Below, one piece after another: positions 1 to 64,000 of a stretch of 64,000 nucleotides of DNA. The DNA is taken from the NCBI RefSeq assembly GCF_024296665.1, contig NZ_CP100762.1, forward strand, positions 744,001-808,000, given 5' to 3'. The notes beneath the pieces were generated by a model. It saw only the letters and a list, made by a program, of their open reading frames with translations, was not told the origin of the DNA and ran no database searches. The DNA is from Salinilacihabitans rarus. Lineage in GTDB: Archaea > Halobacteriota > Halobacteria > Halobacteriales > Natrialbaceae. A program made the position numbers and the translations under genes. Numbering within the stretch: position 1 is the stretch's first letter; each line of letters opens with the position of its first letter.

Positions 1-1412
1 AGAGCGTCGTCGGCGAACGCGTGGACCCGCTCCGCGATCCGCTCGCGGGCCGCCGGCGTCATCGCCGTCGGGCCGTCCTCGGTGAGCACCCGGTCGCAGC
101 GCTCGACGACCACCTCGGGGGCGCCCTTGACGTAGCCGACGTCGTCGTGGACGGTCCCCATCCACTTGCGCGCCGAGGAGAACGGCACCTCGTCGGTCCG
201 CGGGTTGGCCTCCCGGAGGGCGGCGACGTCGAGGCCGCGGCGCTCGGCGGCCGCGACGAGCGCGCGCTCGGTCGGATCGCCGTCGTCGGCCGTCGCGTCG
301 TTACAGAGCGCGCCGATCCGCAGGAGGCGTTCCTCGCGGTCGGAGGGGGCCTCGTCGGTCCGCGCGTCGACGACCGCGTCGTTCACCCAGAGGCGGCTGA
401 CCGTCATCTCCCCGCGCGTGAGCGTCCCCGTCTTGTCGGTGCAGACGACGTCGACGGCGCCGAGCGCCTCGACCGACGGGAGCCGGCGGACGAGCGCGTT
501 CTCCTCGGACATCCTGCGGACGCCGAGCGCGAGCGTCAGCGTCACGACCGCCGGCAACCCCTCGGGGATGGCGGCGACGGCAAGCGACACCGCCGTGAGC
601 GCCGCCTGAAGCGCCGACGTCCCCCGGAGGAGCAACAGCGGCGCGACCAGCGCCGAGAGCGCGAGCACCCCGAGCCCGAGGGTCCGCCCCAGCGAGTCGA
701 GTTCCGTCTGGAGGGGCGTGCGCGTCGCCTCGGTCGTGGCGAGTTCCTCGGCGATGTCGCCGACCTGGGTGTCCATCCCGGTGTCGGTGACGACGGCGAT
801 GCCCCTGCCGCGGGCGACGTTCGTTCCCTTGTAGATCATACACTCGCGCTCGGCGAGGGACGCGTCGGGGTCGACCGCCGCCGGCGACTTCGAGACCGGG
901 GCGCTCTCGCCGGTGAGCGGGGCCTCGTCGACCGCGAGGTCGGCGACCTCGAGGAGGCGGGCGTCGGCGGGGACGACGTCGCCCCCGCGCAGGACGACGA
1001 CGTCGCCCGGGACGACCGCCGTCGCGTCGACCTCGACGTCCTCGCCGTCCCGGCGGACGGTCGCCGACGGGGCCGCAAGCTGGCGGAGCGACTCGAGGCT
1101 GCGCTCGGCCCGGTAGTCCTGGACGAAGCCGAACACGCCGTTGGCGACGACGATGATCGCGATCAGGACCGCGTCGACGGTCTGGCCCGCCCAGACCGAG
1201 AGCGCGGCCGCCCCGAGGAGGACCCAGATCAGGGCGCTGTCGAACTGCGCGACGAAGATGTCAACCGGCGACCGGCCGCCGCCACGGACGATGTCGTTCT
1301 CGCCGTACTCGTCGAGCCGACGGCGCGCCTCCTCGGCCGTGAGCCCGTCGGCCCGCGACTCGAGGTCGTCGAGGACGCGGTCGGCCGACCGGCCGTGTGG
1401 TCGCGTGGACAC
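1..1412 (-). CDS. P2A-type cation-transporting P-type ATPase (3' end beyond left edge)
   Basis: This is an integral membrane pump that would move a cation, probably Ca2+, using ATP. About 470 N-terminal residues are present and the rest lies beyond the left edge. Seen in order: a cation-ATPase N-terminal domain, the actuator motif LTGES, the M4 motif IPEGLPAVVTLTLALG and the phosphorylation motif DKTGTLT, whose Asp is about residue 326. The PEGLP form and the short N-terminus fit P2A (SERCA/PMCA-like) pumps rather than heavy-metal pumps. The chosen GTG start at 1412 follows a TTTTATCC box by about 25 nt, which suits a leaderless transcript. It is divergent from the universal stress gene. Ion specificity is inferred from the family. 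Confidence 0.92.
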   Translation of the reverse strand, partial: MSTRPHGRSADRVLDDLESRADGLTAEEARRRLDEYGENDIVRGGGRSPVDIFVAQFDSALIWVLLGAAALSVWAGQTVDAVLIAIIVVANGVFGFVQDYRAERSLESLRQLAAPSATVRRDGEDVEVDATAVVPGDVVVLRGGDVVPADARLLEVADLAVDEAPLTGESAPVSKSPAAVDPDASLAERECMIYKGTNVARGRGIAVVTDTGMDTQVGDIAEELATTEATRTPLQTELDSLGRTLGLGVLALSALVAPLLLLRGTSALQAALTAVSLAVAAIPEGLPAVVTLTLALGVRRMSEENALVRRLPSVEALGAVDVVCTDKTGTLTRGEMTVSRLWVNDAVVDARTDEAPSDREERLLRIGALCNDATADDGDPTERALVAAAERRGLDVAALREANPRTDEVPFSSARKWMGTVHDDVGYVKGAPEVVVERCDRVLTEDGPTAMTPAARERIAERVHAFADDA

Positions 1413-1546
1413 GGGTGGACCTTTCGGCGGAACGGATAAAACTCCTCCCGCCGCGGAAGCCGTCGATCGACTATCCGTGCGGCGGTTTCCGGCCAGTCGA
1501 GGTGGGCACCAGCGGAGTTAATGCCCGTCCGACGAATGGTCCGCGT

Positions 1547-2029
1547 ATGACGTTCGTCGTCCCATTCGACGCGTCGGAGCTCGCGGAGGCCGCGCTGGAA
1601 CGGGCAGTCGAGTACGGCCACGCCCTCGACGAGGAGGTCGTCGTCGTGACCGTCGTCCCCGAGCGCAAGCGGTACGCCATCGAGAAGGGGTGGATCGACG
1701 AGGACGGGTCGTTCGACGTCGACGCGGTCGTCGAACGCCTGTGCGACCGCGTGGCCGCGCTGGCGCCGGACGCGTCGTTCGACTGCGAGTGCATCCGCGA
1801 GTTCCCGCCCGAGGCGGAACTCGCCGAACGGGTCGAACGGCTCGCCCGGAAACACGACCCGTCGGTCCTGTTTCTCGGCACGGACAACGTCGGCCGCATC
1901 GCGACGCCGCTGACGAGCGTCGGCGCGCACGTCGCCGACGAGGAGGTCTGTGACGTCCACGTCGTGCGCCGGCCGACCGCGCGGGGCGACGCCGACCTCG
2001 ACTCCGGGGCCGACGCGGCGTCGGAGTAG
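1547..2029 (+). CDS. Universal stress protein (UspA family)
   Basis: A 160-residue cytosolic protein with one Usp domain. It shows the opening strand FVVPFDASELAEAALERA, a hydrophobic VVVVTVV strand, and a C-terminal GTDNVGRIATPLTSVGAHVA segment at the place of the nucleotide-binding loop. That loop departs from the strict G-2x-G-9x-G(S/T) pattern, so ATP binding is uncertain. The ATG at 1547 was chosen because the family alignment begins there and a TTAATG box lies about 27 nt upstream; the frame is open further upstream but without family similarity. The tail after about residue 145 is acidic and probably disordered. It lies divergent to the P-type ATPase. Confidence 0.85.
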   Translation: MTFVVPFDASELAEAALERAVEYGHALDEEVVVVTVVPERKRYAIEKGWIDEDGSFDVDAVVERLCDRVAALAPDASFDCECIREFPPEAELAERVERLARKHDPSVLFLGTDNVGRIATPLTSVGAHVADEEVCDVHVVRRPTARGDADLDSGADAASE

Positions 2030-2183
2030 CCCCGCCGGGTCGCGCCGGCCGCACCCGCCGAGCCGCCAGCCGAACCGCGTCTCCCGGACCGCGCCTCGCC
2101 GTCGAACGGCGACGGCACGTCCGCGTCCCGACAACCGCAGGCACTAGCGCTTTCACCGGCGACCGGGTACCGCGCCCGAAGGC

Positions 2184-2633
2184 ATGAGCGACACACCGAC
2201 CGACCGGTCCGCCGAGACCGGCGCGACCGCCGACGTCGAGCGGGGGCGCGACTACCTGAACACGGACGTGATCCAGTGGGTGAGCGCGCTGGCCGCGCTG
2301 CTCGGCCTCTGGCTCGTCGCATCGCCGTTCGTCTTCGAGGCGACGGAGACGGCGGTGTGGAACGACACGATGACCGGGACGGCGATCTTCCTGCTGGCCG
2401 GCTACAACTTCTACCGGCTGTCGAAAGACCGGCTGGCGAGCGTCGGCGTGGCGTCGCTCGCGGTCCTGCTCGGCCTGTGGGCGCTCGTCTCGCCCGCGGT
2501 CGTCACGATGGGCAGCAGCCAGTTGGCGACGAGCACGGCCGTCTCCGGGCTCCTCGTCGCGGCCCTCTCCGGCTACAACGCCTACGCGAACAGCAGGGCC
2601 GACGCGCCGGCCCGCGCGCGGACCCGCGCCTGA
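2184..2633 (+). CDS. SPW repeat membrane protein
   Basis: A 149-residue membrane protein with two copies of the SPW repeat. The first is WVSALAALLGLWLVASPFVF with a following helix ending in GYNFYRL; the second is LLGLWALVSPAVV with a following helix ending in GYNAY. That gives about four transmembrane segments. The function of the family is unknown. The N-terminal 28 residues are charged and the C-terminus is short and Arg-rich. The start codon is the first ATG before the conserved region. It is a monocistronic gene between the stress protein and the protease on the other strand. Confidence 0.85.
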   Translation: MSDTPTDRSAETGATADVERGRDYLNTDVIQWVSALAALLGLWLVASPFVFEATETAVWNDTMTGTAIFLLAGYNFYRLSKDRLASVGVASLAVLLGLWALVSPAVVTMGSSQLATSTAVSGLLVAALSGYNAYANSRADAPARARTRA

Positions 2634-2700
2634 CGCGCCGCGACGTCGTTTCGTTTTCGGACCCCCCGATCCGCCGGCCCCGATCCGGGGTCGGGCCTCG

Positions 2701-3579
2701 CTACTCCCGCCCTCGCCCGCCGACGTCGGCCGCTCCCGGGATCCGCCCCCGGGCGAGTCCGTCGCGACCGTAGTACGCGACGATCGCGACGACGACGAGG
2801 AGGTGGACCAGCAACTGCACCCCCACGACCTCCCCGACGGCGGCCTCGTCGATGACCCCCTCGACGACGATCTGATCCGGGGCGAGCGGGAGGATCACGT
2901 CGGCGGAGTTCGCCATGGCGTGAAGGACCATGACGATCAGCACGCTCCCCGTGCCGTTGTACGCCCACGCCAGGATGACCGAGAGCAGGAGGATTCCGAA
3001 GAACCAGCCGATCTGATTGACGAACGGGAACCCGGAGTGGGGCGTGACGGGCGCGAGGAAGTACGGCAGGTGCCAGCCGGCCCAGACGACGCCGATCACG
3101 AGACTCGCCGTCAGCGCGCCGTACCGGTCGTTCAGCCGGGCCTGCGCGAAGCCCCGCCAGCCGGGTTCCTCGTTCAGGCCGCCGCTCACGGTCAGCCCGA
3201 AGAGGAAGATGACGGCGAACAGGACGGGCGACGGCAGCGCCCGTCCCAGATCGACGGGGCCGCCGATCACCGCGAGCACGCCGGCGACGGCGGCCGTGAT
3301 GGCGAGCGGGAGCCCCAGCGCGACGACCCACCAGTACCAGCCGACCCGCCAGCGGGTGATCTGTCGCGCCCACGCCCGGACGTCGTCGCCCCGCAGCCAC
3401 GTCACCGCCGCGGCGCTCACGGGCGGGCCGAAACTCCCGACGTAGACGAGAATCGCCGCGATCCAACTCGGTTCCATGAACACCGCCGGCGCGGAGACGA
3501 TCCACGTGTAGGCGTACGCGCCCACGAAGAACGCCGCGACCGGGTGGTCGTCGACCAACGGGAGCCGATCGTTCGACAT
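2701..3579 (-). CDS. CPBP family intramembrane metalloprotease
   Basis: A 292-residue membrane protein with about eight hydrophobic segments. The CPBP (CAAX protease and bacteriocin-processing) signature is clear: NEEPGWRGFAQARL supplies the EE-x-x-x-R motif near residue 135 and WAGWHLPYF supplies the second, His-containing motif. A later helix contains an HAMANSADVI segment that fits the third motif. Members are intramembrane glutamate proteases; the substrate here cannot be told from sequence. The ATG at 3579 has a GTTTATCC box about 27 nt upstream, consistent with leaderless transcription. Confidence 0.9.
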   Translation of the reverse strand: MSNDRLPLVDDHPVAAFFVGAYAYTWIVSAPAVFMEPSWIAAILVYVGSFGPPVSAAAVTWLRGDDVRAWARQITRWRVGWYWWVVALGLPLAITAAVAGVLAVIGGPVDLGRALPSPVLFAVIFLFGLTVSGGLNEEPGWRGFAQARLNDRYGALTASLVIGVVWAGWHLPYFLAPVTPHSGFPFVNQIGWFFGILLLSVILAWAYNGTGSVLIVMVLHAMANSADVILPLAPDQIVVEGVIDEAAVGEVVGVQLLVHLLVVVAIVAYYGRDGLARGRIPGAADVGGRGRE

Positions 3580-3722
3580 CGGCGGTACCGTCGCGGACCG
3601 GGAGGATAAACGTGTCGTTCTAAATATATGTTGTCGGACCCGTCACGGGACCGCGTTTGAGATAGAGGGCTGACAGGAACCGGGGACGTGCCGGTCGTCC
3701 TCGGCCGGTGACCGCCGCGCCC

Positions 3723-4586
3723 TCACTCCGGGAGCGTCACGGGTTCGAACCGGCGGAGGCCGAAGTACGTCAGGACGACCGCGCCGAACCCCGTCAGCAG
3801 GAGTCCGATCGCGAGCAGGTCCCCGACGACCGGGACCGCACTCGACGCCTCGAGGAGGACCACCACGACGGCGACTCCGAGGGCCGTCGCCAGACCGACC
3901 CGCGGCGTCTCCAGTCGCCGCCCGACGAGGTATCCCAGAGCGACGACGCCGTAGGCGACCGCCGCGGCGCCGAGCAGCAGTCCGAGGAGGCTCACCGGGA
4001 CGAGGACCAGCGTGAACGCCATGAAGACGAACACCGACAGGAACGTCACGAAGACGAGGCCGCCGACCGTGAGACTGATCAGCGCGTGGTCGCGCGCGGT
4101 CGCCCCGACGTTCTCCAGCAGCGTCGGCCACCGCCGGGAGAGCCACGCGCCCGCGAGCGCCAGCGCGAGCGTCGCGAGGGCGGTCGGCAGGTACGCGGCG
4201 ACCGGGCCGGGATCGTTCCGCGTGACCTCGACGGCCGTCCGCTCGGCGACGACGGCCCCGTCCGCGGTACGTTCCGTCCCGGCGACGTGCTGGAGTCGTC
4301 CCTCGATCGCCGCGCCGTCTTCGAGGGCGAGCACTCCGGCGAGTTGCGTCACGTCCCCCGCGACGGTCCCCTCGACTCGCAACTCGCCGCCGATGACGTA
4401 GACCGGGCCCGGCACCTCGGCGTCGGGGGGAACCGTGACGGTCGCGTCCCCCACGATCAGCGCCCCCCGGTGGTCCGTGACCTCGTGATCGCCTTCGATG
4501 ACGAACTCGGCGGTCTCGACGTCGGCACCGCCCGCCGAGAGCAGCAACAGCGCGAGGATCAACAGCGGGATGAGTTCCAGTTTCAC
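3723..4586 (-). CDS. Bactofilin-like polymer-forming membrane protein
   Basis: A 287-residue protein beginning with a hydrophobic segment that looks like a signal or anchor (LELIPLLILALLLLSAGG). Residues about 28-125 have the short repeating beta pattern of bactofilin-type (polymer-forming cytoskeletal) domains: GALIVGDATV, GPVYVIGGELRVEGTVAGDV, then ALEDGAAIEGRL. About four to five transmembrane segments follow. The role is not known; similar haloarchaeal proteins are annotated as polymer-forming or hypothetical. Its start overlaps the stop of the upstream MFS gene by 4 nt (ATGA), so the two are translationally coupled. Confidence 0.7.
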   Translation of the reverse strand: MKLELIPLLILALLLLSAGGADVETAEFVIEGDHEVTDHRGALIVGDATVTVPPDAEVPGPVYVIGGELRVEGTVAGDVTQLAGVLALEDGAAIEGRLQHVAGTERTADGAVVAERTAVEVTRNDPGPVAAYLPTALATLALALAGAWLSRRWPTLLENVGATARDHALISLTVGGLVFVTFLSVFVFMAFTLVLVPVSLLGLLLGAAAVAYGVVALGYLVGRRLETPRVGLATALGVAVVVVLLEASSAVPVVGDLLAIGLLLTGFGAVVLTYFGLRRFEPVTLPE

Positions 4587-5854
4587 GACGCGGACACCCC
4601 CCGGGCCAGTTCAACCATCCGGTGGACGTACAGCGCCACCGGCAGCGAGACGACCAGCAGCAGCGCCAGCGCGTTCACGTACGTCAGGTGAGTCAGCAGC
4701 GGCAGGCCGATTCCCTCGGAGTACAGCGCCAGCGCCGTGCTGAGAAACGTCGCCAGCCAGCCGGCGATGCCGACGCCGAGGGCGGTGTGCGTGCCGACCG
4801 TCTCGGGCGTCGAGAGGTCCGGCCAGAGCGCGAAGTTGAGCGTCGTGTAGAAACTGACCGCGAGGACGTAGAACATGGGCATCAGAAGCGGCGGGGTCCC
4901 GTCCGAGCCAAACCGGATGTGGAAGACGTACTGGAGGTGGGTGAACGCGAACAGGCCGAAGACCCAGAGGAACAGCCACTTCCGGTCGAAGCTCGTGTAC
5001 AGGACCCCGGCGACGAACGCGCCGACGAGGTGCACGCCGGCGATGAACAGCCGAGTCCCCACCTCCGGAGACTGCCACGACGTGTAGATGTAGATCGGTG
5101 TCTCGATGATCCTGAGGAAGCCGAGGCTGTCGACGAAGAAGACGCCGAACATCAGCGCCACGAGCCCCCAGAACGTGGCGCTCGTCGTCCGAATCGGCTC
5201 CGGGCGGCAGAACCGGCCGGTCCCGAACGCCTCGTGTTGTCGCGCGAGGGCGTCGACGAACGGGACGCGACGCAGGGACAGCACGCCGAGGACGACGACG
5301 GCGGGGGCCATCGCGGCGGCCATCACGGCGCTGAACTCCTCGATGCGCCACTCCATCGGGTACAGCGCCGCGGCGAAAAACGAGAGGCCGGCCACGGCCG
5401 CGGCGACGTACCCCCGGTCCCGGACGGGAACGAAGTCGATCATGAAGCTGAACGTCACCGGAATCCCGACCCCGAGCGGCAGCGCACAGACCGCCACCCA
5501 GAGCCCGAACTGCCACGGGGAACGCACGTACGGCGCGGCGGCCGTCAGGACCAACTGGACGAGGACGACCGCGAACAGCAGGCGCAACTTCGCGTACAGG
5601 TCGGCGCTCGTCCCGCGGCGGTCCATCAGGACCCCGCTCGTCACGGCGACGACGAGCGTCAGGAGCGCGAGCGCCGCCATCGCCATCGAGACCGTTCCGG
5701 GGGGCAGGCCGACGAGGCGCGTCCCGAGGTCGATCAACCCGAGTTGGACGAAGGTGAGGTTGTAGTAGTAGCCCGCCGCGAGCGCCGCCACGTAGATCAG
5801 GTACCCGGAGACGGGGACCCACCGGCGCTCGCGAACGAACTCGATCAGTTTCAT
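4583..5854 (-). CDS. MFS transporter
   Basis: A 423-residue protein with about twelve hydrophobic helices spread evenly along its length, as in the major facilitator superfamily. The loop after helix 2 contains LMDRRGTSADLYAK, a plausible form of the MFS motif A (G-x-x-x-D-R-x-G-R-R). Substrate is unknown. The ATG at 5854 lies about 28 nt after a TTTTATC box. The 3' end overlaps the bactofilin-like gene by 4 nt, so both probably act in one envelope-related process. The long open frame on the opposite strand is a high-GC shadow. Confidence 0.82.
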   Translation of the reverse strand: MKLIEFVRERRWVPVSGYLIYVAALAAGYYYNLTFVQLGLIDLGTRLVGLPPGTVSMAMAALALLTLVVAVTSGVLMDRRGTSADLYAKLRLLFAVVLVQLVLTAAAPYVRSPWQFGLWVAVCALPLGVGIPVTFSFMIDFVPVRDRGYVAAAVAGLSFFAAALYPMEWRIEEFSAVMAAAMAPAVVVLGVLSLRRVPFVDALARQHEAFGTGRFCRPEPIRTTSATFWGLVALMFGVFFVDSLGFLRIIETPIYIYTSWQSPEVGTRLFIAGVHLVGAFVAGVLYTSFDRKWLFLWVFGLFAFTHLQYVFHIRFGSDGTPPLLMPMFYVLAVSFYTTLNFALWPDLSTPETVGTHTALGVGIAGWLATFLSTALALYSEGIGLPLLTHLTYVNALALLLVVSLPVALYVHRMVELARGVSAS

Positions 5855-6242
5855 TCACCGAGTGGTGGTCGGCCGGGGAGATAAAATCATCCGATAGGGA
5901 ACACGTTGTCAGCCGAGACACGTTACCGCGTTCGAGAGACGGAGTCGACAGGACCGCGTGAACGGGCAGCCACGGGCGGATGCGTCGGTGGGCTGTGAGG
6001 CGGACGGTCGCTTCGCTTCGGAGAGGTCCGTCGAGACCCGGGAACGTGACATCGAACGGAGCGCCTCGGCGGCGTCTGAACGCACCGTCACACCCGCCGT
6101 CGGCGAGTGGCGGGTTCGTCACGTCGCCGTCGACGACGTGGGTCGACGCCGTAGAAGTCCCGCAATCGCCGCGGGTGACGCAGTTGGTCCCCGGAGAAAT
6201 ACCGGGCCATGCTATTTGAGGGTCACACGTGTTAGACCACTT
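5855..6242. other. Intergenic region between divergent MFS genes
   Basis: This 388-base stretch separates the two MFS genes. It contains the TTTTATC box of the minus-strand MFS gene at its left end. The frame of the plus-strand MFS gene stays open through it, but the translation is Arg-rich with no transmembrane character, so I treat it as non-coding. No RNA gene or repeat was recognised. Confidence 0.5.
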
Positions 6243-7973
6243 ATGCCCCCGGATGGGCCTCCTTCCGACGGGAATTCCCGTCTCTCTACGGACTTACAGG
6301 CGGGAGTACGACACTGGGGTCCAGCGATCGCCGTGAGTCTGACGACGTTCATCGTGGTCCTCAACGCATCCCTGATGAACGTGGCGATCCCCACGATGGT
6401 AGACGACTTCGATACCACGGTCACCGTGATTCAGGGGGCGGTTTCACTCTACTCGCTGGTGACGGCTGCGCTGATTCTCCCGGCCGGTACGCTGCCGTCC
6501 CGACATAGTATTCGGCGTGTACTGACGGTCGCACTGATCGCCTATGCCGGCGGGACGGTGGTGGCGTCGATTAGCTGGAGTACGACGGTCCTCTACGTCG
6601 GCTGGTCGCTCATCCAGGGTGCCGCGGCCGCCGTGATATTCCCCCTGACGTTTACCGTCCTGATAGTCAGTTACGAAGACGACGACCGGGCGAAGGCGTT
6701 CGGACTGTTGGCTGGCGTTGGCGGGGTTGGATCGACTCTCGGACCGATCATCGGCGGCGCACTGACCACGTACGCGAGTTGGCGGTGGGGATTTACGCTG
6801 CAACTCGTCGGTGTGGGGGTTGTTCTCTTCTTCGCTCAGTACGTGAGTCCGAACCCGCTCTCAGAAACGCGCGATTCGCTGGACAGCGGTGGGACGGCGC
6901 TATCCATCGTCAGCGTGACGTCGCTCGTCACTGGATTCGTTCTGAGCGGGAAGTACGGGTGGGTAGTCCAACGGCGGCCCTTCTTCGTCGGCGAGATGCA
7001 GTTCAATCCGCTCGGGACGTCGCCGGCGATCTGGTTTCTCGGGGGCGGACTCCTCGCGTTCGCCGCGTTCGTCCAGTACGAACGCCGAATGGAACGTGCC
7101 GGGAAGTCACCGCTCGTTCCGCTGCACGTACTGACGAACCGGACGTTCTTGTCCGGTGTCATCACGTACAATCTCCGTTCGATAGTCTCGGCTGGCTTCC
7201 TGTTTATCGTCCCGGTCTATCTCCAGGCGGTACTCGGATACACCGCCTTCGAGACTGGGCTCGCGTTGTTACCGTATTCGCTCGCATCGATCCTCTTCTC
7301 GACGTTTTCGACTAGCTGGCGCAAGTACATCTCGCCAAAGACGCTCATCCAGATCGGTATCGTGTGTATTGGCGTTGGACTGGCGCTGTTGTACGAGCAG
7401 ACGGGCCCCGATCAGACGATCAGCAGGATGGTTATCCCGGTGGCGCTGTATGGAACCGGCGTCGGACTCATACTGGCACAGATCACCAATATGACGATGT
7501 CGGCCGTGCCGACCGCGGACTCCGCCGCGGCATCCGGAGTCCTGAACGTGAGCTACTCGATCGGGTTCTCCCTGGGGACGGCAGTCGTTGGCTCGTATTT
7601 TCTCGGACACTTCTACGGCGGCGTCGTCGATAGAGTGCTCCGAGCGGAACACGTGACCCTTTCGACGGAGCAACGAAACGACCTGGTGATCGCTCTCGAA
7701 GATGCCGCAGAGACGGCGACCGAAGCCACGCAGCAAGACTTCCTGAACCAACTCACTCCCGTCCAGCGACAGTTGCTCGAGGGCATCTTCGAGGCTGCGA
7801 TGTTCGACGCGCAACGGGCGGGGCTGCTCCTCCTCGTACTGGTCGTGTTGCTCCTGCTCGTCGCATCGACGTTCTTGCCGCGGCAGATACCGGGAGGCGA
7901 CGACGAAACCGACCAGCCCGAATCGTCCCGGGGTTCGACGCGTGAGTCTCCCGACACGGCCGTGGAGGACTAA
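6243..7973 (+). CDS. MFS transporter, DHA2 (14-TMS) family
   Basis: A 576-residue multidrug-type exporter driven by proton or ion exchange. The first helix AIAVSLTTFIVVLNASLMNVAIPTM carries the pattern typical of DHA2 family members (V-L-D/N-x-T-x-V-N-V-A-x-P), followed by LPAGTLPSRHSIRRVL as motif A, GVGGVGSTLGPIIGGALT as motif C, and about fourteen helices. The region 480-540 is a soluble segment between the last two helices, and the C-terminus is acidic. The ATG at 6243 is preferred over upstream in-frame starts because the transporter begins about 25 residues later and the upstream translation is not protein-like. Confidence 0.88.
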   Translation: MPPDGPPSDGNSRLSTDLQAGVRHWGPAIAVSLTTFIVVLNASLMNVAIPTMVDDFDTTVTVIQGAVSLYSLVTAALILPAGTLPSRHSIRRVLTVALIAYAGGTVVASISWSTTVLYVGWSLIQGAAAAVIFPLTFTVLIVSYEDDDRAKAFGLLAGVGGVGSTLGPIIGGALTTYASWRWGFTLQLVGVGVVLFFAQYVSPNPLSETRDSLDSGGTALSIVSVTSLVTGFVLSGKYGWVVQRRPFFVGEMQFNPLGTSPAIWFLGGGLLAFAAFVQYERRMERAGKSPLVPLHVLTNRTFLSGVITYNLRSIVSAGFLFIVPVYLQAVLGYTAFETGLALLPYSLASILFSTFSTSWRKYISPKTLIQIGIVCIGVGLALLYEQTGPDQTISRMVIPVALYGTGVGLILAQITNMTMSAVPTADSAAASGVLNVSYSIGFSLGTAVVGSYFLGHFYGGVVDRVLRAEHVTLSTEQRNDLVIALEDAAETATEATQQDFLNQLTPVQRQLLEGIFEAAMFDAQRAGLLLLVLVVLLLLVASTFLPRQIPGGDDETDQPESSRGSTRESPDTAVED

Positions 7974-8132
7974 CCGAACCCACCAACCCGGACACCGCGG
8001 ATGCGAGCCGTCGTCCTCTCGGTCGACTCGGGGCGGTTCGAGGGATGTCAGACGGTTACTACCGATCCACTCGGGACGACGTCGGCCGTGACCGCGCCGG
8101 AGTCCGGTCGTTTGCCTCCAGGAAGGAACGAG

Positions 8133-8160
8133 TGGGTCGGGGTGGATTCGAACCGCCGAC
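8133..8160 (-). other. tRNA 3'-end-like fragment, probable relic attachment site
   Basis: Read on the minus strand, this stretch looks like the 3' end of a tRNA: a T-arm (GGCGG, loop TTCGAAT, CCACC, one C-A mismatch) followed by a 7-nt acceptor-like strand CCGACCC and discriminator A. No matching 5' half could be assembled upstream, so I do not call an intact tRNA. A truncated integrase begins about 55 bases away, the usual arrangement for an element inserted into the 3' end of a tRNA gene. The identity of the tRNA could not be determined. Confidence 0.45.
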
Positions 8161-8214
8161 TTCCCCGGAAATTCGGCCGTACAGGCCCGCTGTGGCGCGA
8201 TTCGGAATCAAACA

Positions 8215-8370
8215 ATGCCCGAATCAATCGCGCCAGACGAAGCAGTCGAACTGTACCTACAAGACCGCAAGCCCGAGGGAACGAAGCCGACGGACAGGAA
8301 TCACACGTATCTCAACCGCTTCCTCGAGTGGAGTGTGTTGATCGCTCACAGTCACATCGACCGCCCGTAG
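8215..8370 (+). pseudogene. Truncated tyrosine recombinase (SAM-like N-terminal domain only)
   Basis: A 51-codon frame beginning MPESIAPDEAVELYLQDRKP and continuing TYLNRFLEWSV resembles the first helices of the core-binding domain of haloarchaeal phage-type integrases; compare VELFLEH...YRMKKFLNWC in the intact integrase at 10334. The similarity stops after about residue 41 and a stop follows at 51. No catalytic domain is found downstream in any frame, so this is a decayed integrase. It sits beside the tRNA-like fragment, which supports a former integration junction. Confidence 0.6.
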
Positions 8371-8604
8371 GAGTGTCGTAGCGTATACAGTTACGACAGC
8401 CGGTATGAATTGCAGTATATATCCTGTAAAACGTTAGCGGCGGGGACGTTCTATCTCCGACTGCAATGAAACGTCAGGCACACCCGTTAGGTCGGCAGCG
8501 ATCCGGTGGACGAGCCATGACTCCACTACCAGCAGTTCAGGCGAGTACAGACCGGAGGACGGCCCACGATCGTTCCCGAACGAACGTACCGCTGGAGGGA
8601 TCGT

Positions 8605-10194
8605 ATGCCCGGTGAACGGACGCCACACGTCGCCGAGCGCGAAGCCCACGTCGTCGGCGGCGGCATCGCCGGACTGGCGGCCGCCGCGTTCCTGATCCGC
8701 GACGGCAACATGCCCGGCGAGAACGTTCATCTCTACGAGAAACTCGACGTCGTCGGCGGGGCCCTGGACGGTGCAGGCAACCCCGACGACGGGTACGTTA
8801 CCCGCGGTGGGCGCATGTTCAATTTACCCGTCTACGAGTGTACCTGGGACCTCTTCCGGACGATCCCGTCGCTGGAGGACCCGAGTACCTCGGTCACGGC
8901 GGAGATGAAAGAATACAACGAGATCCACGAGACCTACGCGGAGACGCGGCTGGTTGAGGACGGCACCCGCCTCGACGCCTCGCAGTACGAACTGAAGATG
9001 CGCCACCGGATCTCGCTGGTTCGACTTCTGCTGACACCCGAGGACCGACTCGGAGACACCCGGGTCGAGGAGTGGTTCGACGACGACTTCTTCGAGACGA
9101 ACTTCTGGTACATGTGGGCGACGATCTTCGCCTTCCAGCCCTGGCACAGCGTCGCCGAAGTTCGGCGATACATGTACCGTTTCTTCCACGTATTCCCCGG
9201 TCTACACACGCTGGAAGATGTCGACCACACCAGGTACAACCAGTACGATTCGATGGTCCTGCCGCTTCGGCGCTGGCTCGAAACCCGTGGCGTCGACTTC
9301 CAGCACGACTGTCGCGTGACCGACATGGACATCGTGACTTCGCGAGCGGGTCGAACCGTCGAGCGACTCCACTACGAGACCGACGACGGCACCGAGAGCG
9401 TCGTGGTCGACCCGACGGATCTGGTCTTTTTCACCAACGGTTCGATGACCGACGGCTCGGACCTCGGATCGTGGGACGAAGCGCCCGAAACGAACGAGAC
9501 GGGTGCCTCCTGGGAGTTGTGGAAGTCGATCGCCGAGGACAACCCGCAGTTCGGCGATCCCGAGGTCTTCGCGGGCAACGTCCAGGAGACCAAGTGGGAG
9601 TCGTTTACCGTCACGCTGGAGAACACCGACCTGTTCGATCACATCGTCGAGTTCACCGACGAGGAACCGGGCAACGGGCTGGTGACCTACGTCGACTCGT
9701 CGTGGCTTCTGTCCACCGTCCTCGTACCCGACCCGCACTTCGCGAACCAGCCCGACGACGTGAAAATCCTCTGGGGGTACGCGCTGTTCCCGGACCGGGA
9801 GGGTGACTACGTCGACAAGAAGATGTCCGAGTGTACCGGCCGGGAGATCCTCGAAGAGATCGCCTATCACGTGCAGTGTGAGGACCGCCTGCCGGAGATC
9901 CTGGAGGACGTGGACTGCGTGCCGTGCATGATGCCGTTCATCACGGCCCACTTCCAGCCCCGCGAGCCCGGCGACCGTCCCCCCGTCGTTCCCGACGGCT
10001 CGAACAACCTGGCGTTCCTCGGGCAGTACGCCGACCTCCCTCGGGACGTCGTGTTCACCGTCGAGTACTCGGTGCGGACGGCGATGACTGCCGTCTACGA
10101 ACTGCTCGACCTCGATGCGGAGATTCCACCCGTGAACAAGCACTACCGCAAGCCGGGCGTACTCGCGGATGCAGTGAGCGCCTCGTTCGATTGA
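8605..10194 (+). CDS. ohyA: Oleate hydratase (FAD-dependent fatty acid hydratase)
   Basis: A 529-residue flavoprotein of the oleate hydratase (myosin-cross-reactive antigen) family, which adds water to the cis-9 double bond of unsaturated fatty acids to give 10-hydroxy acids. The dinucleotide-binding motif is VVGGGIAGLAAAAF near residues 14-27. Family blocks follow: GGRMFNLPVYECTWDLFRTI, NFWYMWATIFAFQPWHSVAE, RYNQYDSMVLPLRRWLE, and near the C-terminus MMPFITAHFQPR. The protein is somewhat shorter than bacterial enzymes of about 590 residues. An unusual feature for this window is a GGAGG ribosome-binding site about 8 nt before the ATG. Haloarchaeal lipids are isoprenoid, so the substrate is probably exogenous fatty acid; that is inference. 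Confidence 0.88.
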   Translation: MPGERTPHVAEREAHVVGGGIAGLAAAAFLIRDGNMPGENVHLYEKLDVVGGALDGAGNPDDGYVTRGGRMFNLPVYECTWDLFRTIPSLEDPSTSVTAEMKEYNEIHETYAETRLVEDGTRLDASQYELKMRHRISLVRLLLTPEDRLGDTRVEEWFDDDFFETNFWYMWATIFAFQPWHSVAEVRRYMYRFFHVFPGLHTLEDVDHTRYNQYDSMVLPLRRWLETRGVDFQHDCRVTDMDIVTSRAGRTVERLHYETDDGTESVVVDPTDLVFFTNGSMTDGSDLGSWDEAPETNETGASWELWKSIAEDNPQFGDPEVFAGNVQETKWESFTVTLENTDLFDHIVEFTDEEPGNGLVTYVDSSWLLSTVLVPDPHFANQPDDVKILWGYALFPDREGDYVDKKMSECTGREILEEIAYHVQCEDRLPEILEDVDCVPCMMPFITAHFQPREPGDRPPVVPDGSNNLAFLGQYADLPRDVVFTVEYSVRTAMTAVYELLDLDAEIPPVNKHYRKPGVLADAVSASFD

Positions 10195-10333
10195 CTGACA
10201 GCGGCCGTGCCGTTTCCTGTCACGGCCCGTTGCCCGTTCGATGGGTTGGGGCGGACAGAACGCGAGGAACGAGTTGACTCTTCGATGTCGTTCGTGCGTC
10301 GGAGACGCTCTCTACTGGCGGTCCGTGAGAACG

Positions 10334-11332
10334 ATGAGCACGGACAAAGACGATCTCGAACCGCTCGATCCCGAGACCGGGGTTGAGCTGTTCCTCGAAC
10401 ACAAGGCGACCGACTGCACAGACTCGACCGTCCGGAACCACCGGTACCGGATGAAGAAATTCCTGAACTGGTGTGACGCTGAGGACATCGACAACCTAAA
10501 CCACCTGTCGGGCCGTGACGTTCAGCGTTTCCGACTCTGGATCGCCGACGACGACGATGTCAACGCGCTCACAATGAAGAACCTGATGTCCGGGTTCCGC
10601 GTCTTCCTCAAGTGGGCTGGCTCAGTAGAAGCGGTTCCGGAGAACCTCTACTCGAAGCTGATGATCCCTCGCGTTCGACGGAGCGAACAGAGCAGCGAGA
10701 AGATTCTCGAAACCGAACGGGCAGAGGAGCTCCTTGAGCATCTCTCACGGTACGAATACGCGTCGATGCATCACGTCCTGTTCGCCCTGCTCTGGGAGAC
10801 CGGAATACGCATCGGAGCCGCGAATTCGCTCGACTTGACCGACGTGGACTTCGAAAGCGAGCGAATCGAACTCGTACACCGTCCCGATCAAGGCACGACG
10901 CTGAAAAACGGGAAGAGCGGTGAGCGGCTAATCGCTCTGTCGCCCGAACTCACGGAGGCACTCAAAGAGCACGTCGAAACGTTCCGACACGACGTCGCTG
11001 ACGCCCACGGACGAGACCCGTTACTGACCACGGAACAGGGACGGATGACTCGGAGTACGATCCGTCGGAAGGTGTACCAGGTCACTGCGCCGTGCTACCT
11101 CCGGAAGTCGTGTCCCGACTGTCACCAGGGCCAGGATAAGAAATGCCAGGAAGCAGTCGGTCCGCACGCGATTCGCCGCGGCAGCATCACGCACTTCCTC
11201 ACGGAAGACGTGCCGGTCGAGGTAGTCAGCGACCGAATGAACGTGAGCCGGAAAGTGCTCGATAAGCACTACGACAAGCGATCAGCGGAGGTGAAACTGG
11301 AACAACGCCGCGGATACCTCGACGAAATCTGA
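10334..11332 (+). CDS. Tyrosine recombinase / integrase
   Basis: A 332-residue site-specific recombinase. Residues about 12-110 form the SAM-like core-binding domain; the catalytic domain follows. Catalytic residues visible are R159 in ETGIRIGAANSL, H278 and R281 in GPHAIRRGS, and the nucleophile Y313 in VLDKHYDKRS. A four-cysteine insert (C254, C260, C263, C271) looks like a small zinc knuckle, common in haloarchaeal integrases. The ATG at 10334 was chosen because the family region starts there. With the recombinase at 11920 and the fragment at 8215 it marks the edge of an integrated, defence-rich region. Confidence 0.9.
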   Translation: MSTDKDDLEPLDPETGVELFLEHKATDCTDSTVRNHRYRMKKFLNWCDAEDIDNLNHLSGRDVQRFRLWIADDDDVNALTMKNLMSGFRVFLKWAGSVEAVPENLYSKLMIPRVRRSEQSSEKILETERAEELLEHLSRYEYASMHHVLFALLWETGIRIGAANSLDLTDVDFESERIELVHRPDQGTTLKNGKSGERLIALSPELTEALKEHVETFRHDVADAHGRDPLLTTEQGRMTRSTIRRKVYQVTAPCYLRKSCPDCHQGQDKKCQEAVGPHAIRRGSITHFLTEDVPVEVVSDRMNVSRKVLDKHYDKRSAEVKLEQRRGYLDEI

Positions 11333-11460
11333 GGACACCGTCCAGTAACCACTTGCCCCAATTTTCTGAGGGTCCACATCACTTTGCGCCGATCACACCG
11401 TCTCGGAAGCGTAGCGAGTGACCACTCGGGTTCTTCTGTTGCCCGGCCTCACCTATCGAT

Positions 11461-11802
11461 ATGTCATCTACTGAACCCGGCTCCGAGTGGCGCGTAGAAT
11501 GGGCCACACCGACGCCAAGCGACGACGGCTATCTCGATAACATCGTACTGAGCCGCGAACAAGCGGTCGAGTACGGCGACGAGCTCGTGATGTCGCTACG
11601 AGTGGACGGGTCGATGCTGCGGGAGCGAGGACTCGATCCTGACGAACCGTTCGCCTGGAAGATCGAGGATGGAGAGCTACTAACCAAACAAATCGCTCGC
11701 CAGACGTTTGAAGAAGTCGCGGAAGCCGACCGTAACGACTCCTACCACGCTCGTCAAGTGCTGGAACACAGGGCCAAGCGACGGATTCGGAATTCTCAGT
11801 AG
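11461..11802 (+). CDS. Hypothetical acidic protein
   Basis: A 113-residue protein without a recognised domain. It is acidic in the first two thirds (DDGYLDNIVLSREQAVEYGDEL) and ends in a basic tail (LEHRAKRRIRNSQ). The composition is that of a normal haloarchaeal cytosolic protein, and the ATG immediately follows a CCTATCGAT stretch. It lies between two recombinase genes, so it may be element cargo. No function is proposed. Confidence 0.65.
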   Translation: MSSTEPGSEWRVEWATPTPSDDGYLDNIVLSREQAVEYGDELVMSLRVDGSMLRERGLDPDEPFAWKIEDGELLTKQIARQTFEEVAEADRNDSYHARQVLEHRAKRRIRNSQ

Positions 11803-11919
11803 TAATCGTACACATAGAGCATCGTGATGGTGGCGTTCGCCATTCTGCATCGTCTCGATCCCATGCATATGACGTCAACCTGTGACTGATTCACAGCGTG
11901 CAGGTGCCTCAGGAGCTGG

Positions 11920-13428
11920 TTAGAGCACTCCGCTGGGAACCAGACCGAGGTTCACGAGGTTGAACGCTATCAACCCGACGAACAGCGTGTAAGCGGTCGC
12001 ACCTTTTAGTACCCGTCCGCGGCTCGGCCGAAGCGCCGTCCCGGGACTGGAGGTCAGCGCTCCAAATTCCCGGCGGAGGCGACGTAACATCTGCCCACTA
12101 GCAGCGATTCCAGCGAACACCGGTACGAGTACCGGGTGCAACGGGCTCGTGAACCCGTCGGAGAACCGGTCGAACGTCGCCTGATCCTCAGGCGGCGACT
12201 CTTCAGTCCCTTGTTCGGACTGCTCCTTCGCTGTTTCCGTCTCCTCCGCCTTCGACTCCGTCGATGCACTGTCCTCTCTGTCTGCGTTGTATTCTACGAG
12301 CGCTTCCGTGTCTACGGTCCCGTCGCTGTTGAGGAACATCTCTACGAGCTCCCCTGCGTCGATGGTTGCCTCAGGGTCGCCGTAGCCGTCGAATATCTTC
12401 TCCAGTACCTCAAGGCGGTGCTTCCGTTTCCGCTCTTCAGATCGCCTATCGTAGTGTTTGTTCAACACCGGGACCGACACATCAACGCGGTCGGCGAGGT
12501 GATCTTTCGGTTCACCGCTCTCGATCTGGTGTTCTATGGACCACCGCCGAAGTGGGTGTGGGCTGTGACTGGACGGACAGTCGGACGCGTATCGGCTCTT
12601 TGTGGCTTTACACGTGTCTATGCTCCGGTCGTACGGACACTCCCCCGAGAACTCGCAAGGGCGTGTGAGCTTGTACAGGTCACGTCGAATCGTCGTGATT
12701 TCTGGTCGGCCGTTCTCCGTGGTCAACAGTGGCTTCCGCCCGAACTTGTCTTCCACGTCGTGACGCTGCGGGCTGTTCAAATAGCGACGGATCAGCTCGG
12801 CGAGCCCCCTCGAAATGTTCTGATGGCGTTGCCCGTCCGTGCCGTTTTTCAGCGGCGTTCCGCGCTCGTCCGGAAACCCTCTCTCGGGGCGATGTCGAAG
12901 CCGAATCACCTGCTCCTCAACGTCCACATCCCTAACGTCGATTGCACGGATCGCGCCGACTCTGTTCCCGAGTTCTTTGATTAGGCGGTACTCGACGTGT
13001 CGACGTGAGCATGGTTCGTGTGTTTCGAGGTAGTCGAGCGCTGCCTCAACGAGTTCGTCGCTCGGCTTCTCGTCCGACACGTCTTCATCGTCAGGAACAT
13101 TCGGAATCGGTGTCTTGTTCGGCACGCTCGGATACACCGCTTCGATCTCGACACAGTAAACCAGAAACCGACGCACGGCGCTCATAATCCCGTTGAGGCT
13201 CACGGTGTTGTTGTCGGAGGTGTTCTGACACCAGTTCTTGAACTGTCGCAGCTGACGACCTCTGATATTGTTCATGTTCTCAATCCCATCTTCCTCGGTC
13301 CACTCGACGAAGAGTTCAACGACGTCTTCGATGGTCCGTCGAGTCGCGTACCTGGCGTTCTCCCGCTCATCCAGATACGTCTCTTTGGCCTCCTGAGGAG
13401 TGATTGGTTCCAACGTATGTTCTCTCAT
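11920..13428 (-). CDS. Tyrosine recombinase-like protein with C-terminal membrane anchor
   Basis: A 502-residue protein whose first 335 residues form a tyrosine recombinase: SAM-like domain at about 12-110, R156 in KELGNRVGAI, H291 and R294 in PHPLRRWS, and Y326 in VLNKHYDRRS. A Cys-containing insert (C258, C264, C273, C284) matches the zinc-knuckle position of the neighbouring integrase. After an acidic, probably disordered linker (about 375-420) there is a hydrophobic stretch near 430-445 and a clear transmembrane helix at 478-498. Membrane tethering of a recombinase is unusual. A TTAATAT box lies about 25 nt before the ATG, so the mRNA is probably leaderless. Confidence 0.85.
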   Translation of the reverse strand: MREHTLEPITPQEAKETYLDERENARYATRRTIEDVVELFVEWTEEDGIENMNNIRGRQLRQFKNWCQNTSDNNTVSLNGIMSAVRRFLVYCVEIEAVYPSVPNKTPIPNVPDDEDVSDEKPSDELVEAALDYLETHEPCSRRHVEYRLIKELGNRVGAIRAIDVRDVDVEEQVIRLRHRPERGFPDERGTPLKNGTDGQRHQNISRGLAELIRRYLNSPQRHDVEDKFGRKPLLTTENGRPEITTIRRDLYKLTRPCEFSGECPYDRSIDTCKATKSRYASDCPSSHSPHPLRRWSIEHQIESGEPKDHLADRVDVSVPVLNKHYDRRSEERKRKHRLEVLEKIFDGYGDPEATIDAGELVEMFLNSDGTVDTEALVEYNADREDSASTESKAEETETAKEQSEQGTEESPPEDQATFDRFSDGFTSPLHPVLVPVFAGIAASGQMLRRLRREFGALTSSPGTALRPSRGRVLKGATAYTLFVGLIAFNLVNLGLVPSGVL

Positions 13429-13850
13429 CGTTCAGGTGCACCGGCATATTAACCAGTTGTATATAATGGCTGGCCCTGAGCCGATAATATATAAAAACCC
13501 AGGCCAGGAGGCCCCGATATTGAGGAGTTCTACAGTCGTAACTGATCTGTGTATCGCCCCGTAGTCATGCGATTACAAAACAACTGTCGCACAGACATCG
13601 TCCAGGAGCCTTTCAGCGGCCGAGTATATAAACGAACGCAATGATTCGGAGGAACGAGTCGATGGTTTCCTCTCATTATCAACTAGGAAACAATCACCAC
13701 AACTTCTTCTTCAGAACCCTCGGTAATGAAATCGTGATTTCCAAAATTAGATCTTAAAAACGCCGCTGACACGCGTGATGACATCCGACTCTTGGAGTTA
13801 TCTGACCTGCTGGCCACTGATACGAACGCGTAGCAGGGAGTGTCGGTAGC
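13429..13850. other. AT-rich intergenic region
   Basis: This 422-base stretch between two minus-strand genes is AT-rich compared with its surroundings. It contains the TTAATAT promoter box of the recombinase gene and a second, stronger TATATAAAAACCC box near 13489 on the plus strand. No open frame of convincing composition and no stable RNA were seen. Confidence 0.5.
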
Positions 13851-15176
13851 CTACAGGAACTCATCAACGGTGACGTCTCTCCAGTCGGGGAGGACGTTGT
13901 TCAATTCCTCTCGGCGGAAGATGCCGTCTCTCGTTCCGAACACTGCCCGGATATCATCTAGATTCAGGTACGGTTCCCGGAGACGGAGTACCATAAGTTC
14001 CTCAAGTAAATCAGCACTGAGGAATACGATACTCTCTACGGCAGTCGTCTCGCGGAGCTCACGGAGCGTGCCCTGATCGGGATTAGTGAACGTGGAGGAT
14101 ACGATAGCGAAGTAGATGCGACGAACGCCTTGATCGCGCAACTGCCGCGCGTGGGTCTCGATGTACTCTCGAATCGCCCGGTCGTCCGTGGCGATGGAGT
14201 AGCCGTCACCGCGGACTTTTGCGTCGTAGATGATGGCGTAGTCATTTCGAACGGCGGTAGCGATACCGTCAGGCTGACGACCGGATCCCTGCCCGAGTTC
14301 TTCGACATCGAAGCCGAGGATTCGGAACGAGTGGTGGAGCTTCTCCTCGAAGACGACGGCTAGATCTCTGTCTTGCTCTTCGTATTCTGCTTCAGTCTCA
14401 CTGTCTCGTTCTGCGACAGCGCTTAGGTCAGAGACGATAGGTGGGAGGAAGCTGGCGAGAACATCTTCCTCCTGAGAACTGCCCGTCGGATCTACGTCCT
14501 CTTCCTCATCTGCTTCCCACTCTGGGCGGAGTTCTCGATCCCAGTAGATCGCATTCGAGATGTCTCGGTATTCCCAGTCGGCATCTGTCGTTTCTGTGGC
14601 ACGGTCGATTAACGCGTCCAGTGCTTCGATGAATTCGACGTAGTCCTCACCGTATTCTCCATCCTGTACGAACCGGTCGTGATCTTCTAAGTAGCGCTCA
14701 CTTGTGACGTAGAAGACAGGATACTCGGTCGGCGCTTGAAGATGCCAGAAGTAACTGAGAAAGAACATCGCAGGCTTGTAACGAGGCTCTGCATCGATGC
14801 TGTTGTCGCGGTAGGTTTGCGCCAAGTCGGCGTGCGCATTGATTCGCTCCGCAGCCTCGGCCCTTGACTCGGGCTTGGGGAGAATCTCTCGTAGGTGGAC
14901 AGCGAGCTCCTCCTGATCGGGAGTTGCGTTCCACATCTGGTTGAAATGCATCTGCCCGTTGAACCCATCAAACCCCCAGTACGGGTGTTGCTTGTTGAGG
15001 CCGTCGTTGCGCGGTTTAAATTCCTCAAGCGCAATTTCCCCGTCGAGAAACTGATTCAACAATGGAAGGAGACGTTCATCCCGAACCTGATCGCGCTTCT
15101 CATTGCGCTCACGATATCGTGATTGCGCTCGGTCGCTCTGAAGAAACGCTTCGAACAATTCAGAGGGATCGGTCAT
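13851..15176 (-). CDS. Restriction endonuclease-like protein with FokI-type cleavage domain
   Basis: A 441-residue protein. The C-terminal part (about 275-425) aligns with the cleavage domain of FokI. ELGQGSGRQPDGIA matches FokI's LGGSRKPDGAI, YAIIYDAKVRGDGYSI matches YGVIVDTKAYSGGYNL, then come REYIETHAR, IYFAIVSSTF, FLSADLLEEL and LNLDDIRAVFGTRDGI in the same order. The metal-binding set is D303, D318 and K320, corresponding to FokI D450, D467 and K469. The N-terminal 230 residues are a separate domain with HPYWGFDGFNGQMHFNQMW and YPVFYVTSERYL; they do not resemble FokI's recognition domain. No methyltransferase is adjacent, so it may be a stand-alone, perhaps modification-dependent, defence nuclease. 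The start at 15176 is preferred to an upstream in-frame ATG whose extension is not conserved-looking. Confidence 0.82.
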   Translation of the reverse strand: MTDPSELFEAFLQSDRAQSRYRERNEKRDQVRDERLLPLLNQFLDGEIALEEFKPRNDGLNKQHPYWGFDGFNGQMHFNQMWNATPDQEELAVHLREILPKPESRAEAAERINAHADLAQTYRDNSIDAEPRYKPAMFFLSYFWHLQAPTEYPVFYVTSERYLEDHDRFVQDGEYGEDYVEFIEALDALIDRATETTDADWEYRDISNAIYWDRELRPEWEADEEEDVDPTGSSQEEDVLASFLPPIVSDLSAVAERDSETEAEYEEQDRDLAVVFEEKLHHSFRILGFDVEELGQGSGRQPDGIATAVRNDYAIIYDAKVRGDGYSIATDDRAIREYIETHARQLRDQGVRRIYFAIVSSTFTNPDQGTLRELRETTAVESIVFLSADLLEELMVLRLREPYLNLDDIRAVFGTRDGIFRREELNNVLPDWRDVTVDEFL

Positions 15177-15264
15177 TGTTCCCACAATATCCCGGCGGAG
15201 ACAAAAACCCACGCGGCAGAGATTGTAAGCTCCGCGCGCGTTTCAATCCGGTTCTTGAGTTGAC

Positions 15265-15777
15265 TCACTGTTGTTTATCGAACTCCGCAGCCTTCTCTGA
15301 GAGTTCTTCCAGACGCTCTGAGAACTCGTTGTCCCACTCCGTTCCAAATGCACGGTCGTACAGTCTCGGCACGAGTAACAACCCCATCCACATCATTCGT
15401 TCCTCTATCTGAGAACGGTTGAGTTGCTGTATATCCTGACTTAGAACGTCGGCGTCACCGGTATTATCGAGAACAAGGGCGAGCAAATTGACGTCCTCAA
15501 CAAGAGCCACTGTCGCAATATCCGCCAACCCAGCTCCGATATCTCTAGATAGGTTCGAGTAGCCGACTGTCCCAGAATCCAGTTCCCGTTCCTCACTCAG
15601 TATCTCGGTCAGGTACTCCATTGAACGCCCGCTAAGGAACCCTCGGCGACTCGCTGCCGTCCCTGTCGGAGGTATCTGGTCTGTGTCGCCCCCGATCTCA
15701 GCGAGCGGGTGGCCACATTGGCCGCAGTAGTAGTGCTCATCCTTTACCTGCTGTCCACAGTTCGGGCAGTATGACAT
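15265..15777 (-). CDS. Zinc-ribbon protein of unknown function
   Basis: A 170-residue protein that opens with a double C-x2-C zinc ribbon, CPNCGQQVKDEHYYCGQCGHPL. The rest is predicted helical, with a middle segment IGAGLADIATVALVEDVNLLALVL and a charged C-terminus (SERLEELSEKAAEF). No transmembrane helix is certain. It is downstream of no clear partner but lies 88 bases upstream of the FokI-like gene on the same strand, so the two may be co-transcribed. Function unknown. Confidence 0.7.
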   Translation of the reverse strand: MSYCPNCGQQVKDEHYYCGQCGHPLAEIGGDTDQIPPTGTAASRRGFLSGRSMEYLTEILSEERELDSGTVGYSNLSRDIGAGLADIATVALVEDVNLLALVLDNTGDADVLSQDIQQLNRSQIEERMMWMGLLLVPRLYDRAFGTEWDNEFSERLEELSEKAAEFDKQQ

Positions 15778-16322
15778 ACGCTAACAATGGCTTTCTTCGT
15801 TCTTAGCGATGAGCATAGCCTGCTGAATTCAATCCGACCTGCGGTACTGCAGCCACGTGAACCGTATCTTACCAGACGATGACCGATAATTGCAGCCACC
15901 ACGGTCATGACTACACCCTCGTCACCATCGGCGTCATCTCGTTACGTAGACATCGGTGTAAAACAGCATTAGAATCCCGAGGTGCGGATTTGGAACATTC
16001 GTCACATCCGTAATGTACGGACGAAACAACCGTGATATGAGTATCAATAGCAGACTGAGAGCACGACCATATTGCATAGATTTCGCTTGCAGCCCTTCGG
16101 TTTTGGACGATTCACGCGCAGTTCCAATTAGATCGGAGAGATCCGGTATTGACACCACACGGACAATTGCCAGTCACCGGTAGATCTTCCGCACCCAAAA
16201 CCAACTGCGGAACCCCTTCAGACTACTGTGGAACGGAACGTGAGCATCGCCTCAGAGACCAGTATAACTAGTGTATTGTACCCCATTTAGGGGTGGTGGC
16301 GTGGGTACCGCGGAAGGTGTGA
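15778..16322. other. Intergenic region, one doubtful small ORF
   Basis: A 545-base lower-GC stretch. A 74-codon minus-strand frame at 15934-16158 has one hydrophobic segment (YGRALSLLLILISRLF) and could encode a small membrane protein, but there is no family, no good promoter and the composition is ambiguous. I do not call it a gene. Nothing else was seen. Confidence 0.4.
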
Positions 16323-17606
16323 TTACCAATTTTTTGATAGTATGTAGTCGGTGTCGATGGTTGTGTCGGCGTCGCCGAGTGTGTCGTTCCAGAGGGCAGA
16401 GGTGGTGGTCCAGGTTGGGATGCTCCAGTTTGTGCGTTCGTATGCGTCTTCGATACGCGCTTGGCCGGTGGTGATGTTCGGGTCGGAGCCGAACGGTCCT
16501 TTTGGAAGTTCCGCATTCAGTGACTCGTGGGTATGCCAGTGATTGAATACGCGGTAGGCCGTCGTTCGGGAATCGAACACGACGTAAGGTTGCATCCCTT
16601 CGTCATGTAGCCGGTCGAGTTTTCTGTACGTGTCTCGGTGAAGTTGCCAGTTATTGTGGTCTGTCATCGCTTCTCCGACGTAGATGACGTCGTCGTCGTC
16701 CTTGCTGGCGATATCAACGGTGTATCCACGGATGTCACGGTATGTTTCGACGACACGGCCGCGGTGGCGTTCTCGAACGGTTGCGAGGCCGACGGCGACG
16801 CGATGAGGCAATCCTTCGTTGGGGTCGCCGCGGAGAGACGGGAGGTCTGAGTGCTGGTTGATGAGAGTTTTCCCTTTCAGCGTTGGACTGTACCAGACCT
16901 TCTTTCTGAGGATGGATTTCGGGGCCGTGTAGACTGACGCACTTCGTCTGTACCACGAGTGGTCACCGAACGCGCGTGCGATCTCATAGTCGTGTTCGGG
17001 GTCGACGACGAGGCGCTTGAGCTCAGTCTGATCGAGGTCTCCGAAGATGTCTATCCAACTGGGTAGCTTGTCTCTGAGGAGGTGGTGTCCGCGGACAAGT
17101 TCACCGTTCCACAGGTTGGCAAGTCGGGTTAATGCTGTTTTTCGGTCGGGGGTGATGTCCATCGATCTGATCGCATCGTTGGTGGCGACCACGTCGACGG
17201 TGCCGTCTCTTGTTGGGGTGTCCGGGCGGTGCCAGGGTGGGAGCTCTTCGATGTCGATAGTTTGTCGAGTCGGGTCGTAGCCTTTGAGCGCTTTGAGGTA
17301 GTCTCTGGTGACCCACGCGACGTTCGGAGCTGGGGCTGAGCTTGTGATCAGGACGAGGTCGTCAAGGTCGGCAGGGTAGCCGGGGTCGTAGTCTTCCAGC
17401 GGCCACACGTCGGGGTTCGGGTCATCGGGCTGTGGATTGAAGTCCCCGAATTCATACACTTCGTCTGGTGATTCTCGAACCATCCCGCCCCATCCCGGGA
17501 GGAGGCGGATATCCCTGTCCGGGAAGTCTAATTCTGGAGCCATACTCTCCCAGTCCAGTGACGGAGTGCTCGGTTCGTCCGTATCGTACGGTGGGCCTCT
17601 CGACAT
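16323..17606 (-). CDS. Hypothetical protein, possible nuclease-fold C-terminal domain
   Basis: A 427-residue soluble protein that I do not recognise. The N-terminal 130 residues are Pro- and Asp-rich (PQPDDPNPDVWPLEDYDPGYP). A middle part (about 150-215) is helical and may be a winged helix: LTRLANLWNGELVRGHHLL. The C-terminal part contains RGYTVDIASKDDDDVIYVGEAMT followed by a helix with regular charges and YVVFDSRTTAYRVFNHW, an alternating strand-helix-strand pattern reminiscent of restriction-endonuclease-like folds, but the usual E-x-K is absent. It is a single gene flanked by two long intergenic regions. Confidence 0.7.
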   Translation of the reverse strand: MSRGPPYDTDEPSTPSLDWESMAPELDFPDRDIRLLPGWGGMVRESPDEVYEFGDFNPQPDDPNPDVWPLEDYDPGYPADLDDLVLITSSAPAPNVAWVTRDYLKALKGYDPTRQTIDIEELPPWHRPDTPTRDGTVDVVATNDAIRSMDITPDRKTALTRLANLWNGELVRGHHLLRDKLPSWIDIFGDLDQTELKRLVVDPEHDYEIARAFGDHSWYRRSASVYTAPKSILRKKVWYSPTLKGKTLINQHSDLPSLRGDPNEGLPHRVAVGLATVRERHRGRVVETYRDIRGYTVDIASKDDDDVIYVGEAMTDHNNWQLHRDTYRKLDRLHDEGMQPYVVFDSRTTAYRVFNHWHTHESLNAELPKGPFGSDPNITTGQARIEDAYERTNWSIPTWTTTSALWNDTLGDADTTIDTDYILSKNW

Positions 17607-18130
17607 ACACTCGGTATGACCGTTTGACGTTTAATACTCAGGACTGGGACGCTCCAAAGAGAGATTAGACTGGCTATAGGCGTCTGAGAAGGCTTCGATA
17701 GGTACGTTGATTCCGTCGGTGTTGCTGGGTTATGGAGGTTTCATCGCAGAAACTTTCTCACCAATTACTCGGGTGAGTCGGGTTGGTTTCGCACGTGTGA
17801 TGACTGACGGTGCGTGAGTTGAGCCAGCTACCCACCGAAGGATTTCTTCGCCCGATATTGGAGCGTTCCTTTCTCACAGAGTTACCATCGAGAGCCGCTC
17901 TAACGCAGAAGCAACGCAGAAGCAAGTACACTCGGCAGTAGCGAAGTGTTATTTACACGGCGTACCAGACCGATTTGATCAAGTCGGGTCTTGGAGGTGG
18001 TTTCGAACGCCGAGCGTGATCGACTCGACACACCCGGCGATGCCTTTTGCGGGCGAAGAAACGTTTCACCACGGGCCACTTCTCGTCAACGACAGGAGGA
18101 GTGGTGAAGCGTTTCTTCGGCTCCTGACGG
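17607..18130. other. Intergenic region with inverted repeats
   Basis: This 524-base stretch has no convincing gene; a 61-codon minus-strand frame ending at 17953 is Lys/Arg-rich and probably spurious. It contains a strong inverted repeat (listed separately) and, near 17842, a further TTTCTTCGCCCG that is the complement of CGGGCGAAGAAA near 18050, so three related arms occur in about 280 bases. This could be the debris of a small mobile element. Confidence 0.45.
18054..18120. repeat. Imperfect inverted repeat, 19-nt arms
   Basis: The left arm CGAAGAAACGTTTCACCAC (18054-18072) pairs with the right arm at 18101-18119 with one mismatch, leaving a 28-nt loop. It lies just beyond the start of the coiled-coil gene's stop codon, so it might act as a terminator for that minus-strand gene or be a remnant of a transposon end. 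No T-run follows. Confidence 0.6.
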
Positions 18131-18748
18131 TCAGTCATCGTCTCCCCAGATGTCCAAGTCGATGATCAGCGCCTTCTGTTTCTGCTCGTGGTTATTCTGC
18201 GGGCTTGGTTTCTCGTGCGGTCGGTGCGTGACTCCGTCCTTCTCATCAGCGAACCGGTCGATGTAATTCGATGCCATTCGCTTCGTCTTCCCCGTTGCTT
18301 GAGCGATGTTGTCGCAGTGGAGTCGGACGCGATTCTCTGAGAGGGAGTGATCTGGGTTGGATTGTAATCGGCGTGCTGCTTGGAGCGTCGCGTACCATGC
18401 TTCCGCTGGCCCCGCTGCTTCTCTGCTCCCTAATTCATCGATGATGTCATCGTGGCGAGCGACCGTTCGCTCTATCTCATCAATGTCTTCGCTGAACTCA
18501 CCGACCACTGCTCGCTGCTGGAGTGGACTGTCTGAGTAGTTGTCTAGCTCAGTGCCTGTCAGCACCTGTAGCAGGTGGTTGATCTCGACGTTCCCGGGCT
18601 TTTTCGAGTCAAGTTCCTCAACTGTTGCGCGGAGGTCCTCGATCTCTTCTCGCAGTTGCTTCCCGGGCTTTTTCGAGTTAAGATCCTCAACTGTTGCGCG
18701 GAGGTCCTCGATCTCTTCTCGCAGTTGCTCTATTTCATCCATTCGCAA
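18131..18748 (-). CDS. Coiled-coil protein with internal tandem duplication
   Basis: A 205-residue protein starting with a Glu/Leu-rich coiled coil made of two 23-residue copies of QLREEIEDLRATVE-(E/D)-L-(D/N)-SKKPG, residues about 9-54. The middle region (EINHLLQVLTGTEL and EIERTVARHDDIIDELGSREA) is helical. The C-terminal 90 residues contain ENRVRLHCDNIAQATGKTKRMASNYIDRF, which reads as a helix-turn-helix, so DNA binding is possible. Function unknown. An ATG two codons downstream (18742) is an alternative start. It is monocistronic. Confidence 0.72.
   Translation of the reverse strand: MRMDEIEQLREEIEDLRATVEDLNSKKPGKQLREEIEDLRATVEELDSKKPGNVEINHLLQVLTGTELDNYSDSPLQQRAVVGEFSEDIDEIERTVARHDDIIDELGSREAAGPAEAWYATLQAARRLQSNPDHSLSENRVRLHCDNIAQATGKTKRMASNYIDRFADEKDGVTHRPHEKPSPQNNHEQKQKALIIDLDIWGDDD
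18592..18729. repeat. 69-bp tandem direct repeat, two copies
   Basis: Positions 18592-18660 and 18661-18729 are identical at 67 of 69 bases. The unit is 23 codons, so the duplication keeps the reading frame of the coiled-coil gene but not the heptad phase. The near-identity indicates a recent duplication. Confidence 0.9.
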
Positions 18749-19207
18749 CCCATCTTATTGCCCTTGGGGGGTACAAAAGTGAGCCGTGAGATCTAATCCG
18801 ATCTTTGCAATTTACCCCCTCGATTCACCACGGAAAATCCGGTTCCATACTCAAATATAAACTCTGAGAAAACAGCCGAGTTAGCTGGTTCACACCTATC
18901 TCTTTCATACGCTTAACGCCACTTTCAAGATCTCAGGCACTCGATCTCGGCACTGCGGTACATATCACGTTCCGTGGAATTAGAAGCGAATAAGAAAGGG
19001 AATCAGAACGCAGAAATCGCAGTTCTAATTCCTCGTTTCCATCAGCGGTTTCCTGCGTGCCGTGTTGTCCGGGTGTCGACAGGGGGTCTCTCCAATCGTC
19101 GCTTTCCACAGGGCCTGTGATGCGAGGCGCATCGCCACTGCGGACACAGGATCCTCCGCCGGGGTGTCGGGCGAAGAATAATCACACAAAGCGTCCACGG
19201 TCAGTAT
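18749..19207. other. Intergenic region, one doubtful small ORF
   Basis: A 459-base region between two divergent genes. Its left half is AT-rich and contains nothing recognised. Near 19025-19150 on the minus strand a short frame beginning with GTG or ATG (MRLASQALWKATIGETPC, then a basic tail ending at 19025) has a protein-like composition but no family. I leave it uncalled. The TATA region for the plus-strand gene at 19208 is not distinct. Confidence 0.4.
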
Positions 19208-20299
19208 ATGACTAATTACCCTTCTGAGTCGTCGCTTCTGGTGAATGCGACGCAGCAACAGCTAGCAAAGGGTGACTTTGATGCAGGGGTCGCTATCGTC
19301 CCGACGCAGCATGAGGAAGCCGAGGGGGGATACGACATCGAATTCAGTACCGCATCACGGCTCGAACTCCAGTACAAGGCCGTCTACAGTGAAATCGACG
19401 ACCGCACCTTCGACCCCGGACACCCGCAGACAGCAGTCAAATTCCCGTTTAACGGCCAACAGGCCAAAACACTACTCGGCCGCGCTCCGCTCCCCGGACT
19501 CACGTTCTACGCACTCCCAGTCGTCACTGACCTCACCGGCCTCGGCGACGTGCTAGGCACGACCGTCTTCCTCGACGTCGAAGCATTCGCCACACTCCCA
19601 AAACACCAGGACGACCTGCACGAGTACACAGCGTTCTGGGTGCCAGTACGCGGATCCAGCCCGACATTCTCATCGGTCTACCTCAAAGACAAAACCGAAC
19701 CGCGGTACTCAGAGCCACGCGCGTACCATCGTATCGACTCCGACTTCCTCTACACGTGGTCGGAGATCAAGACGCTCACACGCGCGACGCTCGTTGGTGC
19801 CCCACTCCGAACACACAGCAGTACAGCCCCAACTGCGGGGTACCAGCAGCTACGCGGATACGAGAGTCAATTACTGGACTCCCGATTCCCAGGGAACCTG
19901 ATAGATAGAGAACCGCTGTTTGAGCCCGATAATGGGGACGTCCTTGGAGCTGTCGTCAACGATGTTGAGCGTCGTGGTCGAGAGGTACGCGACGCGATTA
20001 CTCAAGCACGGCCGACGCGGGACTCCCTTACCCAGTCTCAAAAGGAGGTCTTGCAATCGCACGAGTACTTGCTTGAACCCGAGGAGCGGGATGTGAGCCG
20101 GCGTGCTTCAATCCGTGCGGCGCTGCTGACGTACCCAGACGACGAGCAGGACGGAGAAGACTCAGACGAGCCGTCACCGGTAATCGATTACTCTGGCCTG
20201 GATCCACGACAGGGATCACGCTACCGCCAGTATCGGTACTTAGCATGGGGCGAGGCCGCTACTCCACTCACCGTTCCAATCGGATTCACATCGGACTGA
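19208..20299 (+). CDS. Hypothetical protein, possible nuclease-like N-terminal domain
   Basis: A 363-residue acidic soluble protein without a recognised family. Residues about 5-140 alternate strands and helices: QQQLAKGDFDAGVAIVPTQHEEAEGGYDIEFSTASRLELQYKAVY resembles the core of restriction-endonuclease-like domains (Asp, then a strand ending in E-L-Q-Y-K). The following segment LTFYALPVVTDLTGLGDVLGTTVFLDVEAF is hydrophobic but not membrane-like. The C-terminal third is helical and acidic. It lies convergent to the PD-(D/E)XK gene at 20336 and inside a nuclease-rich stretch. Nuclease activity is a guess. Confidence 0.7.
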   Translation: MTNYPSESSLLVNATQQQLAKGDFDAGVAIVPTQHEEAEGGYDIEFSTASRLELQYKAVYSEIDDRTFDPGHPQTAVKFPFNGQQAKTLLGRAPLPGLTFYALPVVTDLTGLGDVLGTTVFLDVEAFATLPKHQDDLHEYTAFWVPVRGSSPTFSSVYLKDKTEPRYSEPRAYHRIDSDFLYTWSEIKTLTRATLVGAPLRTHSSTAPTAGYQQLRGYESQLLDSRFPGNLIDREPLFEPDNGDVLGAVVNDVERRGREVRDAITQARPTRDSLTQSQKEVLQSHEYLLEPEERDVSRRASIRAALLTYPDDEQDGEDSDEPSPVIDYSGLDPRQGSRYRQYRYLAWGEAATPLTVPIGFTSD

Positions 20300-20335
20300 G
20301 GCTCACAGACGCGGCCGGGCAAACTCTCCCGCAGG

Positions 20336-21685
20336 TTACACTGAGACGTCCTCCGCGACTGTCGCCTCATACAGCCGGTCGATACTCTCGACCAACTCCG
20401 GGTTTTCGACAGCAACTTCCCGGACAGCTTGGGCCAAGGCGTCCACGTACGCGTCGAAGAAGTCGGCGTGGGCATCGACGTTGATGGGGTACTCAGCACG
20501 GAGGAGATTCGACTTGTTACCCGTAATCGTGAACTTCGTTCCGTCAATCGCCTCCGCGATTTCCGCGTGGGCGTCACTGAACCGCGTGGCGAAATTATCA
20601 TAGAAGCTATCGTGGCCCGACGGCGCGTTTCGAAGGTACACAACCAACGTGTGATCCCGGACCGCTTCCGTTTGATGCCAGTCAAGCCGGTGGACCAGTC
20701 CAACCCGCGCGTTCGGTTTCGTCGCATCCGCAACCGCTCGACTCTCATCCAGTTTCGTCCACCACTCCCTGGGGAATAGCCACGACCAGTCGGACTTCCC
20801 TTGACGGAACGTCCACTGCCGACGCTCACCCGACTTCATCTCCACCCGGACCGCGGCGTACTCCTCCGGCACATCTGCATCCTCAATTAGTTCAGCATCA
20901 TCCAGCGTCTGCGCCAGCCGCCGCCCCCACGCCGATTCAAACTCCGACCACTCCTCCTCAAACGCCGCCTCTAAGTCAGAGATCACACCGTAGTTTTCGA
21001 CATACAGTTCCACCATCTCTTGCTGATTCTCCTGGTACTCAGTCATCGTGAGTTCACTCCGAATCGTGTCGACGAAGTCTTTCAACTGCGCCGTGGTTCG
21101 CGCCGGATACTCATCGTAACTCTCCATCAAGAACGACTGCAACTCTGCCGCCAGCCACTCCCACGAAACATGCACAAATTCGTCTGCAGCCGGCGACGAC
21201 GCCGACTCAGGGGCCAAAAACACGTAGTGCTGGCCGTCAGTAGGTACGTCGGCTTTGTCAAGCCCGATCCCGCCGAACGAATCGACGCCAACGTACCGAT
21301 CTGTCTGGTCTTCTCCTTCTGCCGCGTGGACTTTCAACTCCCAGCAGATGAACCACTCATCGGACGCCCACATCACGACGTCTGGAACGCCATCCGACGT
21401 GGACACCTCTTGTGCAATCTGTATCTCATCGATGTCAAACCGCGAAAACGCGTACTCCGAATCATCACGGGCAGACAGCGCAGCGAGTACATGTTCTAAG
21501 ACAGCGTGGTCGAGCCCATGTGAAGCGTCAGGCGTCAGAAAATGAACGAGGAACTGCTGCCAGTCACGCTCTTGCGTGCTCCGGCCAAGTACCTGCAGCG
21601 TGGTCGGTGGAGGCTCTTCGGCCTCCGGGAGCGCAGCAAGTCGCCGCTGTATCTTCGTCAGTTCCGTTGCGATGCTTCGGCTCAT
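20336..21685 (-). CDS. PD-(D/E)XK nuclease family protein
   Basis: A 449-residue protein of the PD-(D/E)XK superfamily. The catalytic core is in the first 150 residues: LVHFLTPDASHGLDHAVLEHVL, then GVPDVVMWASDEWFICWELKVHAAEGEDQTDRY, which supplies the Asp of PD and the E-x-K (WELKV). The C-terminal 280 residues are helical and include RRQWTFRQGKSDWSWLFPREWW. It is a paralogue of the protein at 23084 (same order of blocks: rare VLGRSTQERDWQQFLVHFL versus ILGRRNRERYWQAYLAYFL). Such stand-alone proteins are common in defence islands; no target is known. Confidence 0.82.
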   Translation of the reverse strand: MSRSIATELTKIQRRLAALPEAEEPPPTTLQVLGRSTQERDWQQFLVHFLTPDASHGLDHAVLEHVLAALSARDDSEYAFSRFDIDEIQIAQEVSTSDGVPDVVMWASDEWFICWELKVHAAEGEDQTDRYVGVDSFGGIGLDKADVPTDGQHYVFLAPESASSPAADEFVHVSWEWLAAELQSFLMESYDEYPARTTAQLKDFVDTIRSELTMTEYQENQQEMVELYVENYGVISDLEAAFEEEWSEFESAWGRRLAQTLDDAELIEDADVPEEYAAVRVEMKSGERRQWTFRQGKSDWSWLFPREWWTKLDESRAVADATKPNARVGLVHRLDWHQTEAVRDHTLVVYLRNAPSGHDSFYDNFATRFSDAHAEIAEAIDGTKFTITGNKSNLLRAEYPINVDAHADFFDAYVDALAQAVREVAVENPELVESIDRLYEATVAEDVSV

Positions 21686-21993
21686 ACCCTTCAGTCTCCT
21701 ACGACGAAAATCAAAGTGACGCCGTCACATCGCAGAACACCACTTTGCCACGAGGCATAAACACCTGGACCGCGCGGACCGGTGAAGCCGAAACCGACGA
21801 ATCGCTCCCCAACCGCTCCATCAAGTATGCGGACACCCACCCCAACAGCAACGCCCATTTGTCGCAGAGAGACATCTCTAGTGCCACTCAGAAGGATTAC
21901 TGACACAGCAGATACCCGGCGGAGAGAACGCTCAGTATACATCGTCGATACCGGGCACTGTTATTACACAGCGGACGCAACGACCCTGCTAGC
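21686..21993. other. Intergenic region between divergent nuclease genes
   Basis: A 308-base region holding the promoters of the divergent PD-(D/E)XK and HNH genes. A GTTATTACAC box lies about 25-35 nt before the HNH start. Open frames across it on both strands are low-complexity and not supported. Confidence 0.45.
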
Positions 21994-23037
21994 ATGCAGC
22001 GCAGGTTCCGCGTCGGCGAGCAGTACCGCGACACCGGGAGTTATCGCAACTCTGCCGACCAGTTCCTGCGCTGGATTCGCGGCCCACTCGAAGCGGGCAT
22101 CAAAAACACCGGCGGCATCCGAGATCTCAGCGCCAGTCGATCTGAGACGCCCGCAGCGCTCGTCCTCGTCTCGAACGACAGCGGCATCTCCCAACACGAC
22201 GATCCGTGGGAAGACACGCTCGCCGTCAACGCCGGCTACATCAGTTACTGGGGCGACGCCAAAGCCGACAACCCGTACGACGACTCCAGCAAGAACCAGA
22301 AAATCAAGACGGCATTCGACCGGGCCGCAGCTGGTCAACGCGAGGAGGTCCCGCCAGTCCTCGTGTTCCGGAAACCCGAATCCGGCGTCGTCGAATTCTG
22401 CGGGCTTTGCATCCCGGACCACTTCGAAGTCCGCTCCTATCAAGACGACACCGGCACGCAGATCCCGAACTACCTCTTCCACTTCTCGATCCTCAACACC
22501 CAGTCCGTCCCCGTCACATGGCTGCACGACCGCGCCCAACTGAACGATGACAACCACGCCCCAGACGTCTGGACACGTTGGGTCGAAACCGGGAACGTCG
22601 CGCAATGGCCGACCGGTGAAACCCTCGACCAAAGCGGTCGGATCCGACGCTACGAAACCGCCGAAACCATCGTGAGCGACGCCTTCCGTGACAACGCCTT
22701 CGACCGCTACGGCCACGCCTGCACCATGACCGGCATACGAGAAGCAGACCTCCTGGACCTAGCACACATCCTCCCACGAAGTCAACACCCCGACCTGGCC
22801 GAGCACCCAGAAAACGTCCTCGTCTTGAACTCGCTCCACCACCGCGCGTTCGACGCCGCCCTGTTCACTATCGACAGCGACCACCGCATCCGAACCAGCC
22901 CATCCTTCGACCCCGCCCACCCGTTCCTCCAAGAAACCATCGTCAACCGAGATGGCGAGCAACTCGCATTCCCGCCTGACGCGCAAGTACGACCGACATT
23001 CCTCGAAGAACTCAACACCGGGCTCTCGTGGCTATAG
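21994..23037 (+). CDS. HNH restriction endonuclease with SRA-like N-terminal domain
   Basis: A 347-residue protein. The N-terminal 180 residues (WEDTLAVNAGYISYWGDAK, NQKIKTAFDRAAAGQREEVPPVLVFRKPE, FCGLCIPDHFEVRSY) are arranged like the SRA-type modified-base binding domain of ScoMcrA-class enzymes. The C-terminal domain is an HNH nuclease: ACTMTGIREADLLDLAHILPRSQ, then ENVLVLNSLHHRAFDAALFTID, with H258, N274 and H282 or H283 as the likely catalytic and metal residues. This pairing suggests a type IV, modification-dependent restriction enzyme. The HNH part is clear; the SRA assignment is weaker. The C-terminal 100 residues resemble those of the protein at 45605. Confidence 0.82.
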   Translation: MQRRFRVGEQYRDTGSYRNSADQFLRWIRGPLEAGIKNTGGIRDLSASRSETPAALVLVSNDSGISQHDDPWEDTLAVNAGYISYWGDAKADNPYDDSSKNQKIKTAFDRAAAGQREEVPPVLVFRKPESGVVEFCGLCIPDHFEVRSYQDDTGTQIPNYLFHFSILNTQSVPVTWLHDRAQLNDDNHAPDVWTRWVETGNVAQWPTGETLDQSGRIRRYETAETIVSDAFRDNAFDRYGHACTMTGIREADLLDLAHILPRSQHPDLAEHPENVLVLNSLHHRAFDAALFTIDSDHRIRTSPSFDPAHPFLQETIVNRDGEQLAFPPDAQVRPTFLEELNTGLSWL

Positions 23038-23083
23038 ACGAACATAGAAATAGACCGCATCAGCGAGCAATTGAATTAGTTTC

Positions 23084-24379
23084 TCAGAATTGGAGGTCCG
23101 GTGGTTCCTCAAACGGAAGTGCAGTGATGATCTGATCCACAATATCAGCCACTGGCTTGTTATCTTCAAGTGCCTCCTGGAGAGCTTCGAAGTACGCGTC
23201 TGGATCGCCGGGTGTGTATTCATAAGCGCCGTCTTTTGACTTCAGCATGTATTTGTTCCGACGGCTGGGCGAACCGATCTCCATAGTCTCCGGTGTCCGA
23301 CTCTGGATAACGCCCTTGTTTTCATTCCAACATGATTTAATCGAGTCGTTTGCGTCACTCCCTCCTTCGATTTCGAGGTTGAGAACTAGTACGCCCTTTT
23401 GAAAATGTTCCCAACGTGGTTTGTGCTCGAAATGGACATCGATATCTAGGTCGTCGTTCTGCTTCCAGTCTCTGCGATATATTTGTCCCCAACCCGGAGA
23501 ATCACGGTTTTCTCTATAGTGAATTGCCCAGTTTTCATCCCAGAAGTCCGGTTGGTAATCGCCAGTGGATATGGTACTAACCCATTCGTGGGCTAAGTTC
23601 CGAGCGACAAACTCCTTGCCCGCCTCGTTAGCAGCGCGGATTTCGTCTCGATGTTCAATGTACTCATCTTTCAATTTCCGATAGGTTCTGTCGTCCTGAT
23701 CCATGTTTGTCTTGTATGAAATTAGCTCACGATAGTCTCTCAACTGCTCAATGCTTCGAATGGGATAGTGACCGTTTGGAGGGGCCGTTACCGTGTCTAT
23801 CGCTCTAGCGATCTCGTTCCAAGTAACCATCGCAAACTCGTGGTCGGCATCGGCATCTGGCGGGAATCCTGTTGGTTTCTCAGTATCAATATAGATGTAG
23901 AATCGTCGTTCAGGGTCATACTCTGTTACATCCAAGTTGCTGAATTCGGAGGCTTCAATATACCTTCTCAGCTGTCCAGGGTCGTAGCTCGCGTTGACTT
24001 TCAATTCAAAACAGATGAACCATCTCTCGGGCTGGTAGATGAGGATGTCTGGCCGACCTTCGTCGCCACTAGCTTCAGTTTCTATTTCGACAAGATCCCA
24101 GTCGGGATGCAACAGATTTCGCGTAAAGCCCGTTTCCTCTGATACTATCTCTAGAACTTCTTCTAAAACAGCTCCTCGGAAGCCATGAGGTTTGGATGGG
24201 TCAAGGAAATACGCAAGATACGCCTGCCAGTACCGTTCTCTATTCCGTCGTCCGAGGATACGAAGTGTTGGCCAAGGACGGCGAATGTCTCCACGCTCAG
24301 TAAGCGCTTCCACCCGTTGAGCGAAATCCCGAAGATCTGATACGGTTTTGTCTACGTCCCGAGACTCCACATCCACCAT
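23084..24379 (-). CDS. PD-(D/E)XK nuclease family protein (paralogue)
   Basis: A 431-residue paralogue of the protein at 20336. The nuclease core reads YWQAYLAYFLDPSKPHGF, then GRPDILIYQPERWFICFELKV, giving the PD Asp and the E-x-K motif. The helical C-terminal region includes FWDENWAIHYRENRDSPGWGQIYRRDW, comparable to the W-rich part of the paralogue. The ATG at 24379 was chosen because a TTTTATTAATGG box lies about 25 nt upstream; the frame upstream of it gives an unlikely translation. The two paralogues flank the HNH gene, suggesting duplication or assembly of the same defence type. Confidence 0.82.
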   Translation of the reverse strand: MVDVESRDVDKTVSDLRDFAQRVEALTERGDIRRPWPTLRILGRRNRERYWQAYLAYFLDPSKPHGFRGAVLEEVLEIVSEETGFTRNLLHPDWDLVEIETEASGDEGRPDILIYQPERWFICFELKVNASYDPGQLRRYIEASEFSNLDVTEYDPERRFYIYIDTEKPTGFPPDADADHEFAMVTWNEIARAIDTVTAPPNGHYPIRSIEQLRDYRELISYKTNMDQDDRTYRKLKDEYIEHRDEIRAANEAGKEFVARNLAHEWVSTISTGDYQPDFWDENWAIHYRENRDSPGWGQIYRRDWKQNDDLDIDVHFEHKPRWEHFQKGVLVLNLEIEGGSDANDSIKSCWNENKGVIQSRTPETMEIGSPSRRNKYMLKSKDGAYEYTPGDPDAYFEALQEALEDNKPVADIVDQIITALPFEEPPDLQF

Positions 24380-24470
24380 GCGAACTTCATTGAACAGACC
24401 ATTAATAAAACTGCATAGCGGGGTTCGGAAATTGACTGACGCTGATATGAGCGTTCTTTCCGCGCCGGTA

Positions 24471-25376
24471 TCACTCCAACATGAGTTGCTCTGCCAGTGA
24501 TTCGAGTTCCTCGGCCGCATCGAGAGCAGCAAGCCACCGGTCAGGAAGTGTTGATGCTCCGAACCGTGCACCGGCGACTGCGCCCGCTACCGCGCCAATC
24601 GTATCGGTGTCGCCGCCACGGTTGACCGCGGTCACAATCGCCTCCTCAGCACTCTCGGCGAATAATCCATCGTGGAGTGCTGTTTGCAGCGAATGGATGA
24701 CGTACCCTGACGTCTCTAACGTGCGGGGTGACTCACCGCGGGCGAGTGGTTCGAGCGCTGCTACGAGTTCGTCAGGTGCGTCGGAACCGACGTAGTCGAG
24801 AGCGTCTTCCAACGGCGTAGCTACGCTGTCGAGCAGGCCGGCTATGGTAAGATTCAGAACTGCACACCCGTACGTGCACCGCGGATCAGCGTGTGTGATC
24901 TGCGAGGACTGCCGGCTCACTTCGGCGAGTCGTTGCCAGTCCGTCGCGTACGGGATAGCGAGCGGCGCGCACCGCATCACGCTCCCGTTCCCCGCGTTCT
25001 GGCCTTCCGGACTTTGCTCCCAGACCTGCTGACCGGCCTCGTCCCACTCGTCACCGCGTTTGAGCCGGGTGAGCGCCCGCCTTGTCATCCCTCCAATGTC
25101 GAACGGGCCAGTGTCGTACCACGCAACGAACTGATCAGCGACATCCGCCGGATCGAACGTTTGTTGTTCGACGAGACTACGAGCGATACACAGTGCCTGT
25201 TCGGTATCGTCAGTGATTGTCCCAGCGGGCTGGTTCCATGTGCCGTGCCCAATCATCTCGTCGAACCGCCCGTGTTCAGCGCTGATTTTCGATGCAGACT
25301 TGAACTCCACCGGTCGGCCAAGCGCATCCCCACACGCCAACCCCAGAAGAATCCCACGGGCTCGGTCCGAATCCAT
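24471..25376 (-). CDS. ADP-ribosylglycohydrolase
   Basis: A 301-residue enzyme of the DraG/ARH family that removes ADP-ribose from proteins or nucleic acids using two Mg2+ ions. Family motifs are all present in order: GLACGDALGRPVEF, TITDDTEQAL (metal ligands), GNGSVMRCAPLAIPY, ITHADPRCTYG, and near the C-terminus AVNRGGDTDTIGAVAGAVAGARFG, where the Asp residues bind the second metal. The length is typical. It lies in a defence-rich region, where such enzymes can act as antitoxins to ADP-ribosyltransferases, but no transferase is adjacent. Confidence 0.93.
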   Translation of the reverse strand: MDSDRARGILLGLACGDALGRPVEFKSASKISAEHGRFDEMIGHGTWNQPAGTITDDTEQALCIARSLVEQQTFDPADVADQFVAWYDTGPFDIGGMTRRALTRLKRGDEWDEAGQQVWEQSPEGQNAGNGSVMRCAPLAIPYATDWQRLAEVSRQSSQITHADPRCTYGCAVLNLTIAGLLDSVATPLEDALDYVGSDAPDELVAALEPLARGESPRTLETSGYVIHSLQTALHDGLFAESAEEAIVTAVNRGGDTDTIGAVAGAVAGARFGASTLPDRWLAALDAAEELESLAEQLMLE

Positions 25377-25419
25377 ACCTCACTCAACGACTACCGCTGA
25401 GAAAAATGTAGGGCGGCAG

Positions 25420-25689
25420 TCACTCGTCGGGTTTTGTGCCGGTGCGGAGGTTCTCTCGGTAAGCCGCCCACGCTTGATACATCTCGACTTTCTCGTCCTC
25501 TGTCATCGTGTCGTGTTCATCAGGGTCGTAGAACGGGAGTTCGTCCTTGTCGGGCATCGCCATCACTCGCCCGAGTGGGTACAGTTGCTCGTAGTAGTGT
25601 TCCAGCACCCACTCTTCGCCGTGCTCCTCAACCGCTTGCTGGATGTACGGGGCAGCCTCCGGGTAGTCGTCCGTAAGCGAGTCAGTCAT
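25420..25689 (-). CDS. Small acidic hypothetical protein
   Basis: An 89-residue, very acidic, helical protein (EAAPYIQQAVEEHGEEWVLEHYYEQL, then KVEMYQAWAAYRENL). No family was recognised. It lies 43 bases upstream of the ADP-ribosylglycohydrolase on the same strand and 57 bases downstream of another small gene, so the three may be one transcript. In that position it could be an antitoxin-like or partner protein, which is only a guess. Confidence 0.62.
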   Translation of the reverse strand: MTDSLTDDYPEAAPYIQQAVEEHGEEWVLEHYYEQLYPLGRVMAMPDKDELPFYDPDEHDTMTEDEKVEMYQAWAAYRENLRTGTKPDE

Positions 25690-25746
25690 TGTAAGCGGGT
25701 GGTCGTGCCGCGGTGTTCGTCTCCGATTCGTCGTCCATACTGCCGG

Positions 25747-26103
25747 TCACGTGTCCGTGTATTCGGCGAGTGAATGGTCGAGACTATCGGTGACCCACTT
25801 ACCGATCTGGATGAGGTCAAACGCCTCAATCGGGGTGTCGAGCGCATCGGCGAGCGTAGACCGAACTCCGGGTGCGAGCTCGTCGATGGGGATCGCGGTG
25901 AGGGTGTGCTGGGTGAGGAAGTAACTGCTCGCCAAGCTCGTCGGGGCGATGACGATGACGTTCTCCCCCTCAGCGTCGGCAAGCGCGAGTTCCGCATCTC
26001 GACGCTGGAACACCGTCGCATCAAGCTCCTCAACGGGGAACAGCACGCTCGCATCCCCGTGCTCAATACTCGCCCCCGCCGACCGAAAATGCCCATTGAG
26101 CAT
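25747..26103 (-). CDS. Hypothetical protein
   Basis: A 118-residue acidic protein with alternating strands and helices: DATVFQRRDAELALADAEGENVIVIAPTSLASSYFL, then AFDLIQIGKWVTDSLDHSL. No known domain. A GAATATATTC box lies about 20-25 nt before the ATG, consistent with leaderless transcription of a small operon that continues into the 89-residue protein and the ADP-ribosylglycohydrolase. Confidence 0.62.
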   Translation of the reverse strand: MLNGHFRSAGASIEHGDASVLFPVEELDATVFQRRDAELALADAEGENVIVIAPTSLASSYFLTQHTLTAIPIDELAPGVRSTLADALDTPIEAFDLIQIGKWVTDSLDHSLAEYTDT

Positions 26104-26259
26104 AACTATTGAAGAATATATTCCTACAGAGTATTATACTTGTGGTGGAATGCTGTACGGCAACAGGCCTCAGCCCTCAATCGCTTACCGTGGTCCCACG
26201 AACTGTCAATCACAGAGAGGCAGCGGCCACGAACCCTACGGACGTCTATCGGGCAGTCG

Positions 26260-27027
26260 CTAGACTGTGTTGGCGATACCGGTGAAGTACGAATGAGCGA
26301 TGTCCAACTGATCCCGATCAACTTCATCGGCTTCCGCACGGAAATGGAATAGCGCGTTTCGAGTCTCCCGAATATCCTCAAGTAGATCTTCCACCATTGA
26401 GCGTTCCTGCGTTAACCGAGATGGAAGCTGCTCCAGGTTCCTCGTCATGAACAGGCGATACTCGTCGAACGAGAAATCATCGAGCCGCTCAGGGGGATCG
26501 TATCGGTCGTCATTCTCAGCACGGGGAGCGAACGCTTCCTCCATGCATTGGTCTAAATCATCGACCGACTCCCGGAAGATATGCCGAAGGCTTTCCTCAA
26601 TCTCACCAATCTTCAGAAACGGATCGACTTGAACTTCAAGGAAATACAGGATATCATACCGCGTCAGAATCCCTTCAAGCCCATCCGAATCACCAATGAG
26701 GACAAAATCATCCTCAGCAAATGTCTTGAACAACTCGAAAATATCGTGGTCAGGATTGACAAACTTCGGTGACGTATTCAACGCAATCTTCACCGAAGTT
26801 TCCTCGACACTCACATCCTCCATCGATTTCACGTACCTCGCAATCGACTTGTACGTCACAACGCCCTCGACCCCGTACTCGCTCTCCACCGGGAGCTGGT
26901 CAAAATCGTTGTCCAGCATCATCTCCAACGCAGTCTGAATCGAATCGTCGATATCGACCGTCACTGGCTCATCCGGCGACGCGGCTGTACTATGAGACAA
27001 GACATCGTCCGCCGTGAAGAACTGCAT
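26260..27027 (-). CDS. CBS-domain protein with helical C-terminal domain
   Basis: A 255-residue protein. Residues about 5-135 are a CBS pair (VDIDDSIQTALEMMLDNDFDQLPVESEYGVEGVVTYKSIARYV and FELFKTFAEDDFVLIGDSDGLEGILTRYDILYFL), which usually binds adenine nucleotides. The C-terminal 120 residues are helical and end in EDLLEDIRETRNALFHFRAEADEV. The R-N-x-L-F-H-F-R stretch is similar to HEPN-type domains, which include RNases and Abi proteins, but the canonical R-x4-6-H is not certain (RNALFH fits R-x4-H). This would make it a nucleotide-sensing effector candidate. Confidence 0.8.
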   Translation of the reverse strand: MQFFTADDVLSHSTAASPDEPVTVDIDDSIQTALEMMLDNDFDQLPVESEYGVEGVVTYKSIARYVKSMEDVSVEETSVKIALNTSPKFVNPDHDIFELFKTFAEDDFVLIGDSDGLEGILTRYDILYFLEVQVDPFLKIGEIEESLRHIFRESVDDLDQCMEEAFAPRAENDDRYDPPERLDDFSFDEYRLFMTRNLEQLPSRLTQERSMVEDLLEDIRETRNALFHFRAEADEVDRDQLDIAHSYFTGIANTV

Positions 27028-27092
27028 ATCTACGCCAACCCAGTGTAGAACTAATTACCTTATGCAGCCACCCCAATCTCACACGGCGGGGG

Positions 27093-28187
27093 TCAGGGAA
27101 GGTAGACCGAATAGTCCGACGGATTCATCGACTCCAATTCAAACGACGTGAGCCCGTCGAAGAACTCCTCAATAACCGTGATGAGATGGTGGAAATCAGC
27201 GATCAAGGCATGCATCATCTCGTTCGGATTCTGCTCCTCAACCTCATACCCCCAGAAGTCCTCAGGCGGAATATCGAATTTCCCGACCGACTCGTACGTG
27301 ATCGTCATGTCGAAATCGCTGACGAAGTTCTCCTCAATCTCGAACTCGTAGCTTCGACTCCCAATCCCGGTAGAGATCGTGAACTCGCGCCCGTCCCCAG
27401 TTCCCCGGTAATCTGCGATACGCCACTCATTCAGCTCTGGTGTTCCGGTCGTGTGGAACGAGACGCGTAACCCGTTGCTATCATCGCTCGTGTCCCCACT
27501 CGCAGCCTTCACCTCTGCTACCTCCCATGGGTGGTCGTCGTATTCCTGCAGACGAGTCTGTAGGTCGGGGACAAGGGAAAGAGACTCTCGATACTCAGAC
27601 CGGGTCGTGTAGTGCAGATCAAACAGTCCACCATCTTCGTCTGGGTCGTAGTCGTCGTCTTTGATGCTCTCGGGTTCCCACGCATCCAATCGTTCCTCTA
27701 CGTCGTCGCTGAAGCTGGGCTTGTCCGACAGTTCCTCCAACAGGCTCGTGATCGAAGGCGGTGTGGTCCCGCTGGACTCGTCACCAGACTCATCGGTGAA
27801 TTTCTCGCGGAGATTCTTGACCCGGGACTGGTACTGCCCTCGGTAGTCCTGGGTGAAATCCAAGATCTCAGCAATATCTCCCTCTGTCAACCCGGGGCCT
27901 GCTGCATCACGGAGGTCATCAGGATCGAGGTCTGACGGGTCTCCCTGCGGCCCGGATTTCTCCGTCCAGTGCAGTCCGACGTCGTACAGCGTCCACGTCA
28001 GGTCTTTCGGGACTTGAACCCCACCGCTCGGACCTTTCCTCGTTGGTTTGTACCCGATTTGCCGGTAGATCTCCTCCGTGACCTCCGGTGCCTGCAGCGG
28101 AATCGGATGGCTCCGACCAGACACCCGTGCATGAACGTAATACCCGTCCCTCTCATTCGAATCAGCATATTCCTTCAAAACCGCCAT
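27093..28187 (-). CDS. Hypothetical protein
   Basis: A 364-residue acidic soluble protein, not recognised. The first 50 residues (KEYADSNERDGYYVHARVSGRSHPIPLQAPEVTEEIYRQIGY) look like a small beta-rich domain. The middle (LTEGDIAEILDFTQDYRGQYQSRVKNL) is helical. The C-terminal 130 residues are rich in strands (FTISTGIGSRSYEFEIEENF) and end in a helix. The ATG at 28187 was chosen over one at 28277 because a GGTATATGAC box lies about 28 nt upstream. It is 65 bases upstream of the CBS gene on the same strand, so they may be co-transcribed. Confidence 0.7.
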   Translation of the reverse strand: MAVLKEYADSNERDGYYVHARVSGRSHPIPLQAPEVTEEIYRQIGYKPTRKGPSGGVQVPKDLTWTLYDVGLHWTEKSGPQGDPSDLDPDDLRDAAGPGLTEGDIAEILDFTQDYRGQYQSRVKNLREKFTDESGDESSGTTPPSITSLLEELSDKPSFSDDVEERLDAWEPESIKDDDYDPDEDGGLFDLHYTTRSEYRESLSLVPDLQTRLQEYDDHPWEVAEVKAASGDTSDDSNGLRVSFHTTGTPELNEWRIADYRGTGDGREFTISTGIGSRSYEFEIEENFVSDFDMTITYESVGKFDIPPEDFWGYEVEEQNPNEMMHALIADFHHLITVIEEFFDGLTSFELESMNPSDYSVYLP

Positions 28188-28490
28188 ACGGCCACCTTGT
28201 CGTGATGTGTCATATACCCCTAGTTCTCCCGCGGCCGACTCCCCCAATGCCCACCAGGAACTCCTGTACGAGACCACCTGCGAAAACGAGTGGGTGAAAC
28301 TCTTAATTGATGATCGGTTCCAGCAGTCGTGCTGAATGGAGCGCGCAAGTAGGTCACCCCTCTAAATACTGCTATGCCAACGGTGGTCTGCTTCCATAGA
28401 CAAATGGTTCAGGATTCCGATCACCCCTACCATCCCTCCGCTTAAATGTCAGTTACTCATATATGCCGGCAAAGACGGTGCCACGTGGCC
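28188..28490. other. Intergenic promoter region
   Basis: A 303-base AT-rich region between divergent genes. It contains the GTATATGAC box for the minus-strand gene near 28210 and a TCATATATG box near 28457 for the plus-strand peptidase. No gene or RNA was seen. Confidence 0.5.
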
Positions 28491-29123
28491 ATGTTCGGAA
28501 AGATGCAGTCCGGGCTAACTCAACTTTACGCACAGAATCGGGGAGGAGTCACAGATACCGGAGAATACTCTGCCCGCGGGATTTCACGGACTGTGTACTG
28601 GTTCCACGACGAGAGCAAACGGATGGGTGACTACTCTCCCTTTGGCACACTATTACTGAACGAGCAAGCCAAGGAGGATTTCTCAGAAGACGTGGTCGAC
28701 TACGTATTCCTCCACGAGGTCGGTCACGACCAGATGGGATTCATCGGAAGGACCCTGTTCTGGATATTCTACCTCACGTTCGGCCTGCTCCTTCTCGCCG
28801 GGATAATAGCCTTACCACGAACCCTCGTTGCAGCCTTCCAGTTCGCACCTTCCACAGTTATGGTACCCGCGTATCTGGTCGCAGGGATTGGGATCACCGT
28901 CGCCGCCATGCTTCCGTTCGCAGCCGTTTGCTGGATCGATGAGACACTGGCCGAACTCTTTGCTATCTCCAAGATTGGACGATCACAGTATCGGTCCGTA
29001 CTCGACGAGGTTAAGGAGGAGTCAGATGCTGGACTCATTCGCAGGATTCGCCTCCGAATTCAGTACCCACCTGAATCATTGATCCTCTGGATCGCACGTA
29101 AGCGAGGAATCGGCAGCCAATAG
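28491..29123 (+). CDS. Membrane-bound HEXXH metallopeptidase
   Basis: A 210-residue membrane protein. The zinc motif HEVGH is in VDYVFLHEVGHDQMGFIG, about residue 80, and a downstream glutamate in CWIDETLAELFAISKIG fits the third ligand of gluzincins. Two to three transmembrane helices lie between them (TLFWIFYLTFGLLLLAGIIAL and VMVPAYLVAGIGITVAAMLPFAAV), an arrangement like M48/HtpX-type peptidases. The start at 28491 follows a CATATATG box by about 30 nt; an in-frame ATG at 28446 overlaps that box and is less likely. Substrate unknown. Confidence 0.75.
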   Translation: MFGKMQSGLTQLYAQNRGGVTDTGEYSARGISRTVYWFHDESKRMGDYSPFGTLLLNEQAKEDFSEDVVDYVFLHEVGHDQMGFIGRTLFWIFYLTFGLLLLAGIIALPRTLVAAFQFAPSTVMVPAYLVAGIGITVAAMLPFAAVCWIDETLAELFAISKIGRSQYRSVLDEVKEESDAGLIRRIRLRIQYPPESLILWIARKRGIGSQ

Positions 29124-29180
29124 AATCCTGGATTCGTGAGAAAGTTTATGAGAATCTATCTGAAAAAGACCAGGTAAGAA

Positions 29181-29504
29181 ATGGTGGGTGTGTTCGGGTC
29201 GATCCGATACGTCATCAATACCTATCTCAGTAGTGCCGTCGGGAACTTCTTCCAGTTCGGCCGCCAGCAACTCGGTCTTCTCGTAGTACTCACTCTCGCC
29301 GGATCAGCACTCCTCGGCGTCTCACCGGTAGAAGCCATCAAAACAGTTGGAGCGATAAGTCTACGCCGAACTACCGCTCTCTGGGGGATTACCTCTGTGC
29401 GACGAGCTGTCACCACCGGACTAATCGAGATTCTAGTCTGGGAAGGAATTGCCTTCCTCGGGTGCGCTGTCAGCGGCTTCAGGCTGTATCAAAACACGGA
29501 CTGA
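29181..29504 (+). CDS. Small membrane protein
   Basis: A 107-residue protein with two hydrophobic segments, LGLLVVLTLAGSALLGVSPV and GLIEILVWEGIAFLGCAVSGF, and a short soluble middle. No family was recognised. It follows the metallopeptidase by 57 bases on the same strand; a GTTTATGAG box before the ATG suggests its own promoter. It may be a partner of the peptidase. Confidence 0.6.
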   Translation: MVGVFGSIRYVINTYLSSAVGNFFQFGRQQLGLLVVLTLAGSALLGVSPVEAIKTVGAISLRRTTALWGITSVRRAVTTGLIEILVWEGIAFLGCAVSGFRLYQNTD

Positions 29505-29641
29505 ACCACAACAATCCCTGAATTCAATTTCTGGACTGTCCGAGCATGGCCGAGTTCTGACGCTGAGGGTTTCAATAGGGCCGAACGGTGAAAAGAGAAA
29601 CCTGTGGATTTGGGCCAAAGGGCAGCAGGCCGCGAATCTGA

Positions 29642-30364
29642 TCAGTCGTCGCTCCCGACTGGTCCGAGTCGTCGAACTCGCCCGGCCTCCACGAGCCGTT
29701 TCAACCCGTCTCGGGTCGGCCACCCCCACGGTGCTTCCTCCACCTGCTGATTTGGCGCAATGGCGCGGAAATGGGACCCGTAGCCGTTCGTGACGAGGCG
29801 GCGTTGACACCCGGCGATCTCGAACATCCCGAGATCCAACCCGTCGGCGAGCCGACCGATGTGAGCCGCACCCGCTCGATACCCCAAGATCAGCTTCGGA
29901 CGGAACTCAGCCATGCTTTCTACGGGAAACTCGTAATTCTTGTACGTGATTGGCGTCCCCAGTTCCAACACGTCTCCCCACGGGTCGTACACGCCGAGTT
30001 CGAACGGCTCCGCTAACTCAGGTTCGAGCGCCTGTCGGGCTGCCCGTCGCTGATCGTCGTGATCCGTGTGGAACACCCAGTACATCACGAACCCTAACCG
30101 GAGTGCCTCCCGCGTCTTCTCCCGGTACGGTTGCTCCGACCCCGCCACGAACTCAATCCACCGATTCACCCCTTCACCGAGAATCATGCAATCCGGCACC
30201 CGATCCGCGACCGTCCGCTCAAACCGATACTCCCCCGGGAACCACGGGTCTCGCTTCTCACGTTTCCGCCGGTCCAACGCCACCTTCCCCCACAAATGCT
30301 CCGGCGACTCACTGCCCGCCGACCGCAACCGGTCCGGACACCCCCAGATCTCAAACTCACGCAT
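29642..30364 (-). CDS. Probable PD-(D/E)XK nuclease, last gene of HRAMP operon
   Basis: A 240-residue protein. The N-terminal half reads like a CoiA/VSR-type nuclease: HLWGKVALDRRKRE, then RTVADRVPDCMILGEGVNRWIEFVAGSEQPYREKTREALRLG, with a P-D, a conserved E (WIEF) and a helix of charged residues, then FVMYWVFHTD. The C-terminal half has GYRAGAAHIGRLADGLDLGMFEIAGC and RLVTNGYGSHFRA. The ATG at 30364 is used rather than a TTG two codons earlier. It is 27 bases after the exonuclease gene, so it belongs to the same transcript and could supply DNA-cleaving activity to the RAMP complex. The nuclease call is moderate. Confidence 0.7.
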   Translation of the reverse strand: MREFEIWGCPDRLRSAGSESPEHLWGKVALDRRKREKRDPWFPGEYRFERTVADRVPDCMILGEGVNRWIEFVAGSEQPYREKTREALRLGFVMYWVFHTDHDDQRRAARQALEPELAEPFELGVYDPWGDVLELGTPITYKNYEFPVESMAEFRPKLILGYRAGAAHIGRLADGLDLGMFEIAGCQRRLVTNGYGSHFRAIAPNQQVEEAPWGWPTRDGLKRLVEAGRVRRLGPVGSDD

Positions 30365-30391
30365 CCACAACCCACCCCGTCAACACCCAGC

Positions 30392-31057
30392 TCATTCGCC
30401 TGCCCTCGTTGGTGTCAACGACTTCACGCCGAAATCCGACTTGCTACAGTACCGTTCAGCGACCCGGCCAAGCGCCTGCGTCCGCAGCACGTCCGCCACG
30501 TTGTGCAAGGTGAGCTCTGCGAACCACCCGTTCTCGAACGCCGCCACAGCCGCCTCACTCCCATCGAACGGATCCACAGCACCGTACTCGCCATCACACA
30601 GCACCTCGTACACTCCGGCCAGGTCTCGATGCTCCTCGCCGTCAACGGTCGTGTTGAACCGGTCGGCGACGACCGACATCACATCCGCGTACGCCACATC
30701 AGCGAACGGCCACGCCACCCCGAGCCGTGCGTACCGCGTCCGGAGGAACGGCACGTCGAACCCGCCGCGCCACCGCTCCCCATTATACGCGACCAGGAGC
30801 ACGTCCGACCCGCAGAGCCGATCCGCAACGAACCCAGACACGGCCACGAGCAACCCTTCCTCAGACGCGTGCGTCGACACGTTCACCACCGCATCCGTCG
30901 CTGCCTCCACCTCACTCGTCACGTCACCGGGCGGCCGACCGCCCGTCTGCACGAACACGCGCACCCTCATCGACAACCCGAACCCGACCACCGTCACTTC
31001 GTCCTCGACGTCGAATCCGGTCGTCTCGATGTCGAACGCCACTTGCTCCAGCACCAC
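30392..31057 (-). CDS. DnaQ-like 3'-5' exonuclease in HRAMP operon
   Basis: A 221-residue RNase H-fold exonuclease of the DEDD superfamily. ExoI is VAFDIETTGFD (residues 6-16), ExoII is LLVAYNGERWRGGFDVPFLRTRYARLG near 87-113, and YADVMSVVADRFN continues the domain. The C-terminal part ALGRVAERYCSKSDFGVKSL is divergent, so the last acidic ligand is not obvious. The GTG start overlaps the TAG stop of the Cas5-like gene by one base, showing tight coupling. Within the HRAMP context it is a candidate nuclease for target or guide processing. Confidence 0.8.
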   Translation of the reverse strand: MVLEQVAFDIETTGFDVEDEVTVVGFGLSMRVRVFVQTGGRPPGDVTSEVEAATDAVVNVSTHASEEGLLVAVSGFVADRLCGSDVLLVAYNGERWRGGFDVPFLRTRYARLGVAWPFADVAYADVMSVVADRFNTTVDGEEHRDLAGVYEVLCDGEYGAVDPFDGSEAAVAAFENGWFAELTLHNVADVLRTQALGRVAERYCSKSDFGVKSLTPTRAGE

Positions 31058-32028
31058 TACGACTCACCTCCTGCCGCGGCAACTCCGCGCTCCGGAACCC
31101 GATCCTCACCCGCCGGGCGAACACGGAACTCACCGAACCCGAGGCGAGAATGCGTCCCCACACGCAGCACGCCGTTCTTCGCCGTCTCCACCGGGTCATC
31201 ACCAGCATACCGGACGACCTGTCCGTGATCCACCGTCTTTACCGCGTACGTCTCATCACCATCCACGAGCCGCGTCTCCCGACGACGCAGCCCAGTCGAT
31301 GACGGGGCATTCGTCTCCCCTGTATCGACACGCCACCACCACGGCACGCTCTGCGAATCGCCACTCGGATGCTCCGAATCCATCACGTACGGAGACACCA
31401 ACTCGATCCGGCACGACTCCGCGCTCGACTGCGCTGCTTCCAACCGCGAGTAGTCCAGCGACTCCAAGTCCACGAGTTGCGTGTCGACTAGCGACAGTTC
31501 ACCGAACCCGTAGTTCCGCGCGCCGCCGACCTGCAGCCCGTCGAGCACATCCTCAGCGACCGGCACAACCTCGTCATCGCCCCGGCCTCCGTGCAGGTAG
31601 CAGTGAACGTACCACGACACTGAGCGCCGCCGATTCCGTTGCCCGGCCGGTCGCCCAAACCAGCACGTCCCATCGAACGACACCCGATCACCGTGCCGTT
31701 GCAGATCGTAAGCGTTGTGCGCGTCCCGCGACCGTGACGACAGTAACCATCGTTGCGCCGGGTCACGGAACACGAATAAATCCTCGTACGAGGTAACGTC
31801 AGGCAGCGACTGCCCGAGTTTGCCTGCGTACCCGTCTTTGGAGTGTTGCTCTGGGTACTCTCCGTACTCGCCCGGTAGGAACACGCCGTGACTCACGTGC
31901 AGCGACCGACGCGTCTCAGCATCGACCTGCCGCGCAACAGCGTTGAACAACGCGTTCCCCGTCACGAAGTACGGATGCCCGAGATACTGCCCATCCAGCT
32001 CGAACAACACCTGCTGGAGCCGCGTCAT
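31057..32028 (-). CDS. Cas5-like RAMP protein of HRAMP module
   Basis: A 323-residue protein with a diverged RAMP (RRM-fold) architecture. It begins LQQVLFELDGQYLGHPYFVTGNALFNAVA and has two glycine-rich loops: LQVGGARNYGFGELSL near residue 163 and THSRLGFGEFRV near the C-terminus, the usual signature of Cas5/Cas7-type proteins. The placement between a conserved unknown gene and a nuclease matches the described haloarchaeal HRAMP modules, which contain distant Cas5 and Cas7 homologues without a CRISPR array. The ATG at 32028 overlaps the stop of a small repeat ORF (ATGA). RNA binding is inferred. Confidence 0.78.
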   Translation of the reverse strand: MTRLQQVLFELDGQYLGHPYFVTGNALFNAVARQVDAETRRSLHVSHGVFLPGEYGEYPEQHSKDGYAGKLGQSLPDVTSYEDLFVFRDPAQRWLLSSRSRDAHNAYDLQRHGDRVSFDGTCWFGRPAGQRNRRRSVSWYVHCYLHGGRGDDEVVPVAEDVLDGLQVGGARNYGFGELSLVDTQLVDLESLDYSRLEAAQSSAESCRIELVSPYVMDSEHPSGDSQSVPWWWRVDTGETNAPSSTGLRRRETRLVDGDETYAVKTVDHGQVVRYAGDDPVETAKNGVLRVGTHSRLGFGEFRVRPAGEDRVPERGVAAAGGES

Positions 32029-32339
32029 GCACAACCCCCCGTGTTTCCAGTCCACACACTGATACGACGCGACACAACTTCGACGACACCCCACGGGACA
32101 CACACGCTCTTTCCAGCGTCACGACCGGGACAGCGGCTGTAGCTAGCGAACCATCGAACCGGGGCACGACGATCTCGACCGGTGCGTGTCCGGACCCCCC
32201 ACACCCTGTTTCCAGTGTCTTTCACCACTCGCCGCGACTCGACACACACCCCATTTCCAGTGTCCTCACACGCCTCGTTTCCAGTGCCACGGGCGCGAGA
32301 CCGGCTCTCGTCATCGAACACGGTACACACGTCACGCAT
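32025..32339 (-). CDS. Small Cys-containing repeat ORF inside HRAMP operon
   Basis: This 104-codon frame fills what would otherwise be a 303-base gap in a tightly packed operon. It starts ATGCGTGA across the stop of the 291-residue protein (8-nt overlap) and its TGA overlaps the ATG of the Cas5-like gene (ATGA). The translation MRDVCTVFDDESRSRARG is followed by five copies of a [DG]-T-G-N-x-V-C-V-like motif (GTGNEACE, DTGNGVCV, DTGNRVWG, DAGKSVCV, WTGNTGGC). All intervals are multiples of three. It has no known family and its composition is unusual, so it may instead be a translated repeat region with a non-coding role. Confidence 0.45.
   Translation of the reverse strand: MRDVCTVFDDESRSRARGTGNEACEDTGNGVCVESRRVVKDTGNRVWGVRTRTGRDRRAPVRWFASYSRCPGRDAGKSVCVPWGVVEVVSRRISVWTGNTGGCA
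32044..32300 (-). repeat. Five interspersed short repeats inside HRAMP operon
   Basis: On the minus strand the motif GACACTGGAAACnGGGTGTG occurs in five degenerate copies. The invariant TTTCCAG core (plus strand) starts at 32044, 32110, 32209, 32254 and 32278. Spacings are 66, 99, 45 and 24 bases, all multiples of three but not regular like a CRISPR array. The copies lie between the conserved unknown gene and the Cas5-like gene. Confidence 0.75.
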
Positions 32340-33207
32340 CACGCCCATCACCTCCCGTACCAGCAGCCACTGGATCCAACGCCGCGACGTACTCTTCGAT
32401 GAACTGGAGCGCCGCCGACCACGACCGGACCCGTCGTAGTTGCGCATCGAGCACCCGCCACCGACGCGCCCTATCCACATCGAACGGGACCGCCGGCAAC
32501 CGCGCCCACACGTCAGCAAACGACCGCGCCGGCGCGCCACCAAGCCGCGCCGCCGGACGATCACCCGGCTCACCAGTCACGTGCACCGCGAACCCCGACG
32601 TTACCAGCACCGTGCGATGCGGCACGACCGCTGGCCCAGTAGTCCCGTCACGCTCGCTGACCGCAAGGAACAACTCATCGAACTCGAACCCCGACCGGTA
32701 ATTATCCAGCAGGGCAGCTGCCAGCAGCGTGTGGTACTTCAACGACGTGTACGGATAGTACGGAGACTCACTGAACAACGACGTCACCACCGAATCCAGC
32801 CACGCCGAATGCAACGCCTCGGCATCCTCCACGCTGATCAGTTCGGTTAACGACCCGCCGACATCACCGACCGGCTCCACCGTCGACGCCACCTTTCCGG
32901 TCAGCAGCGACACCCGAAACCACGACTCGTGCGCATCCAGCGTCTGTTCTGGTTCTCCGCGCGGCCGGCTGAGTAACGCCGCATCCCGATCCGCACCCAA
33001 CGGCACCTGCTCGTTCACCCGCATCCCCCGGAACGAGTCTTCAGCGTGCTCGTGACCACGCATCCGCGCCTTGTGGATATCGTGCCTGTACACCGCGACC
33101 ATCGGATCCACACCCGAGTCACCCGACTTCTGCTTCGACACGAACGGGCGGATCGACTCCGACGGCGGCTGCAACGACTCCTCACCCGAGTCACCAGGAT
33201 CCGTCAC
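32332..33207 (-). CDS. Conserved uncharacterised HRAMP protein
   Basis: A 291-residue soluble protein. It starts with a polar, probably flexible region (residues 1-55), then DPMVAVYRHDIHKARMRGHEHAEDSFRG. The core (about 90-230) alternates strands and helices: WFRVSLLTGKVAS, YYPYTSLKYHTLLAAALLDNYRSGFEFDELFLAVSERDG, and HRTVLVTSGFAVHVTGEP. No domain is recognised. Its position between Cas7-like and Cas5-like genes, with a 4-nt overlap to the former, fits the uncharacterised conserved component reported for HRAMP systems. It might serve as the large or small subunit of the complex; that is inference. Confidence 0.75.
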   Translation of the reverse strand: MTDPGDSGEESLQPPSESIRPFVSKQKSGDSGVDPMVAVYRHDIHKARMRGHEHAEDSFRGMRVNEQVPLGADRDAALLSRPRGEPEQTLDAHESWFRVSLLTGKVASTVEPVGDVGGSLTELISVEDAEALHSAWLDSVVTSLFSESPYYPYTSLKYHTLLAAALLDNYRSGFEFDELFLAVSERDGTTGPAVVPHRTVLVTSGFAVHVTGEPGDRPAARLGGAPARSFADVWARLPAVPFDVDRARRWRVLDAQLRRVRSWSAALQFIEEYVAALDPVAAGTGGDGRDA

Positions 33208-34160
33208 GCCGACCCACCTCCCGGCACCGCAACGTCCCCATCACGCGCCGCCACACGCGCCTGCAACGCCCGCACGAACGCCGGACGACACTCAGCCGCC
33301 CACATCTCATCCTTCTCCTCCATCGCCTGCGTCACCGCCTGTGCCCTGTTGAACACACGGCGGACCTCCTGCTCACTGTACAGCGGGTTAATCACCCAGA
33401 CGTCAGCGATGCCAGCACCGAAGTTCCGAGCGCCACCGACCTGGAACTCGAACTGATCACTATGCGCGTCGAGGAACGACACCGCTTCTAACAGTAGGCC
33501 GACGAACTCCGGCTTCAACTCTCGGAGCGTCAGCTTCCACGTCCCCTCGACGTTCCCGAGGACATCCCGGTCCGCTTGCCGGAGCGGCTGGCCACCGTCC
33601 TCCTTGTTCCGCGACCGTACCTGGTTCGAGATTTGTCGGAAGTGTGCCTCCGCCTCTCCGTCCAGGACATCCACCTGTCTCCGGATTGGTGAAAACGACA
33701 CCGGGCGACGCAGCAACGTCCCCGGCTTATCACCGAACCCACCAAACAGGTCGTAGATCACACACCCATCGTCGTGTTCGTCGAGACACGAACCCTTCTC
33801 GTGGTAACCCGAATCGAGGTCGCGCTCGTACACGTTCGCACGCATGTAATCAGCGTCCGGTTCACCCGGATGACACGCCGTCGTCCCAGCAATCTGGAGC
33901 ACCTGCTCACAGCCGTGCCGCAGCCACCCAGACAGCGTGAACGGGCTGATTTGTCCTTCAATCTGATTCATCGGATCGTCCGCCTCGTACCGATCCGCCG
34001 ACGCATGATGCCGATCCGTGACGATTCCGTCTCCTGGGGAGAGCAGATCAATTTCGAGCCCCACGTACACGTGCGGTAGCAACATCTCCTCCACCGACCG
34101 CGGCAGGTCCAACTCGACATCGAGATGCGAATCCACGAGCGCCGACTCGCTCGACGTCAT
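33204..34160 (-). CDS. Cas7-like RAMP protein of HRAMP module
   Basis: A 318-residue RAMP-fold protein. It has VYVGLEIDLLSPGDGI as a first strand, then QIEGQISPFTLSGWLRHGCEQVL, comparable to the P-x-S-x-x-x-G-x-x-R segment of Csm3/Csf2-type Cas7, and GKPGTLLRRPVSFSPIRRQVD in the thumb region. Near residue 247 the loop QVGGARNFGAGIADVWVINP is the RAMP glycine-rich signature. This makes it the likely backbone subunit that would polymerise along a guide RNA. No catalytic Asp of type III Cas7 is evident. It overlaps its neighbours on both sides by 4 nt (ATGA). Confidence 0.8.
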   Translation of the reverse strand: MTSSESALVDSHLDVELDLPRSVEEMLLPHVYVGLEIDLLSPGDGIVTDRHHASADRYEADDPMNQIEGQISPFTLSGWLRHGCEQVLQIAGTTACHPGEPDADYMRANVYERDLDSGYHEKGSCLDEHDDGCVIYDLFGGFGDKPGTLLRRPVSFSPIRRQVDVLDGEAEAHFRQISNQVRSRNKEDGGQPLRQADRDVLGNVEGTWKLTLRELKPEFVGLLLEAVSFLDAHSDQFEFQVGGARNFGAGIADVWVINPLYSEQEVRRVFNRAQAVTQAMEEKDEMWAAECRPAFVRALQARVAARDGDVAVPGGGSA

Positions 34161-34690
34161 CGCTCACCACCCCAGAACAACCCGCGAACCACGCCGCCAT
34201 CTGGTCGACCCGCACGACGTTGCGCCTCACCCAAAGACACCTTCGCAGGCGATTCAGGCGTTTCCTGTGCCTCAACATCAGACGCGACGTTTGCAACCGA
34301 ACCACCATCTGGGACCAGACGGACGGACTTCGTCGCCGCCGCACTTACCGCCACAACTTCCGGCGAGAGCAACACCGGCCACGACGACTGCGTCGCGCCA
34401 TCGCTGCACCATCCAACACGACCCTCAACCACCAGTTCACGCACACCCAGCGTATACTCCTCGGGAAGCTCGTGCGCTTCACCACTGCACACCACGTAAC
34501 CGACCTGAAACATCACCTCTCCGGCTGGACGAAACACGTACACAACAACCGATTCACCCTCACGAAGAGGCGAGCCGCACACTTGACACGTCGCGACCCC
34601 TTCCCCGAGCGAAATTTTTTCCAGTTGGTTTATTTCTTCAGTGAAATCTCGATCCGTGCCTTCTTGTCGGTCTGGAATTGAATCCTCCAT
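34157..34690 (-). CDS. Zinc-finger protein, first gene of HRAMP operon
   Basis: A 177-residue protein with a treble-clef-like zinc site: ATCQVCGSPLREGESVVVYVFRP gives C-x2-C, and YVVCSGEAHELP supplies a later Cys and His. The segment FTLGVRELVV-like (EYTLGVRELVVEGRVGWCSDGATQSSW) is a block I associate with a widespread haloarchaeal family of unknown role. The last 60 residues are low-complexity. The gene overlaps the Cas7-like gene by 4 nt and is preceded by a long leader with hairpins, unusual in a genome dominated by leaderless starts. It may be structural (a Cas8/Csf1-like position) or regulatory. Confidence 0.75.
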   Translation of the reverse strand: MEDSIPDRQEGTDRDFTEEINQLEKISLGEGVATCQVCGSPLREGESVVVYVFRPAGEVMFQVGYVVCSGEAHELPEEYTLGVRELVVEGRVGWCSDGATQSSWPVLLSPEVVAVSAAATKSVRLVPDGGSVANVASDVEAQETPESPAKVSLGEAQRRAGRPDGGVVRGLFWGGER

Positions 34691-34710
34691 TGGGGTTACC
34701 TCGGATTACC

Positions 34711-34782
34711 AGGAAGCCCCGCCCGCGTGCTCCACCACGCGGGTATCCTCTACGCTGGATCTCCCGTTGGGCCGGGCTTCCT
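34711..34782. ncRNA. Hairpin-rich leader element upstream of HRAMP operon
   Basis: A nested structure can be drawn on either strand. An inner hairpin has an 8-bp perfect stem CCCGCGTG / CACGCGGG (34722-34729 with 34736-34743) and a 6-nt loop. An outer stem AGGAAGCCC / GGGCTTCCT pairs 34711-34719 with 34774-34782. It lies in the apparent 5' leader of the HRAMP operon (start codon at 34690). The plus-strand reading GGAAGCCCCGCCC followed by a hairpin resembles the ends of haloarchaeal IS200/IS605-type elements and their TnpB-associated RNA. It could be a solo transposon end or a functional RNA; neither is proven. Confidence 0.5.
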
Positions 34783-34785
34783 TAT

Positions 34786-34807
34786 CCAATGCATTAGCAC
34801 GCATTGG
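34786..34807. promoter_or_regulatory. 22-bp palindromic operator, copy 1
   Basis: This site has arms CCAATGC and GCATTGG around an 8-nt centre. It lies on the HRAMP side, where the minus-strand TTTTA box at 34808-34812 would place the transcription start just inside it. Its sequence matches copy 2 at 18 of 22 positions. Confidence 0.65.
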
Positions 34808-34818
34808 TAAAAGCGTTA

Positions 34819-34840
34819 CCATTGCATTAGGATGCATTGG
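34819..34840. promoter_or_regulatory. 22-bp palindromic operator, copy 2
   Basis: Arms CCATTGC and GCATTGG flank an 8-nt centre. The centre-to-centre distance from copy 1 is 33 bases, about three helical turns, so two dimers could bind on one face. It lies immediately upstream of the ATTAAACC box (34849-34856) of the winged-helix gene. The obvious candidate binder is that adjacent regulator. Confidence 0.65.
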
Positions 34841-34876
34841 GTGCAAGAGATTAAACCCCTTCTACAGGTAGATGCA

Positions 34877-35131
34877 ATGGATGGAGTAATGCCCAAAGAT
34901 CGAGATGAGGAGACGGGGAAATACACCGAGCGGTATACTCGGGAGCAATTTCTCTCTGCCTTAGAATCATTAGGGGGATCAGCGGGTACTCAGGAAGTAG
35001 CCGACGAAGTTGATTGTGCCTACAGAACTGCTCACGCTAAACTCACTGAATTGGAGGAAGAAGGAAAACTCACTTCTCGAAAGGTTGGGAACGCTAAGCT
35101 ATGGGAACTAGATTCTTCTGAAGATGGATAA
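34877..35131 (+). CDS. Winged-helix transcriptional regulator
   Basis: An 84-residue DNA-binding protein. After a charged N-terminus comes FLSALESLGGSAGTQEVADEVDCAYRTAHAKLTELEEEGKLTSRKVGNAKLWEL, a clear winged helix: helix 1, helix 2 (TQEVADEV), recognition helix (YRTAHAKLTELEEE) and the wing. The ATG at 34877 lies 27 nt after the ATTAAACC box. It is divergent from the HRAMP operon and the two palindromes sit between them, so it probably regulates itself and the operon. The diverged TBP gene follows by 39 bases, possibly on the same transcript. Confidence 0.8.
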   Translation: MDGVMPKDRDEETGKYTERYTREQFLSALESLGGSAGTQEVADEVDCAYRTAHAKLTELEEEGKLTSRKVGNAKLWELDSSEDG

Positions 35132-35170
35132 CTCCGATTCTCCTTCGAGCTCACGGTGGGGTGACCAATT

Positions 35171-35710
35171 GTGAAAGTCGTGAATATGGTCGGTTCGGGC
35201 TCGCTCCATCTTGAGATTGATCTTGAAACACTCTCTGACGAAATCGGTCAACCTCGGGCTCGATATGACCCTGATAAGTATCCTGGCATGTATCTTCGAT
35301 TCGAGGAAGATGGCCCGCTGATCACTGTATACAGGACTGGCAAATACATCATTACTGGACCAACTTCTGAGGAGGAGCTGTTCGACCTTCGGGAACAGTT
35401 CCTGAAGTTCCTGTCCGATATGGACGTCACTGGAAATGCGACTGACGAGTGGTTCTCCGTTCAAAACTACGTCTGTACTGAAGACCTCGGCCAGACTCTG
35501 AATCTTAATGCACTCGCTATCGGATTGGGACTGGAACGGACGGAGTACGAACCCGAACAATTCCCAGGCCTCATTTACCGTCCTGAAGGATACGACGGGG
35601 TAGTTCTGCTCTTTGCTACCGGCCGCGTCGTGATTACCGGGTGTCGGAGTACAGATGCGGCAGAACAGATATTCACCGACCTGAAGGACGATTTGACGGA
35701 GTTTGTTTGA
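35171..35710 (+). CDS. tbp: Diverged TATA-binding protein
   Basis: A 179-residue paralogue of archaeal TBP, with the two direct-repeat halves of the saddle. The second half is close to the family: VQNYVCTEDLGQTLNLNALAIGLG, YEPEQFPGLIYRPEG, VVLLFATGRVVITGCRS. The first half (VVNMVGSGSLHLEIDLETLSDEIG, YDPDKYPGMYLRF, ITVYRTGKYIITGPTS) is more diverged than in a housekeeping TBP. It begins with GTG at 35171; an SD-like GGTGGGGTGA is 7-10 nt upstream. Haloarchaea use multiple TBPs for promoter selection; this one may serve the nearby accessory genes. Confidence 0.9.
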   Translation: MKVVNMVGSGSLHLEIDLETLSDEIGQPRARYDPDKYPGMYLRFEEDGPLITVYRTGKYIITGPTSEEELFDLREQFLKFLSDMDVTGNATDEWFSVQNYVCTEDLGQTLNLNALAIGLGLERTEYEPEQFPGLIYRPEGYDGVVLLFATGRVVITGCRSTDAAEQIFTDLKDDLTEFV

Positions 35711-35839
35711 ATCGGGTAACTCGCGTTCGCATATGGGATGCTTCTCCGATCAAATCAACATTTAAGTCGGGTGCAGGAGCAAGGTGCTGTATGTCCATTT
35801 GCCTCGTCCAATCGAACATTTCCACCAAACTCATCATCC

Positions 35840-38800
35840 ATGACTGACGAGCAAACCAAAGAGATTCGGCGGCGTTTAGACGAGGACCTCTCTCTAGGTG
35901 AATTCGAACGCGATTACCGCTCCACGGGAGAGGCAGCAACGCAGTTCTTCCAAGACCTCTTCGTTCAGGTCCTCAACTTCGAAGAGACGACGTCACCTCT
36001 TGGTGACGCAACCTGGCAGGACATCCCTGTTCACGAGTGGCCGAACACAGCTCGGGCAAATGCCGCTCGGCTCTTCGCCGAATCAGGGAACTTCCGCGTG
36101 ATCTATGTCGAACTGGAGAAGCTGACCCGGACAGCCGAACGGAATGCGATCCAGAGCCTCACTCGGTCGGACAAAACGAGTGGCTGGGCTATCGATGGTT
36201 CCTTCCTAACTGTATTCCACGCACCTGATGAGGACGTCTGGCACCTCGTCACTCCCTACGAGGAGGGGACGGACGACATCACGACTGGACGTCCAGTGCT
36301 GCGCAGGTACACGCTCGGTGAGGGTGAAACTCACCGCACCGTCGCCGACGCGCTGTCGAATATGGACGCCAGCAAGGGGCGGCTGGCAGAACGTATCGAC
36401 GAGGCATTCCGAGTCAAGCCAGTTACCAAGGACTTCTACGAGAATTACAAGAACGCGTTCGACACGCTCACAAAGGAACTTCGTAGGAAAGGACTAGGAA
36501 CGGAGGATGCCGACCGGTATGCGCACGTGACGCTTAACCGGTTGATGTTCTTTTATTACATTCAAAAGAAGGGCTGGATCGGTGAGCGGAAAGACTTCGT
36601 CCGCTGGTTCCACGAACAGTATGAAGAGTCCAAAGATGAAGACGTATTTCATGAGAAGTGGCTCTCGGCACTTTTCTTTGATGGGATGAATCAGCCAGAA
36701 GGGAAGAGTACTGATGCGAACCTCCCCCCCGAGGTAGAATCGGCCGTTACTGGATTACCGTATATGAACGGCGGACTCTTCCAACCAACTGATGAGGACG
36801 AGCTTGATGCTTTCTTATCTGATGCTGCGTTGAATTCGGTTATTCGTGGGTTCCTTGAACAATACAACTTTACGATCACCGAGGAGAGTCCGTACGATAT
36901 TGATGTCGCTGTGGACCCAGCGATGCTCGGGAAGATCTATGAATCTCTGATCGCGGAGGAAGAACGCGACGAGGCGGGCATCTTCTACACGCCGCGTATT
37001 GAGGTTGACCTGATGTGCCGACTATCTTTATATGAACAGTTCTGTGATCACGCTAACGACCTCACGGCCGAACATCGTCACCAAATTATCCGGTTCATAT
37101 TTTCCGAGCCTCAGAACTGGGACTCTGAGGAAGCAGGTCAGACTGAAGCTCTGGAGGCCATCCTATCCGATCTTCGTATTGTTGACCCGGCGTGTGGAAG
37201 TGGTGCGTTCCTTGTCGGGATGAAACAGGTCATCCTCGAACTATACCGGAAATTAGGCGTTGAGCCGGACTACGAACTGAAAGAACAGGTAGTTAATGAA
37301 AACCTCTATGGCGTGGATATAAAGGGTTGGGCAGTCCGAGTCGCGGAGTTCCGATTGTGGTTATCTCTAATTGAGAGCGCCGACACTATTCCGGAAACAC
37401 CCGTTTTACCGAATTTCCGATATAAATTGCAAGTCGGAGATAGTATCATACAAACGATTGATGAAGAACGGGTGTCGTTGGACAGTCTTGAACGAACGGT
37501 CTCTGGCCAAACAGGAGAACTGATAGAGGAGTTGACTAACCTGAAAGATCGATACTTTGAGGGTGAAAGTGGCCTGTGGGACGACATCCAGGCCAAACAA
37601 CGCGAGGTCCTTATACAACATATTGAATCGCGGATTGAAGAATTAGAGAATACGACCAGCCAGCAGACATTAACTGGGGGAATTACGGAAGAGTCCGAAG
37701 CTGAAGAAGCAGAAATTGAGCAACGAATTGCATCTTTGGAGGAAACCAAGACAGCCGTCGGTGAAGCTTCTGATGATGACTTATTCCTCTGGGATCTCGG
37801 GTTTCCCGAAGTGATGTTAAACGGTGGGTTTGATATTGTCATCGGGAATCCGCCGTATGTCCCAAAAGGCCGGATTAATGACGTGAACGAATCTCGGTCC
37901 GATTACAAGTCTGATCTGCAAGCATTTGTCGAGGACACGTATGGAGAATCGATTTCGGGCCATTCTGACCTATTTGTCTACTTTTTCTACAAAGGTATTG
38001 ACCTCTTGCGACCCAACGGAACGCTCACATACGTAACGTCAAACGCGTGGCTTAGTCAGAACTACGGGTCGGACTTACAGGAAAGTCTGCTTAAGCATAC
38101 CTCACTCAAGCGAGTGTTGGATAATCAAGTTCAGCGTACCTTCTCTGATGCGGATGTGAACACAGTCATAACGAACCTGAACAAAACTCAAAACAGCGAG
38201 TTGGATGACTCAGTGTCGTTCATTTCACTTGACCGTCCATACGAATCTCTTATAGATTTATCCACTATTGACCGGATGCTGTCGACAGATGCCTCTACGG
38301 ACTCAGTGGCGTACAATGGCGAGTCTTTCCCCGTACATAGTGAGGACGAATTCCACCGGTATCTCATCCCAGAGGATACCCTCTGGCGGCTTGGTGGAGG
38401 TACTGTTCTTGACCCGAAGGATGGCCAGCGTAATCACCTTCACAACGGCGATCAGGTCCAGCCAGCAGGAACCTACTCAAATGGGAACTGGGGTGTATTC
38501 TTCAGGGCACCACTCATCTATTTCGAAATTTTAGAAAAATGTGAAAATATCGAAGACGCAGAATCAGTCGCAGCTAAGATTAGACGTGGGATCACAACTG
38601 GTGCAGATGACTTCTTCTATCTCCCACTACCCGGACATTCATCGAAGTTCTTTGAGTCCGAGTTTGACGATCAAACTGGTGATCTCCATCTCTATCTGAA
38701 GGATGAAGAGGTTAAGACCAATTTCAAAGAACAAGGGTTCACCGTTACCGAGCCTATGTTCACAGTCGAGCGTGAGTACGTTGCAACCACAATTGATGGT

Positions 38801-39592
38801 CTCCCCGAAGAATTTGTTGACAGTTCGCTTACTTTCTCTGCTAACGGTCAAACGTACATACCGAATGTAGTATTGCAATCTCCAGAAGAGACCTCTGGTG
38901 TTTCGCTGTCACCAGAGGAGTTCAACTATCTGGTTCTCATGGCTCATGGGTCCAAATCAAGCCTTCAGTCAGGTGTACAGGAATATATTGAGTGGGGTGA
39001 ATCTTGGGAGCCGGCTAGGTACAGCAAGTATCCAAATCGGAACTTGGTACAGGGCCGTGGTGGTAACTGGTACGACCTTGCACAGGAGAAGTTCACCCCT
39101 GATGTTGTAACCTCCAAGAGAGTTGATAAGCGTGTGATTGCCGCTGCAAATGAGATTGGAGCTTATGCAAATCAAAATGTGCAGTGCATTAACTATGATG
39201 GGCCTCCATCCGGAATAGCGGCTGTAATGAACTCGTCATTAGCCTGGTTGTCAATCGAAATAGTTGGGAATCGTGGTCTTGGAGGTGGTGCACTTGAGAT
39301 CGGTGTATCACCCCTAAAACGTGTAAAAATCCCTGTCCCCGATGATAACATATCTGCGGAGGAGTACCGAGCGGCGTTGGATGATAAGGATCTCTCACAA
39401 AGTATCTACGAACAATTCGGGGCCGAGGAGCCGGAAGATGTAACGTTGGAGACTATGTCACCTGGACGGCGTACTGTTGACGAGCTTGTACTTGGAGAAA
39501 TACTAGGGCTCTCTGAGGATGATCAAGTTAAAATCGCTCAAGAATTGCTTCGAATAGTCAAGAACCGTATTGCGAAGTCAGAGAGTACGTAA
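35840..39592 (+). CDS. Eco57I-like DNA adenine methyltransferase (type IIG/BREX-like)
   Basis: A 1250-residue protein. The methyltransferase core has motif I DPACGSGAFLVGM at about residue 448 and the amino-methylation motif NPPYVPKG at about 670, followed by SDLFVYFFYKGIDLLRPNGTLTYVTSNAWL, as in the Eco57I/PglX class. The N-terminal 440 residues include ETTSPLGDATWQDIPVHEW and an IFYTPRIEVDLMCR segment before motif I. The C-terminal 400 residues form the target-recognition part. No nuclease motif of the type IIG PD-(D/E)XK kind was evident at the N-terminus. The PLD-helicase gene begins 2 bases after its stop, so the two form one system. The start was placed at the ATG where family similarity begins. 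Confidence 0.88.
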   Translation: MTDEQTKEIRRRLDEDLSLGEFERDYRSTGEAATQFFQDLFVQVLNFEETTSPLGDATWQDIPVHEWPNTARANAARLFAESGNFRVIYVELEKLTRTAERNAIQSLTRSDKTSGWAIDGSFLTVFHAPDEDVWHLVTPYEEGTDDITTGRPVLRRYTLGEGETHRTVADALSNMDASKGRLAERIDEAFRVKPVTKDFYENYKNAFDTLTKELRRKGLGTEDADRYAHVTLNRLMFFYYIQKKGWIGERKDFVRWFHEQYEESKDEDVFHEKWLSALFFDGMNQPEGKSTDANLPPEVESAVTGLPYMNGGLFQPTDEDELDAFLSDAALNSVIRGFLEQYNFTITEESPYDIDVAVDPAMLGKIYESLIAEEERDEAGIFYTPRIEVDLMCRLSLYEQFCDHANDLTAEHRHQIIRFIFSEPQNWDSEEAGQTEALEAILSDLRIVDPACGSGAFLVGMKQVILELYRKLGVEPDYELKEQVVNENLYGVDIKGWAVRVAEFRLWLSLIESADTIPETPVLPNFRYKLQVGDSIIQTIDEERVSLDSLERTVSGQTGELIEELTNLKDRYFEGESGLWDDIQAKQREVLIQHIESRIEELENTTSQQTLTGGITEESEAEEAEIEQRIASLEETKTAVGEASDDDLFLWDLGFPEVMLNGGFDIVIGNPPYVPKGRINDVNESRSDYKSDLQAFVEDTYGESISGHSDLFVYFFYKGIDLLRPNGTLTYVTSNAWLSQNYGSDLQESLLKHTSLKRVLDNQVQRTFSDADVNTVITNLNKTQNSELDDSVSFISLDRPYESLIDLSTIDRMLSTDASTDSVAYNGESFPVHSEDEFHRYLIPEDTLWRLGGGTVLDPKDGQRNHLHNGDQVQPAGTYSNGNWGVFFRAPLIYFEILEKCENIEDAESVAAKIRRGITTGADDFFYLPLPGHSSKFFESEFDDQTGDLHLYLKDEEVKTNFKEQGFTVTEPMFTVEREYVATTIDGLPEEFVDSSLTFSANGQTYIPNVVLQSPEETSGVSLSPEEFNYLVLMAHGSKSSLQSGVQEYIEWGESWEPARYSKYPNRNLVQGRGGNWYDLAQEKFTPDVVTSKRVDKRVIAAANEIGAYANQNVQCINYDGPPSGIAAVMNSSLAWLSIEIVGNRGLGGGALEIGVSPLKRVKIPVPDDNISAEEYRAALDDKDLSQSIYEQFGAEEPEDVTLETMSPGRRTVDELVLGEILGLSEDDQVKIAQELLRIVKNRIAKSEST

Positions 39593-39594
39593 CT

Positions 39595-42500
39595 GTGAGC
39601 GAAAATATTCAAATAATCGATAACAAGCGCTACTCCCACCTAGACGAGGTATTGAAATCAGGGCTCGAAAGCGACGGTGTTGACCGGGTAAGAATCGCTG
39701 TCGGATACCTCTATATGAGCGGTCTGAAGCGACTTCGTCCTGAACTGGATGAATTCCTCGACAATGGCGGTACGCTCCAGGTCCTGATGGGGAATCCGGA
39801 TCAGCAGGGTTTGGACGAACTCATAGAGGCCCATCAGAACCTCCGTCTCACTGGAACGAAGTTCAAACAATCACAGAATGTCAAGTGGAGTGAGCGCACA
39901 GAGATTCGCGCTGAAACTGCGAATAACTACTCGAACCAACTGCTCTACGAGAATCCTACTGCGGAGAATCAAGCGTTTTTCACAAAACTGATCGACTGGC
40001 TGGAACAGGGACGTATTCAGCCTAAGTTGTATCTTCAGGAGCGGTTTCACGCGAAGGCGTACCTCTTCGAGAAAGACGAAGGAGACATCTTCACCCCCAA
40101 AGACGTCGGCGTCGTTGGCTCGTCGAACCTCAGCCTCAGCGGCCTCCACAGCAATACAGAACTCAACGCCCCGGTCTACAACGAGAGGGTTACCCAACTG
40201 AAGGAGTGGTTCGATGACTTGTGGGACGACGCCGTTGAATTCGATGCCGATCTGCTGGACGCGTTTGAAGACTCGTGGGTTTCGAACAATCCTGGGCACG
40301 TCTCAACAGATGATGAACCACCGGCACTTCCGGGTGAGTCGCTTCCAGACGACACGGTAGAAACACTTCGGGATGTCAGTGCGGGAACTGGGCTCCCTGC
40401 ACCGTACTTGGTGTACGCGAAGATCCTCTATGAACTGTACAAGGAGACGTTGGAGACTGCTGAGGACTACCTGCAGTCGTTCGACGTGTACGAGGACCTC
40501 TACGAGTTCCAGCAGTGGGCAGTGAATCGCGGGATCCGAATCGCCAACAAGTACGACGGGGTTCTGGTCTCCGACGTTGTCGGGATGGGGAAGACGTTTG
40601 TTGGCCTCGGGCTTCTCGAACACTTCCACGCCCGGAATCGGCTCCGTGGGAACAAGGGGAAGATGCTGATCATCTCGCCGAAGCATCTCCAGCCGATGTG
40701 GGAGCGGATGGTCAACAAGCAGTACAACTTCAACGCGGAGGTGATCAGCCTGGGGATGGTGTCGAAGGAGGATTTCCACGAGACGCTACTTGAAGAGCAC
40801 GACGACGCGTCAGTGTGTCTCGTCGACGAGGCGCACCACTTCCGGAACGACGATACGCATCGGTACAATAATCTACAGGCGTTCCTGCCGACGGTCAATC
40901 AGACGATTCTCCTGACTGCGACACCGTATACGAAGAGTGCGTGGGACGTGTATAATCAGATCAAGCTGTTCCACATCGAAGACCTCACGCAGATCCCGAT
41001 TACGCCGCCGAACCTCTATGACTTCACGAAGATGGCGGAGAACGATGAAACGGATCTCTCGAACCTTCTGAGTCACGTGATGGTGCGGCGGACTCGACAA
41101 GACATCATCGACCAGTACGGCGAGGAAGACGAGGAGGGTCAAGTGTACCTCCAGATGGGTGGGGAACGACGGTACCTCCCGGACCGGAACTTACAAACGG
41201 TCGATTACAATCTGCACGAGACGTACTCGACCGCAGACGGCGTCAATGATTCTCTGTATGATGCGATTGTGGAGACGCTGGAGGACCTCACGTTCGCTCG
41301 GTACTCGCTTGGACAGGAAGACTACCTGAAGACTGGGTACGCGAACCAGGACCCGTATCAAAACCTCTCCTCGATGGGGAGGAGCATTCGTGGGTTGATG
41401 AAGTCCAACCTTCTGAAGCGGTTGGAAAGCAGTGTTCATGCCTTCTACACGTCGCTTACCCGGATGCTGCGGAGTTACCGGATGTTCCGTGATCTCCTTG
41501 ATGAGGGGACTGTGGCTGTCGGAAGCGATGTCTCGGAGCTCATCAACAGTGGCGAGCAGATCGACACCATTCTTGAGGAGATCGATGAGATGGTTGAGGA
41601 TGGAGAATACGCGGCTTACCAAACGGAGGCCTTCCATCTCGAAGAGCTGAAGCGTGATCTTGAGACTGACATCCAACTCTTGGCTGAACTGCAAGACACC
41701 TTGGAGCCGTTCCATCAGGACATCCAGGATGACTACGCGATGGATGACAAGGTTGAGCAGCTCCGGCAGCTTCTCGGGAATCTCCGTATTGGGTCACATG
41801 AGATTCTCCAACGCGGTGACCGCGCTGAGAAGCTGATCGTGTTCACCCAGTTCACAGATACGGTGAAGTACCTGGAAGCTGCGTTTGAGCAGTTCCAAGA
41901 TCGGGGACTGCTCTCTGATGACGTTCGGTTTGCAAGTGCGACCAGTGATACCTCGAACGTCGAGAAGCTCATTCAGCGCTTCGCCCCTGAAGCGAATGAT
42001 GCGCGAGACAAAATCGACCCGAGTGACGAGATTGACGTGTTATTTGCAACCGACGTGGCAGGGGAGGGGGTCAATCTTCAGGATGCGAATTTAGTGATCA
42101 ACTACGATCTGCACTGGAATCCTCTCCGTCTAATTCAGCGGATTGGTCGTGTTGACCGTCTTGGAAGCGGGCACGAAGACATCTATGCACTCAATTTCCT
42201 GCCGGAAACGGAACTCGAAGAGGAACTCGGTATCGTTGACCGCGTTGAATCTCGGGTTCAAGAGATTAGTAACGTCCTCGGTGAAGACGGGGAGATTCTG
42301 AGTCCGGAAGACAACGTGAACCGGTCGTACATGGAGGACATCTACGCCGAGGAGGACATTGAGAAGGTCGAAGACGACGTGAACGAGATTATTGGGAGCG
42401 ACGACCTTATCGGTCCCGCGAGTAGCCTACAGGACCTCAAACAGGAGTACCCAGATCTCCTTAGTTGGTTGGATGATCGTGACGGGATTCGGAGTGCGAT

Positions 42501-43095
42501 GGAGTGGGATCGAGAGTACGACGGCGTCGTCATTGTCTACCGGCAAGGAGACTACACGACCCCATACCTCGTGACGTTCCCAAGCGAAGGAGGGCAAGAC
42601 CTCGCCTCACAGGAAAAAGACACCATCGTCGAAACCATCACGTGTCCCGTCGATGAACCAGTCGCGTCCGTTGACGCAGAGACGTTCGACAGTCGCTACG
42701 AACGGGCTGTGCAAGTGGCGCGGACGGAGTTCGGCGATGACATGGGTAAGCGCCGTCAATTCCAGCGAGAAGCTCGCCAAGGTGCAAGTATCGACCGAGA
42801 CTACGTGGTTGACGAACTCGGAGAGGTTGCGTCGTCTGTAGAGAACACCGACCAACAGCGGACACTAGCGCAGTTCCAAGATATCGTTGAGACTGTCTCG
42901 GCAGACCAGATCCTCAACGAATTCAGGGACCTTCGGAACGGGGAAGTTACGGGTGAAGAGCTGGTGGCTGCTGTCCGGGAGATCATCTCTCGGTACAATC
43001 TGCAAGAGAAATACGAAGAACGGCAGGAGTGGGCGGAAGAGCAGGAAGAGCCTCCGCACGTCGTCGCGGGGATGTACCTGAAGGGCCAAGAGTAG
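39595..43095 (+). CDS. PLD nuclease-SNF2 helicase fusion
   Basis: An 1166-residue protein starting with GTG two bases after the methyltransferase stop. Residues about 20-215 are a phospholipase D-like domain: VRIAVGYLYMSGLKRL, LQVLMGNPDQQG and RFHAKAYLFEKDEG with GSSNLSLSG, giving one H-x-K-x-n-N catalytic half. Residues about 300-900 are an SF2 helicase of the SNF2/RapA type: VVGMGKTFVGLGLLEHF (Walker A), CLVDEAHHF, ILLTATPYT, then EIDVLFATDVAGEGVNLQDANLVINYDLHWNPLRLIQRIGRVDRLGSG (motifs V and VI). The C-terminus is helical. Pairing with a methyltransferase suggests a restriction-like system in which this protein translocates and cuts. Confidence 0.9.
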   Translation: MSENIQIIDNKRYSHLDEVLKSGLESDGVDRVRIAVGYLYMSGLKRLRPELDEFLDNGGTLQVLMGNPDQQGLDELIEAHQNLRLTGTKFKQSQNVKWSERTEIRAETANNYSNQLLYENPTAENQAFFTKLIDWLEQGRIQPKLYLQERFHAKAYLFEKDEGDIFTPKDVGVVGSSNLSLSGLHSNTELNAPVYNERVTQLKEWFDDLWDDAVEFDADLLDAFEDSWVSNNPGHVSTDDEPPALPGESLPDDTVETLRDVSAGTGLPAPYLVYAKILYELYKETLETAEDYLQSFDVYEDLYEFQQWAVNRGIRIANKYDGVLVSDVVGMGKTFVGLGLLEHFHARNRLRGNKGKMLIISPKHLQPMWERMVNKQYNFNAEVISLGMVSKEDFHETLLEEHDDASVCLVDEAHHFRNDDTHRYNNLQAFLPTVNQTILLTATPYTKSAWDVYNQIKLFHIEDLTQIPITPPNLYDFTKMAENDETDLSNLLSHVMVRRTRQDIIDQYGEEDEEGQVYLQMGGERRYLPDRNLQTVDYNLHETYSTADGVNDSLYDAIVETLEDLTFARYSLGQEDYLKTGYANQDPYQNLSSMGRSIRGLMKSNLLKRLESSVHAFYTSLTRMLRSYRMFRDLLDEGTVAVGSDVSELINSGEQIDTILEEIDEMVEDGEYAAYQTEAFHLEELKRDLETDIQLLAELQDTLEPFHQDIQDDYAMDDKVEQLRQLLGNLRIGSHEILQRGDRAEKLIVFTQFTDTVKYLEAAFEQFQDRGLLSDDVRFASATSDTSNVEKLIQRFAPEANDARDKIDPSDEIDVLFATDVAGEGVNLQDANLVINYDLHWNPLRLIQRIGRVDRLGSGHEDIYALNFLPETELEEELGIVDRVESRVQEISNVLGEDGEILSPEDNVNRSYMEDIYAEEDIEKVEDDVNEIIGSDDLIGPASSLQDLKQEYPDLLSWLDDRDGIRSAMEWDREYDGVVIVYRQGDYTTPYLVTFPSEGGQDLASQEKDTIVETITCPVDEPVASVDAETFDSRYERAVQVARTEFGDDMGKRRQFQREARQGASIDRDYVVDELGEVASSVENTDQQRTLAQFQDIVETVSADQILNEFRDLRNGEVTGEELVAAVREIISRYNLQEKYEERQEWAEEQEEPPHVVAGMYLKGQE

Positions 43096-43147
43096 ACCAC
43101 AGCGCGCCGCGCTGAGGTTCAAATACGATTACGCTCAACTTGGTTGT

Positions 43148-43498
43148 GTGAGTCAGTTAGAGCAACTTCCCACGACCGATTCTGGGCACGTAGTGAAGCG
43201 ACACGCAATCGACTGGCTGAGTGGTCTTGATGAGGCTTCTGAACAAGAGATTCGAGAGTCAGTCATCGAGAAACCTAACGGCTTCACCGGGAGCAAATAC
43301 CCAACCGAGATATCTGACATTCGAGTCACGGGGTCCCCAGATTTTGTTGAAGCAGTCGGAAGCCTGTTCAAACCGCTCCTAAAGTTCGAAGGAGAAGAGA
43401 CACGGCTCGAAATCAATCTTCAACGGACCGAAGACCGAGACACAGGGGAATTGACTGATAACTACGCGCTCTATTTGTCTGTAGCCGAACGGGGGTAG
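43148..43498 (+). CDS. Small hypothetical partner of PLD-helicase system
   Basis: A 116-residue protein starting with GTG, with a TACGATTA box about 25 nt upstream. Two parts are visible: a helical N-terminus (HVVKRHAIDWLSGLDEASEQEIRESVIEKPNGF) and a strand-rich C-terminus (SLFKPLLKFEGEETRLEINLQRTEDRDTGELTDNYALYLSVAERG). No family recognised. It lies 52 bases after the helicase gene on the same strand, so it is probably part of the same defence locus. Confidence 0.65.
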   Translation: MSQLEQLPTTDSGHVVKRHAIDWLSGLDEASEQEIRESVIEKPNGFTGSKYPTEISDIRVTGSPDFVEAVGSLFKPLLKFEGEETRLEINLQRTEDRDTGELTDNYALYLSVAERG

Positions 43499-43725
43499 GA
43501 AACGGAATTCTCGTTCGGTTGATGCTCTTAATCGTTGATGTGAAGAGGGAACCCATTTTCCGACCGGATTCGTAGATCTCCTTAGAATACGTGCATCAAC
43601 GCACAGGAGGTTCAATAATACCATGTTGGAATGTTTAGGACGGAGCGTACCGCAGTCACTCGTTACCCACTACTCGGCGAGGAAGGACCGCCGTGTTAAT
43701 TAATCAGATTGGGTCTATAGCGGTG

Positions 43726-45168
43726 CTATTCGTCCGGTTCTGGTTCCAGTTGTTTTCCGGGGAATACTGGATCGCGGTCTGCCTGTCCAGCCTTTCCGAT
43801 CAGTTCGGCACTGACAGCACCAGCGATGTCTGCCAGCATCTCTCTGTGGAGTAGCTCGCCTCCGTGCGCGAACGCAACGATGTCTATCAGACTGCGAAGA
43901 AACGACTGTGTATCGTACGTCAGGAGATCTCTGTGAACGATAATCAGTTCATCGTCGTGTTCGCAGGTCACCATCCTCGATGGATCTGTTGCCCGCAGTG
44001 ATTCCGAAACTTTCGCTTCCCACTCCTCACCCGGTAGGGCAACCCACGAGAACACGTCGTGGCGCAACTCCCACGTCTCCAGTTCCTCATCGTTGAGATC
44101 ATCCTCGCCGACAAACTCGTAGCTGAACGACTCTTTGTACTCCTCACGGTATTCTTCGGCCCCACGGATCGGGTCGCCGTTGACGTCAGAGGTGTCCTCG
44201 ATATCCGGCTTGATTCGGTCCGGAATAGTTACAATCTCATAGCCGTCCGCGCGAGCATTGTCGAACAAGTTCTGACTACGATGCTGCTCGTCATGTGTCG
44301 CCACCACGACGTCCCGTTCCGCGTTCAGAATCTTGACCGCGTGGACCTGCACCGGTTTCCAGTCTAACTCGTCGTGTGTCTCACCCGTCACAAACGCGTT
44401 CAAATCATCGACTAGCCGCGATGCCACAGTCTCTGATTCACATGCTTGCAGGATTTTCTTCACTCGCGTTGAGTACGCTGTCCGCCCCACGTTCGACCGC
44501 TCACGATTCAGTGCGTCGTTGATTTTCTTCGTCGTGTTCGTGATATTGTAACTAAACAGGAAGTTCGGCTCTGACGCCACACGAAGCCCACTCACGAACA
44601 CCGACGCATCCTCAGTCTCAGAGACTTCGTATACGTCACCGAATCGGGTCTGTTCCAGTAGTTCTGCGTCAGTGTAATCAATGAAGTTCTGCTTTGCCGC
44701 CTCGATATCTTCGTCCGTGATCCCGTCCAGCACGACCTCTGTGCCTTTGATATCTTTCTCCGGAGGGTGTATCTCGACGTGAAGGGTCTCGATTTCTTCG
44801 AATCCGTGTTTCGGGGCTTCCTTTACCGTGAACGTGTTGTGCGGTGAATGAATCGTAATGTCGATGCCGTGCCGGTGACAGGTCGCAATTGCGTCCTTGA
44901 TCCCGACGCCGAACTTCCCGATCACTTTGTCAGGGTTGTTCAGCTTCTCTTCGTCTTCGGCTTGGGTGAGATGCTCGTACCGGAATCCGCGCCCATAGTC
45001 TCGGATATGCCATGTGCCGTCGTCGCTATAGATATCAGGATCATCCGTGTCCGTGAGGGCGGCTTCGTCCAAGGCGTTTGCAATGATTTCGCGTGCTGCG
45101 TCTGCTGGCCCCCACGCCTCAAGGACTTCCTCCATATTCAAGTCAAATTCCCGTGTTGAAGTTGACAT
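43726..45168 (-). CDS. GHKL-type ATPase
   Basis: A 480-residue protein with a Bergerat (GHKL) ATP-binding fold in the first 160 residues: the N-box AREIIANALDEAAL, G1 box WHIRDYGRGF, and G2 box IGKFGVGIKDAIA. These are the motifs of MutL, Hsp90, topoisomerase and MORC ATPases. The following 300 residues have no recognised transducer; they include VHAVKILNAERDVVVATHDEQHRSQNLF and AHGGELLHREMLADI. Such stand-alone ATPases occur in several anti-phage systems. It is monocistronic, and no kinase or topoisomerase partner is adjacent. Confidence 0.82.
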   Translation of the reverse strand: MSTSTREFDLNMEEVLEAWGPADAAREIIANALDEAALTDTDDPDIYSDDGTWHIRDYGRGFRYEHLTQAEDEEKLNNPDKVIGKFGVGIKDAIATCHRHGIDITIHSPHNTFTVKEAPKHGFEEIETLHVEIHPPEKDIKGTEVVLDGITDEDIEAAKQNFIDYTDAELLEQTRFGDVYEVSETEDASVFVSGLRVASEPNFLFSYNITNTTKKINDALNRERSNVGRTAYSTRVKKILQACESETVASRLVDDLNAFVTGETHDELDWKPVQVHAVKILNAERDVVVATHDEQHRSQNLFDNARADGYEIVTIPDRIKPDIEDTSDVNGDPIRGAEEYREEYKESFSYEFVGEDDLNDEELETWELRHDVFSWVALPGEEWEAKVSESLRATDPSRMVTCEHDDELIIVHRDLLTYDTQSFLRSLIDIVAFAHGGELLHREMLADIAGAVSAELIGKAGQADRDPVFPGKQLEPEPDE

Positions 45169-45604
45169 ACCAATCTGGTCGCTATACAGTCAGATAATAC
45201 TAATTATCGGAACGGATGTCTGAATCGTACTGTTATGAGGCAGCCTTTATTGAATCCCTATTCACGTCTGGTGAGTTGCTGAGAAGGCAGTCTCTCACTA
45301 AGGGAGATCACGTCCGGAGCGTATTCCTGATGATCAGGATCTGCCTCATCAGGAGTATCACAGGGCACACTGGTAGGTCGTTGTAGTACTGAGTGACGAT
45401 GTGGATTCAGTCACTGCTGGCGTGCGAGATGCTCAGATTTCCTGGGTCGCATTTGATTCATGTGAGACGGATGACTTTCCGTGGCGTGATTTGCGGCCAC
45501 GAGTCGGTGACTCCTCACAAGCGTAATTTCCGCAGCTCTCGACCAGCTTCAGAGTTGCTCTTCCTAGGGAAAGGATCATCATCCAGCTCTGTCACTGTTT
45601 CTTC
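45169..45604. other. Intergenic region
   Basis: A 436-base, AT-richer region between divergent genes. The only structure noticed is a short palindrome TCCTGATGATCAGGA near 45325, with TCATCAGGA repeated shortly after. Frames across it are not protein-like. Confidence 0.45.
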
Positions 45605-46591
45605 ATGCCTCCGGATCGGCTCCGTAGTATCGTTCCGATGTTTGGTGGTGGGACAAGGTACGTTGAGACGCTGGATGTGATTCTTGAGTTCGTTGAAGCG
45701 CATCAGCCGACGACCGACGAACTCGTCGGATGGCATCGGGGCTCATTCCAGAACGTGTCCAGTCGAGACTCAATTATGCGGCGGGTGAGTTATCTCCAAC
45801 AAGCCGGGTTTCTCCACCAGACGAACGACTACTGGAATCTCGGAGATGCTGGTCGGGAGTACGTTGAGCAGGGTGATGTGGCGACGCTGCTGCGAATTAT
45901 GTGTGATCGGAACGTCGGGCTACGGAGTCTCATGTATGCGTTGGCTGCTGGTCCGATGACGCTCGGAGAAGTGAGTGAGCAGCAGCTCGATACACATCCA
46001 GAGTTAGGGTGGAGCCGTGGGGAGACAGATATGGCGAAGCAGCGGGTGAACTGGCTGCGGAGCATGGGACTCGTTGAGAAGCGTGGCGACGAGTACGCGT
46101 TGACGGATGACGGTCTACAGTTCGTTGAGCGTGCGGTGGAGGAGTGGGCGGATTCTGACTGGACACCATCGGTGAGCGATGACGGGATAGTTGCTGGGAC
46201 GTACGAAACGACTGCCCACGCACGGTCGGTCGATCCGGAGTTCCGTGCGGCCGTGTTGTCCCGTCATGACCGGAGGTGCCCGGTGTCTGGGGTGGATCAT
46301 CCCGGCCTGTTGGACGTGGCGCATGTCCTGTCGTGGAGTGACTACCCGGAGTACAGGGCCGATCTTTCGAACGTGTTGGCGCTCAGTAAGACGCATCACG
46401 CGGCGTTTGACCGGGAGCTGTTCACGATTGACCAGGACTACCGATTGCGTGTGAATCCTGAGTTCGAGACTGAGAGTGACGTGTTACAGCGGACGATTAT
46501 TGACCGCGAAGGGGAGCGAATCTCGATTCAAGAAGAGAGCCTGAACCCGCAGTACGTCACACAGCACAATTCATCGCTTGCGTGGCTGTGA
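45605..46591 (+). CDS. HNH nuclease with two winged-helix domains
   Basis: A 328-residue protein. The N-terminal half holds two winged-helix-like units: TTDELVGWHRGSFQNVSSRDSIMRRVSYLQQAGFLHQ and GPMTLGEVSEQQL with AKQRVNWLRSMGLVEKRGDEYALTDDG. The C-terminal half is an HNH nuclease: CPVSGVDHPGLLDVAHVLSWSDYPEYRADLSNVLALSKTHHAAFDRELFTID, with the His, Asn and His residues in place. From there to the end (LQRTIIDREGERI, HNSSLAWL) it parallels the HNH protein at 21994, so the same nuclease module carries two different recognition modules. An ATG 11 codons downstream (45638) is a possible alternative start. Confidence 0.82.
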   Translation: MPPDRLRSIVPMFGGGTRYVETLDVILEFVEAHQPTTDELVGWHRGSFQNVSSRDSIMRRVSYLQQAGFLHQTNDYWNLGDAGREYVEQGDVATLLRIMCDRNVGLRSLMYALAAGPMTLGEVSEQQLDTHPELGWSRGETDMAKQRVNWLRSMGLVEKRGDEYALTDDGLQFVERAVEEWADSDWTPSVSDDGIVAGTYETTAHARSVDPEFRAAVLSRHDRRCPVSGVDHPGLLDVAHVLSWSDYPEYRADLSNVLALSKTHHAAFDRELFTIDQDYRLRVNPEFETESDVLQRTIIDREGERISIQEESLNPQYVTQHNSSLAWL

Positions 46592-46676
46592 GAGCGAGTA
46601 TTGGTGGTAACACTGAGCTGATCAGAGAGGTGGAGAGAACGTCGCTCTTGCCGGTAAACGTGCGAGGGATTTGTCG

Positions 46677-47108
46677 TCAAAGGTGGTCGTTGTACCAGGC
46701 GAGTGTTTCGCCATATTGGAGTCCATCGGTCGGGGTCTCGATTGTAATCGTGGCGTCAGCGTCATCGAGCAGCGGGATTAGTTCGTCGTAGTAATCGCGG
46801 CCGGCGTGGAACACCAATTGCGTTCCGTCTGTGAGCAACCCATCATCTTGGAGCTGAGTGTAGACCGTTTCCGACCAGTCTCGTTTCCGTTCGACCGATG
46901 CGCCGCTTAGAGTGTCGTCGTATGGCTCGATAGGTTCGCCATCGGGTTCGAGCAGGCCGTGTTTCGCTGAGAGGATGTACCAGTCATCGTGATTTGCTCT
47001 GGCGTACTGTCGTGCTTTCCTGAAAAACGCAGATTCGTCATACAGGTCTTGTGGTGGTGCTGCGTGCTCACGCTTGCTCTTCGTGCAACTCAAGAGACCA
47101 ATTTCCAT
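46677..47108 (-). CDS. DUF6884-like protein
   Basis: A 143-residue protein of a small family related to YaaA: it opens with IGLLSCTKSKREHAAPPQDLY, then SAFFRKARQYARANHDDWYILSAKHGLLEPDGEPIEPYDDTL. The S-C-x-K-x-K and S-A-K-H-G-L-L blocks are the family signature. The biochemical role is not established; related proteins are linked to base modification or oxidative-stress genes. The ATG at 47108 has a GTTTATTTC box about 27 nt upstream. It is downstream of a PD-(D/E)XK-like gene on the same strand. Confidence 0.78.
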   Translation of the reverse strand: MEIGLLSCTKSKREHAAPPQDLYDESAFFRKARQYARANHDDWYILSAKHGLLEPDGEPIEPYDDTLSGASVERKRDWSETVYTQLQDDGLLTDGTQLVFHAGRDYYDELIPLLDDADATITIETPTDGLQYGETLAWYNDHL

Positions 47109-47175
47109 ATGGTGCACGGTAGCGCTGGACTGAAATAAACCCGGGTGGGAATCGCCCAGTAAATCACCTACCGCA

Positions 47176-48423
47176 CTAGTTTGAGATGGTGTCGTGCTCA
47201 ACGGAGTGTTCTAGTGCCCACTTGTTGGTGAGGACGGCGTCTTTGTCGTCTGTTCCGCCATGTGTGAGGAGTCCGATGTGACGGAGGTGGTATTTGAATT
47301 GGAAGTGAATGCCGGATTTGTACACGGTCGGATCCGTAAGGACTGATTCGTTGATTTCGCCGTCGGCGGTGAGCACGTCTTCACGCCGGGATTGGGTGAA
47401 GAACACTTCGACGGTGAGGGGTTGGTTGATGCGGGAGGCTTCTCGGGCGACGGCGTCGATGGTTGCGGGGTTGATGCCGCGTTGGTGGAGGCGTTCGAGG
47501 GCTTCGATGATGAGTTGTGTTGGGTCGTACTGGATGGCGACTGAGCGTGCGAGTTGCGCCCAGCGGGGAGCAAGTGTCGTGAATCGGGTTGACCGGCCTT
47601 TCCACGAGTCGAATTCGTTGAGGGCGGCAGCAACGGTCCCGTGTTGGGCACGGGCGAAGCGGACGACTTCTGCACCGAGGTGCGTGAGTGTCTCTCCACC
47701 GGGCTGATTATCGACGAGACCGAGAAGGATTGCCCCGCGGCGACCACCTGAGACGCTGTTGATCACGTGTTCGGAGTAGATGTCAGCGGTGTCGCCATCT
47801 GCAGCGAGGGCGAGTGCGTACCCGAGGTAGTTCTTCGGATGGTTCACCGGGAAGCTGCCTTCGGTAAGTCGGTGCGTCGTGGCCTGAAATCGGATGGCGT
47901 CGATAGTAGTGGAGAAGTCACCGACGCCGGTGATGCGGGCAGGTTCAACGAGCGTTGCGTCATGCGGGCTTTCGACACCGATGACGCCGATGTTAAGATC
48001 GCGGGCGAGGGCACGTGCCTGGTCAGAGATGCTCTGGATGGGGGCGGCGACGTACCCGATGTTAACTTCGGACAGGTGGCCGTGCGCCTGGTTGATTCCG
48101 GTTCTGACGTCGGCGGCGCTCGGGTCGGTGTTGTGGCCTTTCGCTTCGATGACGGCGACAGGGGTCGTCGCGGCGTCAGCGTTCAGCACTTCGAGAGCAG
48201 GCATCCCCACGCCGAGGAGGTCAGGCTCACCGTCGGCAAGACGAATCGTGTTGTATGGTGCGAGACGACGACGCAGATCGTCCGGGATTTCCCACCCGCC
48301 CCACGTCGGCTTGGTGAACTGGGTTTCAGTGACAGCGTAATGGTCTGGGCTCGTATCCAGATCAGGGTAGAGAGTGTCCTTTGCGGCAGCGAGAACGGTG
48401 GGTTCGGTGAGAGTAGCTGCCAT
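47176..48423 (-). CDS. Probable PD-(D/E)XK endonuclease-like protein
   Basis: A 415-residue protein. Residues about 60-100 contain GEPDLLGVGMPALEVLNADAATTPVAVIEAKGHN, the P-D and E-x-K signature of a restriction-endonuclease-like fold, followed by a helix and QAHGHLSEVNIGYVAAPIQSISDQARALARDLNIGVIGV, which completes the fold. The C-terminal 150 residues have a winged-helix character near the end (FQFKYHLRHIGLLTHGG, DKDAVLTNKWALEHSV). The ATG at 48423 is taken as start; two upstream codons in frame give little extra. It may process or restrict DNA; the target is unknown. Confidence 0.75.
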   Translation of the reverse strand: MAATLTEPTVLAAAKDTLYPDLDTSPDHYAVTETQFTKPTWGGWEIPDDLRRRLAPYNTIRLADGEPDLLGVGMPALEVLNADAATTPVAVIEAKGHNTDPSAADVRTGINQAHGHLSEVNIGYVAAPIQSISDQARALARDLNIGVIGVESPHDATLVEPARITGVGDFSTTIDAIRFQATTHRLTEGSFPVNHPKNYLGYALALAADGDTADIYSEHVINSVSGGRRGAILLGLVDNQPGGETLTHLGAEVVRFARAQHGTVAAALNEFDSWKGRSTRFTTLAPRWAQLARSVAIQYDPTQLIIEALERLHQRGINPATIDAVAREASRINQPLTVEVFFTQSRREDVLTADGEINESVLTDPTVYKSGIHFQFKYHLRHIGLLTHGGTDDKDAVLTNKWALEHSVEHDTISN

Positions 48424-48526
48424 TGCTACAGCCGTTCTCAACCTGTCGTCATTAAAGTGGGCTGTGCAGGACGGTTATCGACGCGAGTACAGGCCCTGAT
48501 TCGAGTGCAGAACGGTGAGAGGAGCG

Positions 48527-48838
48527 TTACTTGTCGTTCGGGTCGTAGATCTTCCGGATCCACGCGCCTTGGGCGAGCTTCAACTGTATCTCTTCGCCGG
48601 CTGGCCAGAGGTTGTCGAAGCCGCCGAAGACGTAGCCGCAGCCTTCGTCGAGGGTGATGTCGTCGTTGAAGACGACGCAGGGGCGTTGGACGTCGCCGCG
48701 GTCGCTGTTGCCGAGCATGACTTTCTGGTGTGGGGTGTGGCTGTTGAGGTCGATGGTGTAGTTGACGAAGGCTTTCGTTTTGATGAAGCCGTTCGTGCCG
48801 TCGAACTCGTCGATGTGGAGGAACGGTGGGCTGCTCAT
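48527..48838 (-). CDS. Hypothetical protein
   Basis: A 103-residue protein with a beta-rich pattern: FLHIDEFDGTNGFIKTKAFVNYTIDLN, VMLGNSDRGDVQRPCVVFNDD, CGYVFGGFDNLWPAGEEIQLKL. No family recognised. Its ATG overlaps the stop of the zinc-ribbon gene by 4 nt (ATGA), so the pair is translationally coupled. Confidence 0.65.
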   Translation of the reverse strand: MSSPPFLHIDEFDGTNGFIKTKAFVNYTIDLNSHTPHQKVMLGNSDRGDVQRPCVVFNDDITLDEGCGYVFGGFDNLWPAGEEIQLKLAQGAWIRKIYDPNDK

Positions 48839-49221
48839 CGGTGCTCACCTCCGCGGATGACGGTGACTTGCCCGCAGGTTTGGACGGCGGGTTGTGGTTC
48901 TCCGCAGGTTGGGCAGCGCGTGTCGGTGATCGGGTCTACGAGGTCGTCGCAGGCGTCGCACATCACGAGGCCGGTCGTGTTGAGGCGACCGTCGTTGATG
49001 AGGACGGTTCGGAGCCAGCCGTCGCGGACGAGCATGAGTGCGTCGACGGGTTCGTAGAGGCGGGCGTGGCTGCAGCGGGCGGCGGGAGCGTCGACGGGTT
49101 TGGCGGCGCGCCAGGCGGCTTCGAGCGGGCGGTCGGTGGTGAAGCGTTCGTGCCAGCGGTCGCGGGCGTGCTGTTTGATCGGCGGGAGATACGTCTGGTC
49201 GAGGTTGGTGTAGCTGGACAT
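48835..49221 (-). CDS. Zinc-ribbon hypothetical protein
   Basis: A 128-residue protein. The N-terminal part, IKQHARDRWHERFTTDRPLEAAWRAA with RLYEPVDALMLVRDGWLRTVL, has the pattern of small RelE/BrnT-like or DUF4258-type folds, but that is weak. The C-terminal part is a zinc ribbon, MCDACDDLVDPITDTRCPTCGEP. It is the first gene of a two-gene unit with the 103-residue protein. Role unknown; toxin-like function would be speculation. Confidence 0.65.
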   Translation of the reverse strand: MSSYTNLDQTYLPPIKQHARDRWHERFTTDRPLEAAWRAAKPVDAPAARCSHARLYEPVDALMLVRDGWLRTVLINDGRLNTTGLVMCDACDDLVDPITDTRCPTCGEPQPAVQTCGQVTVIRGGEHR

Positions 49222-49843
49222 TGGTCGTAGGAGCCGCGTGTGGTGGTGCGTCGCCGTTTCAGTGCCAGTGGCTGCTTAGGGGGTGTATCTGCGCTGGCCA
49301 GTGTTGCCACTGGGCGCGGTGATACGAACTGGTGTAGAGACCCTGCGAGGTGAGCCGTCGAGAGGGATGGAACTCTCTGGGGGGAGTGTCGAAGGGTCTC
49401 TAAGGGGCGTCGCTGGCTAACGACGAGAAGCGATGCGTGAACCTCGCGCGTACGATGGAGTGTACATCGAAGCGGTTGGCTGGGTCGAAGCCTCGAAGCT
49501 CGCGTGCGTAATGGAGTACCCCTTCGTAGGTGAAGCAGAGTCTTCGTGAACTGGCCACTTCTGAAGAGGAGTTACGAAGGGGCCAAGTTGGACACCTTGC
49601 TTGACGAAGGGCTGGCGAACTCCGCGCGTTAATTGGCAGCCGGGCCGTCGTCCCGCCTTATGGCGGAACCGACGACCGACGACCCTCATCCCGCATATTG
49701 TCGCAGGGAATACTTAAAGGAAAATCACTCATAGACATTCCAACTCCCTAATATAATTACCACCGAGTATTTACCGGCAGAGGAAGGGGGTATCTATATC
49801 CGATGAGACTTCGTTAGCGGATGCAACGGGCAGGTAGCCGCAG
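49222..49843. other. Intergenic region with inverted repeats
   Basis: This 622-base region holds no supported gene. Short hairpins occur: CCAGTGTTGCCACTGG at 49298-49313, and GCCAGTGGC at 49264-49272. Around 49440-49530 two related 20-odd-base segments occur (CGCGCGTACGATGGAGT and CGCGTGCGTAATGGAGT). A region near 49545-49600 can fold with CTTCTGAAG and GGCC arms, so an unannotated RNA is conceivable. A 38-codon plus-strand frame (49433-49549) and a 90-codon minus-strand frame (49417-49689) are not convincing. Confidence 0.4.
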
Positions 49844-50458
49844 TCACAGTGGGAAGTGATCGTGTTTTTTGAGTTCCCGTTTGACGAGCTGGGATACGCT
49901 GTAGAGATCGGATTTCGAAACCTCTTGTTCCTCCAGCAGCGTTTGGAACTCGTCTTGTTCCAGCATCCGCGGCGGGAGTCGGTCGGCATCGAGATCCGGC
50001 AAGGCCTCCTCAGGGATCCGATTGAACCGGTCCCACTCGACGACGACTTTGATCGTGGCGAGAGCAACTTTTGACAGGCGTTTCTGCCGACCGAACCGAT
50101 CAAGATTCATCGTCGTCATCGCGGTGACTGCCGCTTGTTGCTGATGAGCGGGGAGATCGAGAGCCGAGCAGAACGCCTCCGTCACACGAACCTTATCACG
50201 GACTGCCTCACGGGTGCTGTGATTGCCGTCGGAACGATGCCGGCCTTCATTATGCCGAATGAGTTTCTCTACCTCTCCGCCAGCACTACCGATACCGACG
50301 CGAGTCTCACCAAACGGATCGTACCCCGAGGAATACGCATCCGGGGAATGGTCGCGCTCCTGTTGACGGGAGGGCTGGAGCTCTGGAGTTTCATCGACTT
50401 GAGAACCGTCTGTCTCCTCTGACTCAGTTTGATCTCCGGCGGTGACTTTCTCACTCAC
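49844..50458 (-). CDS. Hypothetical helical protein
   Basis: A 204-residue protein. The first 80 residues are polar and probably disordered. The remainder is helical: DKVRVTEAFCSALDLPAHQQQAAVTAMTTMNLDRFGRQKRLSKVALATIKVVVEWDRFNRIPEEAL, then DEFQTLLEEQEVSKSDLYSVSQLVKREL. The helix pattern vaguely recalls cyclin-like or helix-turn-helix folds, but no family is assigned. It lies downstream of the MrfA-like helicase gene on the same strand, 107 bases beyond its stop. Confidence 0.65.
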   Translation of the reverse strand: MSEKVTAGDQTESEETDGSQVDETPELQPSRQQERDHSPDAYSSGYDPFGETRVGIGSAGGEVEKLIRHNEGRHRSDGNHSTREAVRDKVRVTEAFCSALDLPAHQQQAAVTAMTTMNLDRFGRQKRLSKVALATIKVVVEWDRFNRIPEEALPDLDADRLPPRMLEQDEFQTLLEEQEVSKSDLYSVSQLVKRELKKHDHFPL

Positions 50459-50565
50459 GACTATGTACCAGCTATAAACAAAACAACTACCAGGACACCC
50501 TATAATTCTTGCTCGGCCTGATTCGAAGGCAGACCCCGGCCCTCCCCGTCGTACTGCAGGAGTGA

Positions 50566-53301
50566 TTAGGAGTAGAAGACGACGGGGCGGCGGTCGCCGC
50601 CGTGTTCGTCGTCGGGGAGGTGTTCGGCGAGGTCGTCGCGGTCTTCGTCGCCGAGGAGTTGGTTGAGGACGTCGATGGCGGAGGCGCGGAGGAGGGGTTT
50701 GTTGTCGTTGCCGCAGTTTTCGTCGAAGGTGCAGGCAGGGCAGCCGTTGGGTTGGCCGCAGTTGCAGTCCCGGAGTTGGTCGCGGGCGCGTTCGGCGAGG
50801 GCTTCGAAGTTCTCGTAGATGGCACGGGCGAAGCCGAGGCCGCCGTCGACGCCGTCGTAGATGAACCAGCCGGAAGCGGTTCGACCAGTAAGTTCCTGGG
50901 TGCGTTGTTCGAGGGCGTGCGTGGCGGCTTCGAAGGAGTCGCCAATGGAATCGGTGATGTCGTCGTATTCAGGATGGCTGTAGTGGGTGTCCATGACGAG
51001 CGTGGCGAGACCGCCGAGGTCGTTCTTGTCGACGCGGAGTTCGAGCGGGGCGGTTTGGATGGTGGCGTGTTCGGCGGCGTGGAGCCCAGCGATGTACCCC
51101 AGGTGGGCGATGCCGGTCTCTTCTGGATCGACGCCGGTTTCGACGCCGTAGTCCTGGTATTTGTGGGTGAGGGCGGTTTCGACGTCTTCGGGGACTTCGA
51201 CCCAGCAGAGCTGTGTGTCCATCAGGATCGGCGGGGTTTCCGTCGGGATTGCTTGTTGTTTCGGGTCGCTGTTGCCGATGTAGAGCTGGTCGTATGAGTG
51301 GTGGTGGACGAGGACGGTGCCGCGGCCGAAGTGGAGTGTGAAGCCGTTGACCTCGCGGGATGCTTCGGATTCGGCGTCGAGGACGTTGACCTTGTTTCGG
51401 GTGCGGGTGTAGTACTCGCAATCGACTGGTTGGAGTTCGATGATGGGTTGCGGACGGTCCTCGTCCATGTTGACGACTTCGAACTGCTGGCCGTTCTGGA
51501 GGCGGACTGCGCCTTCGTGGTAGTCGCGGTAGGCGCGGTTCTGTTCGATTGGTTCTAAGTCGAGATCGTCGGGGAGGCCCCATTTCTCGCGGTCGACGTC
51601 GTCTGCGAGTTGGAGGCGGTAGTCCGTCCCGGTGGTGCCGTACAGGTTGACGCGTGTCTGTGGGCGGCTTGGGCCGGAGTAGTGGACGGCGGCGTCGAGG
51701 TAGCCATCTACGAACCCAGCTTCACGCCACATCTTCACGGCGGCACGGAGTCGGTCTTCGTCGGCGAACGTGTCGATGTCTGATTCGCCAAGGGCGATTT
51801 CGTCGGCGGCGGCGAGGACGTGGGTTGCGAAGACGGAGTTGTTCGAGGTGTCGACGACGGCGTCTTCGACGTCGTTTTCGAGGAGGTACTCGGGGTGGGT
51901 GAGGATGTACTGGTCGAGGGTCCGGTGGTCGCCGACGAGGACGGCGACGCTGCGGCTGGCTTCGCGGCCGGCGCGACCGATGCGTTGCCAGAAGGATTGT
52001 CGCTGGCCCGGGTAGCCCATGAGAACGGTCGCGTCGAGGCTCCCGATGTCGATGCCGAGTTCGAGCGCGGATGTCGTGGCGAGCCCGGTGAGGACGCCGG
52101 TTTTGAACTGGTGTTCGCGGGAGTGCCGCGTGCGGCGACCGAGCCCAGCGTTGTACGCTTCTCGCCCAACGGTGGTCGAGCGGTCGTACTCCCGTGGGTT
52201 GGTTCGGCGGTGTTCGTCTGCGCGTTGGATGCTGAGTTCGGTGAGTTTGCGGCTCTCGCAGAACAGTAACGTGCGGATGTCGCGCGAGGTCAGATGGTTG
52301 AACACTTTCGGCGCTTCGACGCTGGCCGGAACGCGCTCGGCGACGAACTCCTCGTCGTCTTCCGCTTCTGAGTCGGTTCCGTCGTCGATGTCGATCTCGA
52401 ATGACTCCTCGTCGGGCGTGGCGTCTCGGGTTTTGTCCCGTGGCGGTGGGTTCCAGAGGATAACGTCGCGGGGGCCGTGTGGTGAGCCGTCGTCGTCGAT
52501 GACGGTCACGGGGGCGTTGATGAGTTCCTCGGAGTGGTCGCGCGGGTTGCCGATTGTGGCGGAGGTGAGGACGTACTGTGGGTTGCCGCCCCAGTAGTCG
52601 GCGACGCGTTGCATCCGGCGGAGGATCCACGCGACGTGCATGCCTTCGATGCCGGTGTACGTGTGTGATTCGTCGATGGCGATGAGGTCGAGCGCGCTGT
52701 AGAAGCGACTCCACTTGTCGTGGTGTTCGAGGTAGACGTTGAGCCCGGCGAAGTTCGTGAGGATGACGTCAGCTTGCTCGCGGATGGCGCGCCGCCCGTC
52801 TGTGACGTCCCCGTCGTAGATTTCGACGCGGATGTCTAACCCGAGTTCGTCGTACAGGTCGTCGAGGGCTTCCTGCTGGTCTTTGGTGAGCGCCTTCATC
52901 GGGTAGACGCACAGCGCGGTGGAGGCGTCGTTCTGTTCGGTGGCTCTCGTCCCGTCGGGGTTGAGGACGCCGGCGTCGAGGAGGTTTCGCGCGATTTGCA
53001 GGCCGTAAATGTGGGTTTTCCCGCTGGAGGTGGAGGTCGTGACGGCGACGTTGTCACCTGTTTCGAGCGCGTTGAGGGCGTCGGCTTGGTGGCTGAACAG
53101 GTCGTACGGGTACGGGTCGGCGAGTTCCGGGCGGAGGACCTCCGCGGTTGGGGTGGTGTCCGCTGATTCTGCGGGGAGTTCGATGGTTTCGATGTACTCT
53201 GAGTCCGGGGTGAGACCGACGCGGGGGAACGTGTCGATGATGGTGTCGGCGTCAACGTCGGTGCGAGCGGTCGCGTCGGTTGAGGTGGTGTGGTCACTCA
53301 T
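50566..53301 (-). CDS. MrfA/YprA-like DEAD/DEAH helicase with DUF1998 zinc domain
   Basis: A 911-residue SF2 helicase. The RecA core has FSHQADALNALETGDNVAVTTSTSSGKTHIYGL (motif I at about 90-97), YPMKALTKDQ, VILTNFAGLN, LIAIDESHTYTGIEG (DE-x-H box), YVLTSATIGNP, and later TSALELGIDIGSLDATVLMGYPGQRQSFWQRIGRAGRE. The C-terminal DUF1998/MZB domain ends with a four-cysteine zinc site, CNCGQPNGCPACTFDENCG near 850-870, and GGLGFARAIYENF. This architecture is that of Bacillus YprA (MrfA), a 3'-5' helicase for mitomycin damage. It starts 2 bases after the stop of the MrfB-like gene. It probably unwinds DNA for that exonuclease and Argonaute. Confidence 0.92.
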   Translation of the reverse strand: MSDHTTSTDATARTDVDADTIIDTFPRVGLTPDSEYIETIELPAESADTTPTAEVLRPELADPYPYDLFSHQADALNALETGDNVAVTTSTSSGKTHIYGLQIARNLLDAGVLNPDGTRATEQNDASTALCVYPMKALTKDQQEALDDLYDELGLDIRVEIYDGDVTDGRRAIREQADVILTNFAGLNVYLEHHDKWSRFYSALDLIAIDESHTYTGIEGMHVAWILRRMQRVADYWGGNPQYVLTSATIGNPRDHSEELINAPVTVIDDDGSPHGPRDVILWNPPPRDKTRDATPDEESFEIDIDDGTDSEAEDDEEFVAERVPASVEAPKVFNHLTSRDIRTLLFCESRKLTELSIQRADEHRRTNPREYDRSTTVGREAYNAGLGRRTRHSREHQFKTGVLTGLATTSALELGIDIGSLDATVLMGYPGQRQSFWQRIGRAGREASRSVAVLVGDHRTLDQYILTHPEYLLENDVEDAVVDTSNNSVFATHVLAAADEIALGESDIDTFADEDRLRAAVKMWREAGFVDGYLDAAVHYSGPSRPQTRVNLYGTTGTDYRLQLADDVDREKWGLPDDLDLEPIEQNRAYRDYHEGAVRLQNGQQFEVVNMDEDRPQPIIELQPVDCEYYTRTRNKVNVLDAESEASREVNGFTLHFGRGTVLVHHHSYDQLYIGNSDPKQQAIPTETPPILMDTQLCWVEVPEDVETALTHKYQDYGVETGVDPEETGIAHLGYIAGLHAAEHATIQTAPLELRVDKNDLGGLATLVMDTHYSHPEYDDITDSIGDSFEAATHALEQRTQELTGRTASGWFIYDGVDGGLGFARAIYENFEALAERARDQLRDCNCGQPNGCPACTFDENCGNDNKPLLRASAIDVLNQLLGDEDRDDLAEHLPDDEHGGDRRPVVFYS

Positions 53302-53303
53302 TG

Positions 53304-54851
53304 TTAGAAGTCGGTGAGGCCGGCTTGCTGGCCGGTTGCGCCGCCGGTGCCGCTGTCGGTCATGTCGCGGCGTGTGGCGTTCGTGATGGCTTGGTAGACG
53401 TGCCAGAGCGCTCGGCAGTCGTCTTCACAGTAGGCCCTGTGACGGTCCCAGTCCAGTTCGGCTGCCGGGGAGTCGGGGTTCCGCATGAATTCCTGGTATG
53501 CGGCTGCGGTTTGCGCACCGGTCAGTCCGGTTCCGGCAGAGTCGTAGCCGAGCGCGCGAGCGACATGGTCGAGTTTGTTCGTTCGACCGGGGAGGAGGGC
53601 GTTCCCGTCGCGGACGGCCCATTTGTACAGGTCGTAGGTCCAGACGTCCTCCCATGCATCGACGTACTCGGGGAGGTGCTGTTCAAGGAACTGGGAGATG
53701 TGCGGATAGTCAAACTTGTACCCGTTCCATGTGAGCACCGTCCTGTCCTGGTGGTTGGCAATGAACCACGTTATGAACGCTTCGAGGACTGGTTTTGGAT
53801 CCTTCGGGTGTTGCTTCTCGATGAACGCTTGGTAGGTGTCGGTTGCCGGGTCGTAGACGCCCAACTGCCAGATAATGGTGGGTGACAGGCCGTCGGTTTC
53901 GATGTCGAGGCAGAGCGGTGGGCGGTCGTCGCGGGTCTTGACTGGTGTCTTGTTCGTGAGGACGATTGGTTCGCCGGTGTCGATGACGTCGGCGTGAGCG
54001 TGTATCTTTTCCGCCGTTGTCTGCCCGATTCCGGGCAGGTCGGTGAGGGTACTGAGTGCGAGGTTCTGGACGTCGGTCGTTGTTTGACAGCCCTGTGTGC
54101 GGAGTCGCTGGGCAGTGGATTGGCCGACGCCGTTCAACGCTCTGAGGCCGAACTGGTCGGCGTCGACGGCTTCTGCTGCGATGGACCCGCGGGCCGTACA
54201 AGTGTACTGTGCGAACATCGCACCGCCGTGGTCTGTGGCACCGAGTCCGGACATCGGGACGTGGACTGAGGAGTGGTTGTGTGGCAGCTCCCATTCGTGG
54301 TAGTACTCTGCTGGTTGCCCGCCGGCGAGGACCGTGACTGGTTCGGGCAGGGTGGCGCTGATCGCCGCCAACTGCTCGGCGTGCGGCAGGGTTGTCGAGA
54401 GGGTCGTTGTATCCCACTCGACAGTGAGTTCGGGGACGAACAAGAAAGTCGCCGCCCCGGAGCCTGTCTGCCGCTCACCTGCTTCCAGTTGGGTCTGGAG
54501 GCGAGGGAGGACATCCCCGGTTTGGATGGCGAGGATGTCTATCGTCTCGGATGGTGGAGCGGCGTCGGGGGCTTCGTGAACACCGGCATCGGGGGAGTAC
54601 CGGTAGTGGTGGACGCGGGTTTCGCCACGACCGAGTTGTGGGTGCAAAACGGGGATATCCCGGGCCGCATCACGGGCGGTGGCCTCTGCAGTCGGAGTTC
54701 GGGGCCCCGGGATCGTGATGAGTCCCGGACTGAAGTACCGGACGGCGTCCCGGACTGCGGGCTGTGACACGCCGTCGAGCGTCGCTGCGGGGAGTGACAG
54801 TAACTCCAAGGGTGTATCGCCGTCCGTGGTCCAGTCAGTATCGCCTGTCAT
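53304..54851 (-). CDS. MrfB/YprB-like RNase H-fold exonuclease with HhH domain
   Basis: A 515-residue protein. The first 230 residues are not recognised (DILAIQTGDVLPRLQTQLEAGERQTGSGAATFLFVPELTVEWDTTTL). Residues about 235-285 are a helix-hairpin-helix pair: LRALNGVGQSTAQRLRTQGC and LTDLPGIGQTTAEKIHAHA. Residues about 310-490 are a DEDD exonuclease: PLCLDIETDGLSPTIIWQLGVYD (ExoI), VLTWNGYKFDYPHISQFLEQ (ExoII) and HRAYCEDDCRALWHVYQAI (ExoIII). This matches YprB (MrfB), the exonuclease partner of YprA in bacteria. It lies between the Argonaute gene (9 bases away) and the helicase gene (2 bases away). Confidence 0.9.
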   Translation of the reverse strand: MTGDTDWTTDGDTPLELLSLPAATLDGVSQPAVRDAVRYFSPGLITIPGPRTPTAEATARDAARDIPVLHPQLGRGETRVHHYRYSPDAGVHEAPDAAPPSETIDILAIQTGDVLPRLQTQLEAGERQTGSGAATFLFVPELTVEWDTTTLSTTLPHAEQLAAISATLPEPVTVLAGGQPAEYYHEWELPHNHSSVHVPMSGLGATDHGGAMFAQYTCTARGSIAAEAVDADQFGLRALNGVGQSTAQRLRTQGCQTTTDVQNLALSTLTDLPGIGQTTAEKIHAHADVIDTGEPIVLTNKTPVKTRDDRPPLCLDIETDGLSPTIIWQLGVYDPATDTYQAFIEKQHPKDPKPVLEAFITWFIANHQDRTVLTWNGYKFDYPHISQFLEQHLPEYVDAWEDVWTYDLYKWAVRDGNALLPGRTNKLDHVARALGYDSAGTGLTGAQTAAAYQEFMRNPDSPAAELDWDRHRAYCEDDCRALWHVYQAITNATRRDMTDSGTGGATGQQAGLTDF

Positions 54852-54860
54852 GGGTGTCGG

Positions 54861-57470
54861 TTAGATGAACCCGATTTTGTCGCGGAGTTTGTTCGTCGGT
54901 GGGAGGTGTTTGCGAGCGGCAGCGGCGCTTGCCAGATCGGCGTACATCGTCGTGATGGGGAGACGCGCGGTGGCGTTCGATGCGCCGATGTGCGCTTGTG
55001 ACAGGAGGTACGTTTGTGCAGCTAACGTCTCGATGGGTGTCTCGCCTTGGACGCGTTCGACGGTGATAGGTTGGGGAAGGCCGGTGCCTTCTCTGCTAGC
55101 GAGGGTTTCGGGCTCACCGAAGGTGGCGACGATGGCTTTGGGAAGGTCCTCGTAGATGGCTGCGGTCGCTTTCTGTGGCGTGTCGAAGTGCGCGCCGCTG
55201 TATTTCAGGACGCGGGCTGGGGCCTGCTTTCGGATTTCGACGACGTCGTACGCGACATCGAGTTCGGTGAGGAATGTCTCGACGTCGCTGAGGTCTTCGT
55301 TGGCGAACCCGTCCCGGTGGATCGTGATGTGGTTCGGGTACCGGTCGTACCGGGTTCGGAACCCCATCACGGCCTGTTTGACGATCTCTTTGAGTTCCTT
55401 CGGCGGAATCTTCTCCCCGGACTGCGGTCGGGAGGAGGTGTACCCAAGGACGGCCCCGTCAGCGTGGATCGCGGTGGTTGCGGCAGCGAGATGGATGTGG
55501 TTCCCGTCGGCTGATTCGTCGTACTGGTGGGTGACGTCGATACCGAGGTGGAGTTCGGAGTCACCAGGCAACGCACGCTCGATAGTGAACGGGATTCCGC
55601 CGGCAGCCGCGACCAGTCCGAGGGCGATGTTGATGATCGTGAAGGGCTCGTCGAGCGTCGCTTCGTGGGCGAACTGGCTATTGAGGTCTTTCGTGGCGAG
55701 GACCTTCTTCACCTCGTCGTACACACGTCCCGGTTCAACCGTGTCGAAGTACCCGGTGTTCTTCGGCGGGAGCGTGCAGAACACGGCGTCGTAGTCGTGA
55801 TCGTCCGGGATTTCAGCGGCGATCTCCATGCCGAGCTGGTCGGCCGACATCGTCGCGTCGAAGGTGACCTCTTCGACGTCGTCTGGCGGGGCCCCGATCT
55901 GTTCGAGCTTGCTTTTGAGCGTAGACCAGCCCCGTTGGATCCGGTCGTCCCGTTTTTCCATCCGGATATGGCACACGCGGAAGGGATCCGGTGCTTCGTA
56001 CACGCCGAGGCGGGTAACGTCGCTCGGGTGTGTCCCGGTCTGCCCGTTACTGAACTGGAGCACGTCTGCTTCCGGGTCGAAGAGCCCTTGAACGGAGATG
56101 TTCTCATCGCCGAGCAGCGGGTCAGGTTCGAACTCGATGGTGTGCCCGTCGAACTGGAGTGGGCCGAGCTGTTCGACGAAGCTCTCTGCGTTCGAGATGC
56201 ACTGCTGTGCGGACAGGCGTGTATTGAGCCGCTGTTTTTCTGCGAAGTCCGGTGCGAATCGAGAGAGGTTCTCAGGGTGCCCTTGGAGTGCGAGGAGTTC
56301 CGGTGGGAACGCCATCTCGGTTCCATCGCCGCGCTGACGGACCGTCCAGATGACTTCTCGGTCTGCGTTCTCGATATCGTTGACTTTCGCTGGATCGACC
56401 CAGGGCTCTTCGCGGTGATACTGGACGAGGCTCTTGTTGCCCTCGATGTGGAGCTTGTCGGTGACGGTTTCTGGGCCGACGCCGATGACGTACAACCCCC
56501 TGTCTCGGTAGGAGGGTGTCACCCGGAGTCCCGGGTGAATCTCGTCGTCGTCGAGCTGGTCGAGCGTCCGGTCGGAGAGGATCCGGTGGCGGTAATCGAC
56601 GTGCAGGTAGGCGGCACGCGAGGGGAGTACCTCGACGGTGAGGTTGTACCGCTCGTGGAGGCGGAACCCTTCCTTCTCGATGACCGGGTCGATCTCCAGG
56701 ATCTTGTCGATGCCGTGGATATCGTACTGGTCGCGTTTCGCGTCCTTGAGGACTTCACCGAGCATTTCGCCGAGGATCTCCCGGTCATCCGCGTCCGCGT
56801 AGACGACCGGTCGAGTGCCGACCTCGTTGATCTCGAAGCGAGGCAGGTCCACGCGTTCGTGCGCGAGTTTCACCAGGGACACGAGCTTGAACGCGCTGCC
56901 GACGACGACCGGTGTTACATCGAGTTGCTGCCGGACTTTGCGGCGTGCTTTGTACGTCGCGCGGAGCGTGTTCTGCCCTGAGGGCCGGTATCCTCGCTTC
57001 GGAACAAGTTCGTACTCGTAGACGTCGTAGTCCGGCAGATTATCTGTGGCACGGAACGTCGTGAGGCCGTGGTAGCCGCTGTCCGCGGACGTATCGGGGG
57101 TTTCGGCGAGCCCGTCTTCAAGGGCTTCCTCGGTGGTCGGGGGACCCTCCAGTTCGAGGAGTTTAGCATCGCTCTGGACGGTGAGGTTCTGGTATTTCGT
57201 CCCGTCGTTGCCTTCGTCGATATCGTACTCGACAGCGGTGATGAGGTACGTGGCTCCTCTGTCGTAGTCTTCGTCGTAGATCTCCGCTGGTGCGGAGTTC
57301 TTCCACATCGTGATGGTCCGGTCGTCGCCGCCGCCGTCTGTGAATTTCAGGTTGCGGCGTGGGTACTGACCTTCGTTCTCGAAGACTGTGTCGAGGGTGA
57401 AGCGGACAGCGTAGGTGTCTCCGACCGGTACGTCGTTGAGTGAGTTCTCGTCGAGGTTGACTGGTTTCAT
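54861..57470 (-). CDS. NgAgo-like long prokaryotic Argonaute
   Basis: An 869-residue archaeal Argonaute, very similar in layout to N. gregoryi Ago. Residues about 10-105 form the extra N-terminal OB-fold (repA-like) domain seen in NgAgo (YAVRFTLDTVFENEGQYPRRNL, TITMWKNSAP). N, PAZ and MID regions follow (PVVVGSAFKLVSLV; HERYNLTVEVLPSRAAYLHVDYRHRI; RDRGLYVIGVGPETVTDKL). In the PIWI domain the catalytic tetrad is intact: D645 in LGIDVTHQYD, E686 in PQSGEKIP, D720 in ITIHRDGFANEDL, and D845 in LPITTMYADLA. All four are spaced exactly as D663, E704, D738 and D863 of NgAgo. The protein ends in the hydrophobic IGFI typical of Argonautes. The start at 57470 gives an ATGA overlap with the DUF2797 gene. 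Confidence 0.96.
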   Translation of the reverse strand: MKPVNLDENSLNDVPVGDTYAVRFTLDTVFENEGQYPRRNLKFTDGGGDDRTITMWKNSAPAEIYDEDYDRGATYLITAVEYDIDEGNDGTKYQNLTVQSDAKLLELEGPPTTEEALEDGLAETPDTSADSGYHGLTTFRATDNLPDYDVYEYELVPKRGYRPSGQNTLRATYKARRKVRQQLDVTPVVVGSAFKLVSLVKLAHERVDLPRFEINEVGTRPVVYADADDREILGEMLGEVLKDAKRDQYDIHGIDKILEIDPVIEKEGFRLHERYNLTVEVLPSRAAYLHVDYRHRILSDRTLDQLDDDEIHPGLRVTPSYRDRGLYVIGVGPETVTDKLHIEGNKSLVQYHREEPWVDPAKVNDIENADREVIWTVRQRGDGTEMAFPPELLALQGHPENLSRFAPDFAEKQRLNTRLSAQQCISNAESFVEQLGPLQFDGHTIEFEPDPLLGDENISVQGLFDPEADVLQFSNGQTGTHPSDVTRLGVYEAPDPFRVCHIRMEKRDDRIQRGWSTLKSKLEQIGAPPDDVEEVTFDATMSADQLGMEIAAEIPDDHDYDAVFCTLPPKNTGYFDTVEPGRVYDEVKKVLATKDLNSQFAHEATLDEPFTIINIALGLVAAAGGIPFTIERALPGDSELHLGIDVTHQYDESADGNHIHLAAATTAIHADGAVLGYTSSRPQSGEKIPPKELKEIVKQAVMGFRTRYDRYPNHITIHRDGFANEDLSDVETFLTELDVAYDVVEIRKQAPARVLKYSGAHFDTPQKATAAIYEDLPKAIVATFGEPETLASREGTGLPQPITVERVQGETPIETLAAQTYLLSQAHIGASNATARLPITTMYADLASAAAARKHLPPTNKLRDKIGFI

Positions 57471-58333
57471 TGTGCGGCCTCCGTTGCTGGGAGACATTCT
57501 GCAGGCGCTTCGACCGTGACCTGTTTCCCTTGCAGCTGGTCGAAGTTCACAACAGCGTCCTTGGTCGCTAGGATCTGACCCCGGACACCGAGCACCTCTG
57601 ACTGTAGTCCTTCGTCCACGGTGAGTCCTGGGAGGGTGCTGACGGTCGCATCGTCCCCGGCGAAGTGAGCGGGGATTCGAACAATTCGGTCTTCGAGAGC
57701 GGTCTCGTCACTGGGGAGCGTCGAGAACGGTTCCAGCGGCCCTGTGAGGACATCGCGGCACGACTCGACGGCTTCCGTAAGCGCGTGTTTCGGCTCGTCC
57801 AGCGGGTCGTACCACTCCTTCGTCGATGCTGTGGACACGACGGCTTCCAACGCGTCCTCAACGGTGCCGGCGACGCGGCGGTTCGGTGTTCGTGCGACGA
57901 TCATGCCGTGCGTCGCGCCCTGTTCCGCCCAGCGACTCGCGGCACGATCTGCTTGCGTGATGCCGGCTTTCACGCTGTCTTTGGCGACGAGGTACACGAC
58001 GAAGTTGTGCGCACACGACCGTCGTTTAAACGATGGGAACGGGCAGTCCTGATACGTACAGGCTGTTCCGGGCGTGTAGACGCACTGTTGGAACGGTGGC
58101 TTCGACTGGCACTCCTCACACGGAGAGGCGTCAGCTCGGTCACCGCAGTGCTGGCAACGGAATCCGGGCTGGACGTCGATGCGAATCTCTTCTCCGACGA
58201 GTCCGGCGAGGTCGATTGGGCCGTCAGTGTCAGCGAGGTACAGTCGGGGTTTCCCCCGCGACCAGGAGACCATCGTTGGGTGACCACTCACGGTCGCGCG
58301 CGAGGCCAGCTTGGTCGGGTGCTGACCGGTCAT
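57467..58333 (-). CDS. DUF2797 protein (zinc-binding, GIY-YIG-like)
   Basis: A 288-residue protein of the DUF2797 family. A cysteine-rich part, CQHCGDRADASPCEECQSKPPFQQCVYTPGTACTYQDCPFPSFKRRSC, would bind zinc. It is followed by NFVVYLVAKDSVKAGITQADRAASRWAEQGATHGMIV, a strand-loop-helix pattern reminiscent of GIY-YIG nucleases. Catalytic Arg and Glu candidates (R153 or so, E in VEDALEAVV) exist but cannot be proven. It is translationally coupled to the Argonaute gene on one side and the 239-residue protein on the other (ATGA overlaps), so it is a likely functional partner of Argonaute. Confidence 0.85.
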   Translation of the reverse strand: MTGQHPTKLASRATVSGHPTMVSWSRGKPRLYLADTDGPIDLAGLVGEEIRIDVQPGFRCQHCGDRADASPCEECQSKPPFQQCVYTPGTACTYQDCPFPSFKRRSCAHNFVVYLVAKDSVKAGITQADRAASRWAEQGATHGMIVARTPNRRVAGTVEDALEAVVSTASTKEWYDPLDEPKHALTEAVESCRDVLTGPLEPFSTLPSDETALEDRIVRIPAHFAGDDATVSTLPGLTVDEGLQSEVLGVRGQILATKDAVVNFDQLQGKQVTVEAPAECLPATEAAQ

Positions 58334-59049
58334 TTGTACCCTCCGAGGGTACCCTGGAAGTCAGACGGGCTCCTGTACGGGTCGATGATCTCGTCGGTCA
58401 GGTATCGCATCGCCTCTGCCTGGATCGCCATCTCGATTTCGCGGCCGTAGAGCGTGATGCGACCGGTGTCGTCGAACCCGACTTCAACTTCGATGTTCCG
58501 GTTCGGAAGGTCGACACGAACCTGTTCGAACGTGTCCCCGAAATACTGCTCCCACCAGTCCGTCTCCCGCAGGTCGCCCCGGTCTTGTGCCGACACGTGG
58601 TCCGGTCGTTCGCGTTTGCTCGGACTGACGTCGACACGCTGGACGCGGCTGGATTCCTCGATGACTGTCCGAAGATCCTCCTCGTCGAACTCCACGGTCT
58701 CGAATTTTACGTCCTCATCGAGAACCGCAGCGAGTGTCGTGAGAATCTCCTGTTCGACCTCCTTGGTTGCCTTTGCGATGGCCACGTACCCGTTCTGGAG
58801 GAAGAGGACCGCGTACCGGTCGGCGCGTTTCGTTTGTTCGGTGCCTTCGAGCGTGGTCAGGTCGGTGTACGTCTCACGACCGTATTCCGCCCAGCAGATC
58901 CCGTCTGCGCCCACCTTGAACGTCTGTGGAAGCATTCCGCTGCGAAGGTCGGCGTCCGAGTTGAATGCCGAGGTGGCCTCGATTCCGGCTTCGATTGCTT
59001 CCGTGTCGATGCTCTCGTCGCGTAGTGGCACAATCTTGTAGCTAGCCAT
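58330..59049 (-). CDS. Conserved-looking unknown protein of Argonaute operon
   Basis: A 239-residue acidic protein, not recognised. The N-terminal part is beta-rich (ADGICWAEYGRETYTDLTTL, RADRYAVLFLQNGYVAIAKATKEVEQEIL). The C-terminal part has DWWEQYFGDTFEQVRVDLPNRNIEVEVGFDDTGRITLYGREIEMAIQAEAMRYL. The alternation suggests a two-layer fold, perhaps a nucleic-acid-binding one. It overlaps both neighbours (8 nt with the AAA ATPase gene, 4 nt with DUF2797), making it an integral member of the operon. Confidence 0.78.
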   Translation of the reverse strand: MASYKIVPLRDESIDTEAIEAGIEATSAFNSDADLRSGMLPQTFKVGADGICWAEYGRETYTDLTTLEGTEQTKRADRYAVLFLQNGYVAIAKATKEVEQEILTTLAAVLDEDVKFETVEFDEEDLRTVIEESSRVQRVDVSPSKRERPDHVSAQDRGDLRETDWWEQYFGDTFEQVRVDLPNRNIEVEVGFDDTGRITLYGREIEMAIQAEAMRYLTDEIIDPYRSPSDFQGTLGGYK

Positions 59050-60163
59050 CGAACTCGGCCTCCTGGTTGATTCGTCGTTGGATGAACGGTTCCAGCGTCT
59101 CGGTCACACGATAGAACGCGCGCCGACCCTCTCGGTCGCGTTCGACAAAGCCTCCGTCGCTGAGTTCCCGGAGGTGATAAGAGATGGTCGATTTGTCGCG
59201 GTGGAGTTCCTCGACCAACGTGCCCGGTTGGACACCTCGATCATTTGGCAGCTGGAGGATCTGTTTCAACACCGTGAGCTTCGACTCCGAGAGGTCCTGG
59301 ACGCGAGCGCTCGCATCGACCAAGTGGAGTCGGTCGGCAGCCGAGTTCGTGGCTGCGACGTCTCCTGGCTCCAGTTCTTTCCGAAACGCCTCTTGAAGCG
59401 ACTCCAAGGCCAGGGTGTGAATCAATCGCGGGATCCCCTCACTTAGCTCGTGGATACGGTCCACGGTTTCCGAGGGGAGTGTAAATTCGTTCTCGGAGAG
59501 CACCTCGAAGATGATTCGCAGCGTCTCGTCGGTGTCTTTGCGGGGGAACGCATCGAGGTGGATCTCGTTCGAGGGCGGGAGCGCATCTTGCACACGCCCT
59601 CGGTTGACGGCCCACCGTTCGGGCGTCCAAGTCGTTACGAACAGGCCGCTGTCTACGGCTCCTCGAAGTTCGTCGAGTGAGGTTTCGATTCGTTTGTCTA
59701 GCCCGCAATCATCGATGCAGACGATTGGGGTTTCGAGCTCGGTCAGATCGTGAGCGAACTCATCGAGGAAGAATCCGTCGTCGGCCTTCTTTCCGAGAGC
59801 CGTCGCGTCGATGAGCTTCGTATCGATGTCTGCGGAAAGTTCCGTGAGAAACGAGACGACCGTGTGGAGTAACTGGGTCTTCCCGATCCCGGACGGTCCG
59901 ATTACAGGAGTGTGGTAGACGTCCTGTTGCCGGGTTACAAAGCCCGCGTACTCACCGATCTCGTCTAGCGCGTCGTCGTGATTGACCGCTTTCTCAGGGT
60001 GATTTTGGAAGTATTCTGTGAGTCGTTCGTAGCTAGCTTGCTCTGGTTGGAACTCGTGATCGGACAACCAGACTTCGTAGCTCCCGACGCGCCCCTGTTG
60101 CCCGCGTTCGAAGGCTTCTCGGAAGCGGTTTTTCTTGTCTTCGTCGTCGTTACCTGGGTCCAT
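59042..60163 (-). CDS. AAA ATPase with C-terminal winged helix, first gene of Argonaute operon
   Basis: A 373-residue STAND/Cdc6-like P-loop ATPase. Walker A is IGPSGIGKTQLLHTVV near residues 89-103, Walker B PIVCIDDCGLDKR near 155, a sensor region FVTTWTPERW, and a helical lid that includes LSEGIPRLIHTLALESL. Residues about 300-365 form an ArsR-like winged helix: LTVLKQILQLPNDRGVQPGTLVEELHRDKSTISYHLRELSDGGFVERDREGRRAFYRVTETL. The ATG at 60163 replaces a TTG three codons upstream. The combination fits a DNA-binding regulator or a target-sensing ATPase that might load or control the Argonaute module. Confidence 0.85.
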   Translation of the reverse strand: MDPGNDDEDKKNRFREAFERGQQGRVGSYEVWLSDHEFQPEQASYERLTEYFQNHPEKAVNHDDALDEIGEYAGFVTRQQDVYHTPVIGPSGIGKTQLLHTVVSFLTELSADIDTKLIDATALGKKADDGFFLDEFAHDLTELETPIVCIDDCGLDKRIETSLDELRGAVDSGLFVTTWTPERWAVNRGRVQDALPPSNEIHLDAFPRKDTDETLRIIFEVLSENEFTLPSETVDRIHELSEGIPRLIHTLALESLQEAFRKELEPGDVAATNSAADRLHLVDASARVQDLSESKLTVLKQILQLPNDRGVQPGTLVEELHRDKSTISYHLRELSDGGFVERDREGRRAFYRVTETLEPFIQRRINQEAEFDG

Positions 60164-60200
60164 CAGTTCCAACGCCTCAAACTATCCAAGTTGAGCAAAA

Positions 60201-60211
60201 CTATTAAAACC
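60201..60211. promoter_or_regulatory. Shared, near-palindromic TATA box of Ago operon and mre11
   Basis: CTATTAAAACC reads as TATTAAAA on one strand and TTTTAATA on the other, and sits about midway in the 81-base gap between the AAA ATPase start (60163) and the mre11 start (60245). It is about 40 nt from each start. An inverted repeat CTCAA-n10-TTGAG (60176-60195) lies on the operon side and could be an operator. One box may drive both directions. Confidence 0.5.
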
Positions 60212-60244
60212 TATTGGTTAGATGGACTGTATGTGGAAGCCACC

Positions 60245-61750
60245 ATGTTAACGCTGACTCACATCGCGGATACGCACCTCGGCCACCGACAGTACGGGTT
60301 GAAACAACGAGAAGACGACATGGTGTCAACGACACGCGCGGCACTGCAAGAGATGGTCGGCGAGCGCGACACGGACGCCATCCTACTTCCCGGGGACCTG
60401 TTTCACTCCCGGGATCTCCGCCCGAAAGTCCTCGACCAGGTCGAACAAGAGCTCAGCCGAGTACCGGACGACGTGCCGGTACTGGTGTCCCGAGGGAACC
60501 ACGACGAGAACCTAACCCCGCGCGAGGTGACGTGGCTCAATTACCTCCACCGGCGCGGCCACATCGTGTTTCTGAAGGCGGATCTGGAGGCAGACTCGGA
60601 GACTGCCCGCTTCGAACCGTACAACCCGGAGGATCCCGGTGATCACGCCGGGTTCTACGACATCGAGGTCGCGGAGTTCGACGGTCCAGTTCGCGTGTTC
60701 GGGCTCCAGTGGCGAGGCGCACGAACAGGGCAAGCGTTGCAACAGGTGGCACACGGGATTCAAGCGACGAACGCCGAGCACGGCGAACCGGCGGCGACCG
60801 TGCTACTGGCACACTTCGGCATGGAGGACGAGGTCCCGACGTTAGGCGGGACGGTGACCCACGCCGAACTCCGCGACGTGAAAGAGCACGTCGATTACCT
60901 CGCACTCGGGCACATTCACAAGCGGTACGACGCTGCTGGGTGGATCTACAACCCCGGATCCCCAGAAGCCCACAACACGCGCGAGGGCCACCACGACTGG
61001 GAGCACGGCTACCATTCGGTCGCGTTGACAACCACCGAAGACGAGGCCGAGACCGCAGTCGAGTACGAGGTGGACCACCACCCGACCAAACGGCGACCGT
61101 ACTGCCGGGTTGAGTTCGATGTCACGGAGTACGACTCACCAAGCGAACTCGAAGCCGGGTTCCAGGACCACGTCCGCGGGGAGCAATCGCGGATTGATGA
61201 GTACTGTCGGAAAGAGGAGTTCACGGCGCAGGGTGACCCCAGAGCGCCGATCATCGACCTGCGGTTCAGCGGAACGTTACAATTCAGTCGCGGGGACTTC
61301 CGGACGGACGAACTCGCGGAGTGGGCAAAAGAGGAATGCAGTGCCCTGTACGTGCAGGTGAACACTGGGATCCGGACGGCGGACGTCCAGCAACTGATCT
61401 CGGAGATCGACGAGGACGAGGTCTTTCAGGATGGCCGGTTGAACACGGCGGCGCTGGAACACCGCGTGTTCGAGACGATAGCGAAGGAATCCATCTACGA
61501 CAAGCAGGCCGAAGATGTCGCCGAGGTCCTAGGGAACGCACACCAGATGGCGCAGGCCGAAGAGGCCATCGAAGACATCCGTGATTCTGTGAGTTCCGCA
61601 CGGCGAGACTTGTTCCCGGAGTTAGCTGACGATGTTGTGCTCGACATCGATGAGGATCCGTTCTCGGACACGGATACTGACGGCGAGGAATCGGGTGATG
61701 GTGGAGCGAGTGGAGAAGCTGACGATGAGGCGGAGGTGATGCAACAATGA
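60245..61750 (+). CDS. mre11: Mre11 nuclease
   Basis: A 501-residue double-strand-break repair nuclease. The phosphodiesterase motifs are intact: ADTHLGHRQYG (D9, H11), LLPGDLFH (D51), VLVSRGNHDENLT (N85, H86), LLAHFGMEDEVPT, and YLALGHIHKR. Mre11 has Mn2+-dependent 3'-5' exonuclease and endonuclease activity and works with Rad50. The C-terminal 200 residues form the capping domain and an acidic tail. The ATG at 60245 was chosen because the conserved domain begins there. It overlaps rad50 by 4 nt (ATGA) and is divergent from the Argonaute operon. Confidence 0.94.
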   Translation: MLTLTHIADTHLGHRQYGLKQREDDMVSTTRAALQEMVGERDTDAILLPGDLFHSRDLRPKVLDQVEQELSRVPDDVPVLVSRGNHDENLTPREVTWLNYLHRRGHIVFLKADLEADSETARFEPYNPEDPGDHAGFYDIEVAEFDGPVRVFGLQWRGARTGQALQQVAHGIQATNAEHGEPAATVLLAHFGMEDEVPTLGGTVTHAELRDVKEHVDYLALGHIHKRYDAAGWIYNPGSPEAHNTREGHHDWEHGYHSVALTTTEDEAETAVEYEVDHHPTKRRPYCRVEFDVTEYDSPSELEAGFQDHVRGEQSRIDEYCRKEEFTAQGDPRAPIIDLRFSGTLQFSRGDFRTDELAEWAKEECSALYVQVNTGIRTADVQQLISEIDEDEVFQDGRLNTAALEHRVFETIAKESIYDKQAEDVAEVLGNAHQMAQAEEAIEDIRDSVSSARRDLFPELADDVVLDIDEDPFSDTDTDGEESGDGGASGEADDEAEVMQQ

Positions 61751-64000
61751 AAATCACCGAGGTTGCGTTAGAGGATATCAAGTCGTACGAGGGACGGACA
61801 GTCGTGCCGATTGAGGGTGGTGTGACGGCGATTCTCGGTGAGAACGGCGCAGGGAAATCGACGATTCAGGAAGCGATTGGCTTCGCGCTGTTCGATTCGC
61901 TGCCGTTCAACAACAAGGACTTCGTGCGCGAGGGTGCGAGTTCCGGAACTGTCGAGGTTACCTTTGAACAAGAGACCTCGGAAGGCCGGAAACGCTTCCG
62001 TGTGACGCGCTCGGCAGGGCGTTCGAGCTACGGTGTTCACCGCTACGATTCCGAGAACGACGAGTGGATTGACCAGGACATCGATTCCAAATCCCAGCTC
62101 GTCAAGTGGTTGTGCGCCCAGTTTGGCGTTGAAGACAAAGACGAACTGCAGAGCCTGTGGGAGTCGTGTATCGGCGTTCCGCAGACGCGGTTCCTCTCTG
62201 ACTTCGCGCAGCGACCCGCCAGTCGGAAAGCGACGTTCGATGCGCTGCTGAACCTCGACGCGTACGAAGAGTCCTGGAATCGTCTCAAGGACATTCCGGA
62301 CGCGATTGAACGGGAGGAGCAGAAGCTCCGTGAGGAGATAGCAGGGCTCACGAGTACGGTGCAGGACCTGCCAGACGAGCGGGCGAAAGCGGAATCGCTG
62401 GCTGATGAGGTCGAATCAATCGAAGCCGAGATTGATCGGAAGACCGACGAGCTGGCTGAGAAAGAAGCGGAGCACGAAGAGTTAGAGGCCGTCCAGGACG
62501 AAATCGAAAACCTCGAACAGGAAGTCCGGTCACAGGAGCAAGAGATCGAGGCGACCGAGGGAGAGCTGGAAACTGCTGAGCAGGAGCTTCGCGCCGCTCA
62601 GAAAGCACAGGAAAAGTGTGAGGAGAACCGTGAGGGGTATCAGCGGCACGAGGAAGCGAGCGAGCGGCTGGACGAGCTAGAGGAACGAGAGAGCGAACGA
62701 GACGCGCTTGCTGAGCAGAAAGCCGAACAGAAACAAGAGGTCTCGTCGGTCGAATTCGAGGTGAACCAGCTCGAAGACGACTTAGAGACGCTGCAATCGG
62801 CGCAGGACACGCTGGAGGAGCGCGAGGACGAGAAACAGCGGTACGAGGAACTCGACGAGAAAATCAACTCGCTACAGCAACGTGAGGACGAGGTCGAGGA
62901 ACTGCAGGACCAAATCGACGAGTTCGCTGGAGACATCGCCGAGAAGCAAGCGGAGGTCGAGTCGCTCGAAGCGAAAGTCGAGGCCATCGAGGAAGAGTGG
63001 GAGGCGACGACGCATCCGGAAGAACTCGACGACGAGATTAACCAGCGGAAGGCGCGTCGACAGCAACTGCAGAACGAACGGGAACGACTCGAAGAGCAGT
63101 TGGAACGGTTACGAGATACGGATGTGGATGCGCCGTGTCCAACGTGTGACCGGCCACTGAAGGAAGAACACCGGTCGGACGCAATCGACCAGCGCGAAGA
63201 ACGGATCGAAGCCATCGCCACAGAACGTGCGGAGTTCAGCGAGGAACTCTCCGATCTGCGTGACCGTCGGGAGGAAGCGCGAGACGTCAAGCGACGCGCC
63301 GACAAGCTCCCGGTCCACCGTGAGAAGATCGAGTCGTTGGAAGCAGAGATCGAGGACCTCCAGTCAGAGAAGTCGGAGACGAAGGAGACGCTAGAGGGCC
63401 TCGAAGAGGAACTGGCGGAACTGCCAGAGCTCGAAGCAGAGCGAGAGGAACTGCAGGAAGCGCATGACGAATACGAGACTGCGGAGTTCCGAGTGCAGGA
63501 GCACGCGGACGTCCCTGACGAATTAGAGGAGAAACGCGCAGAGCTTGAGGCTGCCAACTCGCAGTTGGAGGACATCAACGACGAGTTGGCGGAATACGAA
63601 GGGCTGGACGAGAAACTGTCTGAGGTCAAAGAGACACTGGAGGAGACCGAGTCGGCGCATCAGACGTACATCGAGCACAAGCAACAGGCGTCTCAGGTAG
63701 AGGAGCGGCAACAGGCCGTTGACGAGACGGAAGCGGAACTGGCCGAGCTCAAAGAGGCTCTCGACGAGACGGAAGCCGAACTCGAAGAGACGAGAGCAGC
63801 GTTCGACGAGGAGCGGCTTCAGACGCTTGAGTCGGACATCGATGACCTCAAAGGCGAGATACAGCGGGCGAAAGGATCCCTGGGTGAGAAGAAAGAGAGC
63901 CTCCGCGAGGCACGCGGGGAGATCGAGCGTCTGGAGGCGAAGTTAGAGGAGCGGCAGGAGACGCTCCAACAGTTGAAGGAGTTGAAAGCTGATCAGCAGT
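61747..64000 (+). CDS. rad50: Rad50 ATPase (3' end beyond right edge)
   Basis: About 751 N-terminal residues of an SMC-like ATPase are present. The Walker A motif is ILGENGAGKSTIQE at residues 31-39, followed by the Q-loop region PQTRFLSDFAQRP, a long coiled coil rich in Glu and Leu, and the zinc hook CPTC at residues 464-467, which dimerises two Rad50 molecules. A second coiled coil starts after the hook; the C-terminal ATPase half lies outside the window. With Mre11 it tethers and resects DNA ends. The gene starts within the Mre11 stop (ATGA). Confidence 0.95.
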   Translation, partial: MKITEVALEDIKSYEGRTVVPIEGGVTAILGENGAGKSTIQEAIGFALFDSLPFNNKDFVREGASSGTVEVTFEQETSEGRKRFRVTRSAGRSSYGVHRYDSENDEWIDQDIDSKSQLVKWLCAQFGVEDKDELQSLWESCIGVPQTRFLSDFAQRPASRKATFDALLNLDAYEESWNRLKDIPDAIEREEQKLREEIAGLTSTVQDLPDERAKAESLADEVESIEAEIDRKTDELAEKEAEHEELEAVQDEIENLEQEVRSQEQEIEATEGELETAEQELRAAQKAQEKCEENREGYQRHEEASERLDELEERESERDALAEQKAEQKQEVSSVEFEVNQLEDDLETLQSAQDTLEEREDEKQRYEELDEKINSLQQREDEVEELQDQIDEFAGDIAEKQAEVESLEAKVEAIEEEWEATTHPEELDDEINQRKARRQQLQNERERLEEQLERLRDTDVDAPCPTCDRPLKEEHRSDAIDQREERIEAIATERAEFSEELSDLRDRREEARDVKRRADKLPVHREKIESLEAEIEDLQSEKSETKETLEGLEEELAELPELEAEREELQEAHDEYETAEFRVQEHADVPDELEEKRAELEAANSQLEDINDELAEYEGLDEKLSEVKETLEETESAHQTYIEHKQQASQVEERQQAVDETEAELAELKEALDETEAELEETRAAFDEERLQTLESDIDDLKGEIQRAKGSLGEKKESLREARGEIERLEAKLEERQETLQQLKELKADQQ

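Follow-up and report, generated by a model that had tools for sequence, protein, structure and literature searches.

A structured leader RNA before the HRAMP operon of Salinilacihabitans rarus: one copy of an apparently undescribed haloarchaeal family and candidate RNA gene switch

The HRAMP locus and its leader

The window, by which we mean the whole 64,000-nucleotide stretch of Salinilacihabitans rarus analyzed here (contig NZ_CP100762.1, positions 744,001 to 808,000), carries an apparent HRAMP operon; operons of this type are CRISPR-derived and array-less (PMC8730458; PMC12669027). The operon is on the minus strand and the ATG of its first gene is at 34690, so the leader is read on that strand from 34785 to 34691. 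For the product of the first gene, an AlphaFold model (pLDDT 64) and a fold search gave nothing usable; further into the operon there is a weak Cmr3 match at 31057-32103 (minus) and a DEDD exonuclease match at 30392-31057 (minus). Next to the HRAMP locus, at 35738-43095 (plus), are type IIG restriction-methylase and PLD/Snf2 helicase genes, and this neighborhood suggests a defense island.

The leader folds as a three-way junction of helices P1, P2, and P3. A second hairpin, P4, lies 3' of the junction, abuts the AUG, and draws its 5' arm from the 3' strand of P1. The parts in the window's copy are as follows.

34157..34690, minus strand: first HRAMP operon gene, 177 aa, CxxC-containing, the ORF behind the leader
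34652..34666, minus strand: coding motif CAAGAAGGCACGGAT, codons 9-13, consensus NWW RAN NNY NNC GNN
34688..34690, minus strand: AUG start codon of the first HRAMP gene
34691..34785, minus strand: complete leader RNA, about 95 nt, from its predicted 5' end up to the base preceding the AUG
34692..34697, minus strand: P4 3' arm AACCCC, 1 nt from the AUG
34712..34724, minus strand: P1 3' arm GGGCGGGGCTTCC, the last part of which doubles as the P4 5' arm
34714..34720, minus strand: P4 5' arm GGGGCTT, competitor of outer P1
34725..34729, minus strand: P3 3' arm CACGC
34736..34740, minus strand: P3 5' arm GCGTG, in a hairpin that can be extended by 3 bp in this copy
34741..34748, minus strand: P2 3' arm GGATACCC
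34757..34765, minus strand: P2 5' arm GGGAGATCC
34769..34781, minus strand: P1 5' arm GGAAGCCCGGCCC, outer stem
34786..34807, no strand: palindrome CCAATGCATTAGCACGCATTGG, probable operator between the TATA and the transcript start
34808..34812, minus strand: TATA-like TTTTA
34819..34840, no strand: second palindrome CCATTGCATTAGGATGCATTGG, probable operator upstream of the TATA
34889..35131, plus strand: divergent winged-helix regulator gene, 80 aa, FaeA/DUF7342-like

On the correct strand the fold energy is -47.0 kcal/mol, against -34.0 ± 3.3 in dinucleotide shuffles (z = -3.9, with 0 of 200 shuffles as stable). The initial annotation had described a hairpin nested inside an outer stem. Both stems are real, the outer one being P1 and the nested one the extended P3 hairpin CCCGCGTG-GTGGAG-CACGCGGG; the third helix, P2, had been overlooked, and the motif quoted there, GGAAGCCCCGCCC, is on the opposite (plus) strand, where it is the complement of the P1 3' arm.

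The TATA is found 30-33 nt 5' of P1 in 102 related copies of the leader, a spacing that places the predicted transcript start about 6 nt before P1. At the loci inspected, two palindromes often flank the TATA, with a sequence that varies by locus. Divergent small regulator genes related to one another are present at 46 of the 59 copies where this could be judged, starting a median of 90 nt upstream of P1, and at least 4 of the remaining copies have another winged-helix type, as judged by eye; the divergent regulator in Halobacterium salinarum is annotated as belonging to the FaeA/PapI family. A separate layer of control, over transcription, is probably exerted by the divergent winged-helix protein through the palindromes that flank the TATA. 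Directly after the winged-helix gene in the window is a TATA-binding-protein paralogue (35171-35710, plus), and TBP-like genes are also found 3' of other leader copies, one recognized by Pfam (L153:3660-4208, minus) and two by sequence resemblance (L165 and L204).

Conservation of the three-way junction

Orthologous HRAMP loci were retrieved by way of their Cas7-like protein. The three helices are kept in more than 50 orthologous leaders, just 5' of the first gene, and most of these fold this way individually, which bears out the initial annotation in its view of a structured, regulatory-type leader; the covariation over HRAMP loci, which it had proposed as a check, is strongly positive. A plain MAFFT alignment of 42 leaders, not fitted to any structure, was enough for RNAalifold to recover P1 and P3, 9 of whose 15 pairs show double changes. 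The leader is also present in a second HRAMP clade, which has an unrelated first ORF and a Cas7-like protein with only about 55% identity.

Two covariance models were used, R1 built from 23 HRAMP leaders and R2 restricted to P1-P3, with the flanks excluded and ending at P1. R2 recognizes the window's leader at 34713-34781 (minus) with 60.1 bits and E = 6.5e-12. When 102 copies are aligned to R1, the covariation score is 0.528, versus 0.187 ± 0.008 for shuffled alignments and at most 0.09 with the partners slid; 89.2% of cells are paired, 19 of 22 pairs have changes on both sides, and P1-P3 contain 425 double-change cells against 114 ± 12 shuffled. These values are biased upward, since the copies are related and were aligned by fitting them to the structure; relatedness also makes the shuffle statistics overstate significance. 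In these copies P1 has 91.3% of its cells paired and all 11 of its pairs changed on both sides, P2 has 76% paired, and P3 has 100% paired, including one position with CG in 47 copies, GC in 45, AU in 9, and UA in 1. It is unlikely that fitting created four pair types at a single position. Among the loops, the 3' end of L2 is GAAA (last A in 96%), the second position of the P3 loop is U in 89%, and a G precedes P2 in 91%, with the remaining loop positions variable.

Rfam 15 has no matches within the window at gathering scores, and none at E ≤ 1 in seven loci carrying leader copies. In the open-access literature, we found no paper on the element. The stretch is apparently one copy of an undescribed, structurally conserved haloarchaeal RNA placed at mRNA starts.

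A second fold next to the start codon

Because P4 reuses the P1 3' strand, the P1 and P4 folds are mutually exclusive. Most copies keep complementarity between the P1 3' strand and the tail that leads to the AUG, and they do so with differing sequences, in arm pairs such as GGGUUC/GAACCC, GGCUUC/GAAGCC, GGUCUUC/GAAGACC, GGCCUU/AAGGCC, and GGGUUGUU/AACAACCC. Over 134 leaders, the pairing score is 16.06 with each leader's own tail and 13.09 ± 0.20 with tails swapped between loci; for the 55 tails lacking AACCC, it is 16.74 versus 12.99 ± 0.32. As neither R1 nor R2 holds any P4 pairs, this test is independent of the models. The best P4 helix reaches at least 6 bp in 84% of the 134 leaders, compared with 39% of shuffled ones, and ends 0 nt from the AUG in 114 and 1 nt from it in 20. 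Column-wise covariation in P4 is modest (52 double-change cells versus 20.5 ± 4.2 shuffled), in part owing to a one-base shift of the tail from copy to copy, and the count of pair types has no excess over shuffles.

In 119 of the 134 leaders, the minimum-energy fold commits half or more of the P4 5' arm to upstream pairing, so the two states exclude each other in the predicted folds as well; forcing P4 costs a median of 5.2 kcal/mol, by energies for standard salt and not molar KCl. The window's own P4 is weak (4 bp, with bulged pairs in addition), and the predicted balance favors P1 by about 6 kcal/mol (again for standard salt, not molar KCl), so that this particular copy may be held largely in a single state. 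For the family, comparison and energy modeling point to a putative expression-platform hairpin that would be mutually exclusive with an aptamer-type stem.

The significant R2 matches that could be read give a further view of the tail, which is absent from that model, although some of them were in its building set: an AUG and a P4-type tail follow within 30 nt in 30 of 30, and the coding motif described below comes after the AUG in nearly all of them. The single non-significant match that was read (E = 0.31) has neither a P4-type tail with AUG nor the coding motif.

A motif within the coding region

The motif NWWRANNNYNNCG occurs at a fixed place, +22 to +34, within unrelated coding sequences. 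Counting from the base after the AUG, +24 is A or T in all 101 copies, and +26 is A in 96, +30 a pyrimidine in 98, +33 C in 91, and +34 G in 99 of them. Stated by codon, with the same ORFs serving as the baseline, the third base of codon 9 is A or T in 102/102 (baseline 0.34), the second of codon 10 is A in 97/102 (0.29), the third of codon 12 is C in 91/102 (0.39), and the first of codon 13 is G in 100/102 (0.42). Across codons 9-13, the amino acids vary widely and the third positions are fixed. The window's copy deviates from the consensus at NNC. RNAalifold and mutual information find neither structure within the motif nor pairing of it to the leader.

On these comparisons, the coding motif is a part of the leader element. 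Since its distance to the AUG is fixed while the P4 loop varies, the arrangement suggests that it may be read relative to the initiating ribosome. One copy (L248, G012:C2:148417-148480) has an intact leader and a retained coding motif with an ORF that stops at codon 9.

Distribution and downstream genes

Matches to R1 (E ≤ 0.1) are found in 225 of 392 haloarchaeal genomes and matches to R2 (E ≤ 0.001) in 179 of them, spanning 60 of 95 genera. The HRAMP Cas7-like gene was detected in 96 of the 392, so in at least 83 genomes the RNA is present and no such gene was detected. The leader RNA is not HRAMP-specific, and HRAMP is one client among many. To look for spread beyond the haloarchaea, 294 genomes drawn from the phylum were scanned, and all 23 that match come from the same order. 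Several copies per genome occur, some on plasmids and some near transposases. The window's genome has 3, the HRAMP copy (R2 E = 3.6e-10) and two others (E = 6.2e-8 and 7.2e-8) located 5' of SWIM-type genes. Named carriers include Halobacterium salinarum 91-R6 on plasmid pHSAL1, Halomarina sp. PSR21, Halolamina sp. CBA1230, Natronomonas gomsonensis, Halosimplex salinum, and Halogeometricum limi. A module array is seen on one contig (L159, G069:C34:1-10300), with 4 leader copies in 10 kb, all in one orientation and 5' of SWIM-like and related genes.

SWIM zinc fingers account for 15 of the 52 first or nearby genes scanned; among the rest are a TBP paralogue, an HNH protein, and uncharacterized genes, and short ORFs follow many additional copies. 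At L197:268-1587 (plus), downstream of another copy of the leader, a CxxC region like that of the first HRAMP gene is apparently fused to HNH endonuclease and helix-turn-helix domains; the NCBIfam match of this ORF to IscB is probably due to the HNH domain. On pHSAL1 (L269, NZ_CP038632.1:116539-116610, minus), an unannotated ORF of 43 aa (MSMKTSAGLQDSGTE...) stands behind the leader, a member of a short-ORF family that recurs in this position. At two loci (L167 and L181), IS200/IS605 genes, TnpA-like and TnpB-like as judged from sequence, are directly 3' of the short ORF and are probably insertions.

Proposed function and alternatives

We think it likely that the leader belongs to a haloarchaeal family of cis-acting leader RNAs that gate translation by exchange between P1 and P4. 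The parts from which this model is assembled, namely P1-P3, P4, their overlap, the adjacency to the AUG, and the coding motif, come from comparison of the copies; from them we infer that the exchange would occur in the cell, with P4 as the OFF state, translation as the level of control, and an effector in existence. The transcript would start about 6 nt before P1, and its 5' region would form the three-way junction, leaving the tail single-stranded and the start codon open. If outer P1 opened, its 3' strand could pair with the tail as P4, whose base 0-1 nt from the AUG would block initiation, and the balance would be set by an effector that stabilizes or destabilizes the junction. A transcription terminator was rejected on sequence, as P4 is followed by the AUG with no U tract.

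The closest known systems are translational riboswitches, which likewise have a 5' multi-helix junction with a P1 strand common to a second hairpin that masks the start, their own promoter, and copies before several genes. They differ in that the genes behind this leader are unrelated to one another and are mostly small zinc-finger proteins or proteins of unknown function, so no ligand is implied, and in that the element extends into the coding sequence, usually has a DNA-binding regulator adjacent, and has no Rfam match; the cis-regulatory families of Rfam 15 are alike in general kind only. According to a 2021 paper, the fluoride riboswitch of T. kodakarensis was at that time the only natural archaeal riboswitch determined by experiment (PMC8241225). 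A more specific form of our model, in which this is a new natural haloarchaeal riboswitch class whose small-molecule or ion ligand would govern the translation of defense and zinc-finger genes through P1/P4 exchange, with a second signal read in the first 13 codons, is offered tentatively. Zinc or another metal as the ligand would be a guess, made because many of the downstream proteins carry zinc-finger motifs. Protein-binding autoregulatory leaders of the ribosomal-protein type also have a structured leader before the AUG, one that a protein could lock, as might be so here, but in our family the first gene differs between copies, and general autoregulation by the first gene product is excluded for that reason.

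The leader might instead be constitutive, with the junction and P4 positioning or protecting the mRNA 5' end and tuning translation without any conditional switching. P1 is favored in most copies (the median of 5.2 kcal/mol above), and many copies already have a dedicated regulator at the DNA level; however, a fixed structure would have no need for the complementarity between tail and P1 3' arm that is kept across many sequences, and we regard this reading as unlikely. Processing of the leader to a stable trans-acting RNA, for instance one that guides or scaffolds the HRAMP Cas5/Cas7-like complex, might be suspected of a well-structured RNA adjoining a CRISPR-derived operon of the array-less kind, and the initial annotation had considered a guide role. 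That role is disfavored by the at least 83 genomes with the RNA and no detected HRAMP, by the AUG just downstream in every significant match read, by the coding motif that ties the leader to an ORF, and by the lack of a hypervariable segment, leaders being near-identical in loci of different species; we consider it improbable. We hold much the same opinion of a DNA-level element (a mobile inverted repeat, a recombination site, or a regulator-binding hairpin). The multiple copies per genome, the clusters, the plasmid copies, and the nearby transposases would suit one, yet the near-fixed TATA spacing, the AUG adjacency, and the motif in the coding frame would not, nor would the G-U pairs in P1 (22 G-U at pair 21/118) or a structure conserved where the sequence is not. 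An exact-pattern scan of viral contigs, covering one sequence form, found 0 copies.

The initial annotation had raised the possibility that the leader is a solo transposon end of the IS200/IS605-TnpB type, and that origin did not survive comparison. IS200/IS605 right ends and the TnpB RNA share with the leader their short GC-rich hairpins and, in one case, 14 identical bases, with the TnpB fragment end at G000:C1:712264. The 3 TnpB 3' ends read in the window's genome end in GAGGATGTCA and have at most 14 nt in common with the leader (GGAAGCCCCGCCCG), whereas the leader lacks both a tnpB gene and the GAGGATGTCA end. R2 scores those 3' ends at no more than 11 bits (E = 0.19 in 5 kb), as opposed to 60 bits for the leader, and about 66 kb separate the leader from the nearest TnpB fragment, which lies beyond the window. 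Unlike a transposon end, the leader is promoter-proximal and AUG-adjacent, conserved with covariation in that promoter-to-AUG position before unrelated genes, and we give this origin next to no credence.

Significance

The leader is very short or absent on many haloarchaeal mRNAs and, to our knowledge, natural riboswitch-like leaders are almost undocumented in archaea. The element described here is a candidate for a new class of natural RNA gene switch. A leader family backed by covariation, with an alternative fold at the AUG, would be a direct handle on how archaeal translation is gated without strict reliance on a Shine-Dalgarno sequence, and the copy on pHSAL1 makes it testable in the culturable Halobacterium salinarum 91-R6. 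It also connects the CRISPR-derived HRAMP with many other modules that have one control architecture in common: a divergent winged-helix regulator, palindromes around the TATA, a leader RNA, and a coding motif.

What the first reader, a model, noticed from the sequence alone, without database searches (positions are those of the whole stretch)
50566..60163. NgAgo-like Argonaute in a six-gene operon with MrfA/MrfB-like helicase-exonuclease
The Argonaute has an intact DEDD tetrad and the N-terminal OB-like domain of NgAgo. Its gene is coupled by overlaps or gaps of at most 9 bases to an AAA-wHTH ATPase, an unknown protein, a DUF2797 protein, a YprB/MrfB-like exonuclease and a YprA/MrfA-like DUF1998 helicase. 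In bacteria MrfAB is a DNA-repair pair. Its placement with Argonaute suggests a complete machine: the ATPase senses or loads, the helicase unwinds, the exonuclease makes or trims guides or degrades targets, and Argonaute cuts. The joint operon may be an undescribed Argonaute defence system. The function is inference; the gene order and motifs are seen.
Basis: partly seen in the sequence, partly recalled or inferred. Interest (0 to 1): 0.92.

Follow-up and report, generated by a model that had tools for sequence, protein, structure and literature searches.

The report
Argonaute cassette with DNA-end-resection machines
A salt-loving archaeon carries a DNA-cutting Argonaute in a six-gene operon that travels between species, together with a back-to-back operon of DNA-end-trimming enzymes, as one roughly 17.5-kb block; this suggests how such Argonautes may get their guides and dispose of invading DNA.

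Summary
The six-gene operon is real. The genes are intact, overlap or are 2-9 bp apart, and the Argonaute has D654/E695/D729/D854. But it is only half of the conserved unit. A divergent operon starts about 80 bp away and runs past the window edge: Mre11-like, Rad50-like, a second NurA, an unknown protein and HerA. Both operons recur together at 70-97% protein identity in haloarchaea of three families plus Natrinema hispanicum. Similarity stops at the helicase stop codon on one side and at the HerA stop codon on the other. A PLD gene of the Argonaute-associated (AgaP) family lies beyond HerA.

In other NgAgo-clade loci, NgAgo's included, only DUF2797 is constant (11/11). It is an Argonaute-linked second copy of a core gene. 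The exonuclease-helicase and AAA-unknown pairs are separable modules. AAA-unknown also heads CBASS operons, and exonuclease-helicase pairs accompany other Argonautes or stand alone.

More broadly, 45 of 57 haloarchaeal Argonaute loci have an end-processing machine within 10 kb (Mre11-Rad50-NurA-HerA, AddAB-like or MrfAB-like).

Best reading: a mobile anti-invader Argonaute system whose end-resection enzymes make guides and/or finish cut DNA. Linkage is shown; mechanism is inferred.

The parts
59042..60163 (-). AAA ATPase with C-terminal winged helix (373 aa), first gene of the six-gene operon
   Evidence: P-loop GPSGIGKT at 92; weak Pfam MarR_2/AAA_22; start at the ATG 60163 shared by relatives
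58330..59049 (-). Unknown protein (239 aa), always directly after the AAA-wHTH gene
   Evidence: no Pfam/NCBIfam/PADLOC match; family alignment A1; low-confidence model whose best PDB matches are RdgC, E 2.3e-4
57467..58333 (-). DUF2797 protein (288 aa), Argonaute-linked second copy of a core haloarchaeal gene; zinc-ribbon cysteines and a GIY-YIG-like sequence motif
   Evidence: Pfam 1.6e-24; two-copy/one-copy test; alignment A2; model pLDDT 83
54861..57470 (-). Long-A Argonaute of the NgAgo clade (869 aa; 878 aa from the upstream ATG at 57497), DEDD tetrad intact
   Evidence: Pfam Piwi; PADLOC pAgo 1145 bits; tetrad alignment with NgAgo
53304..54851 (-). YprB/MrfB-like DnaQ-fold exonuclease with helix-hairpin-helix (515 aa)
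   Evidence: RNase_H_2 6e-28 and HhH; motifs DIET, NGYKFD, YCEDD
50566..53301 (-). YprA/MrfA-like SF2 helicase with MrfA Zn-binding domain (911 aa); its stop codon is the left edge of the conserved block
   Evidence: DEAD, Helicase_C, MZB; GKT, DESH, QRIGRAGR, Cys cluster; boundary
60164..60244 (.). Conserved intergenic region of about 80 bp between the two divergent operons, with TATA-like and repeated CTAT elements; putative bidirectional promoter
   Evidence: near-identical in six loci; function inferred
60245..61750 (+). Mre11-like calcineurin-type nuclease (about 502 aa), first gene of the divergent operon
   Evidence: Metallophos 1.2e-11 on the orthologue; motifs DTH, GDLFH, GNHD, GHIH
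61747..64000 (+). Rad50/SMC-like ATPase (903 aa; continues to 64458 outside the window)
   Evidence: SMC_N 2.8e-20, AAA_15 4.7e-17 on the orthologue; Walker A, CPTC zinc hook, SGGE signature. Followed outside the window by NurA (64458-65723), unknown (65797-66462), HerA (66462-68105) and PLD (68208-70499)

Best explanation
This is a mobile anti-invader cassette built around a catalytically competent, NgAgo-type Argonaute. It consists of two divergent operons (AAA-wHTH, unknown, DUF2797, Argonaute, MrfB-like exonuclease, MrfA-like helicase; and Mre11-like, Rad50-like, NurA, unknown, HerA) plus, usually, a PLD-family gene. Proposed working: free or broken invader DNA ends are opened and resected by the Mre11-Rad50 and HerA-NurA machine and by the MrfA-MrfB helicase-exonuclease. 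The resulting short single strands load the Argonaute, perhaps with the DUF2797 protein. The guided Argonaute nicks or cuts matching DNA, creating new ends that the same enzymes degrade. The AAA-wHTH/unknown pair acts upstream as a regulator or sensor, since it also heads CBASS operons. Shown: gene content, intact active-site motifs, co-transfer as one block, purifying selection, and recurrent linkage of haloarchaeal Argonautes with end-processing machines. Inferred: guide making, target degradation, regulation and the defence role.
For: Six-gene operon complete in five or more genomes at 77-96% identity. Nucleotide similarity begins within about 20 bp of the helicase stop codon in all four comparisons, and ends at the HerA stop codon in two of three comparisons that reach it; in the third it continues through the PLD gene. 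All 12 genes dN/dS 0.04-0.15. In G277/G337, AAA-unknown-PIWI-Mre11-Rad50-NurA-unknown-HerA form one run with gaps of 24 bp or less (47 bp at one junction of G337, where a late start was called). In G243, Rad50-NurA-like-HerA-PLD-Argonaute have gaps of 31 bp or less. 45 of 57 Argonaute loci have an end-processing machine within 10 kb, on several branches of the Argonaute tree; of 25 control loci 1 has Mre11-Rad50 and none AddAB (these controls were picked by the MrfAB-like helicase, so they do not test that module). DUF2797 has a second copy in 7/7 NgAgo-clade genomes and 0/11 others. Precedents: NpAgo with the PLD AgaP resists plasmids and an ssDNA virus (PMC11442185); CbAgo cleavage is followed by RecBCD degradation (PMC10164581).
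Against: No functional data; the defence role is inferred from family precedent and island context. The modules are separable: NgAgo-clade relatives lack MrfAB and AAA-unknown; Mre11-Rad50-NurA-HerA stands alone in many genomes; MrfAB pairs stand alone; G350 lost DUF2797-Argonaute but kept the rest. Twelve of 57 Argonaute loci show no such machine within 10 kb. Haloarchaea already have core NurA and DUF2797 copies, so the accessory ones may be redundant.
Confidence: 0.5

Rival explanations
1. Defence-island accretion: independent mobile modules (AAA-unknown, DUF2797-Argonaute, MrfB-MrfA, Mre11-Rad50-NurA-HerA, PLD) came together by recombination and are carried side by side without acting as one machine.
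For: Each module occurs without the others; the rest of the window is a defence island (type IIG restriction enzyme, Snf2 helicase, HNH nuclease); G350 lacks only DUF2797-Argonaute.
Against: Overlapping genes in one polycistron; identical gene order and edges in several families at dS up to about 1-2; different Argonautes are joined to the same machines in different gene orders, several times co-directionally with gaps of about 30 bp or less.
Confidence: 0.25
2. Housekeeping or repair role: an Argonaute-assisted DNA-repair or replication-completion cluster (as TtAgo helps chromosome decatenation), with accessory copies of resection enzymes.
For: MrfAB is a mitomycin-C repair pair (PMC11194089); HerA-NurA-Mre11-Rad50 is the archaeal end-resection set (PMC7776575); TtAgo has a replication-completion role (cited in PMC7776575).
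Against: Patchy occurrence (57/394 genomes match Argonaute at all, only four of the sampled genomes carry the six-gene form), horizontal spread across families, location in a defence island, and a core copy of NurA present elsewhere in nearly all genomes.
Confidence: 0.15
3. The Argonaute is the trigger and the nucleases or PLD protein act as toxic effectors (abortive response), rather than guide makers.
For: The PLD AgaP alone is toxic and is restrained by its Argonaute in Natrinema pellirubrum (PMC11442185); the AAA-unknown pair also serves CBASS, a system that often kills the cell (the killing is established knowledge).
Against: The Argonaute tetrad is intact; PMC11442185 reports non-abortive, DNA-clearing immunity for the known haloarchaeal pair.
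Confidence: 0.1

Closest known systems
APAP system (haloarchaeal long-A pAgo with PLD protein AgaP; PMC11442185)
   Same: Haloarchaeal long-A Argonaute with DEDX tetrad; a PLD protein of the same family lies next to HerA at the cassette edge; that paper also notes helicase genes near some ago-agaP operons
   Different: Argonaute only about 26% identical; PLD not in the Argonaute operon and diverged from AgaP (28% over 246 aa); DUF2797, AAA-unknown, MrfAB-like and Mre11-Rad50-NurA-HerA are not part of the described system
NgAgo (Natronobacterium gregoryi)
   Same: Same clade (about 40% identity), homologous N-terminal domain, same tetrad, DUF2797 gene directly upstream in both
   Different: NgAgo has no AAA-unknown and no MrfAB-like pair beside it; its neighbours are a C5 methylase, DrmE and a helicase, and an accessory NurA operon lies about 26 kb away
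MrfAB (YprAB) of Bacillus subtilis
   Same: SF2 helicase with MZB/DUF1998-type zinc domain next to a DnaQ-fold exonuclease
   Different: Exonuclease third motif has Tyr (YCEDD) where MrfB is DEDDh; operon context is Argonaute, not a stand-alone repair pair
HerA-NurA-Mre11-Rad50 operon of thermophilic archaea
   Same: Same four activities in one operon with intact motifs
   Different: Here an accessory, patchy second set with an extra 221-aa protein, divergent from or joined to Argonaute operons; NurA is a second copy beside the core one
CBASS
   Same: Shares the AAA-wHTH/unknown pair at the head of some haloarchaeal CBASS operons
   Different: No nucleotidyltransferase in the cassette

Membership tests
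Long-A prokaryotic Argonaute | Full-length with MID-PIWI and complete DEDX tetrad | tested here: met
   878 aa, Piwi domain, D654/E695/D729/D854 aligned to NgAgo; nuclease activity not tested
NgAgo clade | Groups with NgAgo in an Argonaute tree and shares its N-terminal extension | tested here: met
   16-row clade with 100% SH-aLRT support (quick tree); N-terminal 125 aa 33% identical
NgAgo clade | N-terminal OB fold | tested here: inconclusive
   no Pfam OB match for the N-terminal 125 aa; no structure made
MrfAB pair | YprA-type helicase with DUF1998/MZB zinc domain adjacent to YprB-type exonuclease | tested here: met
   MZB 4e-15 and RNase_H_2 6e-28, gap 2 bp
MrfAB pair | DEDDh catalytic set of MrfB | tested here: not met
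   third motif is YCEDD, a Tyr form
MrfAB pair | Function in mitomycin-C repair | not testable with these tools
   needs a mutant
APAP (pAgo-AgaP) | AgaP PLD gene in operon with Argonaute | tested here: not met
   a PLD-family gene is present but lies beyond HerA in the divergent direction, inverted in two genomes
APAP (pAgo-AgaP) | Split HxK(x)49GSxN motif in the PLD protein | tested here: not met
   cassette PLD has a closely spaced HSK...GSAN; N. pellirubrum (L052) matches the split form
Archaeal HerA-NurA-Mre11-Rad50 operon | All four genes in one operon | tested here: met
   Pfam on orthologues, motifs, gene order
GIY-YIG nuclease (for DUF2797) | GIY-YIG fold and sequence profile | tested here: inconclusive
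   conserved Y..KxGIT..R..RW..QGA..NR..AG..E motif and a strand-strand-helix-strand-helix order in the model, but no Pfam, PDB-sequence or Foldseek match
RdgC (for the unknown protein) | RdgC ring fold | tested here: inconclusive
   only RdgC chains reach E < 0.001, but model pLDDT is 59 and TM-score 0.38

The most novel reading that the evidence does not exclude
Haloarchaeal Argonautes work as the targeting arm of dedicated double-strand-break resection machines: whichever machine is encoded next to them (Mre11-Rad50-NurA-HerA, AddAB-like or MrfAB-like) supplies their DNA guides and finishes the cut DNA. That would make guide biogenesis a genetically encoded, swappable module. The Argonaute-specific DUF2797 copy would be a dedicated guide-handling partner that NgAgo studies have lacked.
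Probability: 0.3. Interest if true: 0.88.

Novelty: new variant of a known kind. Interest (0 to 1): 0.74.

Why it matters
Where DNA-guided Argonautes get their guides is an open question. Here the candidate enzymes are encoded with the Argonaute, travel with it as one block, and can be deleted one by one. The DUF2797 partner is also conserved beside NgAgo, whose activity has been disputed, so it offers a testable missing component. The shared AAA-wHTH/unknown pair links Argonaute and CBASS defence.

Tried and rejected
Six genes as the complete unit: rejected, the block is at least 11 genes. All five partners as NgAgo-clade constants: rejected, only DUF2797 is. HerA-NurA as a haloarchaeal rarity: rejected, core NurA is in 385/394 genomes; only the second copy is accessory, 40/394. 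DUF2797 as a GIY-YIG nuclease: motif-level only; profile, PDB-sequence and Foldseek searches did not support it. Genome-wide count of the Rad50-like gene: search failed twice, so NurA was used instead. Viral carriage of the Argonaute: none found; no close plasmid copy, best 38%. A published Argonaute link to DUF2797 or to Mre11/Rad50/HerA/NurA: none in the held open-licence library, which is not exhaustive.
Full report
What is there. Six minus-strand genes run from 60163 to 50566 with overlaps or gaps of at most 9 bp: AAA-wHTH, unknown, DUF2797, Argonaute, MrfB-like exonuclease, MrfA-like helicase. Pfam and PADLOC identify all but the unknown, with the AAA and wHTH domains only weakly matched. 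Active-site motifs are intact: Argonaute D654/E695/D729/D854 aligned with NgAgo; helicase GKT, DESH, QRIGRAGR and zinc cysteines; exonuclease DIET, NGYKFD, YCEDD; AAA P-loop. NgAgo was recognised as L042 by comparing its 887-aa translation with the sequence as I recall it. The window lies at 744001-808000 of a 3.62-Mb single-contig haloarchaeal genome.

It is half of a larger unit. A divergent operon starts about 80 bp from the AAA gene and leaves the window at 64000: Mre11-like (60245-61750), Rad50-like (61747-64458), NurA, a 221-aa unknown and HerA, ending at 68105 in window-equivalent coordinates. Comparing 54 kb around the locus with three other genomes, plus a 22.6-kb Natrinema hispanicum stretch, similarity begins within about 20 bp of the helicase stop codon in all four. 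It ends at the HerA stop codon in G376 and G152; in G096 it continues through a PLD gene, which is inverted in the other two. The N. hispanicum stretch ends inside the block, so it gives no right edge. The four sampled genomes fall in three families, so the block has moved horizontally. All 12 genes have dN/dS of 0.04-0.15 (in G152 the HerA alignment covers only 342 of 547 residues, so that gene may be broken there). The short intergenic region is nearly identical in six loci and looks like a shared promoter (inference).

The operon is modular. DUF2797-Argonaute: 11 of 11 other NgAgo-clade loci have DUF2797 directly upstream, NgAgo included, and none has AAA, unknown, exonuclease or helicase within 10 kb. 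Eighteen genomes all have one core DUF2797; a second copy, beside Argonaute, exists in the 7 with an NgAgo-clade Argonaute and in 0 of 11 others. AAA-unknown: 15 of 394 genomes match the unknown, two of them very weakly. Where the neighbourhood was read and long enough, an AAA gene always precedes it, whether before this Argonaute, before a divergent PIWI, or before a CD-NTase of CBASS; a named record shows the CBASS case. Exonuclease-helicase: a roughly 57% copy is common in the window's own family, and closer copies are scattered, often alone. G350 has the whole block minus DUF2797-Argonaute, with the unknown gene frameshifted.

The wider pattern. Of 57 Argonaute rows from the sampled haloarchaea, 45 have within 10 kb at least one gene of an Mre11-Rad50-NurA-HerA set (20), an AddAB-like set (21) or a MrfAB-like pair (14); 28 have a PLD gene. 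The sets sit on several separate branches of the Argonaute tree, which was a quick build with some open forks and long branches. Among 25 loci chosen for a MrfAB-like helicase away from Argonaute, one has Mre11-Rad50 and two have PLD; these controls say nothing about the MrfAB module itself. A rough chance estimate: 41 accessory NurA places in about 1.46 Gb and 57 Argonaute genomes predict about 0.03 within 10 kb; six are seen (G000, G096, G376, G152, G068, G142), plus two beside the divergent PIWI. The six include four copies of one block, so they are not independent. Tight runs: AAA-unknown-PIWI-Mre11-Rad50-NurA-unknown-HerA in G277 (gaps up to 24 bp); Rad50-NurA-like-HerA-PLD-Argonaute in G243 (gaps up to 31 bp); Argonaute-PLD-AddAB-like genes in about a dozen genomes. 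The NurA-like assignment of c18 rests on a profile match (77% probability, E 2.5e-6). The AddAB-like label rests on UvrD and PD-(D/E)XK domains; c11 itself has no match.

Unknown parts. The DUF2797 model is good (pLDDT 83); a short conserved motif resembles GIY-YIG, but no search supports that. The unknown protein gave a weak model (pLDDT 59) whose only PDB matches under E 0.001 are RdgC chains; I treat that as a lead.

Explanation. In bacteria CbAgo acts with RecBCD (PMC10164581), and a haloarchaeal Argonaute-PLD pair is a proven defence (PMC11442185). I therefore propose that the resection and helicase-exonuclease genes make guide precursors from, and degrade, invader DNA, while Argonaute targets it. 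Gene content and linkage are shown; every step of the mechanism is inferred. The main rival is accretion of unrelated defence modules; the tight mixed polycistrons argue against it, the separability of modules for it.

Known and new. Argonautes with helicases and nucleases nearby are known in general (PMC6299218), and YprA-family helicases in other defence systems are reviewed without mention of Argonaute (PMC12458937). I found no paper linking Argonaute to DUF2797, or joining it with HerA-NurA-Mre11-Rad50, in an open-licence library. Not tested: transcription, activity, and Argonautes outside the haloarchaea. Gene calls in neighbour loci come from a simple codon-usage caller that missed or shortened some genes.

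Noticed in passing
window 48527-50458 (-): A trio of small unknown genes just past the helicase stop (103, 128 and 204 aa) recurs at another NgAgo-clade locus (L041) and beside a stand-alone Mre11-Rad50-NurA-HerA operon (L148).
   Followed up: partly
window 35840-46591: Rest of a defence island: type IIG restriction-modification enzyme, Snf2/DrmD-like helicase and an HNH nuclease.
   Followed up: partly
L042 333-7505: NgAgo itself sits beside a C5 methylase, a DrmE protein and a large helicase, which looks like a DISARM-type system.
   Followed up: partly
L132, L133, L135, L180: The AAA-wHTH/unknown pair heads haloarchaeal CBASS operons, followed by a further unknown protein and the cyclase.
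   Followed up: partly
L130 10452-12740, L131: A divergent PIWI protein (745-762 aa), aligned without the last catalytic Asp and with HRD replaced by AKD, lies in one polycistron with AAA-unknown and Mre11-Rad50-NurA-HerA.
   Followed up: partly
L066-L082: About a dozen haloarchaeal Argonaute operons share the order Argonaute, PLD, unknown, PD-(D/E)XK nuclease, UvrD helicase-nuclease with fixed short gaps, resembling Argonaute plus AddAB.
   Followed up: partly
L162, L163, L164: A PLD gene directly precedes the Mre11-Rad50-NurA-HerA operon in the same direction without an Argonaute nearby.
   Followed up: no
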